A stretch of 61,049 nucleotides of DNA from Gemmatimonadota bacterium (GCA_003222055.1 QHUT01000063.1:1-61049), one strand, 5' to 3'; positions 1 through 61,049 are shown, numbered from the stretch's first letter. Numbers and translations are program-made. The notes: generated by a model not told the origin, from the sequence alone.

Positions 1-543
1 CGTCGAGGGGTCGCGCCCGGTGTAGATGCCGCGTACGACCCACTGCCAGCGTCCGGGAAAGATGTCGCCTTCCATGGTGATGACGTCGCCGAGTTTGAAA
101 CCGTGCTGCTGCGCCAGCTTGCGGCCGATGACGCAGGCGTTGCGCTCCTTCTTGAACGCGGCCAGCTGGTCCGGCGAGAGCTGGAACTCGGGATAGAGGT
201 CGAAGTAGTTATCCGGGTCGACCGCGAAGCGCGGCCAGAAGTTCTTGAAATCGTTCGGGTCGCCGTAGACGCCCCCGAACCAGTTGGCCCACGAGACGGC
301 CGTGACGCCCGGGACCCGGGCGATCTCCCCTTTGTAGGGGAGCGGGATCGGGAAGATCAGCGACACCCGGTGGCGGGTGATCATGCGATTGGCGGCGGCG
401 CCCGTGACGCCGGCGTTCCACGCGCCCACGATCGTGCGGATCAAGCCGAACGCCATCACCGCCGTCGCGATCCCGACGATGGTGAGCGCCGTGCGCAGGC
501 GATGCCGGAAGAGGTTCTTGAAAACGAGTCGCAGGAGCTTCAC
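1..543 (-). CDS. ABC transporter permease, MacB/FtsX type (partial, C-terminus outside window)
   Basis: Only the N-terminal 181 residues lie in the window; the reading frame runs off the left edge. It starts with a GTG at 543. The protein opens with a basic stretch ([17 protein letters not shown]) and one hydrophobic segment (about residues 18-38), then a soluble, MacB-like periplasmic domain begins. This is the usual start of an FtsX/MacB permease, where helix 1 is followed by a large extracytoplasmic domain and three more helices come at the C-terminus. The ATPase gene lies 10 nt upstream and a membrane-fusion gene precedes it, so this is the permease of a MacAB-like tripartite exporter or lipoprotein-handling complex. 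The substrate cannot be told. Confidence 0.85.
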
Positions 544-553
544 GGCCGGGCCC

Positions 554-1228
554 TCATTGCAGCTCGCCCTTGTCCAAATGGCGTACGAGATGCGCGCGCT
601 CGGCGGCGTGCGGGTCGTGCGTCACCATCACGATGGTCTTCTTGAACTCCCGATTGAGCCGCTCGAGCAGCGTCAGCACCTCCTCGGCGGACTTGCGGTC
701 GAGGTCCCCCGTCGGCTCGTCGGCCACGAGGATCGTCGGATCGGTGGCGATGGCCCGCGCGATCGCGACCCGCTGCTCCTGGCCGCCGGAAAGCTGGCGC
801 GGATAGTGGCGCATCCGGTCGGCCAGGCCGACGAGCGTGAGCGCCGTCTCGACGTGCTTTTTCCGCTCTCCCTTGGAGAGCGACGTCAGGAGGAGCGGCA
901 GCTCGACGTTCTCGAAGGCCGTGAGCACGGGGATCAAGTTGTAGAACTGGAACACGAACCCGATGTGCGTGGCGCGCCAGCGGGCGGCCTGCGATTCGCT
1001 CAGCGTGGTGACGTCCGTGCCCGCGACCGCCACCGACCCCACGTCGGGGCGATCGATGCCCGCGATCAGGTTGAGCAGGGTGGTCTTGCCGGACCCGGAC
1101 GGGCCCATCAAGCCGAGGAACTCCCCCTCGGGGACGTCGAGCGAGATGTCGTGCAACACGGGAATCGCCATGCTGTCGCGCCGATAGGACTTCGAAACCC
1201 CGCGGACCTGCACGATCGAGTTGGGCAT
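554..1228 (-). CDS. ABC transporter ATP-binding protein, MacB/LolD type
   Basis: A 224-residue ATPase that powers the adjacent FtsX-like permease. It shows Walker A (GPSGSGKTT), the ABC signature (LSGGQEQR), Walker B with the catalytic Glu ([12 protein letters not shown]) and the switch His (VMVTHD). Length and motifs fit the LolD/MacB/FtsE clade. The ATG at 1228 ([11 protein letters not shown]) was chosen because it gives the family length; the frame stays open upstream inside the fusion-protein gene but that part looks like noise. The SGGQEQR signature has Glu where Gln-Arg-Gln is commoner, a mild variation. It sits 8 nt downstream of the membrane-fusion gene. Confidence 0.93.
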
Positions 1229-1236
1229 GTGCTCCT

Positions 1237-2427
1237 CTACTGCACGGTGACTTTGGCGCCGCCGCGCAGGCGGGCGCTGACGCTGTCGACCACCTGAAGC
1301 CCGGGACGCAATCCCTCGCGGATGGCGACGGACGAGCCGACCTTCCGGCCCGCCACCACCGGCACCTCCACCGCCCGGCCCCGCTCCACGACGAAGACGA
1401 CGGAGCGCCCGTTTCGCTCCGTCACCGCGGTGCCCGGCACCACGAGGACCGGCTGGGTGTCCACGGCCACGCGCGACGGGCGCGGCAGGAAATGGACCTT
1501 GGCGCTCATCTCCGGCAGCACCCGCGCGTCGTAGGAGCGGAAGGCGACCTTCACCTGCACCGTCGCTTTGGCGCGGTCCGCGGTCGGCACGATCTTGGCC
1601 ACGACGCCCGGGTAGCGCACGTCGGGATACGCGTCCAGCACGATCTCGCACGGCTGGTCGGGGCTGATGGCCTCGAGGTTCGATTCGGCCACGTCGGCCT
1701 CGACCTGAAGCGAGCGCAGGTCGGCCACCGTCACCACGGCGCTCTTGGAAAACGCGCTCGCGGCGAGCGGCGCCACCACCTCCCCCACGTCGGCGTTCTT
1801 CGTCAGGACCGTGCCGTCGAAGGGCGCGCGAATGACGGTATTCTCGAGCGCCACCTGCGCGGCGTCGACCGCCGCCTCCGCGGCCGCGATGCCCGCCTTC
1901 ACGCGCTGGTAGCGGGCCTCCGCGGCGTCGAAGCTCGCCTGCGACGAGAACCCGCTGTCGCCGAGCAGCCGCTCCCGCGCGAGCGACCGCTCCGCGTCGT
2001 GCAGCTCGGCACGGCTGAGCTGGACGTTGGCCTGGGCCTGGGCGAGCTGGGCCTTGACGTCGGCGTCCTCGATGCGGGCGATCACCTGGCCGGCCCGTAC
2101 CCGATCGCCCTCGACGGCCCCGAGGTAGACGAGCCGGCCCGTGCCCTTGGAGGCGACGGCGGCCTTGCGCTGAGCCACGACGTAGCCGCTGGCGACGAGG
2201 ACCGCGCCCGCCTGCACCGGCGACACCATGGTCGCGGGCGTGAGATGCACCGGGAGCGCGGGGCTGAGCGCGCCGCCGGCGAGCACGACGGCCGCCGCGA
2301 CGACCATCATGGCGGCGGGCAGTCCGATCGCGAGCCAGCGCCGCGCGCGGCGGGGCGACGGCCCGGCCGTGGGCTCGGGGGAGCGGTTGATGCGCAGCGC
2401 GGCGAGGTCCGCGTTCTTCGCTTCCAT
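1237..2427 (-). CDS. Periplasmic adaptor (membrane-fusion) protein, HlyD/MacA family
   Basis: A 396-residue adaptor that would bridge the inner-membrane ABC permease to an outer-membrane channel. It has a cytoplasmic N-tail, one membrane anchor (about residues 30-52), a lipoyl-like half ([23 protein letters not shown]), an Ala/Glu-rich coiled-coil hairpin (about 125-195), the second lipoyl half ([19 protein letters not shown]) and beta-barrel and membrane-proximal domains to the end. It is first in a three-gene exporter cassette (adaptor, ATPase, permease) transcribed to the left. No outer-membrane channel gene is visible. Family assignment is firm; substrate is unknown. Confidence 0.92.
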
Positions 2428-2523
2428 GGCCCCAATCCTAACACCTCCGGCAAGCGCACGACGAGCCGGAGCGGACCCACATCAAATCGTCGGTTCTTGG
2501 GGCGTGCGGCGGGCCTCCGGGGC

Positions 2524-4512
2524 TCACGCCCCGGCGGGTTCGGGAGGCGGGCTCCCCAGCACCGGCCCGCGGGTGGCGGCCGACTTGTCCCGCGCCGCTC
2601 CTTCGGGCGACGCCGCGGCAGGCGGCGTCGACGCCGGTGCGACGGGCGGCAACGGCTTCCCGGCGACGACGAGATCGACCTCCTCGCGGTCGAGCGTCTC
2701 CCGCTCGAGCAGGGCGGCCGCGAGCCGGTCGAGCTGGTCGCGGTGCTTGGTGAGGATGTCCCTCGCGTGCTCGTACGCTTCGCCGAGCAGGCGCTTCAGC
2801 TCGGTGTCCACCAGCTCGGCGGTACGCTCCGAGACCTCGCGGCGCTGCACCACTTCCCGCCCCAGGAAGATCTCGGCTTCCCGGTCGCCCACGGCGATCG
2901 GCCCTACGACGTCGCTCATCCCGAACTGCGTCACCATGCGGCGGGCCATCTCGGTGGCCTGCTGGATGTCCGAATACGCGCCGGTCGTGACCTTGTCGGG
3001 GCCGAACACCAGCTCCTCGGCCACGCGCCCGCCGTACGACATCGCCAGCTGACCCAGCAGCCACTGCTTCGTGACGTTGCGACGGTCCTTCTCGGGGAGA
3101 AAGAACGTGATGCCCAGCGCTCGGCCCCGCGGCACGATGGTGACTTTGTGGATGGGATCGATACCCGGGACGGTGAGTCCCACGAGCGCGTGCCCCGCCT
3201 CGTGATACGCGGTGAGTTTCCGTTCTTCCTCGGTCAGGACCATACTCTTGCGCTCGAGGCCGAGCATGACCTTGTCCTTCGCGTCCTCGAGGTCGTCCAT
3301 GTCGACGACGGGTTTGTTGCGCCGCGCGGCCAGGAGCGCCGCTTCGTTCACGACGTTCGACAGCTCGGCCCCGGACAGTCCCGGCGTGCCTTTGGCGATC
3401 CTCTCGAGGTTCACGTTCGCGCCGAGCGGAATCTTGCGGGTGTGGACGCGCAGGATCTGCTCCCGCCCTTTCACGTCCGGCATGTCGACGACAATCTGGC
3501 GGTCGAACCGACCGGGGCGCAGCAGCGCCGGATCGAGGATGTCGGGACGGTTGGTGGCGGCGAGCAGGATGACGCCGTCGTTCGACTCGAAGCCGTCCAT
3601 CTCCACGAGCAGCTGGTTGAGCGTCTGCTCGCGCTCGTCGTGCCCGCCGCCGAGCCCCGCGCCGCGGTGCCGCCCCACGGCGTCGATCTCGTCGATGAAG
3701 ATGATACAGGGCGCGTGGGCCTTGCCCTGCTCGAAGAGATCGCGCACGCGCGACGCGCCCACGCCCACGAACATCTCGACGAAGTCCGAGCCCGACATCG
3801 AGAAGAACGGCCGCCCCGCCTCGCCCGCGACCGCCTTGGCGAGCAGCGTCTTCCCCGTTCCCGGGGGACCCACCAACAGCGCTCCCTTGGGGAGCCGGCC
3901 GCCCAGCCGCTGGAACTTCTGCGGGTCCTTCAGGAAATCGATGATCTCCTCGAGCTCCTGCTTCGCTTCGTCGGCGCCGGCCACGTCGGCGAAGGTGATC
4001 TTCGGGGTGTCACCCGCCAGGAGCTTCGCCTTCGACTTGCCGAACGCGAACGCGCGGTTTCCTCCCTGCTGCATCTGCCGCACCATGAAGATCAGCAAGC
4101 CGATGATGAACAAGTACGGCAGGAAGCTGAAGAGAAACACGCCGAACGACTGCTTCTCCTCGCGGGCCCGCACATCGACGCCCTTCTGCCGCAGGGTGCT
4201 CACCCAGGCGTCGGTGGACTCGAAGGGCAGCAGCATCGTGAAGTGCTCGGCCGTATGCCGGCCGACCGTAACCGGCGCGCGGAAGTCCCCTTTCACCTGC
4301 GCCCGGTCGGTGATTTCCACCGCGGCGACGTTTCCCTTGTCCAGCTGCTCCGTGAACTGCGGCGTGTACGACAGCTCCACCGCTTCTTGCCGGCGGTTCG
4401 AGGCGAACTGCACCAGGAAGATCGAGCCCACGATCAGCAGCGCCCAGAACGACAGCGTCCGCAGGGTGCGGGCCCAGCTGAATTCGCGCGGCGGGGGGAC
4501 GCGGTTCGCCAT
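2524..4512 (-). CDS. ftsH: ATP-dependent zinc metalloprotease FtsH
   Basis: Membrane-bound AAA+ protease that degrades damaged or regulatory membrane and cytosolic proteins; 662 residues, normal for the family. Two membrane segments (about 18-36 and 125-145) bracket a periplasmic domain. The AAA module has Walker A GPPGTGKT (215-222), Walker B IIFIDEID, and the SRH (RPGRFDRQI). The zinc site is HEAGH (437-441) with the later Asp in GAYSDIQQ. The C-tail is Pro/Ala-rich and probably disordered. The ATG at 4512 shares one base with the hpt stop (TGATG), so translation is coupled. tilS-hpt-ftsH is a widely conserved gene order. Confidence 0.98.
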
Positions 4513-5066
4513 CAGGTCAGGCTCGCCACGTAGGGAAGGTGCCGGAAGTTCTCGGCGTGATCGAGCCCGTACCCGACGAGAAACACCCGGGGGGCGTCGA
4601 ACCCGACGAACGCCGGCTCGAGCTCGAGGTGCTGAGCCAGATGCTTGTGAAGCAGCGCACAAATCTCCAGACTCCGGGGGGCACGCTCCCGCAACAAGCT
4701 CACCATTCGATTGAGCGTCTTCCCGGTATCCACGATGTCCTCCACCAACAGGATGTGCTTACCCCGCAGCTCCGTTTCCGGATCGTACAAGAGGCGCACG
4801 TTCCCGCTCGAAATCGTATCGGCGCCGTAGCTCGCGGCCACCAGGAAGTCCACCTGGAGCGGCCGCTCGATGCGGCGCACGAGATCGCTCAGGAAGATAA
4901 AGCTCCCTTTGAGGAGGCCGAGCACGAGGAGTTCGCCGTCGGGGTACGCCACGGTGATCTCCTGACCCAGCTCGCGGACCCGGCGCGCAATGGTCTGCTC
5001 GTCGAAGACGATGCGCTTGAGCTCACGCCCGCCGGTCTGCTTGAGGCTCGCCGTGCTTGGTAACAT
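4512..5066 (-). CDS. hpt: Hypoxanthine phosphoribosyltransferase
   Basis: Purine salvage enzyme that transfers phosphoribosyl from PRPP to hypoxanthine or guanine. At 184 residues it fits the family. The PRPP-binding loop reads [10 protein letters not shown] (about 108-117), preceded by the conserved [12 protein letters not shown] segment, and the C-terminal base-contact region contains VGYGLD. The ATG at 5066 is used; it lies inside the end of tilS (44 nt overlap) and no better start occurs nearer the conserved core (KRIVFDE). It is the middle gene of tilS-hpt-ftsH. Confidence 0.96.
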
Positions 5067-6405
5067 CCACCCGCACCGCCGGGGTTCCGGGCCGCGGGAG
5101 ATCGGCAGCACTCCGGCAGACACCAGGGACCCAAAGAATCGTTTGGCCGCGCGCGACGATCGGGTACTGCGCCCGGTCGCTCCGCGACACACGCGCCTCC
5201 ATCAACAAGCGCCGCACCGGCCGATGCCCCACCCCCCCGAGCGGCACCAGCGAATCACCCGGCCGCAGGGGCCGAACCTCCCAGGCGCCACCCGCGATCC
5301 ACGTCGTCCAGTCTCCGCGCGCGACGTGCGCGGGCGCCGGCTCCGCTGACCACTCGACCCGAAACGTGCCGAACCGCGCACGGCCGCCGGTGTTCCCCGC
5401 CACCACCTCCACAACCTCCCAAACCTCCCCAACCTCCCGACCCTCCCGCGTGCGGCAACGCACGCGGAGCCGATCGAACGCCACCTCCGCCGCCCACCCG
5501 CCACCGAGCGCCTGACGCCGCCCCGATGAACGCTGCGCCAGCCGTACCAGCTGACGCGCCCGCCGCGGGCCCAGCACCAACCCGGCGCGCCGCGCCGCGG
5601 CCCGCAACACGGCTACAGCCAATGCGTTATCATAGCCCGCCAGCCCCCCCCGGGCAACGTCAAAGCCGTCCTCGTGCAGCCGCAGCTCGAGATCGGGCAG
5701 GTAGCGCAGCACGCGGTCCCACGCGCGCCGCTCGAGCGCCGCCGCCCGGCCGGCGCGCGCCAGGTCCTCGCGCGCGCGCGCGCCCAGGCGCGCGCAGACC
5801 AGCGGCAGCAGCACCGTGCGCACCCAGCTCCGGAGATGCTTGGGGTCGCGGTTCGTGGGATCGTCGTGGACCGCGAGGCCCCGCGCGGCGACGTGCTCGA
5901 CCAGATCGTCACGGGTGAACGCCAGCAGCGGGCGAACCAGTCCGCCGCGTGCGCGGGCCGGCATACCGGCGAGCCCAGCCGGCGCGCTGCCCCGCAGCAG
6001 CCGCAAGAGAATCGTCTCGACCTGATCGTCCCGGTGGTGAGCCGTGACGAGATAGCGCGCCGCGCGGCGGCGCTGCACCTCGGCCAGCCACGCGTACCGC
6101 GCGCGCCGCGCAACGGTTTCGGTGGCGTCCGGACCGAGACGCAACTCTCCGAGCTCGAACGGCAGCCCGTATCGCCGCGCGAGCGCCGCGACCGCCTGTC
6201 CCACCGTGCCGCTGTCCGCCCGCATCCCGTGGTCCGCGTGCGCCACCACCAGTGACAGACCGAGCTCTGGAGCGAGGGCGTGCAGCAGGTCGAGCAGCGC
6301 TACCGAATCGGGCCCCCCCGACACGGCCACCACCGCGGTTCCCCCCCCGGCGAAGAGGCGACGGCGGGCGAGGTGATCGCGCAAGCGCGCTAGCAACGGG
6401 GTCAT
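5023..6405 (-). CDS. tilS: tRNA(Ile)-lysidine synthase
   Basis: Converts C34 of tRNA-Ile(CAU) to lysidine using ATP and lysine, switching its decoding from AUG to AUA. The N-type ATP pyrophosphatase PP-loop SGGPDS is at residues 29-34, and the substrate segment HHRDDQVETILLRL is clear. The C-terminal TilS domains continue to residue 460. A short Val/Glu-rich stretch (EVGEVWEVVEVV) near residue 325 is encoded by a G-rich tandem repeat (see repeat at 5403-5448) and looks inserted. The ATG at 6405 lies 5 nt after a TATACT box, so the mRNA may be leaderless. Confidence 0.96.
   Translation of the reverse strand: MTPLLARLRDHLARRRLFAGGGTAVVAVSGGPDSVALLDLLHALAPELGLSLVVAHADHGMRADSGTVGQAVAALARRYGLPFELGELRLGPDATETVARRARYAWLAEVQRRRAARYLVTAHHRDDQVETILLRLLRGSAPAGLAGMPARARGGLVRPLLAFTRDDLVEHVAARGLAVHDDPTNRDPKHLRSWVRTVLLPLVCARLGARAREDLARAGRAAALERRAWDRVLRYLPDLELRLHEDGFDVARGGLAGYDNALAVAVLRAAARRAGLVLGPRRARQLVRLAQRSSGRRQALGGGWAAEVAFDRLRVRCRTREGREVGEVWEVVEVVAGNTGGRARFGTFRVEWSAEPAPAHVARGDWTTWIAGGAWEVRPLRPGDSLVPLGGVGHRPVRRLLMEARVSRSDRAQYPIVARGQTILWVPGVCRSAADLPRPGTPAVRVDVTKHGEPQADRRA
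5403..5448 (-). repeat. G-rich decamer tandem repeat inside tilS
   Basis: On the coding (minus) strand this is a run of units close to GGGAGGTTG. G tracts complement plus-strand positions 5418-5420, 5427-5430, 5436-5438, 5441-5443 and 5445-5447, enough for a G-quadruplex with short loops. The repeat is in frame and yields a Glu-Val-rich stretch in TilS. The same unit recurs at 33103-33206 in the thrS/valS intergenic region. Confidence 0.75.
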
Positions 6406-6409
6406 GCCA

Positions 6410-6420
6410 TAGTATATACA
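6410..6420. promoter_or_regulatory. Divergent -10 region between tilS and the flavin-reductase-like gene
   Basis: An AT-rich 11-mer in otherwise GC-rich DNA, containing the palindrome GTATATAC. On the minus strand it reads TATACT, ending 5 nt before the tilS ATG. On the plus strand it reads TAGTAT, 6 nt before an ATG at 6422. With normal -10 to +1 spacing both transcripts would start at or within a base of a start codon, so leaderless mRNA is likely for tilS and possible for the plus-strand gene. This is sequence inference; no -35 boxes are obvious. Confidence 0.55.
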
Positions 6421-6487
6421 AATGATAGGCCGCGACACCGCGGACCCGCGGCTTGCCGCGCGAGCGCGCGGGGCCGAGAATAGGGCC

Positions 6488-7096
6488 ATGCCAAAGCTGC
6501 AGCCCGATCAGATCTATCAGCTGCTGCGCAACTTGACCTCACCGGTGGTGGCAATCACGTGCCGGCGCGACGCTCAGGACAACGGCATGATTGCCGACAG
6601 CGCCGTGCGCGCCTCGATCGCGCCTACCGTGCCGCGGCTGTCCGTCTACATCCACAAGTTCAACTTCAGTCACGACCTGATCTTCGTGACCGGTCGTTTC
6701 GTGTTGCACCTCTTGCGCGATGATCAGTTCGACCTGATCCACCGCCTCGGCTTCGTGAGCGGTCGGACGCGCGACAAGCTGGCCGGCATCCCACACCGGC
6801 CCGGCACCCTCGGGGCGCCGGTGCTGGACGACTGCTACGCACACTTCGAGTGCCGCGTGGTGAACGTCATGGACACCGGGAGCTCGACGTGCTTTCTGGG
6901 CGACGTCGCGGCGGTGGGCCACGGCGCGGCCGAGCGCGCCCAAGGCGACGTGATGACGGCTGCGTACTTTCGCGCCAACATGCCGGCGGAGTGGCGGGCC
7001 GAGTACGAGACCCTGCTGCGCGCGGCGCAGGCGTACGCCGCCGAGCGCTCGCACGACATCCGCCCGGTCATCTGGGGGAGCCTCCGGCAGCCTTAG
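6488..7096 (+). CDS. Flavin reductase-like domain protein
   Basis: A 202-residue protein of the flavin-reductase-like / FMN-binding split-barrel family. Family members bind FMN or FAD and act as oxidoreductases or as flavin suppliers to a monooxygenase. Supporting features are the opening LRNLTSPVVAITCRRD, the S/T-rich FMN stretch (SAVRASIAPTVPRLSVYI), and the central strand-helix pattern around FNFSHDLI. The substrate is unknown and no partner oxygenase is adjacent. An in-frame ATG at 6422 would add 22 residues of low-complexity, GC-hairpin-encoded sequence. That ATG fits a leaderless start from the promoter at 6410-6420, so the true start is open. The gene overlaps the convergent CRTAC1-like gene by 4 nt. 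Confidence 0.8.
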   Translation: MPKLQPDQIYQLLRNLTSPVVAITCRRDAQDNGMIADSAVRASIAPTVPRLSVYIHKFNFSHDLIFVTGRFVLHLLRDDQFDLIHRLGFVSGRTRDKLAGIPHRPGTLGAPVLDDCYAHFECRVVNVMDTGSSTCFLGDVAAVGHGAAERAQGDVMTAAYFRANMPAEWRAEYETLLRAAQAYAAERSHDIRPVIWGSLRQP

Positions 7097-9009
7097 GGCT
7101 CGACGACGTCGATGGTCTCGCCGGCCTTGACGGGACCGGCCACGTTCTGGCGTCGACCCGACGGCCAGCGCACTTCGATTGCCGCGGCGTGGTCCGCGCC
7201 CGCAAGGCCGACATACAGCGGCAGGTCGCTCTGGGAGAGGTATCCCGACTTTCCGTCGAAGACCTTCAGCAGCCGGCGCCCGTCGGGCAGCACAACGGTC
7301 ACCTGCGCGCCGAGCCCCTGGCGGTTCGAGCGCGTGCCGCGCAGCCGGATCTTGAGGAAGTGGACCTGGTGTCGCTGCGCGAGATCGCTCACCAGCACCT
7401 GCGGCCCGGCGTTGAACTCGTTGGTGACGATGTCGAGATCACCGTCGCCGTCCAGATCGAGTGCCACCGCGGAGCGGCTGCCGCGCGCGGCCATCATGGA
7501 CAGGCGGCCCGCGGCATCCACTCGACACGCCCCCGCCATCGAGTCCGGATGGACACAGGCGCGACACAAGGGGTGTCGCTGGACCGCGCCGCTGCAGTCC
7601 AGGGTGAACCACACTTGCTGGGTGCCGAGCGGCCGTGGCTCGACCCCCACCACGAATTCGCTCGGCAGGAAGTGGCGTCCTCCCTCGTTGAGCAGGACCG
7701 AGTTGATCCCGTAGCGGTAGGGGAAGTTCATCCCCGCCGCGATGAAGATGTCGTCCCAGCCGTCGGCGTTGAAGTCGTCCACGCTCGGCCCCCACGGCCA
7801 ATACGTTTCGACACCGACGGAGTCGGAAATCTCCTCGAATCGGCCGCCGCCTCGGTTTGCGAACAGCGCGTTGCCGAAGATCAGGCCGCCTTTGCCCCCC
7901 GGAAACAAGGCAGCGGATACCTGCGAAGAGTCGTCCTTGCGGCCCTCGGCGGCCCAATCGCCGGGCCGGAGGTCGACCCACATGTCCGCGTGCATGTTGG
8001 TGACGAAGAGGTCGAGCCGACCATCCCCATCGAAGTCGAACGCCTTCACCCCCATCGCGCCCCAGGGAGTCTTCGGGAAGTACTGCGCCGTCGCGTCGCG
8101 AAAGTGCTTCCCGCCCTCGTTGAGCCAGACGTGATTCGGCCCTTGCATGTCGAGGACATAGAGATCGGGGAACCCGTCATCGTTCACGTCGAGCGCCGTG
8201 GCATCGCCGCTCCAGCTCAAGTCCACCAGCCCGACCTCGCGACTCACGTCCTTGAAGCGGTTGCCGCCCAGGTTGCGGTAGAGAATGCTCGCTTCGGCGC
8301 GCTCAGGGTGGAGATGGCCCGTGAAGGCGTCCTCCAAAGCGATGTGGTAGCCCCCCGACCCGAGCTGGTTGGTGGTGTACACGCCCACGTTGGTGAGGAA
8401 CAGATCGAGCAGGCCGTCGCCGTCGTAGTCGAAAAACACCGCGCCGGAGGAGTGGCCCACGTACCCCACTCCCGCGGGCGCGGTGACGTCGCGAAACGTC
8501 CCGTTGCCCAGGTTCTCGAACAGCCGATTCCCATGGCGCACGGTCGTCACGAACAGGTCGGGGTCGCCGTCGTTGTCGATGTCGGCGAACGCGCATCCCA
8601 CCGCGATCGCGTCCGGCATGGCCAGCCCGGCTCGGGCGGTGACGTCCACGAAGCGACCGTTGCCGATGTTCTTCCACAGCTCGTTGGTGCCGAGCTGCGT
8701 CACGAAATAGAGATCGGGGAGACCGTCGCCATCGACATCCGCGGCGCACACCCCGCTCCCGTGGTCGTAGTGCGCCAGCTTGTAGGACTTGCCCGCGTCG
8801 TCGACGACCCGGTTCTCGAACGTGATGCCGCTGGCCTGTCTGCGATCCGTGAACCGGAAGTCGTGCAGTACGTGCGAGCGCGCGGCCAGCTCGGTTTCCT
8901 GGCGGGCCCGCTCGACCAGCCACGCCGGGGTGCGGGGCGAGCGGCACGAGGCCGCGAGGAGAGCGAGTGTTACGACGAGTGCGCCGGGTCCCGACAAGCG
9001 ATGCAACAC
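7093..9009 (-). CDS. CRTAC1-family lipoprotein with FG-GAP/VCBS repeats and ASPIC/UnbV domain
   Basis: An exported 638-residue protein. The signal peptide ends in a lipobox-like LLAASC (Cys22), so it is probably a lipoprotein. The body is a chain of FG-GAP/VCBS repeats with Ca-binding DxDGDGxxD loops (for example DVDGDGLPDLY, DYDGDGLLDLF, DFDGDGRLDLF, DLDGDGDLDIV), folding as an integrin-alpha-like propeller. The C-terminal 75 residues (GLGAQVTVVLPDG to VRWPSGRRQNV) match the ASPIC/UnbV domain. The family is common in Gemmatimonadota, Planctomycetota and Acidobacteriota; its role is probably extracellular binding, but no specific ligand is known. A CxxC-type pair (HPLCRAC) lies around residue 480. 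Confidence 0.9.
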   Translation of the reverse strand: MLHRLSGPGALVVTLALLAASCRSPRTPAWLVERARQETELAARSHVLHDFRFTDRRQASGITFENRVVDDAGKSYKLAHYDHGSGVCAADVDGDGLPDLYFVTQLGTNELWKNIGNGRFVDVTARAGLAMPDAIAVGCAFADIDNDGDPDLFVTTVRHGNRLFENLGNGTFRDVTAPAGVGYVGHSSGAVFFDYDGDGLLDLFLTNVGVYTTNQLGSGGYHIALEDAFTGHLHPERAEASILYRNLGGNRFKDVSREVGLVDLSWSGDATALDVNDDGFPDLYVLDMQGPNHVWLNEGGKHFRDATAQYFPKTPWGAMGVKAFDFDGDGRLDLFVTNMHADMWVDLRPGDWAAEGRKDDSSQVSAALFPGGKGGLIFGNALFANRGGGRFEEISDSVGVETYWPWGPSVDDFNADGWDDIFIAAGMNFPYRYGINSVLLNEGGRHFLPSEFVVGVEPRPLGTQQVWFTLDCSGAVQRHPLCRACVHPDSMAGACRVDAAGRLSMMAARGSRSAVALDLDGDGDLDIVTNEFNAGPQVLVSDLAQRHQVHFLKIRLRGTRSNRQGLGAQVTVVLPDGRRLLKVFDGKSGYLSQSDLPLYVGLAGADHAAAIEVRWPSGRRQNVAGPVKAGETIDVVEP

Positions 9010-9039
9010 GGCACCACCTCGCTCCCGGTCGGGCTGTAG

Positions 9040-9113
9040 TAGCGGCGGTCGGACTCGAACCGACGACCCGCGGATTATGATTCCGCTGCTCTAACCAGCT
9101 GAGCTACGCCGCC
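9040..9113 (-). tRNA. tRNA-Met(CAT), elongator type
   Basis: A 74-nt cloverleaf on the minus strand. The acceptor stem is GGCGGCG with CGCCGCT (G1-U72 wobble, then discriminator A). The D-arm contains AGCTCAGCTGGTTAGAGC. The anticodon stem GCGGA/TCCGC encloses loop ATCATAA, giving anticodon CAT. The T-arm is GTCGG-TTCGAGT-CCGAC. The CCA end is not encoded. The TCATAA loop context resembles elongator Met. tRNA-Ile2 (CAU, the TilS substrate) also has a CAT anticodon and cannot be fully excluded by eye. Confidence 0.93.
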
Positions 9114-9198
9114 GTAAGTGCAGCAGAACAACCTAGCGTAGCACGGTCGGCGACGGCAGGGCCGGCCGTGGCTAAGCACGCCCCGGGCTTGCTCCACG

Positions 9199-9217
9199 CA
9201 AGTGCCCGACGCACTTG
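9199..9217. repeat. Intergenic hairpin upstream of the secreted Cys-rich gene
   Basis: Perfect 7-bp stem CAAGTGC/GCACTTG with a 5-nt loop. It lies in the 257-nt region (9114-9370) between tRNA-Met and the gene at 9371. The same gap carries a CCCCGGGCTTG motif resembling the hairpin family at 30888-30953 and 42834-42855. I see no ORF in this gap. The hairpin could act as a transcription stop or be a mobile palindrome. Confidence 0.45.
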
Positions 9218-9370
9218 AGCTTACGCGACCGCGTGATGCGCCACACAGCCCCCCAGGCCGGGCTACGCGAACTTCGTCGTGCCGGGTGGATCCAGGGAAA
9301 TACCCACCACCTGACTGTTCGCTGAGGGCGCAGCGCCCCTCCTCAGCCCTACTGAGCTAGGAGAGACACT

Positions 9371-9976
9371 GTGAACCGAGTACTCGTGGTCCTTCTCGCC
9401 TTGGGGGCTATGCCCTTCTTGGCGAGCGCGGCCCAGGATCGACCTGCGTTCGACCCGCACAGCCTCAAGCCGGCCGCCGGCTCGCGACCCGTCTCAGGGT
9501 CTGACAATCCGGGTCTGGGTCACGACACGGCGCACTGCACGATGCGTGCGGCGCTGCACCCCGGGGCAAGCATCAACAAGTGCCCGGACCCGGGGACGCC
9601 TCCGCCGCCTCCTCCGCCTCCGACCACGACAGGGACGTGCGGCAGCGCACCCGCTGGTGGTGGAACCATGGCGATCGACGGCCAGGTGTACCGGGACTTC
9701 GCGCCATGGAGCGGCCTCGAGGGCTGGTGCGTCCAGCTCACTGGTCCGGTCTCGGGCGCGTTGACGACGGACGCTGCGGGGACGTATCGATTCTCGGGGC
9801 TTCCGGCCGGCACGTACACGGTCTGTGAAGTGCTGCAGGCCACTTGGCGTGAGACTTTCCCCGGCGACGGGGCTGCGTGCCCGGGTGGGTTCGGGTACAC
9901 CATCACCTTCAGCGCAGAGCCCGCCTACATCGGGAGCAGCGTCAGCTTCATCGACTTCGCCAACGTAACGCCGTAA
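9371..9976 (+). CDS. Secreted Cys-rich protein with SdrD-B/transthyretin-like domain
   Basis: A 201-residue exported protein with a GTG start and a good Shine-Dalgarno (AGGAGAG, 9359-9365). The Sec signal peptide ends near LASAAQ (about residue 21). A variable linker contains a run of eight prolines (about 76-83). The C-terminal 110 residues look like a prealbumin-like SdrD-B or carboxypeptidase-regulatory fold, with the pattern IDGQVYRD, TTDAAGTYRFSGLPAGTYTVCEV. The mature chain has six Cys, suggesting disulfides. Such domains usually act as rigid spacers or adhesin modules. It is a single-gene unit with its own terminator. Confidence 0.75.
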   Translation: MNRVLVVLLALGAMPFLASAAQDRPAFDPHSLKPAAGSRPVSGSDNPGLGHDTAHCTMRAALHPGASINKCPDPGTPPPPPPPPTTTGTCGSAPAGGGTMAIDGQVYRDFAPWSGLEGWCVQLTGPVSGALTTDAAGTYRFSGLPAGTYTVCEVLQATWRETFPGDGAACPGGFGYTITFSAEPAYIGSSVSFIDFANVTP

Positions 9977-9998
9977 GGACCAGTCGGTCAGGGCATGG

Positions 9999-10034
9999 AC
10001 GGCCGGCGTCGATCGACGCCGGCCGTTCGTGTTT
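9999..10034 (+). terminator. Rho-independent terminator after the secreted Cys-rich gene
   Basis: Positions 9999-10026 form a perfect 28-nt palindrome (ACGGCCGGCGTCGA and its complement), followed by TCGTGTTT. It starts 23 nt after the stop codon at 9976. The uridine tract is short, but the stem is very strong. Confidence 0.75.
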
Positions 10035-10105
10035 GCGCCCTTGTTGCAGCCGCGCAGCGGCCGTACGGGGAACCCGCGTGAGGGGCTGCGTTGTAGTGAA
10101 CAGTG

Positions 10106-10125
10106 CCGGACGTGAGAGCGTCCGG
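10106..10125 (+). promoter_or_regulatory. Leader hairpin upstream of the 32-residue membrane protein gene
   Basis: A 7-bp stem CCGGACG/CGTCCGG with a 6-nt loop, ending about 63 nt before the small-protein ATG. It lies in the 211-nt region 9977-10187, otherwise without visible genes. It could be part of a 5' leader; no riboswitch class is recognised. Confidence 0.35.
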
Positions 10126-10187
10126 TGAGTGTGGTGTTGTTACGGGTAGATGTGAACTTGCAGACAGAGAGCGAGAGGTGATTTCAG

Positions 10188-10286
10188 ATGAGCGACCTTC
10201 TTGCCAATTATTGGTGGGCCGTGCTCGCCGCAGCTGCTGTCGTGGCGTTCCTGGTCTTTCGCTCCCGGCTACCGCGCCGGCAGTGA
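10188..10286 (+). CDS. Small single-span membrane protein (32 aa)
   Basis: A short ORF, MSDLLANYWWAVLAAAAVVA then FLVFRSRLPRRQ. It has an acidic/aromatic N-terminus, one 17-19 residue transmembrane helix, and a basic C-tail that by the positive-inside rule should face the cytoplasm (N-out, C-in). The ATG is preceded 7 nt upstream by a purine-rich GAGAGGTGA. It is followed by two back-to-back hairpins, so it has gene architecture of its own: leader hairpin, ribosome site, ORF, terminator. No homologue is recognised. It could be a regulator of a membrane complex or a toxin-like peptide; neither is shown. Confidence 0.6.
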   Translation: MSDLLANYWWAVLAAAAVVAFLVFRSRLPRRQ

Positions 10287-10308
10287 CTGACCTGATGTAG
10301 TGACGGCC

Positions 10309-10378
10309 CCGACAGCTCGGCTGTCGGTTCGAAGGCTACCGCAGGGGCAACCCGGCGGTAGCCTTCGTCTTTCTCGTC
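10309..10378 (+). terminator. Tandem hairpin terminator, overlapping the end of the PAP2 gene
   Basis: The first hairpin is CCGACAG/CTGTCGG (10309-10327). The second has a 13-bp stem (10330-10342 with 10355-10367, loop 12 nt) and is followed by TCTTTCT. On the plus strand it closes the small-protein gene. On the minus strand the second hairpin overlaps the last codons and stop of the PAP2 gene, so it may serve both convergent genes. Confidence 0.7.
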
Positions 10379-11241
10379 CTGCCCTGACCTGGTCCTCGGG
10401 GGTTCCACCAGCGGTCGAACACGATGGCCCCTGCCCCTACCACGACGGCTCCGGCGACATCGGGGACGTAATGAAAGAACAGCAGCACCGTCCCGGCCGT
10501 CATGCTCAGGGCGAGGGGCAGGAGGATCCAGAACAGCCCGCGCCGCGCCGCCCAGAGATCCCACATCAACACCACCACGGCGGCGACATGCGCGCTCGGG
10601 AAAGACGTCCCGGGCACCATGGCGTCTCGCCCGGCCAGCATGGCCATCCGCGAGAAGAACCCGCTTCCCAGGTGCCGAACCTGAAGCTCCGGCGTGACGT
10701 AGCGTGGACTCATGGCGGGGTACGCCAGACCGATCACGAAGCAGCAGGCGAGCGTGTAGCAGACCCTGCGCACGGCGTCGCCCGCCCGCCGCTGGGAGCC
10801 GCCGGTCCCCGGCGCGAAGAGAGCCGCCGTACCGGTGACCAGGATCGGCTCGTACGCCAGGTAGGAAAATGCGAGCCATTCCCGAACGGGCGACGATGGA
10901 ACGTAGGGCACCTGCGGCAGCACCCGGCTCTGGAGTCCGAGGAGCGTGGCATCGTGCCACTGCGTCCGCGCCGGGTCGAGCAATCCCGTCTGAAGATAAA
11001 GGAAGTAGAATCCGAGCAATGGCAGCCCGACCGCGAGGTAGCGGACCACGGCAATGTGCCCGCGGCGCAGCCGCGGCGTGCCCACGAGGAGTAGCAGGGC
11101 GAACAGACCGTCGGCGCCGAGCGCAGCCGTGGCGGCCGGGGTGCGTGCTTGGAGCGCGACAAAGGCCCCGAGGAGAATGGTGAACCCGGCCGTGAACCGT
11201 TCACAGGCATTGGGGGCTCCGCCATGTGCACCATTTCGCAT
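10336..11241 (-). CDS. PAP2-family membrane phosphatase
   Basis: A 301-residue integral membrane protein with about six hydrophobic segments. The PAP2 signature is present near the C-terminus: TSFPSAHVA (motif 2, catalytic His in PSxH) and FHYVPDVAG (motif 3, HxxxD). Family members hydrolyse lipid phosphates such as phosphatidate, undecaprenyl pyrophosphate or inositol-type lipids; the substrate is not evident. The ATG at 11241 was chosen for its AGAGG ribosome site; upstream in-frame codons are unlikely to be translated. It is divergent from the operon starting at 11460. Confidence 0.85.
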   Translation of the reverse strand: MRNGAHGGAPNACERFTAGFTILLGAFVALQARTPAATAALGADGLFALLLLVGTPRLRRGHIAVVRYLAVGLPLLGFYFLYLQTGLLDPARTQWHDATLLGLQSRVLPQVPYVPSSPVREWLAFSYLAYEPILVTGTAALFAPGTGGSQRRAGDAVRRVCYTLACCFVIGLAYPAMSPRYVTPELQVRHLGSGFFSRMAMLAGRDAMVPGTSFPSAHVAAVVVLMWDLWAARRGLFWILLPLALSMTAGTVLLFFHYVPDVAGAVVVGAGAIVFDRWWNPRGPGQGRTRKTKATAGLPLR

Positions 11242-11459
11242 CTGATTCCTCTGGGAAAAACGATCGATAGGCCTCACGACTGCATCCTGCGAGCCGTCTA
11301 AGACATGCGCTGTTTCGGCGGTGTCGGCTGGCGTTGAGCCGACGACACAGCCGTTGCGTAGACGCAGCACGTGTCCTCTAGGGCACCCGGACATCTCCCT
11401 ACACGCGCCCACGTGGACGACGTCGACGCGGTGCGACGCTTGCATACCCTCGGGAGCCT

Positions 11460-12092
11460 ATGAAGACACTGCGTTTTGCGCTGCTCGCCACCGTGGCTCT
11501 CGGCTGTCATTTCGACAAGCTGTTCCAGCCTTCGCGCGGCGGGCACGCACCTCCCGCCGGGTCCCCGACGACCCGACTCAGGTTCACGATGCAACCCGAC
11601 AGCACAATGAAGGACAGCACCATCCAGCCGCCGGTCGAGGTCACGGCTTTCGATTCGGCCGGGAACGTTGTGCCGAGCTTCACGGGGAACGTGACCGTCG
11701 CCATCGGCCACAACGGAAGCTTGCTGGCTGCGAAGCTGAACGGCACGAAGCAAGTCGCCGCGGTGAACGGCGTCGCGACCTTCGCTAACTTAAGTATCGA
11801 CCAGATCGGCACGGGGTATACACTCACGGCGACGGCGGCTTCATACGCGGGCGATACCAGCGCGCCGTTCGACGTCACAGCGACGCCGCCACCTCCGGGC
11901 CCGGCCACGAAGCTCGAGTTCGTGGGACAGCCGACCAACACGGCGCCAGGTGCGACGATCGCGCCGCCCGTGCGAGTCGCGGCCGTGGACGACCAAAACA
12001 ATACGGTGACCACCTTCAGCGGTACCATCTCGATCAAGATCGGACACGACGGAAGCCTGCTGGGAGCGACCCTGAACGGCACCAAGCTGTAA
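11460..12092 (+). CDS. Lipoprotein with Ig-like repeats, second repeat cut short
   Basis: 210 residues with a lipoprotein signal (VALGC, Cys16). Two homologous Ig-like (Big) repeats follow, at about residues 38-143 and 148-210. Both share the pattern FxxQP, IxPPVxVxAxDxxxNxV, IxIGHxGSLLxAxLNGTK. The first continues after NGTK for about 40 more residues; the second ends one residue after it. The stop codon overlaps the next gene's start (TAATG). The C-terminal half of repeat 2 is therefore missing, as if a deletion joined this gene to the pseudokinase gene. As a surface lipoprotein it could still be exported, but the second domain should not fold normally. Confidence 0.75.
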   Translation: MKTLRFALLATVALGCHFDKLFQPSRGGHAPPAGSPTTRLRFTMQPDSTMKDSTIQPPVEVTAFDSAGNVVPSFTGNVTVAIGHNGSLLAAKLNGTKQVAAVNGVATFANLSIDQIGTGYTLTATAASYAGDTSAPFDVTATPPPPGPATKLEFVGQPTNTAPGATIAPPVRVAAVDDQNNTVTTFSGTISIKIGHDGSLLGATLNGTKL

Positions 12093-13756
12093 TGCGTTGT
12101 CCCCGCTGTTTCCTCGCCGACATCCCCGAGGGCGCGCGGACCTGCGTGCTGTGCGGCTACTCGCCCGACGCACGCGCGGCCGCCGGTGACGCCACCCAAC
12201 CCACGGCCCCCGCCCGCGGCCGCCGCACCACTCCGGCCGGCGGGTCCACGCCGACGGACCCGCACGGCTCGCCGCAGTCGACGGCCGTGGCCGAGGAGGC
12301 CGACGTCGCGCCCACAGAGCTCGACGCGCGACGCGAGCTGTCGGCCGAGTTTCGCATCGAGCAGCTGCTGCGAGGGTCGCCCGAGCCGATCGTGTATCTC
12401 GCCTGGGACGGCGCCGATCACGCGCTGACGCTCAAGGCCGTAGCGCGCCAGCAGCTGGGACCGGCGGCGGATCGGTTCGCACGCGCGGCCGAAGCGGCCA
12501 TGAAGCTCGAGCACTCGCACATCGTCCCACCGTTTCGTTTCGGCTGTACCGAGCATTTCGTGTGGTGCGCCACGAAGCGGGCCGACGGTCGCTCGCTCGA
12601 GAGCATCCTGGAGACGGTGGGCCCGCTGGAGCTGCCGACCTGCGTCCGCGTCCTGGAGCAGGTGGCGAGCGCGCTGGACCACGCGCACCGGCGGGGCCTG
12701 GCGCACGGGGGTCTGCGATCCGACTGTGTCATCGTCGGCGCGAACGAGTGGGTGCAGGTGAGCGACTTCATGGTCGGGGGAGTGTTCCAGGTTCCGCCCG
12801 ACGAAGCCCGAGCGAGCGAGCCCGGACCGCGAGCCGATCAGTACGCGCTGGCGGCGCTGGCGTACGAGTGTCTGACCGGAACGCCGGTGCGCGACGCGCC
12901 TCCGCTCTCGAGGTTGCTGGAATCGCGGAGCGACATCCCCCTCCACGTCTCGCAGTCGCTGCGGCGCGCCTTGAGCAGCCGGCCCGCCGAGCGGTTTCCG
13001 ACCGTGCTCGACTTCGTCACGGCGCTCGGCGGCCCCACGGCCGCCGCCCCGGCCGCCGCGCCAGCGGCGTCCTGGTTCGACGGGACGTCGCAGCGGGGCC
13101 CGCGCTCGCCAGTCGTGATCGTCGCCGACGAGGAGGAGGAAGACGAGGAGCTGGAGCGGGCGCCGCCTCCCCGAACGCGTCGCACCGGTCGTTTCGTCGT
13201 CGCCGCGGGCCTGATCGTCGTCCTGGGCGGCGGTGCTGTGTGGCTCGGTACGGCGTCCGCGCCGGCCTCGCAGCCGAGCACCTACGACGCCAGCATACCT
13301 CCCGACTCGGCTCCAGCACCCGCACCGGCGCGCAGCGGCGTCGACACCGCGGCGATCGTCGAGCGCCAGCCCCCGGCGGCGACGTCCCTCCCGACAGTCG
13401 AGACACCGCCGCCGCAACAGCAGCGCGAGACAGCACGCCCGCGGCCGGAGTCTACGCCGGTCAAGCGGGCACCCCTGGTGCGGCGCGCGGCACCGGCGCC
13501 ACCGCCACGCCGGGTCGAGCGGCGGGTCGAGCGGCCCGCGGAGCCGGCGCTGCTGTCGGTCAACTCGGTTCCCTGGGGGAGTGTATACGTCGACGGTCAG
13601 CCGGTGGGCAACACGCCGCAAATCGATCTGCAGGTGTCATCCGGATCGCACCGCCTGCGGGTCGAGCGCGACGGGTTCCGTCCCTATGAGCGGCTGGTCG
13701 AGTTGGCCCCCGGGCAGCGCCTGCGGATCACCGACATCACCCTGGTGGAGCGCTAG
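12092..13756 (+). CDS. Zinc-ribbon / pseudokinase / transmembrane / PEGA protein
   Basis: 554 residues with four parts: an N-terminal zinc ribbon (Cys3, 6, 18, 21), a Ser/Thr-kinase-like domain (about 83-345), a membrane helix (about 369-388) and a Pro/Ala-rich linker ending in a PEGA domain (about 484-553, SVPWGSVYVDGQPVGNTP). The kinase fold keeps the ATP-site Lys115 (LTLKAV), but the HRDLKPEN loop reads HGGLRSDC (205-212) and DFG reads DFM (225-227). Catalytic Asp and metal-binding Asn are thus lost, so it is a pseudokinase by inspection. The PEGA domain would lie outside the inner membrane. The architecture suggests a signal-transducing scaffold joined to an exported TPR protein and a barrel-like protein encoded next. 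Confidence 0.85.
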   Translation: MRCPRCFLADIPEGARTCVLCGYSPDARAAAGDATQPTAPARGRRTTPAGGSTPTDPHGSPQSTAVAEEADVAPTELDARRELSAEFRIEQLLRGSPEPIVYLAWDGADHALTLKAVARQQLGPAADRFARAAEAAMKLEHSHIVPPFRFGCTEHFVWCATKRADGRSLESILETVGPLELPTCVRVLEQVASALDHAHRRGLAHGGLRSDCVIVGANEWVQVSDFMVGGVFQVPPDEARASEPGPRADQYALAALAYECLTGTPVRDAPPLSRLLESRSDIPLHVSQSLRRALSSRPAERFPTVLDFVTALGGPTAAAPAAAPAASWFDGTSQRGPRSPVVIVADEEEEDEELERAPPPRTRRTGRFVVAAGLIVVLGGGAVWLGTASAPASQPSTYDASIPPDSAPAPAPARSGVDTAAIVERQPPAATSLPTVETPPPQQQRETARPRPESTPVKRAPLVRRAAPAPPPRRVERRVERPAEPALLSVNSVPWGSVYVDGQPVGNTPQIDLQVSSGSHRLRVERDGFRPYERLVELAPGQRLRITDITLVER

Positions 13757-13758
13757 CC

Positions 13759-14808
13759 GTGTCGCGAACCCTCGTCGTCCTCATGGTCGTCCTTACCGCC
13801 GCGCCCCGCCTGGCGGCGCAGACGGCCACCGACCTGCTGGAGCAGGGCGTGCGGGCCTATCAGAAGCTCGAGTACGATGCCGCGGTGGCCCTGTTGCGCG
13901 AGAGCCTGGCGCGCCGGGCGCCCACGGCCCTCGCGGACTCGCAGCGGGCGCGGGCGCTCTCCTATCTCGCTGCGACCGAGCTGTTCCAGCAGGAGCGGGA
14001 CTCCGCGGCCGGCTCCTTCCGCGAGCTGGTACGGCTCGATCCCCGCTACCGGCCGGACGAGCTCATCTTTCCGCCGCAGGTCACCAATCTGTTCGAGGAG
14101 GTGCGCCGCGCGACCAAGGTGCTCACCGTCCAAGTACCAGCATCCATGGAGCTGCGCCCCCGACGGGAATCGTTCACGGCTCGCGTGATCACGACGTCGG
14201 TGCTGCCCGTGCTGGTCACGCTGGCGCACGACGACGGGACACCGGTGCGGACGCTGTGGGACGGGCGCGTGCCCGACAGCATGATCGTGAAATGGGATGG
14301 GACGACCACCGACGCGGGAACCCTGCCGGAGGACGGGCACTACCTGCTGCGTGTGGCGCCCAACCCGGCGACGGAAGATGGACCACGCCCGCTGCAGGTC
14401 ACGCTGGACATCACGCAGGAGCCGCCCGACACCCTGAGTTGGCCGCCGCCGCCGACCGCCCCTCCGCTCCTGCCGGAGCGCACGTCGGCGTCGCCCGCGC
14501 TGGGCTCGCTCGCGGCGGGGACGCTGGCGGGCGGGGCCGTGGTCGCCCTCCCGGCGCTGTTCGGCCGCAGTGGGGAGGCCACCGGGGCGCGGTTCGCCGT
14601 GGCCGCCACCGTCAGCATCGCGGGGCTGGTGGGATTCTTCGCCCACCAGCCTCGCCCGATCGAGGCCAACATCCGCGCCAACGCCCCCGCACGCGCGGAC
14701 TGGCAGCGTCGCGTCGAGGCCGTGAAGAGCGAGAACGCCAAGCGCCGCGGAGCGGCGCGTCTGCTGATTCGGGCCGGACCGGTGACGGTCGCGGAGCGGA
14801 CGCCATGA
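13759..14808 (+). CDS. Exported TPR-like protein with FlgD-Ig-like domain and C-terminal membrane segment
   Basis: 349 residues with a GTG start 2 nt after the pseudokinase stop. A Sec signal peptide ends at RLAAQ (about residue 21). A helical TPR-like region (about 23-110) follows, containing LEQGVRAYQKLEYDAAVALL and FRELVRLDPRYRPDE, a pattern typical of YbgF or outer-membrane assembly TPRs. Residues about 120-220 resemble a FlgD/FlgT-type Ig fold (VLVTLAHDDGTPVRTLWDG, DGTTTDAGTLPEDGHYLLRV). A hydrophobic stretch (about 250-300) may be one or two membrane helices. It shares 4 nt (ATGA) with the next gene. No specific function is recognised. Confidence 0.7.
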   Translation: MSRTLVVLMVVLTAAPRLAAQTATDLLEQGVRAYQKLEYDAAVALLRESLARRAPTALADSQRARALSYLAATELFQQERDSAAGSFRELVRLDPRYRPDELIFPPQVTNLFEEVRRATKVLTVQVPASMELRPRRESFTARVITTSVLPVLVTLAHDDGTPVRTLWDGRVPDSMIVKWDGTTTDAGTLPEDGHYLLRVAPNPATEDGPRPLQVTLDITQEPPDTLSWPPPPTAPPLLPERTSASPALGSLAAGTLAGGAVVALPALFGRSGEATGARFAVAATVSIAGLVGFFAHQPRPIEANIRANAPARADWQRRVEAVKSENAKRRGAARLLIRAGPVTVAERTP

Positions 14809-15458
14809 GGGCGCTCGCCGCCACCTGCGCGCTCGTGCTGGCGGCGTCGGTGGCGTCCGCGCAGCGCCGACCCACTCTCGGCCTGCGCGCGGACGCCTTC
14901 ATGATGTGGGTGCACAGCGATACGGGCATCGCCCGCACGTCGCTGCGCGGTCCCGGGTTCGGCGGTGAGGGCCGAATTTCCGTCAACGGGCTGCTGTTCG
15001 GCCTGGGCCTGCTGGAGGGCCAGCTCAAGCAGGCCGGCGGCACGGGGGGAGGGGCGGGAGCGCCACAGCTCGATCTCGTGCAGGGGACGGTGTTCGCGGG
15101 CGGCCAACTGCTACCCTGGCTCGAGATCACCGCCGGGCCGGTGGTGCGGGCGTACGTGACGGATTCCACGACGGAGCGCTGGGTGTTCTGGCAGGCGCGG
15201 GCGCGCGTGGACGCCCCGATCGTCGTGGGGAAACTGGGGAGCTATTTCGAGGTGTGGCGGGCGCTCGCCTCCGACGTGAACCTGCCGACCGGGGCCGGCC
15301 GGATCCAGGGGGGAGAGGCCGGTGTGGTGTATCAGCCGCCCCGGCAGCGTGTGTGGCTGCGCCTCTCCTACCGTATGGACGACGCGCTGCTGGGCGGGCC
15401 CGGCGGCAACGAGACGATGGAAGCGATCACCCTTTCCGGCGGTATCGCCATCCCCTGA
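14805..15458 (+). CDS. Exported beta-barrel-like protein of unknown function
   Basis: 217 residues: signal peptide cleaved after SVASAQ (about residue 20), then alternating amphipathic strands with Gly and aromatic residues (for example GLRADAFMMWVHSD, YFEVWRALASDVN, VWLRLSYRMDD) ending in strand GGIAIP. This resembles a small outer-membrane barrel, although the last residue is Pro, not Phe or Trp. The start overlaps the TPR gene (ATGA). Last gene of the lipoprotein-pseudokinase-TPR-barrel operon. Its stop lies in a hairpin shared with the convergent ftsB-like gene. Confidence 0.7.
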   Translation: MRALAATCALVLAASVASAQRRPTLGLRADAFMMWVHSDTGIARTSLRGPGFGGEGRISVNGLLFGLGLLEGQLKQAGGTGGGAGAPQLDLVQGTVFAGGQLLPWLEITAGPVVRAYVTDSTTERWVFWQARARVDAPIVVGKLGSYFEVWRALASDVNLPTGAGRIQGGEAGVVYQPPRQRVWLRLSYRMDDALLGGPGGNETMEAITLSGGIAIP

Positions 15459-15464
15459 CGGACG

Positions 15465-15470
<6 letters not shown>
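15453..15470. terminator. Bidirectional hairpin containing both convergent stop codons
   Basis: Stem CCCTGAC/GTCAGGG (7 bp) with loop GGAC. The left arm carries the TGA of the barrel-like gene; the right arm carries the TGA of the minus-strand ftsB-like gene. The palindrome therefore supplies a stop to each strand. There is no clear U tract, so intrinsic termination is unproven. Confidence 0.5.
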
Positions 15471-17767
<2,297 letters not shown>

Positions 17768-17771
<4 letters not shown>

Positions 17772-18739
17772 CGGCCGGGAAAGTGGTCGAACCCGCCCGG
17801 AGGAGTGATCCGTCGTCCGTCGTCCGTCATGCGTATTCCCCGGCCCGGCAGACAGCGCCCGATCCGGGTGAGCGGCAGGCCGGTCGCGCGCCGGAACGCC
17901 CGCGCGTCGCGCTCGCGGAAGCGAGGGGAGAACGCGACGAGCAGCTCGTACTCTTCTCCGCTCCGGGCGGCGGCGAGCGGCGTGACGCCGGGCCAGCACG
18001 GCGTCCGCTCGAGCGCGAGCTCGATGCGCACGCCCGACGCCGCGGCGAGGTGTCCCGCGTCCGCCGCGAGGCCGTCCGAGACGTCGATCATGGCGCGCGC
18101 GCCATGCCGCGCGAGCCAGGCTCCGGCGGCGATCCGCGGCTCGGGGCGGACGAACCGCCGGCGCACGGGGGCCGGCGGGCGCCGCCCCGCGAGCAGCGCG
18201 GCGAGCGCCAGCCCCGCGCCGCCCAGCCGCCCCGTCACCCACACTCCGTCGCCGGGCCGCGCGCCGCTCCGCCGCACCGGCCGCCGGGCGACGCCGAGCG
18301 CGCAGACATCCACGAGATAGCGTGAGGAACGCGTGAGATCGCCGCCGAGCACGTGAGCGCCCACGCTGCGCGCCACGGCTCCGACGCCCGACATGATCTG
18401 GACAGCGGGTGACGCGTTGCCGGGACGGGGGTGCCGGTTCTCGGGTACTGCGAGGGAAACGAGCACACCCAGGGGTTGCGCGCCCTCGGCCGCCAGATCG
18501 GACAAGGCGGCGGCCGTCGCGCGCCACCCGATCTCGCGGAACGAGAGCCAGTCGGTGCGGAAGTGCACGCCTTCGAGGGAGAGGTCGATACTGAGCGCGA
18601 GGGTGCGCGCCCCGATGCGGACGAGCGCGCAATCGTCACCCAACCCGCGTCCGGCGGCTCCGAGGCTCGCGAAAATGGCACGCAGGCGGTCGAACTCTCC
18701 GCCTGTGCCCAGGCGGAGCGCTCCCCCCTTTGTGCTCAC
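17768..18739 (-). CDS. thiL: Thiamine-monophosphate kinase
   Basis: 323 residues; phosphorylates thiamine monophosphate to the diphosphate cofactor. Diagnostic segments are GLGDDCALV (metal-binding Asp pair), the DLSLEGVHFR strand, GVLVSLAVP, GGDLTRSS and MIDVSDGLAADAGHLA. The GTG at 18739 overlaps the upstream nnr stop (GTGA) and gives normal length. The C-terminal 15 residues run into the plsC start and are not conserved-looking. Confidence 0.94.
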
Positions 18740-20265
18740 GCCGTCTCCGGCGGCTCCAGCACCGCCAGGACGGGGGGCCCCCCCCCGGGCGGCTGCGGGT
18801 TCGCCCAGGCACGCCAGATCTCGGGGAGCGCGGCGAGCACGTCGGCGGGCCGCAGGCTGCGGGCCGTCCACTGGCGGGCGCCGTGCTCCGCCGCGCGGCC
18901 GAGGGCGTGCGCGCCCAGTGCGGACGCCTCGGCCCCCGCGCTGCCGCGCGCCAAGAAGGCCCCGATGAAACCGGCGAGCAGGTCGCCCGAGCCACCGGTG
19001 GCGAGCCCGGGGTTGCCGCTGGCCACCACGTGCGCCGGCCCGCGCAGGTCCGCGATCACGGTGGGCACGCCTTTCAGGACCACGGTTCCCTTCACCCGTT
19101 GCGCCGCCTTGGCCGCGGCGGCCCAGCGGTCGTTCGCGGCCTCGTCGGCGAGCTGATCGCCGAACTGGGCGCGGAACTCGCCGAGGTGAGGCGTGAGGAC
19201 GACGGGTCGCTCAACGGGGCCGCGGAACAGCGTGAGGGCGTCGGCATCGACCACGGTCGGAACCGCACGACAACCCAGCACCGCCTGGAGGAACGGCGTG
19301 CGCGGCGGCTCGCGGCCCAGTCCGGGCCCCACCACGAGGGCGTCGGCCCACTCGAGCGCTTGCGCGACCTCGGGCTCGAGGTCCGGTCCCAGGGCGGACT
19401 CCACCGTCAGGACATCGGGCAGGCTGGCGCGCGCCGCGGCGATCGTCTCTTGACCGGCGACGAGCTTCACGAGTCCCGCGCCGGCGGCGAGGGCGGCACG
19501 CGCCGCGTGGAGCGCGGCGCCTGTCATCCCATTCGCGCCGCCCAGCACCGTGACCCGGCCGCGGTTGCCCTTGTGCATCGTGGGCACGAGCTTGGGGAGC
19601 CGCGCGCCGGCCCAGAGATCGCTGACGAGCACGGGCCACGCGGGATCGGGCGGCGGGAATCCGATGTCCACGACGACCAGCTTGCCGCACCATTCGCGGG
19701 CGAGCAGGTGCCCCCGGCGCGCGCCGCCGAAGGTGATCGACAGCGCGGCGCGCACGGGACCGTGCGCCTCGCCGCTCGAAAGGTCGAGCCCCGTCGGCCC
19801 GTCGACGGCGACGACGGGAGCGCCGTACGCGACGACCCGTTGCGCCAGCGCGAGCACGTCGCCCCGGGCCGGCCCCGTCGCGCCGGTGCCGAGCAGCGCG
19901 TCCACGGCGACGGCCGCGGCGGGCCACGGCTCGTCGCGCCCGATCTCGCGCACGCCGTCCACGCGCGCCAGGGCGCGGTTGTCGATCGCGTCGTCGGTCT
20001 TGGGGTCGAGGGCGGCCACCCAGACCGGTGCGCCTCCGGCGTGCAGAGCGCGCGCCGCCACCCAGCCGTCACCCCCGTTGTTGCCGGCGCCCGCGACGAC
20101 GAGCGCCCCGCGGGCGAGCACCGCGGGGTACTCGCGCAGCAGCACGTGGGCGACGGCGCGGCCGGCGGCCTCCATCAGCACGCGCGAAGGAATGCGGTAC
20201 TGGGTGCGGGCGGCCGAATCCCACCCGGCGGCTTCGGTCGCGGACAGCACCGGGATCGGGTTCAC
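18736..20265 (-). CDS. nnr: Bifunctional NAD(P)H-hydrate epimerase / ADP-dependent dehydratase
   Basis: 509 residues; repairs hydrated NAD(P)H. The N-terminal epimerase (YjeF_N, about 1-210) shows AGAGNNGGDGWVAAR and VAVDALLGTG. The C-terminal ribokinase-like dehydratase (about 225-505) shows HKGNRGRVTVLGG, ADALVVGPGLG, VLTPHLGEF and the catalytic motif ASGNPGLATGGSGDLLAG. GTG start at 20265 overlaps the amrB stop (GTGA). The two-domain fusion is usual in bacteria. Confidence 0.95.
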   Translation of the reverse strand: MNPIPVLSATEAAGWDSAARTQYRIPSRVLMEAAGRAVAHVLLREYPAVLARGALVVAGAGNNGGDGWVAARALHAGGAPVWVAALDPKTDDAIDNRALARVDGVREIGRDEPWPAAAVAVDALLGTGATGPARGDVLALAQRVVAYGAPVVAVDGPTGLDLSSGEAHGPVRAALSITFGGARRGHLLAREWCGKLVVVDIGFPPPDPAWPVLVSDLWAGARLPKLVPTMHKGNRGRVTVLGGANGMTGAALHAARAALAAGAGLVKLVAGQETIAAARASLPDVLTVESALGPDLEPEVAQALEWADALVVGPGLGREPPRTPFLQAVLGCRAVPTVVDADALTLFRGPVERPVVLTPHLGEFRAQFGDQLADEAANDRWAAAAKAAQRVKGTVVLKGVPTVIADLRGPAHVVASGNPGLATGGSGDLLAGFIGAFLARGSAGAEASALGAHALGRAAEHGARQWTARSLRPADVLAALPEIWRAWANPQPPGGGPPVLAVLEPPETA

Positions 20266-21086
20266 GGGATCACCACTCCTCCGTAGCCCACCACGGCCTC
20301 CTCGTCCCCCGTCACCATCCCGGAGTGGCTGTAGTGCACGACCTCGGCCGCCCGCGCTCCAAGCGCCCGTGCCGCGACCAGCGCGGTGGCGGTGGGCGCC
20401 CGGCCGCACATCGAGATCGCTTCGCCGCGGCAGCGACGGAGCAGCTCCGCCCCGTCCATGGCGGCCACGGCCTCGAGCGCGCGCCGGTCTTTGCGCTCCG
20501 AGACGGCGGCCGCCTCATAATGATTCAGGTCGCTCGACGCGAGCAAGAGCACCGGCTGCGGCCAGCGTCCCACGAGTCCCGCGAGCGCTTCGCCCAGCTC
20601 GAGGCAGCCTTGCCACGCGTCCCACGCGAGCACCAGCGGGACGATCCGCACGTCGGCGCGCCGCAGCTGCAGGAACGGCAGCTCCACCTCCACGGCGTGC
20701 TCCCCAGTGTGGGCGGCGTGGTCCGCCCCCACGAGCGGTGACGCCGCGACGAGCGCCCGTGCGAACGCCTCGTCGACGCCCACGTCGCCCAGCGGCGTGC
20801 GAAACGCGCCGGCCTCCCACAACGAGGCTCCGCCCGGCGCCCGGCAGACGCCCGTGTGGTTGGGCGCGAGGATCACGACGACCGGCGGGATCTCGAGGCG
20901 CGCGAACACGTGCGCCGCGGTGCGTCCCGAGTAGAGATAGCCCGCGTGCGGCGCGACAGCCGCCCGCGCCGGCGCCGGCCGCGCCCCCGCCGCCGCATCG
21001 AGCAGCTCGCGCACGGTGCGCTCGAGTTGTGCCGGCACTGCAGGGTAGAAGCGCCCGCTCACGGCGGGCACGCGCACGGCGTCCAA
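20262..21086 (-). CDS. amrB: AmmeMemoRadiSam system protein B (MEMO family)
   Basis: 274 residues resembling the LigB-like MEMO fold. Conserved parts include VSGRFYPA, VAPHAGYLYSGRTAA, VVILAPNHTG, EHAVEVELPFLQ, LLLASSDLNHY and the late YSHSG segment. His residues at these positions form a metal-site-like cluster in the family. The family is named for co-occurrence with AMMECR1 and a radical SAM protein. Neither partner is in this window, so here amrB sits alone in a housekeeping run. Confidence 0.9.
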   Translation of the reverse strand: MDAVRVPAVSGRFYPAVPAQLERTVRELLDAAAGARPAPARAAVAPHAGYLYSGRTAAHVFARLEIPPVVVILAPNHTGVCRAPGGASLWEAGAFRTPLGDVGVDEAFARALVAASPLVGADHAAHTGEHAVEVELPFLQLRRADVRIVPLVLAWDAWQGCLELGEALAGLVGRWPQPVLLLASSDLNHYEAAAVSERKDRRALEAVAAMDGAELLRRCRGEAISMCGRAPTATALVAARALGARAAEVVHYSHSGMVTGDEEAVVGYGGVVIP

Positions 21087-21088
21087 GC

Positions 21089-21286
21089 TTACTTGAAGCT
21101 CTGGCCGATCGCCCGACCGAAGGAGATCTCTCCGTTATCGATGCGTATGTTGAACCCGCAGTCCGGGTTAGTGCAGACCCAGGCTTTGTACGTAATCGGC
21201 GCCCCGTCGCGACCGTAGTCCGATAACGGGATCAGGAGACCTTGCTGACACTTCCGGCAGGCGGGCCATTCTTTCACGTCCTCCAT
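21089..21286 (-). CDS. Small zinc-ribbon protein (65 aa)
   Basis: A compact 65-residue protein with two Cys pairs, CRKC (10-13) and CTNPDC (38-43), arranged as a zinc ribbon. The rest is polar with no membrane segment. The ending GEISFGRAIGQSFK looks ordered. It lies 2 nt upstream of amrB and 31 nt after the Minf_1886 gene, inside the co-directional run, which supports it as real. Function unknown. Confidence 0.75.
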   Translation of the reverse strand: MEDVKEWPACRKCQQGLLIPLSDYGRDGAPITYKAWVCTNPDCGFNIRIDNGEISFGRAIGQSFK

Positions 21287-21317
21287 GCGGCACCCCCTTC
21301 GCCCGATCCGACGCCTG

Positions 21318-21704
21318 CTACCCGCGCTCCACGCCGGGCCAGCGGTAGCCGGTGCGGAACACCTCGGCGAAATCGTACACCCGCTCGAAGTCCTCGGGCT
21401 TGTCGCTCGGCTGGCGCGCCAGCAATCCGACGTCGATCAGCGTGAAGACGATGCGGCCGAGGTCCTCGGTGCTGGTGATACCCCAGTGCGCCAGGACGGT
21501 CGGCGCGAGCAGGCCGAATTGCTCGAGCGCGAAGTCGCGGCACGCCCAGGCGAGCTCGACCCCGGAGAGGTGGCGACGCGCGGGGAGCTTCCCCTGGGCG
21601 TACTCGAGCGCCGCCAGCGCGAACAGGTAGCCACGCTCGGGGTAGCGCCCGTCCTGCTGCCCGATGCGCGCGAACGCCTCCTCCAGGGTGGCGAAGTCGC
21701 TCAT
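21318..21704 (-). CDS. Minf_1886 family protein
   Basis: 128 residues matching the Minf_1886 family by pattern: PERGYLFALAALEYAQGKL, HLSGVELAWACRDFALEQFG, VLAHWGITSTEDLGRIVFTLIDVGLL and a C-terminal EDFERVYDFAEVF. The family is soluble and alpha-helical, found in Verrucomicrobia, Planctomycetes and relatives. Its function is not established. Start ATG overlaps the lon stop (ATGA), placing it right behind the protease, which hints at a proteostasis link but does not prove it. Confidence 0.88.
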   Translation of the reverse strand: MSDFATLEEAFARIGQQDGRYPERGYLFALAALEYAQGKLPARRHLSGVELAWACRDFALEQFGLLAPTVLAHWGITSTEDLGRIVFTLIDVGLLARQPSDKPEDFERVYDFAEVFRTGYRWPGVERG

Positions 21705-24085
21705 GGCCGGGCCTCCGTCGGCCCCGAGGGCCGGGCCCGCACCGCCACGGGCCGGGTGGGGCGCGGCTCGAGCAGCGCGAGGTCGAGCACCTCGTCGATC
21801 GTTTCCACGGGCGTGATCTGGAGCAGCTGCTTCACTTCCTCCGGGACCTCGACGATGTCGCTCTGATTGCGGGCCGGCACGAGCACCGTTTTCACTCCGG
21901 CACGCGCCGCGGCCGTCAACTTCTCCTTGAGCCCGCCGATCGGCAGCACGCGGCCGCGCAGCGTCAGCTCGCCTGTCATCGCCACGTCGTGCCGCGCGGG
22001 GCGGCGACACAACAGCGACGCCAGCGCCGTGGCGATGGCGATCCCCGCCGACGGGCCGTCCTTGGGCACGGCCCCCGCGGGCAGGTGCAGGTGCACGTCG
22101 GTTTGCGTAAACGCCTCGAGGGGGATCCCCAACGGGACGGCGCGGGCGCGCAGCAGGCTCCACGCCGCCTGGGCGGATTCCTTCATCACGTCGCCCAGCT
22201 GGCCGGTGAGGGTGATGAGCCCCTTGCCCGGCATCTGGATCGCCTCGATGAACATGATGTCGCCGCCTACCGGCGTCCACGCGAGTCCGGTCGCGACGCC
22301 GACCTCGGGGGTCCGCCCCGCCACTTCGCTCTGCACCTTGGGCTGGCCGGCGTACTTCTCGATGTTCTTGGCCGTGATCTTGACCACGGTCGCGCGTCCC
22401 TCGACCACGTCGAGCGCGGCCTTGCGGAGCACGCCCTGGATCTCGCGCTCGAGCTGACGCACCCCGGCCTCGCGCGTGTACTCGGCGATGATGCGCTCCA
22501 GCGCGCCGTCGGCGATGCCGGCGCGCTCCGCCGTGAGCCCCGTCTCGGTGAGCTGCCGCGGAAGCAGGTAGCGTTTGGCGATCGCCAGCTTCTCGCCCGG
22601 GGTGTAGCCGGGCAAGGTGAGCACCTCCATGCGGTCGAGCAGGGGGTCGGGGATCGGGGCGAGACTGTTGGCGGTGGCGATGAACATGACGCCCGACAGG
22701 TCGAACGGCACCTCGAGGTAGTGGTCCACGAAAGCGCCGTTCTGCGTCGGGTCGAGCACCTCGAGCAGCGCGGCGGTCGGATCGCCGCGCACGTCGGCGC
22801 CCATCTTGTCCACCTCGTCGAGCATCAACAGGGGGTTGCGGGTCTCGCAGCGCTGCAGCGCGTGAATAATGCGTCCCGGGAGCGCGCCGACGTAGGTGCG
22901 CCGATGGCCGCGGACCTCCGCCTCGTCGCGTACGCCGCCGAGCGACACGCGCGTGAAGCGCCGCCCCAGCGCTTCCGCGATGCTCTGGCCCAGCGACGTC
23001 TTGCCCACGCCCGGCGGACCGACGAAGCACATGATGCTGCCGCGCGCGGCCCGGTTGAGCGTGCGCACCGCGAGATACTCGAGGATCCGCTCTTTGACGC
23101 TTTTGAGATCGTAGTGATCGCGATCGAGGATGTCGCGCGCCGCCTTCAGATCCAGCCGGTCTTCCGAGGTACGGCCCCACGGCAGGGTCGCGAACACTTC
23201 GAGGTAGGTGCGCGCCACGTGGTACTCGGCCGACTGGGGCGACATCTGCCGCAGTCGCTTGAGCTCGCGCTCGGCCACCTTGGTGGCCTCCTCGTGCAGG
23301 CCGGCGGCTTCGAGCCGGTGGGACAGCTCGGTCAGCTCGTCGTCCGCGTCCTCTTCGCCCAACTCCTGGCGGATCACGCGCAGCTGCTCGCGCAGCACAT
23401 ACTCACGCTGGTTCTGGTCCAGCCGCGTCCGCACTTTCTCCTGGATCTGGCTGCCGACCTCGAGCACCTGCAGCTCCTGGCCGAGCAGCTCCGCCAGGCG
23501 CTCCAGCCGGTGATTCACGTCGTCGAGGGCGAGCAGCTCGGCCTTCGCCGGAAGAGCGAGGTCCAAGTTCGCGGCGACGAAGTCGGCGAGCTTGCCCGCG
23601 TCGGTGATGCCGACGAGCACCTCGTGCAGCTCCTCGCCCAGATAGGGGGCGATGTCGATCACGCGGGAGAACTGGGCGTGCACGGTGCGCTTCAGCGCTT
23701 CGGTGCGCGCATCCTCCGGTTGGACGCCGGTGAAGGTCTCGTAGGCCGCCACCAGCCAGTGGTCGGTGGGCGTGATCTCCTGCAGCCGGGCGCGCTCCAG
23801 GCCTTGCACCATGACGCGCACCGAGCCGTCGCCCAGCTTGAGCATCCGCACGACCGTGCTGAGCGTGCCGACCTCGTACAGCTCGTCAGCACGGGCGTGC
23901 ATAACGGCCCCCTCGGGGGGCTCGGTCCCGCCCAGCGGCTTCACCACACCCAAGAGCAGCCGCTTGTTCCCCTGCACCACCTCGTCGATGAGCTGCACGG
24001 CGTACGGGTCGGTGAGCGCCATCGGCAGCACGACGTGCGGGTAGACGACCAGCCGCCCCAGCGGCAGGACGGGAAGACGATCCAC
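21701..24085 (-). CDS. lon: ATP-dependent protease Lon
   Basis: 794 residues, normal for LonA. An N-terminal substrate-binding domain (about 1-200, starts LPVLPLGRLVVYPHVVLPM) and coiled coil lead into the AAA module with Walker A GPPGVGKT, Walker B LLMLDEVDKM and sensor NSLAPIPDPL. The protease domain has the Ser-Lys dyad in KDGPSAG and GGLKEK. The start is GTG at 24085, directly abutting the hsp20 stop. Together with hsp20 and ftsH, the window is rich in protein quality-control genes. Confidence 0.97.
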   Translation of the reverse strand: MDRLPVLPLGRLVVYPHVVLPMALTDPYAVQLIDEVVQGNKRLLLGVVKPLGGTEPPEGAVMHARADELYEVGTLSTVVRMLKLGDGSVRVMVQGLERARLQEITPTDHWLVAAYETFTGVQPEDARTEALKRTVHAQFSRVIDIAPYLGEELHEVLVGITDAGKLADFVAANLDLALPAKAELLALDDVNHRLERLAELLGQELQVLEVGSQIQEKVRTRLDQNQREYVLREQLRVIRQELGEEDADDELTELSHRLEAAGLHEEATKVAERELKRLRQMSPQSAEYHVARTYLEVFATLPWGRTSEDRLDLKAARDILDRDHYDLKSVKERILEYLAVRTLNRAARGSIMCFVGPPGVGKTSLGQSIAEALGRRFTRVSLGGVRDEAEVRGHRRTYVGALPGRIIHALQRCETRNPLLMLDEVDKMGADVRGDPTAALLEVLDPTQNGAFVDHYLEVPFDLSGVMFIATANSLAPIPDPLLDRMEVLTLPGYTPGEKLAIAKRYLLPRQLTETGLTAERAGIADGALERIIAEYTREAGVRQLEREIQGVLRKAALDVVEGRATVVKITAKNIEKYAGQPKVQSEVAGRTPEVGVATGLAWTPVGGDIMFIEAIQMPGKGLITLTGQLGDVMKESAQAAWSLLRARAVPLGIPLEAFTQTDVHLHLPAGAVPKDGPSAGIAIATALASLLCRRPARHDVAMTGELTLRGRVLPIGGLKEKLTAAARAGVKTVLVPARNQSDIVEVPEEVKQLLQITPVETIDEVLDLALLEPRPTRPVAVRARPSGPTEARP

Positions 24086-24550
24086 CTACTGCACCCGGAC
24101 CGACTGCGGCCCCGAAAGGCGCGCCGGCAGTTTGGCGAGCCACACCTCGAGGAAGCCCTGCTCGTAGCTCGCGCGGATGCTTTCGGGGTCGACCGGGGCG
24201 GGCAGGCGGAACCGCCGCTCGAACGGGCCGACCTGCACTTCCATCGCGTGGTAGTGGGGCTTCCCCTCGTTGCGCCGGGCCTTGCGCTCCCCCGCGATCG
24301 TGAGGACGCCGTCCACGTACTCGACGGTGAAGTCCTCAGACCGCATGCCCGCGATGTCCATGTAGACGACCAGCGCTTGGTCGGTCTCGAAGATGTCGGT
24401 AGGCGGCTTCCACTTGGCGGAGGCGACGAAGCCCACTGGACGGCCGTGGGCGACTTCGTTGAAATAGACCTCGAGCTCCTCCGCCGGATGGACCGTGAGC
24501 GAGCCCGAGCCCCGGGAAGGGCGTCCCGCGGAACCGCCGCTGTCAGCCAT
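24086..24550 (-). CDS. Small heat-shock protein, Hsp20/alpha-crystallin family
   Basis: 154 residues with a central alpha-crystallin domain (about 50-140): [21 protein letters not shown] at the start, [11 protein letters not shown] in the middle, and [14 protein letters not shown] with the [10 protein letters not shown] ending. It has a Ser/Gly-rich N-arm and short C-tail. ATP-independent holdase that keeps unfolded proteins soluble. It overlaps glyA by 8 nt upstream and abuts lon, so holdase and protease are co-expressed. Confidence 0.94.
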
Positions 24551-25823
24551 GGTGCGCCCCCGCGGTGGCGCGGGCCGGTGCCGCGTACAGGGGGAACTGC
24601 TCCGTCAGCTCGCGCACCTCCGCCTTGACCCGCGCGATGGTGGCGTCGTCCTTGTTCGTGAGCACGGTGTCGATGAGTGTCGCCACGGTATGCATCTCCG
24701 TCTCGGTGAGCCCTCGCGTCGTCACGGCTGGTGTGCCGATCCGGATCCCGCTCGTGACGAACGCTTTCTGGGGGTCTCCGGGAATCGTGTTCTTGTTTAC
24801 AGTGATGCCCGCCCGGTCGAGCAGCTCCTGAGCCTCCTTGCCGGTCACCCGCTTGGACCGGAGATCCACCAGCATCAGATGCGTGTCGGTGCCCCCGGAC
24901 ACGATGGCGTAGCCGTGCTCCACCAGCGCGGCGGCCAGCGCCTGCGCGTTCTGCACCACCTGCCGCGCGTAGCCCTTGAATTCGGGGGTCATGGCTTCGC
25001 CCAGGGCCACCGCTTTCGCCGCAATCACGTGCTCGAGCGGCCCGCCCTGGAGGCCGGGGAACACCTGCTTGTCCACCTCCTTGGCGAACATCTCCTGGCA
25101 CAGGATCAACCCGCCGCGAGGGCCCCGCAGCGTCTTGTGCGTGGTAGTCGTCACGATCTGCGCGTGCGGGACCGGCGAGGGATGGATTCCCGCGGCGACG
25201 AGGCCGGCGATGTGGGCCATGTCCACGACGACGATCGCGCCCACCTCATCGGCGATGCTCTTGAGCGCCGGGAAGTCGATGATCCGGGCGTACGCGGAGG
25301 CTCCGCCGATCAGCAGGCGCGGCCGCTCGCGCCGCGCGATTTCTCGTACCTGGTCGTAGTCGATCCGGCCGGTATCCTCGCGGACACCGTAATGCACCGC
25401 GCGGAACAGGGTGCCCGAGAAATTGACCGGCGCGCCGTGAGTCAGGTGGCCGCCGTGCGGGAGCGCCAGCCCGAGCAGCGTGTCGCCCGGCTTGGCGACC
25501 GCGAGGTAGGCGGCCATGTTCGCCTGCGCCCCCGAGTGCGGCTGTACGTTGACGTGCTCCGCCTGAAACAGGGCTTTGGCGCGGTCGATGGCGAGCTGCT
25601 CGACCTCGTCGACTACCTCGCACCCGCCGTAATAGCGCTTCTTGGGCAACCCCTCGGCGTACTTGTTGGTCAGGGCGGTGCCCATCGCCTCCATCACGGC
25701 GACGGAGACGAAGTTCTCGCTCGCGATCAGCTCGAGCCCGTGCTCCTGCCGCTCCACCTCGCGGCGGATGAGCTGGGCGATGGCGGGGTCCGCCTTGGCG
25801 AGCGGGGCGCGCCGGTCGATCAT
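24543..25823 (-). CDS. glyA: Serine hydroxymethyltransferase
   Basis: 426 residues; PLP enzyme converting serine and tetrahydrofolate to glycine and methylene-THF. Evidence: [48 protein letters not shown], and the PLP-Lys in [17 protein letters not shown] at 25823 overlaps the rpiB stop (ATGA) and gives the normal length. The C-terminal 12 residues read into the hsp20 start. Confidence 0.97.
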
Positions 25824-26257
25824 GAGTCGATCTTGGCGACGCGCCGCTCGTGGCGCCCACCCTCGAACCCGGTGTCCAGCCACTTGTGCAGGATCTCCAA
25901 CCCTTCCTCCTCGCTCACGAAGCGCGCGGGCAACACGAGCACGTTCGCGTCGTTGTGCTTGCGCGCCAGCTCCGCGATCTCCGGGCTCCAGGCCACGGCG
26001 GCCCGGACGCGCGGGAACCGGTTCGCCACATACGCCATCCCGAGCCCCGTGCCGCAGGTCAGTACGCCGCGCCGCACTTTCCCGGTGCTGACGGCCTCCG
26101 CCACGGGGCGGCCGTAGTCCGGAAAGTCGTCGGCCGGGTCCATCGCCTCCGGGCCCACGTCCACCGGGTCGTAGCCGAGACGCTTGAGCTCGTCCACCAG
26201 CTGCCCCTTCAGCTGGAAGCCGGCGTGGTCCGCGCCGACGTAAATCCGCTCAGCCAA
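25820..26257 (-). CDS. rpiB: Ribose 5-phosphate isomerase B (RpiB/LacA/LacB family)
   Basis: 145 residues; isomerises ribose 5-phosphate and ribulose 5-phosphate. It begins [14 protein letters not shown] and has [13 protein letters not shown], the active-site Cys and anion loop in [14 protein letters not shown], and [14 protein letters not shown]. It lies 8 nt downstream of the acyl-CoA dehydrogenase and overlaps glyA. rpiB followed by glyA is a common bacterial pair. Confidence 0.95.
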
Positions 26258-26265
26258 GGAGCTCC

Positions 26266-27411
26266 TCAGCCGCGAGGATAGAGACCGCGCGCGACGAGGA
26301 GGCGCTGGATTTCACTGGTCCCCTCATAGATCTCCGTGACCTTGGCGTCGCGGAACAGCTTCTCCACGGGGAAGTCCCGCATGTAGCCGTACCCGCCGAA
26401 CAGCTGCACCGCCTGCGTCGTGACCCACATCGCGGTCTCGGAAGCGAACAGCTTGGCCATGCTCGCCGACGTGGTGACGTCCTCGCCCCGGTCCCGGCGC
26501 GCCCCGGCGACATGGGCCAGCGCGCGCGCCGCCTCCACCCGCGTGGCCATGTCGGCGAGCTTGAACTGCACGCCCTCGAACTGGCGCAACGGCTGGCCGA
26601 ACTGTCTGCGCTGGTCGCAGTACGCGACCGCGTGCTCTAGCGCCCGCCGCGCGATGCCCACCGCCTGCACCGCGATCCCCAGCCGGCCCGCGTCGAGCCC
26701 CTCCATCGCGTACCCGAACCCTGCCCCGTCCTCGCCCAGCAGCTGATCGGCCGGCAGGCGTACGTCCTCGAGCGCCAGCGCTACCGTGTTCGAGGCACGC
26801 AGGCCCATCTTCTCCTCGGGCTTCCCCGGACGATAACCCGGCGTGTCGGTGGGCACAATGAAGGCGGATATGCCGCGCTCCGTACGGGCCATCACCATCA
26901 TCAGGTCGGCCGTGGCGCCGTTCGTGGCCCACGCCTTGGCGCCCGACAGCACCCACTGATCGCGCTCTCGCACCGCGCGGGTGCGCAGCGCGGCGGCGTC
27001 CGATCCAGACTCGGGCTCCGACAGCGCGAACCCCGCCAGCAGCTCTCCCCGGGCCATGCCCTTGAGGAAGCGCTCCTTCTGTGCCGGAGTGCCGTGGCGC
27101 ACCAGCATCGTCGTGGGAATCGCGTTGTGGATCGAGAGCGACACGGCGATGCTGGCATCCGCTGCCGCGATCTCTTCGAGCGCGAGCAGGTAGGTCACAG
27201 TGTCGAGCCCCATACCCTCGTACTCTTCGGGGGCGCACATCCCGAGGAACCCCAGCTCCCCGAGAGCGTCGATGACGTCGCGGGCGAAGTGCGCCGTGCG
27301 ATCCCACTCCGCCGCGAACGGCTCGATGCGGGTGCGCGCGAACTCGCGCGCCAGCTCCACGATCTGGCGCTGGGTCTCGGAGAGACCCGCGGGCTCAATC
27401 GCGATAGACAT
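26266..27411 (-). CDS. Acyl-CoA dehydrogenase (short-chain type)
   Basis: 381 residues; FAD flavoprotein oxidising acyl-CoA to trans-2-enoyl-CoA. The three ACAD domains are visible: helical N-part, FAD strand domain ([29 protein letters not shown]) and helical C-part with [18 protein letters not shown]. The catalytic base Glu is in the usual place ([10 protein letters not shown]). It overlaps the 3-hydroxyacyl-CoA dehydrogenase gene by 17 nt, supporting a shared short-chain fatty-acid route. No enoyl-CoA hydratase is in the window. Confidence 0.95.
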
Positions 27412-28243
27412 AGAAGCCCCGTCCGCTCTTGCGACCGAGCCGCCCCGCCGCGACCATTTTCCGCAGCAGCGGCGCCGGACGGTACTTGTCGTCTCCCAGG
27501 TCGCGCTGCAACACTTCGAGGATCGCGAGACACACGTCCAGGCCGATCAGGTCGGCGAGCGCCAGCGGGCCCAGCGGATGGTTCATCCCGAGCTTCATCA
27601 CGCTGTCCACCGCCTCCGGCGTCGCCACGCCTTCCATCACGCAGAACACCGCCTCGTTGATCATCGGCATGAGCACGCGGTTCGACACGAACCCCGGTGC
27701 ATCGTTCACCACGACCGGTGTCTTTTCCAGAAGCCTCACAACCTCCACAACTTTCCCAACGGTCTCTTCGCCCGTCTCGAGCCCGCGGATCACTTCCACG
27801 AGCTGCATGACGGGCACCGGATTCATGAAGTGCATCCCGATCACCTGGCCGGGCCGCCGGGTCTGCGCGGCGATCGTGGTGATCGAGATGGAGGACGTGT
27901 TGGTGGCGAGGATCGCCGCCGGCGGCGCCACCCGGTCCAGGTCGCGGAAGATCCTGAACTTGACGTCGGGCTGCTCCGTCGCGGCTTCCACCACGAGCTC
28001 CGCATCGGTCACGGCCTCGAGGCTCGACGCCGTCCGGATGCGCCCCAGCGCGGCGTCGCGCTGCTGCGCGGTGAGCGTCCCCTTCTTCACCTGACGCTCC
28101 AGGTTCGCCCGGATGATACCGACCACCCGCTCGAGCAGGCCGGGCGCCACGTCGATCAGGGCCGTGTCCCACCCATGCTGCGCGAACACGTGGGCGATGC
28201 CGTTGCCCATCGTCCCCGCCCCCACCACCGCCACCCGGCTCAC
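27395..28243 (-). CDS. 3-hydroxybutyryl-CoA / 3-hydroxyacyl-CoA dehydrogenase
   Basis: 282 residues; NAD(P)-dependent oxidation of 3-hydroxyacyl-CoA. A Rossmann start [25 protein letters not shown], the catalytic His in [12 protein letters not shown], and [19 protein letters not shown] all match; the C-terminal helical domain ends [14 protein letters not shown] at 28243 overlaps the upstream CPBP gene stop (GTGA). Its partners are the thiolase and acyl-CoA dehydrogenase in the same run, so it could act in short-chain beta-oxidation or in the reverse, butyrate-like direction. Confidence 0.95.
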
Positions 28244-29109
28244 GACGCAGCCTGCACGCCCGGCGCGCGCCGACTCCACGCGACCAGGGCCGCGGTCCCG
28301 CCGAGCATGACCAGCGTCGCGACGATGCCGCCCTCCGGTCCGAAGGCGCCGCCGTCGATCCACGCGTGCGGGCCGGGACGGTACTCGAGCGCCGGCAGCG
28401 GGAACGCGTAGCCGCTCACCGGCGCCGCGAACCCGAGCGCCAGGGTCGCGTTCCAGCCGAAGTGCGCGCCCCACGCGAGCGGCATGGCGCCCGGCGAGAA
28501 GAACGCGGCGGCGAGCCACACGCCCGCCAGCCCGACGTTGACAGTGGAAAACGCCGTGGCGCTCGGGTTGCCGAGGTGCGCCAGCGCGAACCCCGCGCCC
28601 GCGATCGCCGTCGCGGGCCCAGCGCCGACGGCGTCGGCGAGGCGGCGCAGGGGATAGCCGCGAAACATCAGCTCTTCGGTCAGCGCCGCCAGCAGAAACC
28701 CCGCGCCCAGCGGCAAGGCCGCGGCGGTCCAGGTCCAAGGCGCCCACTCGCCACGCGCCGCCACCGCGGCCCGCCCGGCCGCGACCGCGAGCGCCACGGC
28801 GGTCGCGGCCATGACCGCCCCCGCGCCGGCCCCGAGCAGCAGCGCGCGGGGGAAGCCGGTGCGCGGGCGCCAGCCCAGAGCCTCCCACGACCGGCCCTCG
28901 AGCCAGCGACCCACGACCCAGGTGGCGAGGCCGAAGCCCAAGACCGACGCGAGCGAGGTCCAGGCCAGCCACCAGCGCGCGTCCGGGTGCAGCGGCAACT
29001 GATTCAAGAGGACGCTCGCTCCGACGCCGACGCCTGCGAACGCCGCGATCCAGGCGACCGCGACGGCGGGGACTCGCGCCCGGTGCGCAAACGAAACGCG
29101 CGCCGTCAT
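28240..29109 (-). CDS. CPBP-family intramembrane metalloprotease
   Basis: 289 residues and about eight hydrophobic segments. The CPBP (Abi) motifs are present: [11 protein letters not shown] (EExxxR, metal-binding Glu pair), FALAHLGNP (FxxxH) and the late GAHFGWN. Homologues cleave membrane substrates, for example in CaaX-like processing or bacteriocin self-immunity; the substrate here is unknown. It overlaps bioY (ATGA) and the downstream dehydrogenase, an odd insertion between metabolic genes. Confidence 0.88.
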
Positions 29110-29669
29110 AGGCGCGCGCGGAGCGGATTCACGGTGGGCTGCAGGACGAGAACGGCGATCGCCACCTTCACGACGTCGCCGATCAGAAACGGGAGCGTCC
29201 CCAGTCGCAGCGCGCCCGTCGCGCTGCCCGTGAGAATCAGGAGCTGCGCCAGACCGCCGAGGTGGATCAGGGCCAGACCGGTGAAGGCGGCGACCGTCAC
29301 CCGGCCCCAGCGAGCGCCGTCTCCGGCGAGCCTTCCGACGGCGAACGCGGCGATCGGGTAGGCGAGCAGGTACCCGCCGGTCGGCCCGAGCAGCCGCGCC
29401 ACGCCGGGGAGGCCGTACGGCGTGAACACGGGAAGGCCGGCCGCGCCGAGGGCGAGGTAGCAGACGAGCGCGCCGGCGCCGAGCCGCGCCCCGAGCCAGC
29501 CGCCCACCAGCAGCACGGCCAACGGCTGCAGAGTCATCGGCACGGGCGTGCCTGGCAGCGGGATCGCGATCTGGGCCGCGAGCGCGACCAGCGCGGCGCC
29601 GAGCGCGGCGGCGAGGGCGCGTCGCGCGGTGCGCGACGGCGCGGACACGACGGCGGTTTGAGCCTGCAT
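29106..29669 (-). CDS. bioY: Biotin transporter BioY
   Basis: 187 residues, about six membrane helices, the S-component for biotin uptake in ECF-type transport. Conserved segments: [50 protein letters not shown] and [12 protein letters not shown]. The ATG at 29669 shares one base with the thiolase stop. No ECF ATPase or T-component is nearby, so it either works alone, as some BioY do, or uses a shared module. Biotin is the cofactor of acyl-CoA carboxylases, which fits the acyl-CoA context only loosely. Confidence 0.93.
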
Positions 29670-30862
29670 CAGAGCATCTCCACGCTCAGGGCCACGGCAT
29701 TGCCGCCCCCGAGACACAGGGTGGCGAGGCCGGTCGTCTGCTTGCGGTCCTGCAAGGCATAGAGCAGCGTCGTGAGCACGCGCGCGCCCGAGGCCCCGAT
29801 GGGGTGCCCGAGCGCGATCGCGCCACCGTTCACGTTGACGCGTTCCCAGTCCCAGCCGAGGGCGCGGCCGTCGGCCAGGGCCTGCACCGCGAACGCCTCG
29901 TTCGCCTCGATCAGCTCGTAGTCGTCGATGGTCGTCTTCGCCTTGGCCATAAGGTTCTGCACGGCGACGATGGGCGCGAAGAAGAGATCCTTGGGCTCGC
30001 CGCCGCCCGAGGCGTAGGCGGTGATGCGCGCCAGCGGTTTGAGGCCGTGCCTCTTCGCGAACGCTAGGGAGGCGACGACGAGCGCGCTCGCACCGTCGTT
30101 CAACCCCGGCGCGTTTCCCGCGGTCACGCTGCCGCCCGGGTCGAACGACGGCTTCAGCGCGGCGAGCGCCTCGAGCGACGTGTCCTTGCGGGGACCCTCG
30201 TCTTTCTCGAGCAGGCTCGCTCCCCCCTTTCCCGGCACCTCGACGGGCACGATCTCCGCCTTGAACCGGCAGGCCCCCATGGCGGCCACGGCCTTCTGGT
30301 GGCTGGCCAGGGCGAACCGGTCCTGGTCCACGCGCGATACCCCGGCCTTCTTGGCGGTGTACTCGGCGAGGCTGCCCATATGGACGTCGGAGAACGAGTC
30401 CCACAGCCCGTCGCGGATCATGCCGTCCACGAGCTCGCGGTTCCCCAGCTTGATCCCGCCCCGCATGCCGTACACGTAGTGCGGCGCGTTGGACATCGAC
30501 TCCATGCCACCGGCGACCACGCATTGCGCGTCGGCTGCTTTAATCGCCTGCGCGGCGAGCATCACGGCCTTGAGCCCGGAGCCGCAGACCTTGTTGATCG
30601 TGACGGCGGGCACCGTGCCGGGGAGGTCGGCGTGGATCGCCGCCTGGCGCGCCGGCGCCTGACCCACGCCGCCCTGCAGGACGTTCCCGATGATCACTTC
30701 CTCCACAGCGGCGGGCTCGACGCCCGCCCGACGCACCGCTTCGCGGATCACGAGGGCGCCGAGCTGGGGAGCGGGAAGCGCGGACAGGCCGCCCAGATAC
30801 CTGCCGATGGGCGTGCGGCAGGCGCTCAGGATCACGGGGGTGGTGCGATCATCAGTGCTCAT
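29669..30862 (-). CDS. Acetyl-CoA C-acyltransferase (thiolase)
   Basis: 397 residues; thiolase condensing or cleaving acetoacetyl-CoA-type substrates. The nucleophile Cys sits in NKVCGSGLKAVM, with GGMESMSNAPHYVYGMRGG, the HPIGASGAR His motif and the terminal active-site Cys in LCLGGGNAVAL. Start ATG at 30862 is preferred to one 27 nt upstream because it gives MSTDDRTTPVILSACRTP, the normal N-terminus. First gene of the seventeen-gene minus-strand run; the 101 nt between it and thrS carry two hairpins. Confidence 0.95.
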   Translation of the reverse strand: MSTDDRTTPVILSACRTPIGRYLGGLSALPAPQLGALVIREAVRRAGVEPAAVEEVIIGNVLQGGVGQAPARQAAIHADLPGTVPAVTINKVCGSGLKAVMLAAQAIKAADAQCVVAGGMESMSNAPHYVYGMRGGIKLGNRELVDGMIRDGLWDSFSDVHMGSLAEYTAKKAGVSRVDQDRFALASHQKAVAAMGACRFKAEIVPVEVPGKGGASLLEKDEGPRKDTSLEALAALKPSFDPGGSVTAGNAPGLNDGASALVVASLAFAKRHGLKPLARITAYASGGGEPKDLFFAPIVAVQNLMAKAKTTIDDYELIEANEAFAVQALADGRALGWDWERVNVNGGAIALGHPIGASGARVLTTLLYALQDRKQTTGLATLCLGGGNAVALSVEML

Positions 30863-30887
30863 CAGGTGCTCATGGGGTCTTCGGTCC

Positions 30888-30953
30888 ACCCCGGGCTCGC
30901 GTCCGGGGTTAGTCTACACCGCTGTTCGCGGACCCCGGGCGCAAGCCCCGGGG
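30888..30953. repeat. Paired CCCCGGG hairpins between thrS and the thiolase gene
   Basis: Two palindromes: 30888-30909 (stem ACCCCGG/CCGGGGT, loop 8 nt) and 30933-30953 (CCCCGGG/CCCGGGG around CGCAAGC). The same core, ACCCCGGGC with its complement, occurs inside purH (42834-42855), so this is a dispersed short palindrome family. In this position it could end the thrS transcript or act as an mRNA stabiliser. Confidence 0.7.
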
Positions 30954-30963
30954 ACCACTTCAC

Positions 30964-32916
30964 TCAAACTAACGGTGTCAATGAGCGCGTGCGAACCTCG
31001 TCCGTGAGTTTCGTCACGAAATCCGGCACGGGCAGCACCGTCTGCTTCTGGCCGGCGCCGCGCGCCCGAACGGCCGCCGTTCCCGCCTCCGCTTCGCGCT
31101 GCCCCACCACGGCCATATACGGCACCTTGTGCAGCTCCGCGTCCCGGATGCGGTAATTCAGCGTGTCGCTGCGCTCGTCCAGGGACGCGCGGATCCCTGC
31201 CGCCCGCAGGCGATCGTGCAAAGTGCGGGCCGCGGGCGCCTGGGCAGCCGAGATGGGGAGCACGCGGACCTGCTCGGGCGCGAGCCACAGGGGGAACGCG
31301 CCCGCGAAGTGCTCGATCAGAAACCCGACAAACCGCTCGAGCGTGCCGTAGATGGCCCGGTGGATCATCACCGGCCGGTGCGGCCGGTTATCCTCGCCCG
31401 TGTACTCGAGCTTGAAGCGCTCGGGCTGCTCGAAATCCAGCTGGATGGTGGCGCCCTGCCACTCGCGGCCGATGGCGTCGTTGAACTTGATGTCGATCTT
31501 CGGTCCGTAGAACGCCCCGCCGCCCTGATCGATGCGGTACGTGGCGCCGCGGTGTTTCAGCGCCTGCTCGAGCGCGCGCTCCGCCTGGTCCCACGTCGCG
31601 TCGCTGCCGAGCTTCTTGGCGGGCCGCGTCGCGAGATCGAGCCGATACGCGAGCCCGAACGTCTTCCCCAGCACCAGCTCCACGATGTCGAGCAGCTGGA
31701 AGATCTCCTGCTCGATCTGGTCCTCGCGCAAGAAGAGGTGCGCGTCGTCCATCGAGAGCCCGCGCACGCGCAGCATGCCGTGCAGCGTCCCCGAGCGCTC
31801 GTTGCGGTACACGTTGGCGATCTCGGCGAGCCGGATCGGGAGGTCGCGATAGCTGCGCTGCTGCGACGCGTAGATGAGGATGTGCATCGGGCAGTTCATC
31901 GGCTTCACCCGATAGCGGACGCCCTCGGCCTCACCCTCCCCCGCCGCCATCGCCGGAAACTGGTTCTCGGCGTACAGCGGCAGGTGGCCGGAGCGCAGAA
32001 ACAGCTCCTCGCGCGTCACGTTGGGCGTGTAGACCAGCTGATAGCCGCGCTCCAGAATCACATCCTCGATGAAGCGGCGCAGCTGGAAGTTCAGCATCGC
32101 CCCCTTGGGGTGCCACAAGATCAGTCCCGGGCCCACGTCCTCCTGAATCGAAAAGAGATCGAGCTGCTTCCCCAGCACGCGATGATCGCGCTTCTTGGCC
32201 TCGTCCAGCCGCCGCAGGTACCCCTCGAGGTCGTCCTTGGTGAACCAGGCGGTGCCGTAGATGCGCTGCAGCATCTGGCGGCGCTCGTCGCCGCGCCAGT
32301 AGGCGCCGGCGGCGTGCAGCAGCTTGAAGTGCTTGATCCGACCGGTGCTCGGCACGTGGGGCCCGCGGCACAGGTCCACGAACGGGCCGTCGGTGTAGAC
32401 CGAGATCACCTCATTCGGCCCGAGATCGTCGATCCGCTCGAGCTTCAGCGGGTCATCCTTGAAGCGCAGCTTCGCTTCAGTACGCGAGACTTCCTCGCGG
32501 ACGAACGGGTAGTCCGCCTTGACGACCTCCGCCATCTTTTTTTCGATCGCCTCCAGATCCTCCGGCCCGAAGGGCCGCTCCACCTCGAAGTCGTAGTAGA
32601 ACCCATCCTCGATCGGCGGCCCGAAGCCGATCTGGGCGCGGGGGAACAGCTGCCGCACCGCCGTGGCCAGGACATGGGCCGAGGAGTGACGCAGCACCTC
32701 GAGCGCTTGCGGGTCCCTGTCGGTGAGGATCGCGACCGTGGCGCCGTCGGGGAGCGGGCGTGCCAGATCCCACACACTCCCGTTCACGCGCAGGGCGAGG
32801 GCCGCCTTCGCGAGGCCCGGCCCGATCGCCTTGGCCAGATCGGCCCCGGTGGAGCCCTGGGGCAGGCGTTTCTCGCTCCCATCGGGGAGCGTGACCCGGA
32901 TTTCGGCGGCGACCAT
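30964..32916 (-). CDS. thrS: Threonyl-tRNA synthetase
   Basis: 650 residues, class II synthetase charging tRNA-Thr. The N-terminal TGS domain (VTLPDGSEKRLPQGST, about 5-65) is followed by the editing domain (HSSAHVLATAVRQL and the CRGPHVPSTG zinc-type segment) and the catalytic core: motif 2 IANVYRNERSGTLHGMLRVRG, zinc Cys/His (KPMNCPMHILIY), motif 3 region ending PVMIHRAIYGTLERFVGFLIEH. The anticodon-binding domain is the last 100 residues. Preceded by a 53-residue membrane-protein gene with a 4-nt gap. Confidence 0.98.
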   Translation of the reverse strand: MVAAEIRVTLPDGSEKRLPQGSTGADLAKAIGPGLAKAALALRVNGSVWDLARPLPDGATVAILTDRDPQALEVLRHSSAHVLATAVRQLFPRAQIGFGPPIEDGFYYDFEVERPFGPEDLEAIEKKMAEVVKADYPFVREEVSRTEAKLRFKDDPLKLERIDDLGPNEVISVYTDGPFVDLCRGPHVPSTGRIKHFKLLHAAGAYWRGDERRQMLQRIYGTAWFTKDDLEGYLRRLDEAKKRDHRVLGKQLDLFSIQEDVGPGLILWHPKGAMLNFQLRRFIEDVILERGYQLVYTPNVTREELFLRSGHLPLYAENQFPAMAAGEGEAEGVRYRVKPMNCPMHILIYASQQRSYRDLPIRLAEIANVYRNERSGTLHGMLRVRGLSMDDAHLFLREDQIEQEIFQLLDIVELVLGKTFGLAYRLDLATRPAKKLGSDATWDQAERALEQALKHRGATYRIDQGGGAFYGPKIDIKFNDAIGREWQGATIQLDFEQPERFKLEYTGEDNRPHRPVMIHRAIYGTLERFVGFLIEHFAGAFPLWLAPEQVRVLPISAAQAPAARTLHDRLRAAGIRASLDERSDTLNYRIRDAELHKVPYMAVVGQREAEAGTAAVRARGAGQKQTVLPVPDFVTKLTDEVRTRSLTPLV

Positions 32917-32920
32917 CGGG

Positions 32921-33082
32921 TCAGGAGGCCGGTTGGGCGGCAGCGGGGGCGACCGGACTGGTGAGCGGGGGCACCCGGCGCCCGTCTCGGAAGTAGAGCG
33001 CCACGGCGAAGACGATTACCACCGCGATCGCGATCCACCGGGCGAGCCGGCTGGTGGGGAGGTCCGGCGTTTCGTCGGCCAT
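32921..33082 (-). CDS. Small single-span membrane protein (53 aa)
   Basis: MADETPDLPTSRLARW, then a membrane helix (IAIAVVIVFAVALYF), then RDGRRVPPL and a Pro/Ala-rich tail. An acidic N-terminus and basic residues flank the helix. The stop TGA is 4 nt before the thrS ATG, so the two are likely co-translated. No homologue is recognised. The shared promoter region with valS on the other side suggests it is a true leader gene, but a short spurious ORF cannot be excluded. Confidence 0.6.
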   Translation of the reverse strand: MADETPDLPTSRLARWIAIAVVIVFAVALYFRDGRRVPPLTSPVAPAAAQPAS

Positions 33083-33102
33083 GGGAGGGATTCTAGCAGG
33101 AT

Positions 33103-33206
33103 GGGGGAGGACCGGGGAGGTTCGGGAGGTCAGGGGAGGTTGCTCCGCTTACCTCACAACCGTCCCAAACCTCCCCAACCTCCTCAACCTCCTCTAACCT
33201 CCACTG
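33103..33206. repeat. G-rich decamer array and its inverted C-rich arm in the thrS/valS divergent region
   Basis: Positions 33103-33136 hold four G tracts (33103-33107, 33114-33117, 33124-33126, 33133-33136), each spaced by 6 nt, a clean G-quadruplex pattern on the plus strand. Positions 33152-33206 hold the inverse, an AACCTCCCC-type array. Together they can form a long imperfect stem. The unit matches that in tilS (5403-5448). It fills nearly all of the 142-nt space between the two start codons. Confidence 0.7.
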
Positions 33207-33213
33207 TCCTGCC

Positions 33214-33224
33214 TATTATAAGGA
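33214..33224 (+). promoter_or_regulatory. -10 box adjacent to the valS start
   Basis: TATTAT at 33214-33219 lies 5 nt before the ATG at 33225, predicting a transcript that starts on or next to the initiation codon. AAGGA directly abuts the ATG and is too close to act as a normal ribosome site. A leaderless valS mRNA is the simplest reading. Confidence 0.5.
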
Positions 33225-35966
33225 ATGCCGCAGCCGCGCTTCGAGCTTCCACCCCAGTACGATCCGCACGCCGTCGAGCGCCGCCTGTACCAGCGCTGGC
33301 TCGACCGCGAGGTGTTCACGGCCCGCGCCGACTCGTCACGCGCGCCGTACGTGATCGTCATGCCCCCGCCCAACATCACGGCGATCCTCCACACGGGCCA
33401 GGGGCTCAACAACGTGATCCAGGACGTGCTGATCCGGTTCGAGCGGATGCGCGAGCGAGAAGCCGAATGGCTCCCGGGGACCGACCACGCCGGGATCGCC
33501 ACCCAGAACGTCGTCGAGCGGCTCGTCGCCAAGGAGGGCAAGACCCGGTTCGACCTCGGGCGCGATAAGTTCGTCGAGCGGGTGTGGGCGTTCGTGCGGG
33601 AGACGGGGAACACCATCCTCGAGCAGCTCAAGGTGATCGGCTGCTCGTGCGACTGGAGCCGCACCCGCTTTACGCTGGACGAGGCCTACTCGCGCGCGGT
33701 GCGCGAGGTGTTCGTGCGGCTGTGGGAAGAGGGACTGATATACCGCGGCCACCGCGTGATCCATTGGTGCCCGCACTGCCTCACGGCCCTGTCCGACGAG
33801 GAAGCCGAATCGAAGGAGACGGACGGCAAGCTCTACTACATCCGCTACCCCGTGGAGGGCGGCCCGAACTCCTTCCTCACGGTCGCCACAACCCGTCCCG
33901 AGACGCTGCTCGGGGACACCGCCGTCGCGGTGAACCCGAAGGACGCCCGTCATGCCGGCTTCGTGGGAAAAGTGGCCCGGCTCCCCATCGCCGACATCCC
34001 GATTCCGATCGTCGCGGACGACGTGGTCGACCCCACCTTTGGCACGGGGTTCGTCAAGGTGACGCCCGCGCACGATGCGACCGACTTCGAGATCGGCCTG
34101 CGGCACAAGCTGGAGATGCCGCTGGTCATGACCGAAGACGGACGCATGGAGCACGCGACGCGGGTGCCCAAGCAGCTGGCCGAGCTCGACCGATTCGAGG
34201 CGCGCGAGCGGATCGTGGACATGCTGAAAGAGCGGGGCCTGCTCGAGAAGATCGAGCCGCACCGACACGCACTGCGGCGCTGCTACCGCTGCGACACGAT
34301 CGTCGAGCCGCGGCTCAGCGATCAGTGGTTCGTGAAGATGAAGCCGCTCGCCGAGCCGGTGCTTGCGGCCTATCGGGAGGCGACGTTCCGGATCGTGCCG
34401 GAGCGCTGGCACGCGACGTTCGAGCACTGGATGGAGAACATCCGCGACTGGAACATCTCCCGCCAGCTGTGGTGGGGGCACCGCATCCCCGTGTTCACGT
34501 GCACGCCATGCGGGCACCAGTGGGCCGACCGGAAGGACCCCGCACGCTGCCCCAAGTGCGGCGGCGCCGTCGAACAGGACCCCGACGTGCTGGACACGTG
34601 GTTCTCGTCGTGGCTGTGGCCGTTCGCGACCTTCGGCTGGCCCGAGCGCACCGCCGATCTCGCGCGGTTCTATCCGGGACATACGCTCGTCACGGCACCG
34701 GAGATTCTGTTCTTCTGGGTGGCCCGGATGCTGATGTCGGGCTACCACTTCATGGATCGCCGGCTGCCGTTCACGACGGTGTGCCTGCACGGCACGGTGC
34801 GCGACACGCAGCATCGCAAGATGTCCAAGTCGCTCGGCAACGGGATCGACCCGCTCGACGTGGTGCGGCTGTACGGCGCGGACGCGCTGCGCTGGACGCT
34901 CGTGGCGGGCGGCTCGCTCGGCGCCGACGTGATCCTCGACCCGAATGACCTCGAGACCACGTTCGCCCCCGGGCGCAACTTCGCGAACAAGCTGTGGAAC
35001 ATCGGGCGGTTCATCTTGGCGCAGCTGCCGGAGCGGGTACGCCCGATCGACGAGCTGGACATTTCGCGCCTCCCGCTCGCCGACCGCTGGATCCTGATGC
35101 GGGCGAACGACGCCGTCCAGGCCGCGACGTCGCATCTGGAGCAGTTCAAGCTCGATGAGGCCGCGAAGCGGTGTTACGAGTTCGTGTGGGGCGAACTGGC
35201 CGACTGGTATGTGGAGGCAGTCAAGCCACGCCTCGCGGCGGACGCGGCGTCGGGGGGCGCGACGGCCGCCGAGCCCGGCGGGCCGCCGGCCGGAGCGGCT
35301 TCCGACGCCACGTCCGTCGCGGCGCACGCCGTGCTCGCCCATTGCTTCGACACGGCGCTGCGCCTGCTCCACCCCGTGGTGCCGTTCATCACCGAGGAGC
35401 TGTGGCAGAAGCTGCCGGGGCGGAAACCGGATGATTTGCTCGCAAGCGCGAACTGGCCGAGCTTCCGACCCGACCTGGTGGACGCCGAACTCGACCTGCA
35501 GTTCCTGCGCGTGCAGCAGGTGGTCGAGAGGATCCGGGCCATACGGGCGGAGTACCGGGTGCCACCCAAAGCGCGCCTCGCGGCCGCCATCAAGCCGAGG
35601 AGCGAATCAATCCGTGCCGCGTTCGACGGAGAACGCGATACGATCGTTCGGCTGGCGCAGCTCTCGGAGCTGCAGCTCGACGGCGGGGTGCGCGGCGCGG
35701 GCGCCCACGCCGTGCTGGGCGACGGCAGCGAGGTGTTCGTCGCGCTGGCCGACGCGATCGACGTGCGGCAGGAGTGCCGCCGCCTCTCGGGCGAGCTCAC
35801 GCGGCTCGAGCAACAACTGGCGGCGCTCGACGCCAAGCTCACCAACAAGAATTTCATCGCGCGGGCGCCCGCCGAGGTGGTCGCCAAGGAGCGTGACAAG
35901 GAGCGGGCGTGGCGAGACCAGCGGCAGGCGCTGGCCGACAAGCTCAGGTCGCTGGGCTGCTCCTGA
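33225..35966 (+). CDS. valS: Valyl-tRNA synthetase
   Basis: 913 residues, class Ia synthetase charging tRNA-Val. The N-terminal PPPNITAILHTGQG is the HIGH region; here it reads HTGQ (56-59), not the usual HMGH. The KMSKS loop is intact (KMSKSLGNGIDPLDVVRLYG). The editing domain (TTRPETLLGDTAVAVNP), zinc-ribbon-like Cys pairs (CTPCGHQW, ARCPKCGG), and C-terminal coiled coil (RLSGELTRLEQQLAALDAKL) are all present. A short Ala/Gly-rich insert lies near residue 675. First gene of the plus-strand run. Confidence 0.97.
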   Translation: MPQPRFELPPQYDPHAVERRLYQRWLDREVFTARADSSRAPYVIVMPPPNITAILHTGQGLNNVIQDVLIRFERMREREAEWLPGTDHAGIATQNVVERLVAKEGKTRFDLGRDKFVERVWAFVRETGNTILEQLKVIGCSCDWSRTRFTLDEAYSRAVREVFVRLWEEGLIYRGHRVIHWCPHCLTALSDEEAESKETDGKLYYIRYPVEGGPNSFLTVATTRPETLLGDTAVAVNPKDARHAGFVGKVARLPIADIPIPIVADDVVDPTFGTGFVKVTPAHDATDFEIGLRHKLEMPLVMTEDGRMEHATRVPKQLAELDRFEARERIVDMLKERGLLEKIEPHRHALRRCYRCDTIVEPRLSDQWFVKMKPLAEPVLAAYREATFRIVPERWHATFEHWMENIRDWNISRQLWWGHRIPVFTCTPCGHQWADRKDPARCPKCGGAVEQDPDVLDTWFSSWLWPFATFGWPERTADLARFYPGHTLVTAPEILFFWVARMLMSGYHFMDRRLPFTTVCLHGTVRDTQHRKMSKSLGNGIDPLDVVRLYGADALRWTLVAGGSLGADVILDPNDLETTFAPGRNFANKLWNIGRFILAQLPERVRPIDELDISRLPLADRWILMRANDAVQAATSHLEQFKLDEAAKRCYEFVWGELADWYVEAVKPRLAADAASGGATAAEPGGPPAGAASDATSVAAHAVLAHCFDTALRLLHPVVPFITEELWQKLPGRKPDDLLASANWPSFRPDLVDAELDLQFLRVQQVVERIRAIRAEYRVPPKARLAAAIKPRSESIRAAFDGERDTIVRLAQLSELQLDGGVRGAGAHAVLGDGSEVFVALADAIDVRQECRRLSGELTRLEQQLAALDAKLTNKNFIARAPAEVVAKERDKERAWRDQRQALADKLRSLGCS

Positions 35967-37252
35967 GCGCCCTGCTGGGCGGGGGCGCGTGCGCGAGCCA
36001 GGGCGATCCGCCCGGCGGACCACCCCGTACCACTCCCCCCGCCATCCTCCGCACCGTCCCCGAGTCCGGTGGCGTGGTTCCCGACCTGCACGGGGACGCC
36101 GTCGTGCAGTTCGACGAGGTGATCGACGAGATGCCGTCGCGCGGGGGCCCCTCCGGGGCGATCGCCGGGCTCGCCCAGAAAATCGTCCTCTCCCCCGTGG
36201 GGAGCGACGTCAAGGTCTCCTGGCACCGCAGCGCGATTCACGTGGCGCCGCACGAGGGATGGAAGCGCGGCCGCGTGTACCACCTGCAACTCCTGCCCGG
36301 GATCGCCGACCTGCGGCGCAACGTGACCAAGACCGGGACCACGATCGTGTTCACCACGGGCCCCACCGTGCCGGCCGCGACGCTCACGGGCACCGTGCTC
36401 TTGTGGGCGGAGCAGCGCACCCTACCGCAGGCGGTGATCCGCGCGGCCCTGCTGCCGGACACCGTCGCCTACGTCACCCTCGTGGACTCGGCCGGCAACT
36501 TCCGGCTGCCCGCTGTACCGTCGGGGCGCTACCACGTCTGGGCCATTCAGGACGAGAACAACAACCGTCGCCAGGACCGCCGCGAGGCGTTCGACACCGT
36601 GACCGTCACCGTGGACTCGACGGCGAGCGCGCTGCTGTGGGCCTTCGTGCACGACACCGTGGGCCCGCGCGCGCGCACCGTCGAGTCGATCGATTCCGTC
36701 ACTCTGCGGGTGGCGTTTTCCGCTCCGCTCGACCCGCGCCGCGCGCTGGACACCGCCATGGTGCGCGTGCTCGCCCTGCCCGATTCGACCCCGGTCGCCG
36801 TGCGGGCGCTCTACACGCCCGCGGTGTTCGATTCGATCCAGGCGCGGGCTCGCGCGGTGCAGGACTCGCTCAAGCGGTTGCGCGACACGACGGCGCGGAA
36901 GGACACGACGGCGCGCCGGGACACCTCGCGCGTCCGACCGACGCCCCCCTCCGCAGCAGCCCAGCGGGCGCCCGCTGCTCCGGGGGCCATCGGTCGGGCG
37001 GCGCGGGACACTACAGTCCACGTGGATACCGCGCGGGTCAGGAAACTGCTCGCCGAGCGGCCCGTGCCCTACGATCGGGTCGTCGTGCAGACGGTCCAGC
37101 CGCTCGCGCCCGGCGGCAAGTATCTGGTGCGCGTGCGCGGCGCCACGAACTTGAGCGGCGTCGCCGCCGACGCGCAGGGCGTGCTGGTGGTGCCGGTGCC
37201 CAAGCCCGCCCCCGTTCCCGACACGACCAAGGCCCGCCCCAAGCCGCCATGA
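35909..37252 (+). CDS. Lipoprotein with N-terminal Ig-like domain, Thr/Asp/Arg-rich linker
   Basis: 447 residues. The GTG at 35909 lies 58 nt inside valS and gives a signal peptide with lipobox GGAC (about Cys28). The N-terminal Ig-like domain (about 40-150: PESGGVVPDLHGDAVVQFDEVID) resembles SbsA/Big_5 domains that decorate surface lipoproteins; a second strand-rich domain has LVDSAGNFRLPAVPSGRYHVWAIQDENNNRRQD. A low-complexity linker (DTTARKDTTARRDTSRV) is followed by a final folded stretch. Next to selA by a 4-nt overlap, with no functional link known. Confidence 0.8.
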   Translation: MARPAAGAGRQAQVAGLLLSALLGGGACASQGDPPGGPPRTTPPAILRTVPESGGVVPDLHGDAVVQFDEVIDEMPSRGGPSGAIAGLAQKIVLSPVGSDVKVSWHRSAIHVAPHEGWKRGRVYHLQLLPGIADLRRNVTKTGTTIVFTTGPTVPAATLTGTVLLWAEQRTLPQAVIRAALLPDTVAYVTLVDSAGNFRLPAVPSGRYHVWAIQDENNNRRQDRREAFDTVTVTVDSTASALLWAFVHDTVGPRARTVESIDSVTLRVAFSAPLDPRRALDTAMVRVLALPDSTPVAVRALYTPAVFDSIQARARAVQDSLKRLRDTTARKDTTARRDTSRVRPTPPSAAAQRAPAAPGAIGRAARDTTVHVDTARVRKLLAERPVPYDRVVVQTVQPLAPGGKYLVRVRGATNLSGVAADAQGVLVVPVPKPAPVPDTTKARPKPP

Positions 37253-38604
37253 CCGACCCGCGCCGCCGGCTCCCCGCCGTGGATGCGCTGCTCGCCGAGC
37301 CCGAGGTTGCGGCGCTCGCCGTGACCGGGCCGCGCGGTCTGGTGGTGCGCGCGGTGCGGGAGACCATCGAAGCCGCCCGCGCCAACGGCGGCAGCGCGCC
37401 GCCCGAAGGCTGGAGCGCGGCGATCCGGGCCCGCGTGCAGCGGCTCGCCGCCCCCTCGCTCGGACCGGTGATCAACGCCACCGGCGTCGTGTTGCACACG
37501 AACCTGGGTCGCGCTCCCCTCGCAGCCCCGGCGTTGGCCGCGCTGGCCCGGGTCGGGTTGGGCTACGCCAATCTGGAATACGACCTCTCGCGCGGCACCC
37601 GTGGCTCACGCCACGGACTGTGCCGTGACCTCCTCGTGGAGCTGACGGGCGCCGAAGACGCGGTCGTGCTGAACAACGCCGCCGGCGCGGTACTGGTCGC
37701 CCTGTCGGCCCTGGCGCGCGGCGGCGAGGCGATCGTGTCACGGGGAGAGCTGGTGGAGATCGGCGGCGCCTTCCGCATCCCGGACATCATGGCCCGATCG
37801 GGCGCCACGCTGGTCGAGGTGGGAACCACGAATCGCACGCACCTCAAAGACTACGAGGGCGCGCTCACCCCGGCGAGCAAGCTGCTCCTCAAGGTGCATC
37901 AGTCCAATTTCCAGGTCACCGGTTTCACCGCCCAGGTCCCGGCGCAGGAGATCGCCACGGTGGGGCACGCCCGCGGCGTCGCCAGCTTGTACGATCTCGG
38001 CAGCGGGCTGCTCATCGACCTGGCGCCGTGGGGTCTCACCGGCGAGCCGACCGTGCCCCAGGCGCTGGCGAGCGGCATGGACGCGGTCGCGTTCTCGGGC
38101 GACAAGCTGCTCGGCGGTCCGCAGGCCGGCATCCTGCTCGGCACGCGGGCGGCGATCGAGGCGTGTCGCAACGATCCCCTCGCGCGCGCCGTTCGAGCCG
38201 ATAAGCTCACGCTGGCCGCGTTGGAAGCGACGCTCGTCCTCTATAGAGAGCCGGAGCGGGCCCGCCGTGAGATACCGGTATTGCGCATGCTTACCGAAGA
38301 CGTCGCGCAAATACGTCAACGCGCAGAGGCGTTGCACAAAGGCGTGGGCACGGACGCGGACGTCGTCGAGGGTGAATCGGAGGTCGGGGGAGGCTCGTTC
38401 CCGGGCGCGCAGCTCAAGACATGGCTGGTCCGTGTGAATCCCCGACCCCTGACCGCCGACACTTTAGTGGCCCGCCTGCGCGCGAGCGACCCCCCCGTCG
38501 TCGCCCGCATCGGCGACGACCGCGTGCTGCTCGATCCCCGCACCATCTTCCCCGATCAGGTCGAGACGGTCGCTCGCGCGGTGCGGTCCGCGCTCGATGG
38601 CTGA
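37249..38604 (+). CDS. selA: L-seryl-tRNA(Sec) selenium transferase
   Basis: 451 residues; PLP enzyme making selenocysteinyl-tRNA(Sec). Seen: RRLPAVDALL at the N-terminus, GPVINATGVVLHTNLGRAPL, EYDLSRGTRGSRHG, and the PLP-Lys segment FSGDKLLGGPQAGI. Length fits bacterial SelA. No selB, selD or tRNA-Sec (TCA anticodon) is in this window; both tRNAs here are Met(CAT) and Ser(TGA). The start overlaps the lipoprotein stop by 4 nt, the end overlaps gmhB by 8 nt. Confidence 0.95.
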   Translation: MTDPRRRLPAVDALLAEPEVAALAVTGPRGLVVRAVRETIEAARANGGSAPPEGWSAAIRARVQRLAAPSLGPVINATGVVLHTNLGRAPLAAPALAALARVGLGYANLEYDLSRGTRGSRHGLCRDLLVELTGAEDAVVLNNAAGAVLVALSALARGGEAIVSRGELVEIGGAFRIPDIMARSGATLVEVGTTNRTHLKDYEGALTPASKLLLKVHQSNFQVTGFTAQVPAQEIATVGHARGVASLYDLGSGLLIDLAPWGLTGEPTVPQALASGMDAVAFSGDKLLGGPQAGILLGTRAAIEACRNDPLARAVRADKLTLAALEATLVLYREPERARREIPVLRMLTEDVAQIRQRAEALHKGVGTDADVVEGESEVGGGSFPGAQLKTWLVRVNPRPLTADTLVARLRASDPPVVARIGDDRVLLDPRTIFPDQVETVARAVRSALDG

Positions 38605-39163
38605 GCCGCGTTCCACTCACCGGGCCGTGTTTCTCGACCGGGACGGAACGATCGTGGAAGATCCGGGATTCCTGCACGAGCCCGGCAAGGTGCGTCTCCT
38701 CCCCGGCGCGGCCGCCGCGATCCGCCGCCTGAACGAAGCGGGATGGCTCGTGGTGACGGTCTCGAATCAGTCTGGGATCGCGCGCGGCCTGTACGACGCG
38801 GCCGGGTACGCCGCCGTGCAGCGGCGGGTCGTGGAGCTCCTCGCGGCGCATGGCGCTCGGCTCGACGGCGCGTATTTCTGTCCCCACCACCCCGAGATCA
38901 CCGGCCCGTGCGAATGCCGCAAGCCGGGGGTGCGGCTGTTCCGCGATGCCGCCGCCGCGCTCGCCCTGAGCCTCGCGCACTGCTACTGGGTGGGTGACCG
39001 GCTGAGCGACGTCGAGCCGGCGCGCGCCCTGGGCGTGGACGGGCACGGCCTGCTCGTGTCCACCGGGCGCGGCGCGGACTATCTCGCCGAGGCGCGCGCT
39101 CTGGGCTTTCCGGTGGTGACGGACCTCGGGGCCGCAGCTGCCGAGATTGTGCGCGGCGCCTAG
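38597..39163 (+). CDS. gmhB: D-glycero-beta-D-manno-heptose 1,7-bisphosphate 7-phosphatase (HAD-IIIA)
   Basis: 188 residues. HAD motifs: FLDRDGTIVED (nucleophile Asp and acid Asp), VSNQSGIARG, and GDRLSDVEPARALG. The zinc loop is present as CPHHPEITGPCECRKPG, a hallmark of GmhB. It dephosphorylates heptose bisphosphate during ADP-heptose synthesis for LPS inner core. The start ATG lies 8 nt inside selA. Close HAD-IIIA relatives include histidinol phosphatase, but the zinc loop and length favour GmhB. Confidence 0.9.
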   Translation: MAEPRSTHRAVFLDRDGTIVEDPGFLHEPGKVRLLPGAAAAIRRLNEAGWLVVTVSNQSGIARGLYDAAGYAAVQRRVVELLAAHGARLDGAYFCPHHPEITGPCECRKPGVRLFRDAAAALALSLAHCYWVGDRLSDVEPARALGVDGHGLLVSTGRGADYLAEARALGFPVVTDLGAAAAEIVRGA

Positions 39164-39184
39164 GGCCCGCAGATTGCGGGCGCC

Positions 39185-39616
39185 ATGGAGCCCCGGCGAG
39201 GGATCGGGATACTGGTGGTCGTGCTCGCGCTCGCGCAAGGACGACCGCGCGGCACGATCGCCGTGGGCGACACGGTGCGCGACTCGCTCACGCGACGCGA
39301 TCCAGTCCTCCCGGCCGAAAGCACCTACGCGAGAGAATGGCGGCTCCGCGGCCGCGCGGGAGAGACGGTGACGATCGACCTCGCGTCCAGCGCGTTCGAC
39401 GCCTACGTCTTCCTGCTCGGCCCGGCGGCGGGCACGGCGCCGCCGCAGGACGACGACTCGGGAGGCCGCTGCAACGCGCGGCTCACCGTGCGATTCCCCG
39501 CCCCCGGAGACTACGTCATCGTGGCGACGAGCCGCGAGCGGCGCGCGACCGGCGCGTTCACCCTGACCGTGACCGCGGGCCCCAAGCCCGCCGCGCTGGC
39601 GTCCTGCACGCGGTGA
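39185..39616 (+). CDS. Small exported PPC-like domain protein
   Basis: 143 residues; an N-terminal hydrophobic signal (GIGILVVVLALAQG) then a beta-sandwich pattern typical of bacterial pre-peptidase C-terminal (PPC) domains: GDTVRDSLTRRD, YAREWRLRGRAGETVTIDLASSAFDAYVFLLGP, DDDSGGRCNARLTVRFPAPGDYVIVATS. Two Cys may pair. PPC domains usually bind or guide extracellular enzymes; here one stands alone, with no catalytic domain. The stop overlaps the purN GTG by 4 nt. Confidence 0.78.
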   Translation: MEPRRGIGILVVVLALAQGRPRGTIAVGDTVRDSLTRRDPVLPAESTYAREWRLRGRAGETVTIDLASSAFDAYVFLLGPAAGTAPPQDDDSGGRCNARLTVRFPAPGDYVIVATSRERRATGAFTLTVTAGPKPAALASCTR

Positions 39617-40266
39617 CCCCGGTTCCGGTGGCGGTGCTGGTGTCGGGCGGCGGCACCAATCTCCAGGCGCTGCTCGACGCCCTGGGGGCGGGCTCCGCGG
39701 TCGCACGCATCGCCCGCGTCGTGTCGAGCCGCGGCAACGCGGCGGCGCTCGACCGGGCGCGCCGCGCGCGCGTGCCCGTGGCGGTGCTCGCCGATCCGAC
39801 GGACGCGGCCGAGGTGGTCGCGGCCGCGGCCGACGCCCGGCTCGTCGTCCTCGCGGGATATCTGAAACGCGTCCCGCCCGCCGCAGTCGCGCGATTTCGC
39901 TGGCGCTTGATTAATATCCATCCGGCGCTGCTCCCGGCGTTCGGCGGTGACGGGATGTACGGACGCCGCGTGCACCAAGCGGTGCTCGCGAGCGGCGTCG
40001 CGCTGTCCGGCGCGACGGTGCACTACGTGGACGAGGAGTACGACCGGGGCCCGATCCTCGCGCAATGGCCGGTGCCGGTCCGCGCCGACGACACGCCCGA
40101 CTCGCTCGCGGCGCGCGTGCTCGAGGTGGAGCATCGCCTGCTGCCCGCCGCGGTGCTGGCGCTGGCGCGCCTGGGCGTGCCGGAGCGGCCCGTGCGGCTG
40201 GTGCCGGATGGCTCGGCGTTCGTCGTTGCGGACCACCCTACTGTGAGACTCGGGGATGCAGGATAG
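39613..40266 (+). CDS. purN: Phosphoribosylglycinamide formyltransferase
   Basis: 217 residues; folate-dependent formylation of GAR in purine synthesis. Start GTG (GTGA overlap) then VPVAVLVSGGGTNLQALLDAL, VLAGYLKRVPP, the catalytic INIHPALLPAFGG (Asn, His), and ATVHYVDEEYDRGPIL (Asp). It shares the block with purH, separated by the two M42-type genes. Confidence 0.95.
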   Translation: MTPVPVAVLVSGGGTNLQALLDALGAGSAVARIARVVSSRGNAAALDRARRARVPVAVLADPTDAAEVVAAAADARLVVLAGYLKRVPPAAVARFRWRLINIHPALLPAFGGDGMYGRRVHQAVLASGVALSGATVHYVDEEYDRGPILAQWPVPVRADDTPDSLAARVLEVEHRLLPAAVLALARLGVPERPVRLVPDGSAFVVADHPTVRLGDAG

Positions 40267-40298
40267 AGCGAGTGCTGTCGGCTGCCCCCACCTGGATT

Positions 40299-40395
40299 CC
40301 CATCCTGAAGGATGGGCCCATTTCGGCACAACGCTGAAGCGTGTGCTGCGCGTGCCTCAGCACAGTGCAGTGTCGGGCCCACGCTTGAGCGTGGG
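40299..40395. repeat. Cluster of short hairpins across the start of the M42-like gene
   Basis: Three palindromes with four-base loops: 40299-40316 (CCCATCC-TGAA-GGATGGG), 40331-40342 (ACGC-TGAA-GCGT) and 40378-40395 (CCCACGC-TTGA-GCGTGGG). They fill the 103 nt between purN and the chosen start of the next gene and enter its signal-peptide codons. They look like one family of mobile or REP-like palindromes. Confidence 0.7.
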
Positions 40396-41257
40396 AACGA
40401 CAACGGGGGTGCTGCTCTTTCTCTCCGCCATACCCCTATTCCGCCTGTCCGCCCAGTCCCTCGACCCGCTCGCCATCCGGCTCACGAGCATGACCGCCGT
40501 CACCGGGCTCGAGCAGGCGATGACCGACTCGCTCCTCGCCCTGCTTCCGGGCAGCACGCGCGATCGTGCCGGCAACGTCACGCTCACGCTCGGTCAGGGT
40601 TCTCCCAAGCGCCTGCTGCAATGCCCACTCGACGAAGTGGGCTACGTTGTCGGCAACATCACGGGCGACGGCTACGTGTCGTTGCGCCGGGTCGGCGCGC
40701 GCACGACCTATCCGCTGTTCGACCAGCAGCTCGAGGGTCACCGCGTGACCGTGTTCGGCACGAAGGGTCCCGTGCCCGGCGTGGTCGCCGTGAAGTCGAC
40801 GCACCTGACGCGCGGGCGGGTCGCCGCCGGCGCACCCGACCCCGTCTTTACCGTGGACAACGCCTACGTCGACGTGGGCGCCGCCTCGGCCGCCGAAGCG
40901 CGGGCGCTCGGGGTCGACGTGCTCGCACCGGTGTCGCTCACCAAGCGACCGCTCCAGTACGGCGACCGCCTCCTGGCCGGCCCCGGCGCCGGGCGGCGCG
41001 CCGCGTGCGCGGCGCTCGTCGCGGCGGCGCAGAGGCGGCCCAAGGCAAAGGGCACAGTCGTCGTCGCGTTCACGGTGCAGAGCCTGTACGCGGGCAACTC
41101 GGGGCTCGCCAGCGTGAAAGCCCTGCTCGGGCCGTTCGACGACATCAAGACCGCGGGCCTGCCAACGCGGTACACGGATACGGCGGTGGAGACTGTGACG
41201 CTCGCCGAGGTCGACAAGCTGATGCGGGAGATGGTGCAATGGATGGAGGGAAGATGA
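40370..41257 (+). CDS. M42-peptidase paralogue lacking metal ligands
   Basis: 295 residues with the GTG at 40370. A signal peptide (LLFLSAIPLFRLSAQ) and M42-like fold are recognisable by comparison with the next gene: LLQCPLDEVGY here against VVFVAHMDEIGF there, QYGDR against SFDDR, VQSLYAGNSG against VREEIGLEG, and RYTDTAVETV against RYSHSPAEVV. His, Asp, the Glu pair and the last His are all replaced, so zinc binding should be lost. The frame is open to 40256, so the start is uncertain. It overlaps the active paralogue by 4 nt (ATGA). Probably a regulatory or binding subunit, or a decaying duplicate kept in frame. Confidence 0.72.
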   Translation: MSGPRLSVGTTTGVLLFLSAIPLFRLSAQSLDPLAIRLTSMTAVTGLEQAMTDSLLALLPGSTRDRAGNVTLTLGQGSPKRLLQCPLDEVGYVVGNITGDGYVSLRRVGARTTYPLFDQQLEGHRVTVFGTKGPVPGVVAVKSTHLTRGRVAAGAPDPVFTVDNAYVDVGAASAAEARALGVDVLAPVSLTKRPLQYGDRLLAGPGAGRRAACAALVAAAQRRPKAKGTVVVAFTVQSLYAGNSGLASVKALLGPFDDIKTAGLPTRYTDTAVETVTLAEVDKLMREMVQWMEGR

Positions 41258-42348
41258 GGGCGGTCGGAGATGGTATCGTCGCGCTCCTGTTTCTGTCCGC
41301 GAGTCCGCCCGTCCGCCTGTCGGCCCAAGATTCCGCACGCATCGCGGAAGCGCAGTCCGTGCTGGCACCGCTCGTGGAATCCTACGGCGTCTCGGGCGCC
41401 GAAGGCCCGGTGCGCGAGACGGTGAAGCGCCTGTTGCCAGCGTGGGCCAAGACCGAGACCGACACCGCCGGCAACCTGTGGGTACGCCTCGGCCAGGGGA
41501 ACCCCCTGGTCGTGTTCGTGGCGCACATGGACGAGATCGGGTTCCGGGTGACCGCCATCCGCGACGACGGCTCGCTCGACCTCGAGCCGCGGGGCGGCTT
41601 CATAGCGTCGCTGTTCGAGGCGCAGCCGGCGGTGGTGCATGCCGACAAGGGCGACGTGGCCGGCGTGTTCATCCCGCGCGATTCGGGCTTCACGCGGCAC
41701 ACCGGCCCGCCGCCGCGCGTCGACGTGGGAACGACGTCTCGAGCGGCGACCATGGCCCGGGGCGTCAGCCCCGGGGCCACCGTGACGATGCCGAAGCAGT
41801 ACGTCCGCCTCGCGGGCACCCGCGCCACTAGCCGGTCGTTCGACGACCGGGTTGGCGACGCCGCTCAGCTCCTCGCGCTGCGCCACCTGGACCGTGAAGC
41901 CTTGAAGCATCAGGTGATCTTCGTCTGGAGCGTGCGGGAGGAAATCGGGCTCGAGGGAGCGGGCGTGGCGGCTGCGGCGCTGGGGACGGGTCCCCGCCGC
42001 GTGCACGCGATCGACACGTTCGTCTCCGCCGACTCGCCGCTCGAGCTGCCGAACTTCGCGGTGGCACCGATCGGCGCGGGGGCCGTGGCCCGCGCGCTCG
42101 ACAACTCGTCCGTGACACCCCCGGCGTACGTGGACTCCCTCGTCCGGCTCGCCCGCGCGCGCGGCGTGGCGCTGCAGGTCGGCACCACCAACGGCGGCAA
42201 CGACGGCTCGATGTTCACGCCGTACGGCGTGGTGGACGTGGCGCTCGGCTGGCCGCTCCGCTACTCCCACTCCCCCGCCGAGGTGGTGGATCTGAAGGAC
42301 GTGGCGAGCCTCGCGGACCTGGTCCGGGCCATCGCCGAGAGCTGGTGA
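41254..42348 (+). CDS. M42-family aminopeptidase, exported
   Basis: 364 residues. A signal peptide ends near RLSAQ (about residue 24), then an M42 dizinc peptidase domain: VAHMDEIGF (His ligand), SRSFDDRVGD (bridging Asp), WSVREEIGLEG (catalytic and ligand Glu), DTFVSADSPLE, and the final ligand His in RYSHSPAEVVDL. Family members remove N-terminal residues and form large oligomers, usually in the cytosol; an exported form is less usual. The start overlaps the inactive paralogue; the stop overlaps purH (GTGA). Confidence 0.9.
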   Translation: MRAVGDGIVALLFLSASPPVRLSAQDSARIAEAQSVLAPLVESYGVSGAEGPVRETVKRLLPAWAKTETDTAGNLWVRLGQGNPLVVFVAHMDEIGFRVTAIRDDGSLDLEPRGGFIASLFEAQPAVVHADKGDVAGVFIPRDSGFTRHTGPPPRVDVGTTSRAATMARGVSPGATVTMPKQYVRLAGTRATSRSFDDRVGDAAQLLALRHLDREALKHQVIFVWSVREEIGLEGAGVAAAALGTGPRRVHAIDTFVSADSPLELPNFAVAPIGAGAVARALDNSSVTPPAYVDSLVRLARARGVALQVGTTNGGNDGSMFTPYGVVDVALGWPLRYSHSPAEVVDLKDVASLADLVRAIAESW

Positions 42349-43922
42349 GAGCACTGCTGTCGGTCTCGGACAAGCGCGGCGTCGTCGAGTTCGCCCGCGA
42401 GCTGGCCGCGCTCGGCTGGGAGATCGTCTCGACCGGTGGCACGGCCGAGGCACTCCGCCAGGCCGGGCTCGCGGTGATCCCGATCGAACGGGTCACGGGT
42501 TTCCCCGAAATGATGGATGGCCGCGTGAAGACGCTCCATCCCAAGGTCCACGGCGGCCTGCTCGCCCGGCGCGCCCACGCCGGCGACCGCGCCGCGCTGG
42601 CGGAGCACGGTATCACCCCGATCGATCTCGTGGCCGTCAACCTCTATCCGTTTCGCGAGACGGTCGCGAAGCCCGGAGTCGGCTTCGAGCAGGCGATCGA
42701 GCAGATCGACATCGGCGGCCCCTCGATGCTCCGCTCGGCCGCAAAAAACCACCAGGATGTGATCGTCGTCGTCGATCCGGACGATTATCCGGTTGTGATC
42801 GCGGGGCTGAAAGCAGGTGAACTAACCCCGGGAACCCCGGGCTTGCGCCCGGGGTCAGTGAGCCCGGGGTCCCTGGGGTTGCGGCGGGAGCTGGCCACGA
42901 AGGTCTTCGCTCACACCGCCGCCTACGACGCCGCTATCCACGGGTACCTGACCAAAGACGCGCCGGGATGGCCCGAGCGGATCACCCTCGCGCTCGCCCG
43001 CCGCCAGGAGCTGCGCTACGGGGAAAACCCGCATCAGGCGGCCGCGCTGTACGCCGCGTCCGAGCCCGGGATCCGCGACCTGGAGCAGCTCCATGGCAAG
43101 GAGCTGTCGTTCAACAACCTGCTCGACGTGGACGCCGCCGTCGCGGCGGTCGCGCCGTGGGCCGGCTCGGACGCCGTGGCGTGCGTCATCATCAAGCACA
43201 CCACCCCGTGCGGTATCGCGCTGGGGCGCTCGGCCCGCGAGGCGTACGAGCGCGCCTTTTCCACCGACCGCACTTCCGCATTCGGCTCCGTGATCGCCTT
43301 CAACGTCGCCGTCGATCGCGGTGCCGCGGAGGCGATGCGCGACCTGTTCGTGGAGGTGGTGGTGGCCCCCGCGTTCGCGGACGACGCGCTGAGCGTGTTC
43401 CGGGACAAGAAGAACCTGCGTGTCGTGCGGCTGCCGGCGGGCGATGCGGCGGGCTGGGACTACAAGCGTATCCGGGGAGGGTTTCTCGTGCAGGAGCGCT
43501 CCTGCGCGGCACGGGCGGCCGACGAAGCGGGGTGGAAGGTCGTCACCCGGCGCGCTCCCACCGACCCCGAATGGCGGGACCTGCGCTTCGCGTGGGTGGC
43601 CGTGGGGGTGGTCAAGTCGAACGCCATCCTGCTGGCCCGCGACCGGGCGGCGATCGGGATCGGCGCGGGCCAGATGTCGCGCGTGGACGCCTCGTTCCTG
43701 GCAATTCACAAGGCGCGCCAGCAGGGGCACGATCCAGCCGGAGCGGTGTTAGCTTCCGACGCGTTCTTTCCGTTCGCGGACGGTGTAGAAGAAGCGGCTC
43801 GGGCGGGGGTGAGCGCGATCATCCAGCCAGGCGGTTCGGTGAAGGACGCAGCGGTGGTGGCGGCGGCCGATCAGGCGGGGGTGGCGATGGTGTTCACGGG
43901 CATTCGACAGTTCAGACACTGA
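42345..43922 (+). CDS. purH: Bifunctional AICAR formyltransferase / IMP cyclohydrolase
   Basis: 525 residues; last two steps of IMP synthesis. The N-terminal MGS-like cyclohydrolase (1-200) shows [35 protein letters not shown]; the formyltransferase shows [33 protein letters not shown] (Lys-His motif), KSNAILLA and [11 protein letters not shown]. Residues about 158-178 ([13 protein letters not shown]...) lack any counterpart I know in PurH and are encoded by a palindrome. GTG start. Confidence 0.96.
42819..42880 (+). repeat. Palindromic element inserted in frame in purH
   Basis: Core hairpin 42834-42855: ACCCCGGGC, loop TTGC, GCCCGGGGT (9-bp stem), with extra CCCGGGG copies to each side (to 42880). 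Its length keeps the purH frame and adds about 20 Gly/Pro/Ser-rich residues in the linker just before [13 protein letters not shown]. The hairpin matches those at 30888-30953. Confidence 0.75.
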
Positions 43923-43936
43923 CCGGTGGCGAGCGT

Positions 43937-46150
43937 ATGACGGATCTCCGGAGGGCGCCGCACACCGCCGCTCCTGAAAGCCCTCCCTACTTGTGGGCGG
44001 GCCTTGTGGCCGTCGGCACGCTCGTGCTGTACGTGCTCACGCTGGCACCGACCACGCAGTTCTGGGACGCCTCGGAGTACATCGCCGCCGCGCACGCGCT
44101 CGGAATCCCCCATCCTCCCGGCAATCCTTTCTTCATCATCCTGGCGCACGTCTGGGGCTTGCTGCCTCTCGCCGGCGACTACGCCCGACGGATCAATCTC
44201 TTGGCGGCGACGACCAGCGCGGTGACTGCCGGCACCTGGTTCCTCATCGGAGAGCGGTGGCTGCGAGCCATTGTGGCGCCCGTACGTTGGCGGCGCGCCG
44301 TGGCGACGGCGGGGACGCTCGTGGGATTCACGACGTTCACCGTCTGGAATCAGTCGGTCGTGAACGAGAAGGTCTATACGCTGAGCATGCTGACGATCGC
44401 GCTGGTGCTGTGGCTGGCGGTGCGATGGGCCGACCAGCTCGAGGCCACGCGGCGCGACCACCACCTCGTGTTGATCGTGTACCTGCTCGCGCTGTCGGCG
44501 ACCAACCACCTGATGGGCCTCCTGGTGGCGCCCGCGGTCCTGGTCTATGTCCTCGCTACCGATCCCCGGGTGCTCTTCCGCCCGCGGTTCCTCGTCGCGG
44601 CGCTGCTCGTCGCCGTGGTCGGGACGAGCGTCAATCTCTTCATTCCGATTCGGGCGCACCTCGACCCGTATCTCAACCAGGGCGACGCGACCACGTGGCC
44701 GGCGCTCAAGGCCGTCTTGACGCGCGAGCAGTTCGGCAAGCCGTCCGTGTTCGACAACCCGATGTATCCGACGGGGGCCGATAACCCCGGCCACACGCTC
44801 GTCCTGTACGGACAACAGCTGTTGAATTACGTGCAATACTTCACGTGGCAGTTCGGGCGGGATTGGCTGGCGGGACCGCAGCGCGCCCTCGCGGTGCTGT
44901 TCGCGGCGCTGGGACTCCTGGGGGCGCGACGTCATTGGCGCGCGGAGCGTCGGGCCGCCGTCGCCATGACCGCGCTCATGCTCACGTTGACGGTCGCGCT
45001 CGTGTTCTACCTCAACTTCAGGTGGGGCTACTCGCAGCCGTACAGCGCCCCCGGCCTGGAGCACGAGGTCCGCGAACGGGATTACTTCTTCATCGCGTCG
45101 TTCGCCGCGTGGGGCGTGTGGGTAGGCATGGGCCTCGCGACTGTGATGGCATGGATCCAGGAAGCGCTCGCGACCCGCGTTCCAGCTCACGCCCCCGCGC
45201 GGCGGTGGGCGCTGTCGGCAGTCGTCTTGCTCGTCGCCCTCGTCCCTCTCGCCGGCAACCGGCTCACGGCGCCGCGCTCGGGCGAGACCTTGGCGCGCGA
45301 CTACGCGCATGACGTCCTGCAGTCCGTAGACCCGTACGCCCTGTTGGTGACGGCCGGCGACAACGACACGTTCCCCCTGTGGTATGCACAGGAGGTCGAG
45401 GGCGTGCGGAGGGACGTGAGCGTGCTGGTGCTGTCGCTCGCCAACACGGATTGGTACCTGCGCCAGCTGCAGCGCCGCCCGCCGGAGACGTTCGCGCCCG
45501 CCCTGGCGCCGGCGCTGTATCGCGACCAGCGCTGGCCGCGCCCCACGTCCCCGTGGATGAGCCGGTTTTACCTCGACGGGCCGGCGGACACGCTGCCACC
45601 CTATCTGGCGCTGTCGCAGCCCGTCACGGGGCGCCTGGGACCGGTCACCGTCGCCCTCGACCCGAACGCGTTGGGGCGTCCGTATCTCGAGCGCTCCGAT
45701 CTGGCCGTCCTGCAAATCATCAAGGACGAGGTGGGCAGGCGACCGATCTACTTCTCCAGCTCGACCGGCAACTACGCCGACCGGCTCGGCCTCGGGGCCT
45801 ATCTGGTGGGCGAGGGGCTCGTGCGCCGCGTGCTGTCCCGGCCGACGGCGCCGAGCGACAGCGTGCGCCTGCTGCCGGGCCGCGGTTTCGTGAACGTGCC
45901 CCGCACGAGCGCCTTGGCGTTCGGCGTGTACCAGGGCGGCGAGCCGGCGGCCCGCCCACGCCCGCGGGGCTGGGTCGACGTGCCGTCGCAGAACAGCCTG
46001 CTCGGTTATGTCTTCGTGTATGACACCATCGCCGCCGCGCTGGCGGGCCAAGAGCCGGCGCTGGCGGCGCGGGCGGGAGTGCTGCGCGACGCGATCCTTG
46101 CCAACACCACCTACGGCCTCCCCGCCGAGCGGCGCGCCGCCGGCAACTGA
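43937..46150 (+). CDS. DUF2723 / GT117 membrane glycosyltransferase (copy 1)
   Basis: 737 residues. The N-terminal two thirds are membrane-spanning (about ten helices), with the conserved first loop TTQFWDASEYIAAAHALGIPHPPGNP carrying the Asp-Glu of GT-C enzymes. The C-terminal third is soluble, with LLVTAGDNDTFPLWYAQEVEGV. The family (PF11028) includes human TMEM260, a protein O-mannosyltransferase; bacterial members probably use a polyprenyl-linked sugar donor on the outer face. Starts 14 nt after purH; the next gene is a paralogue. Confidence 0.9.
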   Translation: MTDLRRAPHTAAPESPPYLWAGLVAVGTLVLYVLTLAPTTQFWDASEYIAAAHALGIPHPPGNPFFIILAHVWGLLPLAGDYARRINLLAATTSAVTAGTWFLIGERWLRAIVAPVRWRRAVATAGTLVGFTTFTVWNQSVVNEKVYTLSMLTIALVLWLAVRWADQLEATRRDHHLVLIVYLLALSATNHLMGLLVAPAVLVYVLATDPRVLFRPRFLVAALLVAVVGTSVNLFIPIRAHLDPYLNQGDATTWPALKAVLTREQFGKPSVFDNPMYPTGADNPGHTLVLYGQQLLNYVQYFTWQFGRDWLAGPQRALAVLFAALGLLGARRHWRAERRAAVAMTALMLTLTVALVFYLNFRWGYSQPYSAPGLEHEVRERDYFFIASFAAWGVWVGMGLATVMAWIQEALATRVPAHAPARRWALSAVVLLVALVPLAGNRLTAPRSGETLARDYAHDVLQSVDPYALLVTAGDNDTFPLWYAQEVEGVRRDVSVLVLSLANTDWYLRQLQRRPPETFAPALAPALYRDQRWPRPTSPWMSRFYLDGPADTLPPYLALSQPVTGRLGPVTVALDPNALGRPYLERSDLAVLQIIKDEVGRRPIYFSSSTGNYADRLGLGAYLVGEGLVRRVLSRPTAPSDSVRLLPGRGFVNVPRTSALAFGVYQGGEPAARPRPRGWVDVPSQNSLLGYVFVYDTIAAALAGQEPALAARAGVLRDAILANTTYGLPAERRAAGN

Positions 46151-46165
46151 TCCCAACGAGCGAGC

Positions 46166-48505
46166 ATGACGACTGATCAATTGACGAGGCTGGACAGGAC
46201 TGTAGACCACCTGGCGTCGTCCGCGGAAGTGGAGCGCCCGCCGTATCTGTGGGCAGGCTGCGTCGCGCTCGGCGCCCTCATCCTGTACGTCGCGACGCTC
46301 GCCCCGACCACCCAGTTCTGGGACACGTCGGAATACATCGCCGCGGCGTACGTGCTCGGCATCCCGCACCCACCGGGGAATCCGCTGTTCACGCTGATCG
46401 CCCACACCTGGGGCCTCTTGCCCCTGGCGGCGGCGTATGCCGAGCGGATCAACCTGCTCGCCGCGGTGACGAGCGCGGTCGCGGCGGGGTGCTGGTTCCT
46501 GGTGGGCGAGCGGTGGATGCGGAGCTGGGTACCGGCCCGGCTGCCGCGGCGGCTCGCCGCCGTGGCCGGCGCGCTCAGCGCGGCGACCGCGTTCACGGTG
46601 TGGAACCAGTCGGTGGTGAACGAGAAGGTGTACACGCTGTCGCTCTTGTCGATCGCACTGGTGCTGTGGCTCATCGTGCGCTGGGACGACCAGCCCCCCG
46701 GCGAAGGGCACGATCACCATCTCCTGATGATCGTGTACCTGCTGGCGCTGACTTCCACGAACCACATGATGGGAGTGCTGGTGGGCCCCGTGGTGATGGT
46801 GCTCTTGTATCCACCGCTCAAGCGGGAGCGCCCCGTAGGGCTCGCCGCGCGGCGGGTCGAGTGGTCGCAATGGTTCGTCTTCTGCAGCGCGTACGCGCTG
46901 ATCGTGGCGAGCGGGCTCGAGAGCTCCACGCCCTTGAAGCTCGCCGCGGTGCTGTTCGCGGCGGCGCTGGTGTACGCGGTTGCTTACGCGCGCAACGGCG
47001 ACTTCGCGCTCGCGGTGCTGCTGGTGGCGGCCGTGGGCGTGTCGGTGTACCTGTTCCTGCCGATCCGGGCGGCGCATTTCCCGGCGATCAACGAGGGCGA
47101 GCCCACTACGCGAGCGGCTTTGTGGGACGTGCTCACGCGCCAGCAGTACGGCAAGCCGCCCGTGTGGCAGCGCCAGGCGACGCCCCAGGCGCAGATCGGC
47201 ATGTGGATCCAGTACTTCACATGGCAGTGGGGGCGCGACTTGGCCACCGGGTGGCGCGGGGCGGTTGCCGTGATGTTCGCGTTCGTGGGCTCGCTGGGCG
47301 CGTACCGCCACTGGAAGGCCGACCGCCGCACGGCCGTCGCCATGACGACGCTGATGGCGACGCTCACGCTGCTGTTGATCTTCTACCTCAACTTCAAGTA
47401 CGGCTACTCGCAGCGGCCCGACCTGCCGCAGCCGCTGCACGAGGTGCGCGAGCGCGACTACTTCTTCATCGCCTCGTTCGCGCTGTGGGGCGTGTGGGTC
47501 GGCATGGGACTCGCGACCCTGATGGAATGGCTGACGGAGTCGCTCGAGACCCGGGAGCCCGACCCGGCCCGCCGCTGGCTGCTCGCGACTCCGGTGCTGG
47601 CGCTCGCGCTCGTGCCGCTGGTCGGCAACCACCTCACCGCCTCGCGCCAGGGCGAGACGCTGGCGCGCGACTTCGCCTACGACATGCTGCAGTCGGTCGA
47701 GCCGTACGGCGTGCTCGTGACCGCGGGGGACAACGACACGTTCCCTCTGTGGTACGCGCAGGAAGTGGAGCACATCCGCCAGGACGTGACGGTCGTGAAC
47801 CTGTCGCTCGCCAACACCGACTGGTACCTGCGGCAGCTGCAGCGCCGGCCGCTCGCCACGTTCGACTCGACCGCCGCCCCGTCGATCTACCGCGGGCAGG
47901 CGTGGCCCAAGCCGGCGGGCCGCCTGCTCGAGTACACCGACGAGCAGCTCGCGCACCTCGAGCCGGTGTACTGGCTCGACCAGAAGCGACTCGTGAACCT
48001 GGGCGGGGTCAGCGTCTCGCTCGATCCGCAACAGCTCGGCCGTCAGTATCTCGAGCGGGCCGACGTGATCGTGCTCGAAGCGATCAAGGACCAGATGGGC
48101 AAGCGGCCCATCTACTTTTCCCGCACCGTCGGCCCGTATGCCGACCTGTTCGGCCTGAGCGACTACTTGGAGGGTCAAGGGTTCGCGCGCAAGCTGCACC
48201 GGGAGCCACTCACGCCATCCGACAGCATCGTGCCGCTCGGGGCCGGGCTCGGGGCCATCAACCTCCCCCGCACCACGGCGCTCGCGTTCGACGTGTATCA
48301 TCGCGCGGCTGCCGGGCGCCTCCGGCCGCGGGGCTGGGTGGACCGGCCGTCGGAATCGATCCTCGCCACCTACGGGATCGTGTACCAGGCGCTGGCACAG
48401 GTGCTGCGGCAGCGCAAGCCGGAGCTGGCGACCCGGGCGCTCGTGGTCGCCGACTCGGTCTTCAAGAACACGACCTACGGGTTCAACCCGCCGAGCGAGC
48501 GCTAG
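46166..48505 (+). CDS. DUF2723 / GT117 membrane glycosyltransferase (copy 2)
   Basis: 779 residues, about half identical in the conserved blocks to copy 1: TTQFWDTSEYIAAAYVLGIPHPPGNP, VWNQSVVNEKVYTL, FYLNFKYGYSQ, VRERDYFFIASFALWGVW and TAGDNDTFPLWYAQEVE. It has an extra N-tail (25 residues) and an additional loop with two extra membrane segments (about 225-280: WFVFCSAYALIVASG, LAAVLFAAALVYAVAYA) not found in copy 1. 15 nt separate the two, so they are co-transcribed and likely result from a tandem duplication. Last gene of the plus-strand run. Confidence 0.9.
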   Translation: MTTDQLTRLDRTVDHLASSAEVERPPYLWAGCVALGALILYVATLAPTTQFWDTSEYIAAAYVLGIPHPPGNPLFTLIAHTWGLLPLAAAYAERINLLAAVTSAVAAGCWFLVGERWMRSWVPARLPRRLAAVAGALSAATAFTVWNQSVVNEKVYTLSLLSIALVLWLIVRWDDQPPGEGHDHHLLMIVYLLALTSTNHMMGVLVGPVVMVLLYPPLKRERPVGLAARRVEWSQWFVFCSAYALIVASGLESSTPLKLAAVLFAAALVYAVAYARNGDFALAVLLVAAVGVSVYLFLPIRAAHFPAINEGEPTTRAALWDVLTRQQYGKPPVWQRQATPQAQIGMWIQYFTWQWGRDLATGWRGAVAVMFAFVGSLGAYRHWKADRRTAVAMTTLMATLTLLLIFYLNFKYGYSQRPDLPQPLHEVRERDYFFIASFALWGVWVGMGLATLMEWLTESLETREPDPARRWLLATPVLALALVPLVGNHLTASRQGETLARDFAYDMLQSVEPYGVLVTAGDNDTFPLWYAQEVEHIRQDVTVVNLSLANTDWYLRQLQRRPLATFDSTAAPSIYRGQAWPKPAGRLLEYTDEQLAHLEPVYWLDQKRLVNLGGVSVSLDPQQLGRQYLERADVIVLEAIKDQMGKRPIYFSRTVGPYADLFGLSDYLEGQGFARKLHREPLTPSDSIVPLGAGLGAINLPRTTALAFDVYHRAAAGRLRPRGWVDRPSESILATYGIVYQALAQVLRQRKPELATRALVVADSVFKNTTYGFNPPSER

Positions 48506-48658
48506 TCGCGGCTCGGTTACTTCGGCGTGGCGTGCTTCTTTACGTCGATCGGAAGGGCTAGGCGTGGCTGCGCCGCCCCACAGGAACACATCTCCGCGTG
48601 ACCATACGTCGCCGTGAAGCGTCTTCAGGATAGCCAAAACACCAAGAGCGGTATCTCC

Positions 48659-48940
48659 ATGAGTGCAGGGACCCAGACGCGTCCGCCGACGGGCGGCGAC
48701 GATGTCTTCATCACGTACCTCGATCAGAGTGACAGCTTCGCCCTCGGCGTGGAGTTCGGCGAGTTTCTCTGCGCGCTCGGACAGGGCTACGAAGCCGTCG
48801 GGGGCTACTTTTCTGCGCGACTCGAGGCGCAGCTGCTCGTCGCCGCCTCGCGGTTGGGCTATGTGCGAGAGGCGTGGGCCGAGCGCGGTGACGGGTCTTG
48901 TTTGGGGCGGTTCAGGCGAGCGCAAAGCGACCCCTTGTAG
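48659..48940 (+). CDS. Small hypothetical protein (93 aa)
   Basis: A 93-residue ORF, MSAGTQTRPPTGGDDVFITY then LDQSDSFALGVEFGEFLCALG, mixed alpha/beta, no signal or membrane helix. An in-frame ATG exists at 48614. The ribosome site is weak. It resembles a real short protein more than noise, because a Phe/Tyr/Leu core is spaced regularly, but the family is not recognised. It faces the glycosyltransferase/kinase operon (stop 37 nt before that operon's end). Confidence 0.5.
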   Translation: MSAGTQTRPPTGGDDVFITYLDQSDSFALGVEFGEFLCALGQGYEAVGGYFSARLEAQLLVAASRLGYVREAWAERGDGSCLGRFRRAQSDPL

Positions 48941-48977
48941 GACGTGTCCCATTGCCACAGGGTGCGGCCGAGGTGCT

Positions 48978-50402
48978 TCATGCCCATCGTGGGGACAGGG
49001 CGCGGCAGGCGCTCCCGACCGCGGCGCTCACCATGCGCCGCCACCCGGGCTCCTGGCTGCGGAACAGGCCGGTCGCCACTTCCAGCAAGGCTCCGGCGCA
49101 CTGCAGCGCAAATCTCTCGCGCCACTCGGCTGGTACGTGGGCGAAGTACGCGTCAATGAACGCCGCGGCGCCCACCTGCGCCCGCTCCGCTGGCACCGCA
49201 TCGAGTCCGACGCGACCCGTTAGATAGGCGTAGAGACGGGCGGGGTCACGGACGGGATCGCCCATGGCGACGCGATCGAAATCGATGATGGTGACCCGAT
49301 CGCCTGCAATGAACAGGTGATCGGCCTTCAAGTCGCCGTGGATCGGCGTCGGCGGCGCTTCCGTCAGGTCGGCGATGACCGTGGCGGCAACGGCCCGGAT
49401 GTCGTCGCTCACCTCCGGGCACGCCCAATCGAGCAGCGAGGCGGCCCGCTCGACGTCGTGGATCTGCTCTGCCAGGGGTTCGTGCGGCCCAATGGCTCGA
49501 CCGCTCAGGTGGAACGCGGCGAGGGCGCGCGCGGCGGCGCGCACCGCCGGCATCGGGTCGTCGCGTCCTCGCAGGAGCTCGAGCAACGCCGTGCCGGGCG
49601 CCTCGTCGACGACGAGCGTGTCGAGCTCGTCGAGATAGGCGAGTGGCCGCACGACGCCGTACGCCGATCCGGCCTCGGCATGCCCCGCGCAGAGCGTCTC
49701 CATCAACTGGAAGGTGGCGGCGCCACGCCCGGGACGGCACACCTTCACGTAGCAGCGACGCGTCTGGGAGCGTCTCGACCGCATGTCCCGAAGCTCCAGC
49801 GTGTAGCGCAGCGCGGCGCCGATTTCGGAGCGATAACGCAGCAGCTCGAGGCGCCCGGCGCCGGCGCGCCACTCACCCGCACCCGCCTGCGCCCGCAGGA
49901 GCGGCGCGAACTCCTGGCCCTCGGTTGCGAGCACCCGGCCGAGGCCGCGGAGTTGGCGATCATACGGAAAGACTTGCACCAACATCTCGAGCTCGGGGAC
50001 GTAGGCGAGTGGCTCGAACGTGCGCCACCGATCGGGAATCGAGCGCTTCGGATCCGTGGCCGCGAGTTCCCGCCACAGGCGCTCGGCGTCCCCCGGCCGC
50101 GCGTACACGACCGCGGTGACCCACTGGTCGAACGCGCCTCCCGTCCCCCGGTCGATCACGCGCAGCGAGTACTGGAGGACGCAGCGCGATGTGGACTGCC
50201 GGCACCGAAACCGGACCGGGACGCAGGCCTCGATGTGATAGGCCTTCCCGGCGACCGGCTCCAGGTGAGCGCGGAACACCTCGAGCATCCGCGTGGGATC
50301 GCTCGCGATCTCGAGCTGCGGAAAGTCCGGATCGACGGGAAACCCTGGCTTGCCAGGTTCGGCGGCAGGCGCGTCTTGGTGCACGGCGGGTGACGCGATC
50401 AT
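48978..50402 (-). CDS. APH-fold phosphotransferase A (474 aa)
   Basis: Aminoglycoside-phosphotransferase/choline-kinase-like fold. The N-lobe Lys is in RRCYVKVCR; the catalytic loop is HGDLKADH; the metal-binding IIDFDR follows. The N-terminal ~190 residues form an extra domain that itself has strands resembling a second, incomplete kinase N-lobe (FRCRQSTSRCVLQYSLRV). It is longer than the usual 250-350 residues. Last gene of a four-gene operon; ATGA overlap with kinase B. Substrate unknown; a drug-resistance role should not be assumed. Confidence 0.85.
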   Translation of the reverse strand: MIASPAVHQDAPAAEPGKPGFPVDPDFPQLEIASDPTRMLEVFRAHLEPVAGKAYHIEACVPVRFRCRQSTSRCVLQYSLRVIDRGTGGAFDQWVTAVVYARPGDAERLWRELAATDPKRSIPDRWRTFEPLAYVPELEMLVQVFPYDRQLRGLGRVLATEGQEFAPLLRAQAGAGEWRAGAGRLELLRYRSEIGAALRYTLELRDMRSRRSQTRRCYVKVCRPGRGAATFQLMETLCAGHAEAGSAYGVVRPLAYLDELDTLVVDEAPGTALLELLRGRDDPMPAVRAAARALAAFHLSGRAIGPHEPLAEQIHDVERAASLLDWACPEVSDDIRAVAATVIADLTEAPPTPIHGDLKADHLFIAGDRVTIIDFDRVAMGDPVRDPARLYAYLTGRVGLDAVPAERAQVGAAAFIDAYFAHVPAEWRERFALQCAGALLEVATGLFRSQEPGWRRMVSAAVGSACRALSPRWA

Positions 50403-51412
50403 CCCAAGCTCGACCCGACCGCGGCGGCAATCTCTTTCAGTAAGCGCTCCGCCTCAGCCCGACGCCGTTCGAGCGCCGCGGGCTCCGGGTGGCGAGTGGT
50501 GTCGAACAGCAACGAATGAATCTTGCGCAACAGCGTGGCCCGCTCATACCAGCCGACCCGATCCGCGAGCCCCGGCTCGCGGCCCGCGTGACGCGCGTAG
50601 GCATCGATCAGGGTCGCGCGCAACGTGGCGAAGTCCCCGAGCCGGCCGGGCTTGCGCAGCGTGCTGCGCCGGAACTGGGTCAGGACGGTCCCGAGGTCGA
50701 GCGCCGGATCGCCGAGCGTCGCGCGGTCGAAGTCGAAGATCACAACCCGGTCACCACGCCACAGCAGTTGCGCGGGACCGAAATCGCCGTGCAGGAACAC
50801 CGGCGCTCGAGGGTCGACGGGAGGCTCTCGTTCCAGCCGGGCGAAGGCGCGCCGCAGCACGCCCCCTGCCTCGGGAACCCGCTCGCACATCGCGGCGACA
50901 CGAGCCCGTACCTGCTCCAGGACCACGGCGGGCGTCGTTATGCAGGGGAGCGCGGCCGGCGGACTGACCGCGTGCAGCGCCGCCAACGCGCGTGCGATGG
51001 CCTCCAGCACGACGGCGCCCGAGCGCGCGAGCGCCGGAGTCAGCTCCTCGCCTGTCTCGTACGTCATGAGGACGAGGTGGCGCGGGGCGTAGTAGCCGAG
51101 CAGCGTGGGTACGACAAACGCGCCCCGCCGCCAGCCGTCGCTGCGGGCGAGACCCTCGAGCAGGCCTGCGACGCGCCGCGCCTCGACATCCTCGTCGTAG
51201 AACTTCCCCACCCAATCGAGGCGGTGCGGGTCGGAGCGGCCCGAGAAGCCGGCGTCGAGCTCGAAGTGCACCACGCGGCGTCGTCCATGCCGCGTGATCG
51301 ACGTCGCGGTCCACGCGTCGAGCCGGGCTGCGGGACCACACACGTCACCGAGCGTCGCGCGCAAGGCGACTTCCAGCTCGGGAGAGGCGAGCGTGACCGG
51401 CGCGCTGCTCAT
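50399..51412 (-). CDS. APH-fold phosphotransferase B (337 aa)
   Basis: Second APH-like kinase. The N-lobe has LDWVGKFYDED (Lys), the hinge-like VLMTYETGEEL, the catalytic HGDFGPAQL and the metal site IFDFDRATLGDPALDLG. Low similarity to its neighbours outside these motifs, so it is not a recent duplicate. ATG at 51412 overlaps kinase C (ATGA), its own stop overlaps kinase A. Confidence 0.88.
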   Translation of the reverse strand: MSSAPVTLASPELEVALRATLGDVCGPAARLDAWTATSITRHGRRRVVHFELDAGFSGRSDPHRLDWVGKFYDEDVEARRVAGLLEGLARSDGWRRGAFVVPTLLGYYAPRHLVLMTYETGEELTPALARSGAVVLEAIARALAALHAVSPPAALPCITTPAVVLEQVRARVAAMCERVPEAGGVLRRAFARLEREPPVDPRAPVFLHGDFGPAQLLWRGDRVVIFDFDRATLGDPALDLGTVLTQFRRSTLRKPGRLGDFATLRATLIDAYARHAGREPGLADRVGWYERATLLRKIHSLLFDTTRHPEPAALERRRAEAERLLKEIAAAVGSSLG

Positions 51413-52416
51413 GGGACACTCACGGCAGCGGTCGCCATCTCCTCGAGCGCCGCCTGGGCCCGCCGGGCCAGTGCGACGGCGAGCCGGGGCCACCCGGCGG
51501 GGTCGGTCCGGCGCACCGTATGGATCTTGCGGGCAAGCGTGAGCGCGCGGTAAAACGCCACGTTGCGGGCCGATACCGCCGGCATCGACGTGCGGTAGGC
51601 CTCGAGAAACGTGGCCCCCAATCGATCGGCGCGCGCCGCCCGCGCGGGATCGACGAGCCCCCCCCGCTCGAGCTGCGCCAGGAAATGGCCCACGTCGTAG
51701 GCCGCATCGGTATAGCCGAAGGCGTCCAGGTCGAGCAGTACGAGACGCTCGCCCGTCCACAGGAACTGTCCCGCCCACAGGTCCCCGTGCACCGGTGCGG
51801 GCTGCGCCGGCTCGAGCGAGCTCACGGCGTCCGCGAGCGCCGACACCAGGGGTTCCATCACGGGGGCCGCCTCGGGCCAGCGCCGCCGCAGTCGCTCGCA
51901 CCGCGCGGCCACCTGCGCGATGAGCTGTTCCGGGGTGGTCGGCGGCTCCGGGGCCAGCGCGAGGCGATGCAAGCTCGCGGTGAGACACGCCGCCCGCCGA
52001 AACAGCTCCGGGGCCCGGCCATCCTCGATGTCGGTGAGGCAGCGCCCGTCCACCCACGGGAAGACCAGCAGGCGCTCGTACGCGACGTAGCCAATCGGCA
52101 GACACACTCCGTCCGGCGCCATCTCGTGGCACGCGGCCAGGGCCTGCGCGTGCGCCCACACCCGAGCGCCGAAGTCGTCGGCGTACGCCTTGAGCGCATA
52201 CGAGCGCAACGCGCCGAGCCGCGTGCGGACGCGGGCCCGGAGGACGAAGCGATCGGGGTGTACGCTCTCGACGCTACACGCCACGTCGGCGGCGGCGATG
52301 TCGGTCGAGAGCGCGGAGCGCAGGACGGTCAGGACCGCGGTCGGCTGTTCCAGGCGCGCGCGTTGCGCGCAGAGCAACGCGCGCAGTTCGCGGCTCGGAG
52401 TGAACTCGAGGCGCAT
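51409..52416 (-). CDS. APH-fold phosphotransferase C (335 aa)
   Basis: Third APH-like kinase: N-lobe Lys in SYALKAYADD, VFPWVDGRCL linker, catalytic HGDLWAGQF, and LLDLDAFGYTDAAYDVG in the metal site. As in kinase B the Asn of HxDxxxxN is Gln. It follows the glycosyltransferase gene by 4 nt, so expression is coupled. The three kinases together with the glycosyltransferase suggest successive phosphorylations of a glycosylated metabolite or envelope precursor. Confidence 0.88.
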   Translation of the reverse strand: MRLEFTPSRELRALLCAQRARLEQPTAVLTVLRSALSTDIAAADVACSVESVHPDRFVLRARVRTRLGALRSYALKAYADDFGARVWAHAQALAACHEMAPDGVCLPIGYVAYERLLVFPWVDGRCLTDIEDGRAPELFRRAACLTASLHRLALAPEPPTTPEQLIAQVAARCERLRRRWPEAAPVMEPLVSALADAVSSLEPAQPAPVHGDLWAGQFLWTGERLVLLDLDAFGYTDAAYDVGHFLAQLERGGLVDPARAARADRLGATFLEAYRTSMPAVSARNVAFYRALTLARKIHTVRRTDPAGWPRLAVALARRAQAALEEMATAAVSVP

Positions 52417-52420
52417 CGCG

Positions 52421-53635
52421 TCAGTCTCCCCCGAGCCAACGCGCGAGGTAGGCCGTGAGGCGCGCCGCGCCGTCGAACGATGGGATGACCTCGCGCACGC
52501 GGCGCGCGTGGGCGGCGCGATCGCAGCCGAGCGCCCACTCGATGGCCTCGGCGAGGCGGTCCGGCGCGAGCTCGCGCGGGTGGACGCACGAGACGAGACC
52601 CCGCGCCGCCAGCAGCTCGGCGCGAATCGTTTGCTCGACCTTGTCAGTCGCCCGCGGCACGATGACCATCGGTCGGGCGGCGGCCAACGCCTCGCACACG
52701 CTGTTGTAGCCGCCCATGCTCACTACCGCGTCGGCGGCCGCGAACAGGCGCAGCGTATCGGCTTCGAGGACGACGCGGCACGACGCCGTGGCCCGACGCT
52801 CGAGCTCCGCCCGCTGCTCCGCCGGCATGAAGGGCCCCGTGACGACGACCGCGCGGAGCTCGGGGCGCTTCGCCGCCAACCGCTCGAGGGCGGCGACCGC
52901 CGCATCGAGGACCGGGAACCCGTCGCTGCCGCTCCCGACGGTCGCGAGCACCAGGGCCGCGCCCTCGGGCAGACCGAGCTCGCGCCGCACCACCGCGGGA
53001 TCAACCCGCGGGGGCTCGCGCACGATGTAGCCGCAGTAGTGCAGCTTGGGCCGGACGCCCTGTGGAATGGCGTAGGCCTCGGCCACGTCGTGGAGCGCGG
53101 GCGAGCCGTACACGGCGATGCCGTCGTACAGATGTTCGAGCGCGTCGTACACGCCGAGCTCGCGCCACTGCCCGCGAATTCGCTCCGGGTCGTCCATGAT
53201 GTCGCGCAGTCCGAACACGAATCGCGTGTCGGGACGCGCGGCCTTCAGCGCGCGGAGGCCGGCGGCGAACTCGCCCTTGGCGCCGAGCGGCTCGTGGTCC
53301 ACCAGCACCAAGTCCGGGGCCAGCCCGAGCGCGGCGTCCCTGAGGATCGTGCCACGGAGCTCGCGGAAGTGCCGCTTCGCGTCCTCTTCCTCCAGCGTCG
53401 TCCGCTGCCAGCCGTCCGGGGTGAGTAGGGAGGGCAGCTTGATGTAGTCGCACCGCTCGGGCAAAGTGAAATGGCCCGCGAGCGCGGACTTGGTCGCGAG
53501 GTACACGACTGCGTTCGGGTAGCGCGCCAGCAGATGGCGGGCGATGGTCAGACTACGGGTAATGTGGCCGAGACCCTGCCGGTCCTGCGCGTACAGGAGC
53601 AGCGTGCGGACCCCGGGCGACCGAACCGGCGTCAT
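52421..53635 (-). CDS. MurG-like (GT28 type) glycosyltransferase
   Basis: 404 residues with a GT-B two-domain plan. N-terminal LLYAQDRQGLGHITRSLTIAR (Gly-rich donor/acceptor loop with His), middle linker, and C-terminal Rossmann domain with VLATVGSGSDGFPVL, VSMGGYNSVCEALAAARPMVIVPR (donor-binding GGYN...E). The family includes MurG and glycolipid synthases acting on UDP-sugars. First gene of the operon with three APH-fold kinases. The acceptor is unknown. Confidence 0.85.
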   Translation of the reverse strand: MTPVRSPGVRTLLLYAQDRQGLGHITRSLTIARHLLARYPNAVVYLATKSALAGHFTLPERCDYIKLPSLLTPDGWQRTTLEEEDAKRHFRELRGTILRDAALGLAPDLVLVDHEPLGAKGEFAAGLRALKAARPDTRFVFGLRDIMDDPERIRGQWRELGVYDALEHLYDGIAVYGSPALHDVAEAYAIPQGVRPKLHYCGYIVREPPRVDPAVVRRELGLPEGAALVLATVGSGSDGFPVLDAAVAALERLAAKRPELRAVVVTGPFMPAEQRAELERRATASCRVVLEADTLRLFAAADAVVSMGGYNSVCEALAAARPMVIVPRATDKVEQTIRAELLAARGLVSCVHPRELAPDRLAEAIEWALGCDRAAHARRVREVIPSFDGAARLTAYLARWLGGD

Positions 53636-54237
53636 GGACGACCCTCGGCGGGCGCGACGCTCATGGCCACGTCGGTGCAGATGCGGGGGACGCGCCCGTC
53701 CGTAAACGATCGTCCTAACAACAACCCGATTCGCACCACCGCCTCCCTAAAACCGCGCACAGCCGCGGGTCGGGGGCAGGGCTCGCAAGTCGCGTACCAG
53801 TTGGAAACGTCGCCTTCACGTCGCTCATGACCAGGTACCGGGGTATTTTCCCACTCGCTCCGTCGCGCTAGCCCTACACCAGGTTGCGGAGTTGCCCCGA
53901 CGCGCAGGCGCCACGGGTGGGCTCGGACGCCGCTTGTCCGGCGGTCACTGCGGCTCACGCGCCGCGCTCCGCGTTCCCCGGCCCCCGCGTGCCCCGGCCG
54001 CAGCAGCGCGCTCAGCGTTGGGGTTGGGTGCTGGCTCGTCGTTGCTCCAAGACCGGCATCGCCCAGCGCGGCGATTTGATCGGTGGAGAGGCTGAGCCAG
54101 TCCTCGAGGGCCGAGCACCAAGGCGACGGGATTGATTGGTAAGGCAGGCCGTGGCGAAGCAATTTACTGGTACAGTTAGGGCGCAATTGACCCCTTCTCA
54201 GGGTTTTCGCGGTCGCTAAGTTCAGCAACAGCAAGTG
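53636..54237. other. 602-nt region with no recognisable gene
   Basis: Between the glycosyltransferase operon start and tRNA-Ser. Both strands carry open frames, but their translations are rich in Arg, Pro and Thr without domain patterns. It presumably holds the operon promoter and the tRNA promoter. A short plus-strand open stretch just before the tRNA (about 54146-54220, reading VAKQFTGTVRAQLTPSQG then FRGR) might be a remnant; I cannot assign it. Confidence 0.5.
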
Positions 54238-54321
54238 GGAGGGCTAGACCTAACTGGTAAGGCGGCGGTCTTGAAAACCGCTGGGAGAAATCCCGTAGAG
54301 GTTCGAATCCTCTGCCCTCCG
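54238..54321 (+). tRNA. tRNA-Ser(TGA)
   Basis: An 84-nt class II tRNA. Acceptor GGAGGGC pairs fully with GCCCTCC, discriminator G. The anticodon stem GCGGT/ACCGC holds loop CTTGAAA (anticodon TGA). The variable arm has a GGGA/TCCC stem, the T-arm is AGAGG-TTCGAAT-CCTCT. The D-stem (GAC/GGC) has an A-G mismatch where Ser tRNAs normally have C-G, a mild oddity. CCA not encoded. It is the left boundary of a segment with a second tRNA-Ser 3' half at 58019-58078. Confidence 0.92.
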
Positions 54322-54328
54322 TCTCGAC
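54268..54328 (+). repeat. Left direct repeat (candidate attL) in the tRNA-Ser 3' half
   Basis: From the anticodon stem through the tRNA end and 7 nt beyond (GTCTCGAC). It aligns with 58018-58078. Identical blocks are the 18 nt GTCTTGAAAACCGCTGGG and the last 16 nt TGCCCTCCGTCTCGAC; the differences lie in the variable arm and T-stem. Confidence 0.7.
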
Positions 54329-54481
54329 GTCAAGTGATCGGCAAGGGTCGACCCCCTGACCACGCTGGGTTGATAACACTCCGGCCGAGGCTCACCGGGG
54401 CCTCACCACACCGGAAAGCGCGCGGTGCCTGGTGTCCCGGGACTTGAAACTGGCTTGAGACCGCGGGGCGAGGGTACGCCC

Positions 54482-54988
54482 ATGCAAGCGGTCACCCTGT
54501 TCGGCTACGCCTTCCTCTCGAACGTCGCGCTCGCCGTGCTCCCGCACGAGCCGGCCGTCATTTGGTACGGCGCGCGGCTCGGCGTCTGGCCCACCACGCT
54601 CGTCGCGACCGCCGGCACGGTAGCGGCCGCGCTGGTGGACCACCGGGTGTTTGTCCCGCTGATCCGACGGTTTCGCGATGCAAGCGCGCCCTCTCAGGGC
54701 GCGACTTGGGCGGATCGGTTCTTTCGTCGTTTCCCGTTCGCGACGATCGCTCTTTCCGGGCTCACGCCACTTCCCTTCTTCCCCTTCAAAGCGCTCGCCT
54801 TCACCACGGGTTACCCGCTGGAGCGCTACCTCGCCGCGGTCGCGGCGCGCTCGGCGCCGCGCTACGCCCTGCTGGCGTGGTTCGGCGTGGCAGTGCGGCT
54901 GCCGACCTGGCTCATCGCCGGGTTGTTCGTGCTGCTGCTGATCCCGTCGTTGCGGATGCTGCCGTGGCTCCGGCCAAGCGCGAGCTGA
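54482..54988 (+). CDS. VTT-domain (DedA-like) membrane protein
   Basis: 168 residues with the ATG at 54482. The VTT/SNARE-associated pattern is seen: FLSNVALAVLPHEPAVIWYG, FVPLIRRFRD, FFRRFPFATIALSGLTPLPFFPFKALAFTTGYP (the reentrant loop and PxxxxK region), and a final membrane helix WLIAGLFVLLLIP. DedA-superfamily members flip or scramble lipid carriers and affect membrane homeostasis. It overlaps the CDP-alcohol phosphatidyltransferase gene by 25 nt, so a lipid role is likely. Confidence 0.85.
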   Translation: MQAVTLFGYAFLSNVALAVLPHEPAVIWYGARLGVWPTTLVATAGTVAAALVDHRVFVPLIRRFRDASAPSQGATWADRFFRRFPFATIALSGLTPLPFFPFKALAFTTGYPLERYLAAVAARSAPRYALLAWFGVAVRLPTWLIAGLFVLLLIPSLRMLPWLRPSAS

Positions 54989-55674
54989 CGTTTCTCCTGG
55001 CCGACCCGGAGCGACGGCTGCTGCGCGCCGTGGCGGCGCGGCTGCCGGCGGTCGTGACCCCCGACCACCTCACCGCGTTGGGCGTGCTCGGCGCGCTCGG
55101 TGTGGGTGCCGCGTACGCGCTCTCGCGCGTCAGCGCGGGATGGCTGTGGGCCGGGAGTGCGTGTCTCGTCGTGCAGTGGCTGGGGGACAGCCTCGACGGC
55201 ACATTGGCCCGCGTGCGCGGCACCGAGCGGCCGCGCTACGGCTACTATGTCGACCACGTCGTCGACGCGTTTTCGACCGCCGTCATCGGGGTCGGCGTGG
55301 CACTGTCGCCGTATGTGAGCCCGTGCGTGGCGCTGGGGCTGGTGATCGTCTACCTCGGCCTGTCGATCAACGTCTATCTCGAATCGAACGTGTTCGGGGT
55401 GTTCCGCCTCGCCTATGGCCCGCTCGGTCCGACCGAGATTCGTATCATGCTGATTGCCGCGAACGGCGTGCTCGCGGTCCTCGCTCCGGGACCGACCCTG
55501 TACCTCGTCGCCAACGCGACGCTGGTGCTGCTCGGCATCGGGATGGTGGCGACCCTGGTCGCGAGAGTCGCACAGAACCTATCGCGGCTCGCGCGGGAGG
55601 AGCCCTATGTCACGACTCCTCACACCTCACACCTCGCGGCAACTCGGCGCCTCGGCATCTCGGCGTCTGCTTAG
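54964..55674 (+). CDS. CDP-alcohol phosphatidyltransferase family protein
   Basis: 236 residues with GTG at 54964, about six membrane helices. The CDP-OH-P motif is complete: DGTLARVRGTERPRYGYYVDHVVD (here shown as key residues D-G-x2-A-R-x9-G-x3-D-x3-D). It transfers a phosphoalcohol from CDP to an alcohol in phospholipid synthesis; the alcohol (glycerol-P, inositol-P or other) is unknown. The last 20 residues (from TTPHTSHLAATRR) are encoded by a run of CTCGGC repeats and probably not functional. Confidence 0.88.
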   Translation: MAPAKRELTFLLADPERRLLRAVAARLPAVVTPDHLTALGVLGALGVGAAYALSRVSAGWLWAGSACLVVQWLGDSLDGTLARVRGTERPRYGYYVDHVVDAFSTAVIGVGVALSPYVSPCVALGLVIVYLGLSINVYLESNVFGVFRLAYGPLGPTEIRIMLIAANGVLAVLAPGPTLYLVANATLVLLGIGMVATLVARVAQNLSRLAREEPYVTTPHTSHLAATRRLGISASA

Positions 55675-55688
55675 ACGTCTCGGCATCT
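55645..55688. repeat. CTCGGCATCT-type direct repeats at the end of the CDP-alcohol gene
   Basis: The decamer CTCGGCATCT occurs at 55651-55660 and 55679-55688, with the related CTCGGCGCCT and CTCGGCGTCT between or next to them, and the palindrome AGACGTCT in the middle. It supplies the last codons and the stop of the CDP-alcohol phosphatidyltransferase. Confidence 0.6.
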
Positions 55689-56035
55689 TCCTCCCCCCTG
55701 CCGACCACGGGTCGCCTTCCTCAAGTAGTAGCACTCTCGTAGTAGCCTGCGCCGGTCCCCCGGTCCTCCCTGTGGCAGGAGCGCGGCATCGGCGTCGTCC
55801 CCAAGCATGCGATGCAAGCTGGCCTTAGGATTGCAGCGCCCGAGCAACGCCGAGTTGGTGCTGTGGCGTCTCGGTACTACCGGCGGCGGTTCAGACCGCC
55901 TCGCCAGCGCCGCATCAGTCTCGGTCCGGCGGCCGCCCTGCCGCCCGCCGCGCCGATCGGGCGGAAAACGCTCAGTGACGACGGTGCGGTGCCGACGGCC
56001 ACGATTGTCGACGGCACACCGCGGAGGATTTCGCG
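55689..56035. other. Intergenic region upstream of the NHL-type lipoprotein gene
   Basis: About 350 nt without a supported gene. It must contain the promoter of the lipoprotein gene. The only clear element is the ribosome site GGAGG at about 56022-56027. No riboswitch is recognised. Confidence 0.45.
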
Positions 56036-57973
56036 ATGATCCGTTTCACACCAAGCTCTCTTCTCCGCCCGGGTCGCTGGGTCGCCGCACTCCTCATGGC
56101 GGCTGCCTGCACGGCGGACCAAGGGGTGACGGGCGTATCGGGGGCCGGTCCCCTGCTCTACGTCTTGAACAGCAGTGGCAACAGCGTCACTGCCTACGCA
56201 GCGGCTGCGAGCGGGGACGTCGTCCCGCGGACCGCGATTTTGGGCGGCGGCAGCAGTGCCGGACTCTATTACCCCGCCGGCGTGGCCCTGGACACGGCCG
56301 GGCGCCTCTACGTTGCCAACTGCTGCGACCAAGTCCTCGTCTTCGCCCCCGGCGCGACCGGAAACGCGGCACCAATCCACGCGATTAGCGGCGCCCGCAC
56401 GGACCTGGCGTACCCGACCGGCATCGCCTTCGATGCGAAGGGCAACCTCTACGTCTCGAACCTCGCGGCGGGCCCGAGGATCACGGCTTACGCGCCCGGC
56501 GCGGAGGGAAACGTCGCCCCGATCGACACGATCGCCGGTGCCAACACAGGACTCGCCAGACCGACCGGCATCGCCTTCGATACCGCGGGTCACCTCTACG
56601 TGGCGAACGGTGGCACAATCTCGAACCCCGCGGGCGAGATCCTGATCTATGCACCGGGGGCGAACGGGAACGTGGGGCCGATCGACTCGATCGCCGGCAG
56701 CAATACCGGCCTCTACTCCCCGAGCTGGATCGCGTTCGATGCCGCGGGCAACCTGTACGTCACCAATTGGAGTCCGACAAGCACGTCGTTCGGCATCACC
56801 GTGTACGCGGCCGGGGCGCACGGCAACGCCGCGCCGATTCGCACGATCGCGGGCAGCAATACCGGACTCACCGGCGCCGCTGGCCTCACGCTCGACGGCG
56901 GCGGCAACCTCTACGTCGCCAACAGCGGGGCGAACAGTGTGACCGTCTATGCACCGGGTGCGACGGGGAACACCACGCCGACTACCACGATCCGGGGAAG
57001 CAATACCGGGCTCGCCGAGCCGGGGACGATCGCGCGGGACGTCGGGGGCAAGCTGTACGTCGTCAGCAGCATCCTCGGGCAGATCACGGTGTACGCGCCG
57101 GGGGCGAGTGGGGACGCGACCCCGACACGGACGATCGTAGCGGACCGCCGGCCGTCGTTCGACCGGGATTGGGGAATCGCCCGGGACGCCCTGGGAGACC
57201 TCTATGTCACGAGCCCGGATAACAACACGGTAACGGAGTATTCGGCGGGGGCGAGCGGGCACGCGACCCCGCGTGCCACGATTCCGACCGTCTCGCCCAC
57301 GCAGCAAACGGGATACCCCACGGGAATTACGGCCGACGCGAGCGGCAACCTCTACGTCACCAACAATCAGTACCGAAGTGAAGGAAGCTGTTGTTACCCG
57401 AGCATTACAATATTCGCTCCCAGTGCCCTGGGGCACACGGACACAGCTGCCGCGGTGGACCCTTTCCGCACGATCACCGGCAGTGCCACCGGATTGAACG
57501 CCCCGGTCGCGATCGCCCGCGATGCCGCGGGCAACCTCTATGTCGCGAATCGGGGAGGAACCTGCTGCGGCGTTGGCAACAGCATCACTGTCTATGCCGC
57601 CGCTGCGAACGGCAATGCGGCGCCGGCGGCCACGATCGCCGGCACCCTGACGGGGCTCAACGCCCCAAGCGGCCTGGCGCTCGATCGCCAAAGGAGGATC
57701 TATGTCGCCAACACCGGCGGCAACAGCATCACGATCTACGCACCGGGGACGAGCGGCAACGCGTCTCCCCTCACGACGATCGTGGGAGCGAGCACCGGCC
57801 TGAACGGTCCGACGGGCATTGCCCTCGACGCGGACGGGAACCTGTACGTAGCTAACACCCTCGGCAACAGCATCACGGTCTATGCCCCCGGGGCGAGCGG
57901 GAACGCGGCGCCGTTCGCGACGATCAGCGGTGGCCGGACTGGGCTGAACGGTCCGGTCGGGATCACGTTCTGA
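56036..57973 (+). CDS. NHL-repeat-like beta-propeller lipoprotein
   Basis: 645 residues with a lipobox MAAAC (Cys25). About ten repeats of 50-60 residues follow, each with the pattern GLxxPTGIAFDxxGNLYVANxxxNSITVYAPGAxGNAAPxxTIxG. This is NHL-like sequence that folds as one or two six-bladed propellers. The pattern is unusually uniform, indicating recent repeat expansion. Cys pairs (NCCD, SCCY, TCCG) interrupt three blades, perhaps for disulfides or metal. A GGAGG site lies 9 nt before the ATG. Role probably extracellular binding or scaffold; not recognised further. Confidence 0.85.
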   Translation: MIRFTPSSLLRPGRWVAALLMAAACTADQGVTGVSGAGPLLYVLNSSGNSVTAYAAAASGDVVPRTAILGGGSSAGLYYPAGVALDTAGRLYVANCCDQVLVFAPGATGNAAPIHAISGARTDLAYPTGIAFDAKGNLYVSNLAAGPRITAYAPGAEGNVAPIDTIAGANTGLARPTGIAFDTAGHLYVANGGTISNPAGEILIYAPGANGNVGPIDSIAGSNTGLYSPSWIAFDAAGNLYVTNWSPTSTSFGITVYAAGAHGNAAPIRTIAGSNTGLTGAAGLTLDGGGNLYVANSGANSVTVYAPGATGNTTPTTTIRGSNTGLAEPGTIARDVGGKLYVVSSILGQITVYAPGASGDATPTRTIVADRRPSFDRDWGIARDALGDLYVTSPDNNTVTEYSAGASGHATPRATIPTVSPTQQTGYPTGITADASGNLYVTNNQYRSEGSCCYPSITIFAPSALGHTDTAAAVDPFRTITGSATGLNAPVAIARDAAGNLYVANRGGTCCGVGNSITVYAAAANGNAAPAATIAGTLTGLNAPSGLALDRQRRIYVANTGGNSITIYAPGTSGNASPLTTIVGASTGLNGPTGIALDADGNLYVANTLGNSITVYAPGASGNAAPFATISGGRTGLNGPVGITF

Positions 57974-58017
57974 TACGAGTAGACGCCGGTAATGACCCAC
58001 TGATGACCTGCTTCGGA

Positions 58018-58078
58018 CGTCTTGAAAACCGCTGGGCGCAAGCCCGTACAGGTTCGAGTCTTGTGCCCTCCGTCTCGA
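58018..58078 (+). repeat. Right direct repeat: partial tRNA-Ser 3' half (candidate attR)
   Basis: A tRNA-Ser fragment from the anticodon loop to beyond the 3' end. The variable arm (GGGC-GCAA-GCCC) and T-arm (ACAGG-TTCGAGT-CTTGT, one G-U pair) still pair, though their sequences differ from those at 54268-54328. The 5' half is absent. This is the typical residue of site-specific integration into a tRNA gene. Confidence 0.7.
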
Positions 58079-58109
58079 CCTACTGCGGTTCGCCGGGCCA
58101 GGCGCGCGG

Positions 58110-58505
58110 TCAGCGCCGGGCGTACACGTGGATCGTGGCCTTGCCCTGCGCACCGCCCAGGGCGCTCCCGTAGTAGAAATTGATCCACCGAATGACGCGC
58201 GCTGCCCCCGGGAGAGCGATCACGCGGCTGCGTGCCTTCCCCTTGAAGGAGAACCGGGTGGGGGGCGAGAACGTGGCCCCGTCCCCGAATGTGATCCGCA
58301 CATCGAACATCTCGACGTCGCCGCCCTCGACCACGAAGCGAACGCGCCGAAATCGGCCTTCGCTGGCGGTGCGCACGATATCGTGGTCCGTGCGGAAATC
58401 CAGCCGCCGCGTGCCCAAGTGCACCCACTGATCCTGGACGGCACGGGACGTGAGCGCGAGGCCGAGAACGGCGGCGCCGAAGAACCAACGATGCGGTCGC
58501 AGCAT
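58110..58505 (-). CDS. DUF2541-like exported protein
   Basis: 131 residues with a signal peptide ending near TSRAVQ (about residue 21). The body, with DQWVHLGTRRLDFRTDHDIV, FRRVRFVVEGGDVEMFDVRITFGDG and RVIALPGAARVIRWINFYYG, resembles DUF2541 proteins such as E. coli YaaI, whose function is not established. The ATG shares one base with the histidine-kinase stop, so it belongs to the two-component operon as its last gene. Confidence 0.75.
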   Translation of the reverse strand: MLRPHRWFFGAAVLGLALTSRAVQDQWVHLGTRRLDFRTDHDIVRTASEGRFRRVRFVVEGGDVEMFDVRITFGDGATFSPPTRFSFKGKARSRVIALPGAARVIRWINFYYGSALGGAQGKATIHVYARR

Positions 58506-59845
58506 CAGCCGGCCACGATCGGCAACGAGAGCCGCGCCTCGCAACCGCGTCGATCGTCACGATTGGCGAGCGTGAGCGTGCCACCATGCGCCTCGGCGAT
58601 CTGGCGCGAGAGCACGAGCCCGATCCCGGAGCCATTTGGCTTGGTGGTGAAGAACGGGACGAACAAATTGCCCGTGTCGGCAAGGCCCGGTCCCCCATCG
58701 CGGACCCAGACCTCCAGCCAGCCGTTCTGCGCCGCCCAACCCACCTCGGGTTCGGCTTCGCTGTCCAAGGTCGCATCGACCGCGTTGCGGACGAGATTGA
58801 TCAGCAGCTGGTCGAGCTGAGCCCCATCGGCTTGGACCGTCATCGGTGGACCGGGGCACACGCTGATCGCGCGTCGGGTCTCGAGCGCGGCGACGCGACG
58901 CACCCACTCCACCACCGACACCGGTTCCAGTCGCGGCTGCGGGAGGCGGGCGAGCTGCGCGTACGCCGCCATCAGGCGGCTGAGCGACTCGGCCCGATTG
59001 GCGATGACGCCGAGCCCATTCTCGAGGTCCGTACGCCAGTCGGGTGGCGGCGGATCGCGCCGTACCAGCTCCGCGAGGCTCTGCGCCAATGACTTGATGG
59101 GGGCGAGCGAATTGTTGAGCTCGTGGCCAAGCACGCGGATGAGCCGCTGCCACGCCTGGCGCTCCTCCCGGCTCAACGTGCGGCTCACATCCGCCAGCAC
59201 CAGCAGCTCGTGCGGCAGCCCTTCCTGACGGAAGGTGCCACGCCGCACCTCCCAGCGCCCCCGGGCCCCGGCCAGCTCGAGATCGACCACTCCTGGCGCG
59301 TCCGCGGTGAAGCACGCCCCGAGCCCCAGCTCCGCCGCGCCGCGGCCCAGCGCCTGCTCGCGCGGCCGCCCGAGCAGCGCCGCGCCCGCCCGGTTGACGA
59401 GCCGCAGCGCCTGCGAGCCGTCGAACGCGAACACGGCGACGTCGATCTCTTCCATCACGCGCCGCAACAGCGCCGTCGCCTCCAGCGCACCGAGCCGTTG
59501 GGCGCGCAAATCCTCGCCGAGACCGTTCAGCTCGAGCAGGAGCAGGCCGAGCGCGTCCGTCGGGTTCGACCCGCGGGCGCGCATCGAGAAGTCGCGCTCC
59601 CGCAGCGCTGCGAGCATGTTCGAGACCGTCTGGAGCGGGCGGATCACGTGCTCGCGCAGGGTCGCGGCGATCGCGAGCCATGCGACCACGACGACGCTGG
59701 TGAGAGTCCACTGCGTACGCGGGGCGAAGTCGCCCAGCCACAGGAGGGCCAGGGCGAGGGCGAGTCCAGGCACGCCCGTGAGGAACGCGAGCAACAGGAC
59801 GCGACGCTCGTGTCTCAGGCGCTTGCCGCGACGATCAGAAGTCAT
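58505..59845 (-). CDS. NtrY-like sensor histidine kinase
   Basis: 446 residues: two membrane helices (about 15-39 and 47-63), a HAMP-like linker, a PAS-type domain (about 120-225), the HisKA box GHELNNSLAPIKSL (His241), and an HATPase_c domain (NLVRNAVDA, VRDGGPGL, GSGIGLVLSRQIAEAHGG). The ATG at 59845 overlaps the regulator gene by 11 nt. The short periplasmic loop suggests it senses the membrane or an internal cue. Partner of the NtrC-family regulator. Confidence 0.93.
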   Translation of the reverse strand: MTSDRRGKRLRHERRVLLLAFLTGVPGLALALALLWLGDFAPRTQWTLTSVVVVAWLAIAATLREHVIRPLQTVSNMLAALRERDFSMRARGSNPTDALGLLLLELNGLGEDLRAQRLGALEATALLRRVMEEIDVAVFAFDGSQALRLVNRAGAALLGRPREQALGRGAAELGLGACFTADAPGVVDLELAGARGRWEVRRGTFRQEGLPHELLVLADVSRTLSREERQAWQRLIRVLGHELNNSLAPIKSLAQSLAELVRRDPPPPDWRTDLENGLGVIANRAESLSRLMAAYAQLARLPQPRLEPVSVVEWVRRVAALETRRAISVCPGPPMTVQADGAQLDQLLINLVRNAVDATLDSEAEPEVGWAAQNGWLEVWVRDGGPGLADTGNLFVPFFTTKPNGSGIGLVLSRQIAEAHGGTLTLANRDDRRGCEARLSLPIVAG

Positions 59846-61049
59846 GCCGCTTGAGGCGACGGTACAGCGCGCTGCGGGAGAGCCCGAGCGCCTTCGCCGC
59901 TTCACTCACGTTGCCGCCCGCGCGCGTGAGGGCCTTCTGGACGAGCACTCGCTCGACCTCCTCCAGACTCATCTGCTCCAGCACCGCCGCGCCGTCGCTC
60001 GGCGCGCCCAGGGCGAGGTCGCGCGCCCGGATGACGTCACCCTCGGCCAGGAGCACCGCTCGCTCCACCGCGTGGTCGAGCTCGCGCACGTTGCCGGGCC
60101 AGGGATGCACCCGGAGGGCCTGCATCGCGTCCGCCGCGAAGCCCGTGATCCGCTTGCGGTAGCGCGCGGCATGGCGGCGCCCGAAATGGCTGGCGAGCAG
60201 CGGGATGTCCTCAGGGCGCTCGCGCAGCGGTGGGAGGCGGACCTCGACGGTGTTGAGGCGAAACAAGAGGTCTTGCCGAAATTTCCCCGCCGCCGCTTCG
60301 GCAGAGATGTCCGCGTTCGTGGCCGAGATGACGCGTACGTTCACCCGCTGTGTCTTGGACGATCCGACGCGCTCGAACTCGCCCGTCTCGAGCACGCGCA
60401 ACAGCTTCGCCTGCTGCGGCAGCGGCAGGTTCGCGATCTCGTCGAGAAACAGCGTCCCGCCCTCGGCGAGCTCGAACCGCCCGACGCGATCGACCTTGGC
60501 ATCGGTGAAGGCGCCCTTCACGTGCCCGAACAGCTCGCTCTCGAACAGGCCGTCGGGAATGCCCCCCAGGTTCACCGCGACGAGCGGCCGCTCGGCCCGA
60601 GCCGAGGCGGCGTGGAGCCAGCGGGCCACGACCTCCTTGCCGGTGCCGTGCTCGCCCAGGATGAGCACGTTGGCGTCCGACGGCCCGATCCGCTCCATGA
60701 GCTTGAGCACCGGCTGCATCGTAGGCGACTCGGCGATCAGCTCGGGGAGGCCCTCGCGGCGCAACGCACGGTTTTCGCGTTCGAGCTGCTGGCTGCGCCG
60801 CAACGCGCGGCCGAGCTCGACTTGGGTGCGGAGGGTGGCGAGCAGCCGGCGGTTGTCCCAGGGCTTCTCGATGAAGTCGCGCGCGCCACGGCGCATCGCC
60901 TCGACCGCGCCGTCGATCGAGGCCCAGGCGGTCATCACCACGACCCGGGGCGCCGCGTCGAGCGCCTGGAGTCGCGCCAGCAAGTCGAGGCCTTCGGCGC
61001 CGGAGGTGGTGTCCCGCGCGTAGTTCATGTCGATCAGCAGGGCGTCGAA
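59835..61049 (-). CDS. NtrC-family sigma54 response regulator (partial, N-terminus outside window)
   Basis: 404 residues in the window; the start lies beyond the right edge. The receiver is cut but the phospho-Asp region (DALLIDMNY) and KPWDN remain. The AAA+ domain has Walker A GEHGTGKE and Walker B TLFLDEIAN. The sigma54 loop reads GAFTDA, not the canonical GAFTGA. The C-terminal Fis-type HTH (NVSEAAKALGLSRSALYRRLKRH) is complete. It overlaps the kinase gene. Probably activates sigma54 promoters, unless the loop change alters that. Confidence 0.93.
   Translation of the reverse strand, partial: FDALLIDMNYARDTTSGAEGLDLLARLQALDAAPRVVVMTAWASIDGAVEAMRRGARDFIEKPWDNRRLLATLRTQVELGRALRRSQQLERENRALRREGLPELIAESPTMQPVLKLMERIGPSDANVLILGEHGTGKEVVARWLHAASARAERPLVAVNLGGIPDGLFESELFGHVKGAFTDAKVDRVGRFELAEGGTLFLDEIANLPLPQQAKLLRVLETGEFERVGSSKTQRVNVRVISATNADISAEAAAGKFRQDLLFRLNTVEVRLPPLRERPEDIPLLASHFGRRHAARYRKRITGFAADAMQALRVHPWPGNVRELDHAVERAVLLAEGDVIRARDLALGAPSDGAAVLEQMSLEEVERVLVQKALTRAGGNVSEAAKALGLSRSALYRRLKRHDF

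Follow-up and report, generated by a model that had tools for sequence, protein, structure and literature searches.

We analyzed a 61,049-nt stretch of DNA from a Gemmatimonadota bacterium, referred to here as the window. On its minus strand a glycosyltransferase gene, GT1, is followed by the genes of three kinases of the APH fold in the order KC, KB and KA (Table 1). Four nucleotides (cgcg) lie between the GT1 stop and the KC start, and the KC/KB and KB/KA junctions are both ATGA overlaps. The coordinates and junctions of the operon in the original prediction, a glycosyltransferase separated by 4 nt from kinases C, B and A with ATGA overlaps, were borne out.

Table 1. Features of the operon and of its upstream side in the window.
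Feature	Position	Strand	Description
GT1	52421..53635	-	GT-B glycosyltransferase, 404 aa, MurG/MJ1255-like (PF04101)
KC	51409..52416	-	APH-fold kinase (predicted fold), 335 aa, invariant HGDxxxGQ
KB	50399..51412	-	APH-fold kinase, 337 aa
KA	48978..50402	-	APH-fold kinase, 474 aa, predicted duplicated N-lobe + C-lobe, invariant HxDxKxDH
Extra N-lobe-like domain of KA (residues 52-150)	49953..50249	-	without ATP-binding Lys
ATP-grasp 5'-end remnant	53692..53766	-	upstream of GT1; ATP-grasp precedes GT2 in complete clusters

Just past the 3' end of the operon, two tandem TMEM260-like (protein O-mannosyltransferase-like) genes were found on the opposite strand (42968-48505), and these are syntenic in the sister species. 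Genes for a VTT-domain protein and a CDP-alcohol phosphatidyltransferase (54425-55674, plus strand) diverge from the operon across tRNA-Ser(TGA); they were rejected as operon members because of this divergence and because the syntenic block of the sister species ends before them. A 645-aa protein of NHL-type repeats, beta-propeller-like, is encoded at 56036-57973. A SelA (selenocysteine synthase) domain is encoded at 37261-38604, in an open frame that begins far upstream, and no tRNA-Sec was reported within the window. ARAGORN also called a 93-nt tRNA-Cys (38782-38874) within the reading frame of a HAD-type phosphatase (38597-39163); the call was discarded as probably false, having no Rfam support and folding no better than shuffled sequences.

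GT1 matched Glyco_tran_28_C (PF04101) above the Pfam cut-off (6e-10, 39.8 bits; gathering score 22), and stayed below the MurG cut-off of NCBIfam (TIGR01133, 32.8 bits against a curated 250). MurG and the MJ1255/VC2487 family have the GT28 C-terminal domain in common with GT1 and are its best full-family NCBIfam matches, but GT1 scored only 32-33 bits against their cut-offs of 250 and 196. Homologous glycosyltransferases at 30-37% identity were found in rhizobial and Sulfitobacter GT/ABC clusters (H15, H20 and H28), where further glycosyltransferases and a large ABC protein stand beside them; unlike the window operon, these clusters had no annotated APH-fold kinases within the stretches viewed.

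KB and KA were assigned to Pfam APH (PF01636, gathering score 23.2) at 79.9 bits (3e-22) and 53.4 bits (4e-14), respectively, and KC had no Pfam match above cut-off by sequence. The AlphaFold model of KC (pLDDT 87) showed the APH-type kinase fold over its length, with matches to MTR kinase, LxmK, maltokinase and LicA at Z 22.5-19 (best Z 22.5). On this predicted structure KC is an APH-fold kinase despite the absent Pfam match. The three kinases are about 27-34% identical to each other, and KC is present as a single copy in the genome, in the window operon only.

In a motif table of 11-14 homologues each, the N-lobe Lys, the HxD and the Mg-binding Asp were kept in KA, KB and KC, in agreement with the Lys and catalytic HGD that the original prediction had read in each kinase. 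It had also stated that the Asn of HxDxxxxN is Gln or His in all three; this stood for KC (Gln in 14/14 aligned homologues) and for KA (His in 11/11), and KB proved to be variable at the site, with Gln, Asn or His among its homologues. This Asn is usual, not universal, in the APH family, and KC and KA depart from it. Maltokinases carry HGDxHLGQ, with Gln at the Asn position as in KC, so that Gln there is no argument alone for inactivity, and known active APH members also deviate at this Asn. Judged from these motifs, the deviation appears compatible with APH membership and activity and does not exclude either.

None of the three kinases reached any NCBIfam equivalog cut-off of known substrate, so that, as far as tested, none falls in an established family of that kind; had one done so, the original prediction would have been refuted. 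The best NCBIfam match of all three was LxmK (NF038156), at about 31-45 bits against a cut-off of 315. KB scored 30.2 bits against the APH(3') aminoglycoside resistance kinase (NF033068, cut-off 205), which was not among the NCBIfam matches of KA and KC. Maltokinase and glucosamine kinase resemble KC (Z 20.4 to both) and KA (Z 16-17) in overall fold, but are only 14-18% identical to the window kinases.

KA differs from the other two in its N-terminal part. In the model of KA, built on a shallow alignment of 11 (pLDDT 77.5), the elements b1-b3/aC/b4-b5 occur at residues 55-144 and again at residues 178-266, followed by the C-lobe. When the two segments were compared as profiles, the first N-lobe aligned with residues 176-275 at a probability of 92% (E 6.6e-7; the profiles are of low diversity). 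In the predicted model the APH-type fold, at Z about 17, covers residues 149-474, mainly the part spanned by the fold matches, and a profile search of the PDB with KA gave no match. The search of plasmids with KA returned distant relatives only; for those from Manganitrophus plasmids the alignment begins at residue 22-29 and extends to 410-424. Because they align from residue 22-29 onward, the architecture with two N-lobes seems to be old. The N-terminal part of maltokinase is cystatin-like (PMC4306142), in contrast to the repeated kinase N-lobe of KA. If this holds, the small-molecule kinases would gain, with KA, a form whose N-lobe is duplicated.

The genes of the operon recur in larger clusters. 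A glycosyltransferase scan of genome contigs gave 22 loci in soil MAGs of several phyla, with blocks whole or cut by contig ends and GT1 identities of 35-94%, mostly 60-94%. The arrangement usually seen is [OM barrel]-[ATP-grasp]-GT2-GT1-KC-KB-ABC exporter (MsbA-like)-KA-[KD], where the OM barrel is a DUF5916/CBM9 outer-membrane protein. The core GT2-GT1-KC-KB-ABC-KA was present in most loci with enough sequence, and genes in the same order were found in MAGs labelled Gemmatimonadota, Betaproteobacteria, Verrucomicrobia, Rokubacteria, Chloroflexi and Eisenbacteria. Since the gene order recurs in other phyla and the four frames are open with dN/dS of 0.20-0.50, the association of GT1, KC, KB and KA is real, beyond chance. 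The kinases have a shared rather than an unrelated context elsewhere, and this joint context, conserved over many loci and phyla, upheld the earlier view of three kinases and a glycosyltransferase as one functional unit. The same operon had been taken to encode a multi-step pathway; it is one multi-gene unit but not the whole pathway, for homologous clusters also include a second glycosyltransferase, the ATP-grasp enzyme, the MsbA-like exporter, the outer-membrane barrel and as many as two additional kinases. A literature search for the gene combination, with subscription papers outside its scope, found no description of such a cluster, and the recurring gene set is apparently undescribed so far.

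Two euryarchaeal MAGs hold the cluster in a form without KC, and in one of the two the ABC protein is a different one. The archaeal copies adjoin a HerA-type helicase gene and their upstream genes are common to both contigs, which argues for a real archaeal location. Matches to the KA profile were infrequent: 8 of 298 genomes of Gemmatimonadota, 2 of 398 of Pseudomonadota, 1 of 241 in the phylum of the Verrucomicrobia-labelled MAG and 1 of 194 in that of the archaeal MAG, with the seed genome counted each time. The GT1 tree was at odds with phylum labels, Betaproteobacteria and Gemmatimonadota copies being mixed in one fully supported group. MAG binning error may be a partial cause of the cross-phylum spread; the best reading would be a cluster that is rare and mobile across bacteria and archaea. 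The cluster has diversified on one Rokubacteria contig (L052:3800-15130), where two ABC genes and two GT1-like genes accompany several stretches of KA-like kinase. In two betaproteobacterial MAGs (L005 and L009), genes of a beta-propeller phytase (assignment to PF02333 tested in L009) and a metallophosphoesterase lie a few kb off, downstream of KD.

Only GT1, KC, KB and KA are present in the window and in its sister species (L022 = L044), where the ATP-grasp, GT2 and ABC genes are lacking. The remnant upstream of GT1, read from 53766 to 53692, encodes AAVRGFREAVVRIGLLLGRSFTDGR, with 60% identity over 25 aa to the start of an ATP-grasp protein encoded on another contig of the same genome, C73 (E 5e-6); the sister species has a remnant that decayed differently and ends in a stop. 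Since distant homologous loci carry an ABC gene close to KA, its absence here is best read as a loss. Relative to the larger cluster, the window operon is a reduced derivative. Positions 40977-53988 are colinear and about 91% identical between the two species, and dN/dS was 0.20 for GT1, 0.50 for KC, 0.34 for KB and 0.40 for KA, with no stops (dS about 0.13-0.17, Fisher p from 3e-3 to 3e-11). The four remaining genes are under purifying selection, less constrained than the neighboring TMEM260-like gene (dN/dS 0.09).

Contig C73 carries ATP-grasp-GT2-GT1-KB-ABC-KA, without KC, and the sister species also has a locus of this type (L045). The window and C73 loci jointly make up the full core set. 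A duplication of the window locus followed by complementary gene loss was dropped as an explanation, since the GT1 tree places C73 with the archaeal copies (97/92 support), which likewise have no KC, and not with the window copy. From this grouping, C73 looks to have been acquired separately from the window locus. The KB proteins of the C73-type loci are 57% identical between the sister species, with dS of 0.72 against 0.13-0.34 for the neighbors, which suggests a single kinase gene that was exchanged or is fast-evolving. At the DNA level these KB genes (L026:6547-7530 and L045:4153-5085) are about 70% identical and the neighbor genes 86-95%.

The exporter is absent from the window operon, and an MsbA-like ABC gene is found in most homologous clusters and on C73; its product is nearest to MsbA, below the MsbA cut-off. 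The ATP-grasp enzyme matched RimK/LysX ligases and inositol phosphate kinases alike. Contexts of a glycan type were found around more distant homologues. The Ca. Manganitrophus plasmids (CP114557, CP114560 and CP114562) have a GT2-like gene, GT4, an "alginate lyase family" protein, KA/KE-like kinases, alginate export and an ABC protein at 55-63% identity. A Pseudomonadota chromosome (L059) has a KA homologue, heparinase II/III, an ABC exporter, two GT28-type glycosyltransferases, alginate export, a deacetylase, UDP-glucose dehydrogenase and an NAD-dependent epimerase. These acidic exopolysaccharide-type loci resemble the window-type clusters in GT28-type glycosyltransferases, a KA-like kinase with an extra N-terminal region and an MsbA-like exporter, but they add GT4 enzymes, a heparinase/alginate-lyase family protein and an alginate-export protein, and L059 adds the deacetylase, the UDP-glucose dehydrogenase and the epimerase. 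None of them has the KC-KB-KA trio, and the window itself has no exporter. At L059:5106-6659, a C-terminal APH kinase is joined to an N-terminal region that is nucleotidyltransferase-like by eye and had no Pfam match. GT4/GT-A enzymes lie beside ABC and kinases in L051 and L050, and in L020 a UDP-glucose dehydrogenase gene is directly upstream of GT2.

We give about an even chance (roughly 50%) to the reading that a phosphorylated glycan or glycolipid is assembled by a rare mobile cluster, of which the operon is a reduced but still working copy. The two glycosyltransferases of the full cluster, both of the MurG/MJ1255 type, would attach sugars to an acceptor or carrier. Three to four APH-fold kinases would place phosphate on sugar or alcohol groups, either of the molecule as it grows or of the units from which it is built, the ATP-grasp enzyme would add a further group by an amide bond or a phosphate, and passage of the product through the inner membrane would fall to the MsbA-like exporter. 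With only GT1, KC, KB and KA to contribute, the window copy would depend on other machinery for export of the product; the C73 cluster, which itself has no KC, possibly provides this machinery, so that the two loci possibly cooperate. We infer this cooperation, as well as the order of the steps and the identification of the product as a glycan. A phosphorylated glycan or glycolipid is favored because distant clusters with a glycosyltransferase, a KA-like kinase and ABC carry exopolysaccharide genes, and because of the UDP-glucose dehydrogenase of L020. The conserved core block, the likeness of the exporter to MsbA, the remnant together with the synteny, the purifying selection and the single copy of KC also speak for the reading as a whole. 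Against it, the core block has no polymerase, flippase, initiating transferase or nucleotide-sugar enzyme, and formation of a polymer is for this reason not claimed. Most of the glycan-type context is drawn from homologues of 22-38% identity (ABC 30-63%), and the distant clusters may make another product than the window-type cluster.

An antibiotic or polyol had been suggested in the original prediction as the phosphorylated product, and neither received specific support; a surface glycan or glycolipid is what the context of the distant homologues indicates. Successive phosphorylation, as suggested there too, may occur. A small secreted metabolite, glycosylated, phosphorylated and antibiotic-like, for which the kinases would serve in tailoring or self-protection and ABC as an efflux pump, has perhaps one chance in a handful. 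Such clusters typically show sporadic cross-phylum spread, corramycin, amicoumacin and macrolide kinases are among the APH-fold relatives, and the kinases diverge fast, with the KB allele at C73 possibly replaced between the sister species. No scaffold-forming enzyme (PKS, NRPS or cyclitol synthase) was recognized in any cluster seen, however, and the exporter has MsbA, not drug pumps, as its nearest relative, with the distant homologues located among polysaccharide genes.

We regard as improbable a glycosylated inositol or polyol phosphate, made with the ATP-grasp enzyme as an inositol-phosphate kinase alongside the APH-fold kinases. The enzyme matches Ins134_P3_kin above the Pfam cut-off as well as ITPK structures, phytase and phosphoesterase genes lie near some loci, and CDP-alcohol phosphatidyltransferase genes are found both on a Manganitrophus plasmid and close to the window locus. 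Yet RimK/LysX ligases match equally well, the enzyme lacks the Asn of the DxN motif of ITPK, the flanking phosphatases differ from locus to locus, and the ATP-grasp gene was lost from the window copy. Slightly less probable still is a decaying, now functionless leftover of a once complete cluster: the missing ATP-grasp, GT2 and ABC genes, the remnant upstream and the dN/dS of KC, the highest of the four, would agree with it, but four frames intact in two species at the divergence and selection given above make a vestige unlikely. Maturation of a RiPP, with LxmK/TvaE-like kinases targeting Ser/Thr residues in a precursor peptide that the glycosyltransferases would glycosylate, is very improbable. 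The fold matches do include LxmK and TvaE, and LxmK, a class V lanthipeptide kinase, is the best NCBIfam match, in the C-lobe. Its score is far below cut-off, however, other APH families fit the fold equally well, and no precursor and no dedicated lyase or HopA1-type partner was recognized in the clusters looked at.

We tentatively propose, with the odds rather against us, that the phosphorylated glycan or glycolipid cluster represents a new class, mobile in bacteria and archaea, by which a multiply phosphorylated glycoconjugate is made and exported with three to four dedicated APH-fold kinases, among them KA with a new two-N-lobe architecture, and that the pathway is split in this genus over two separately acquired loci. 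What would be new is the unusual kinase complement, within the known kind of glycan assembly and export clusters. If this is right, a phosphorylated surface or secreted sugar compound would be common to uncultured soil bacteria and archaea, and two glycosyltransferases, three kinases, an ATP-grasp enzyme and an exporter would form a compact set for biochemical reconstitution. The kinase trio would also offer a way to ask how substrates are shared out among several related kinases of a single pathway.
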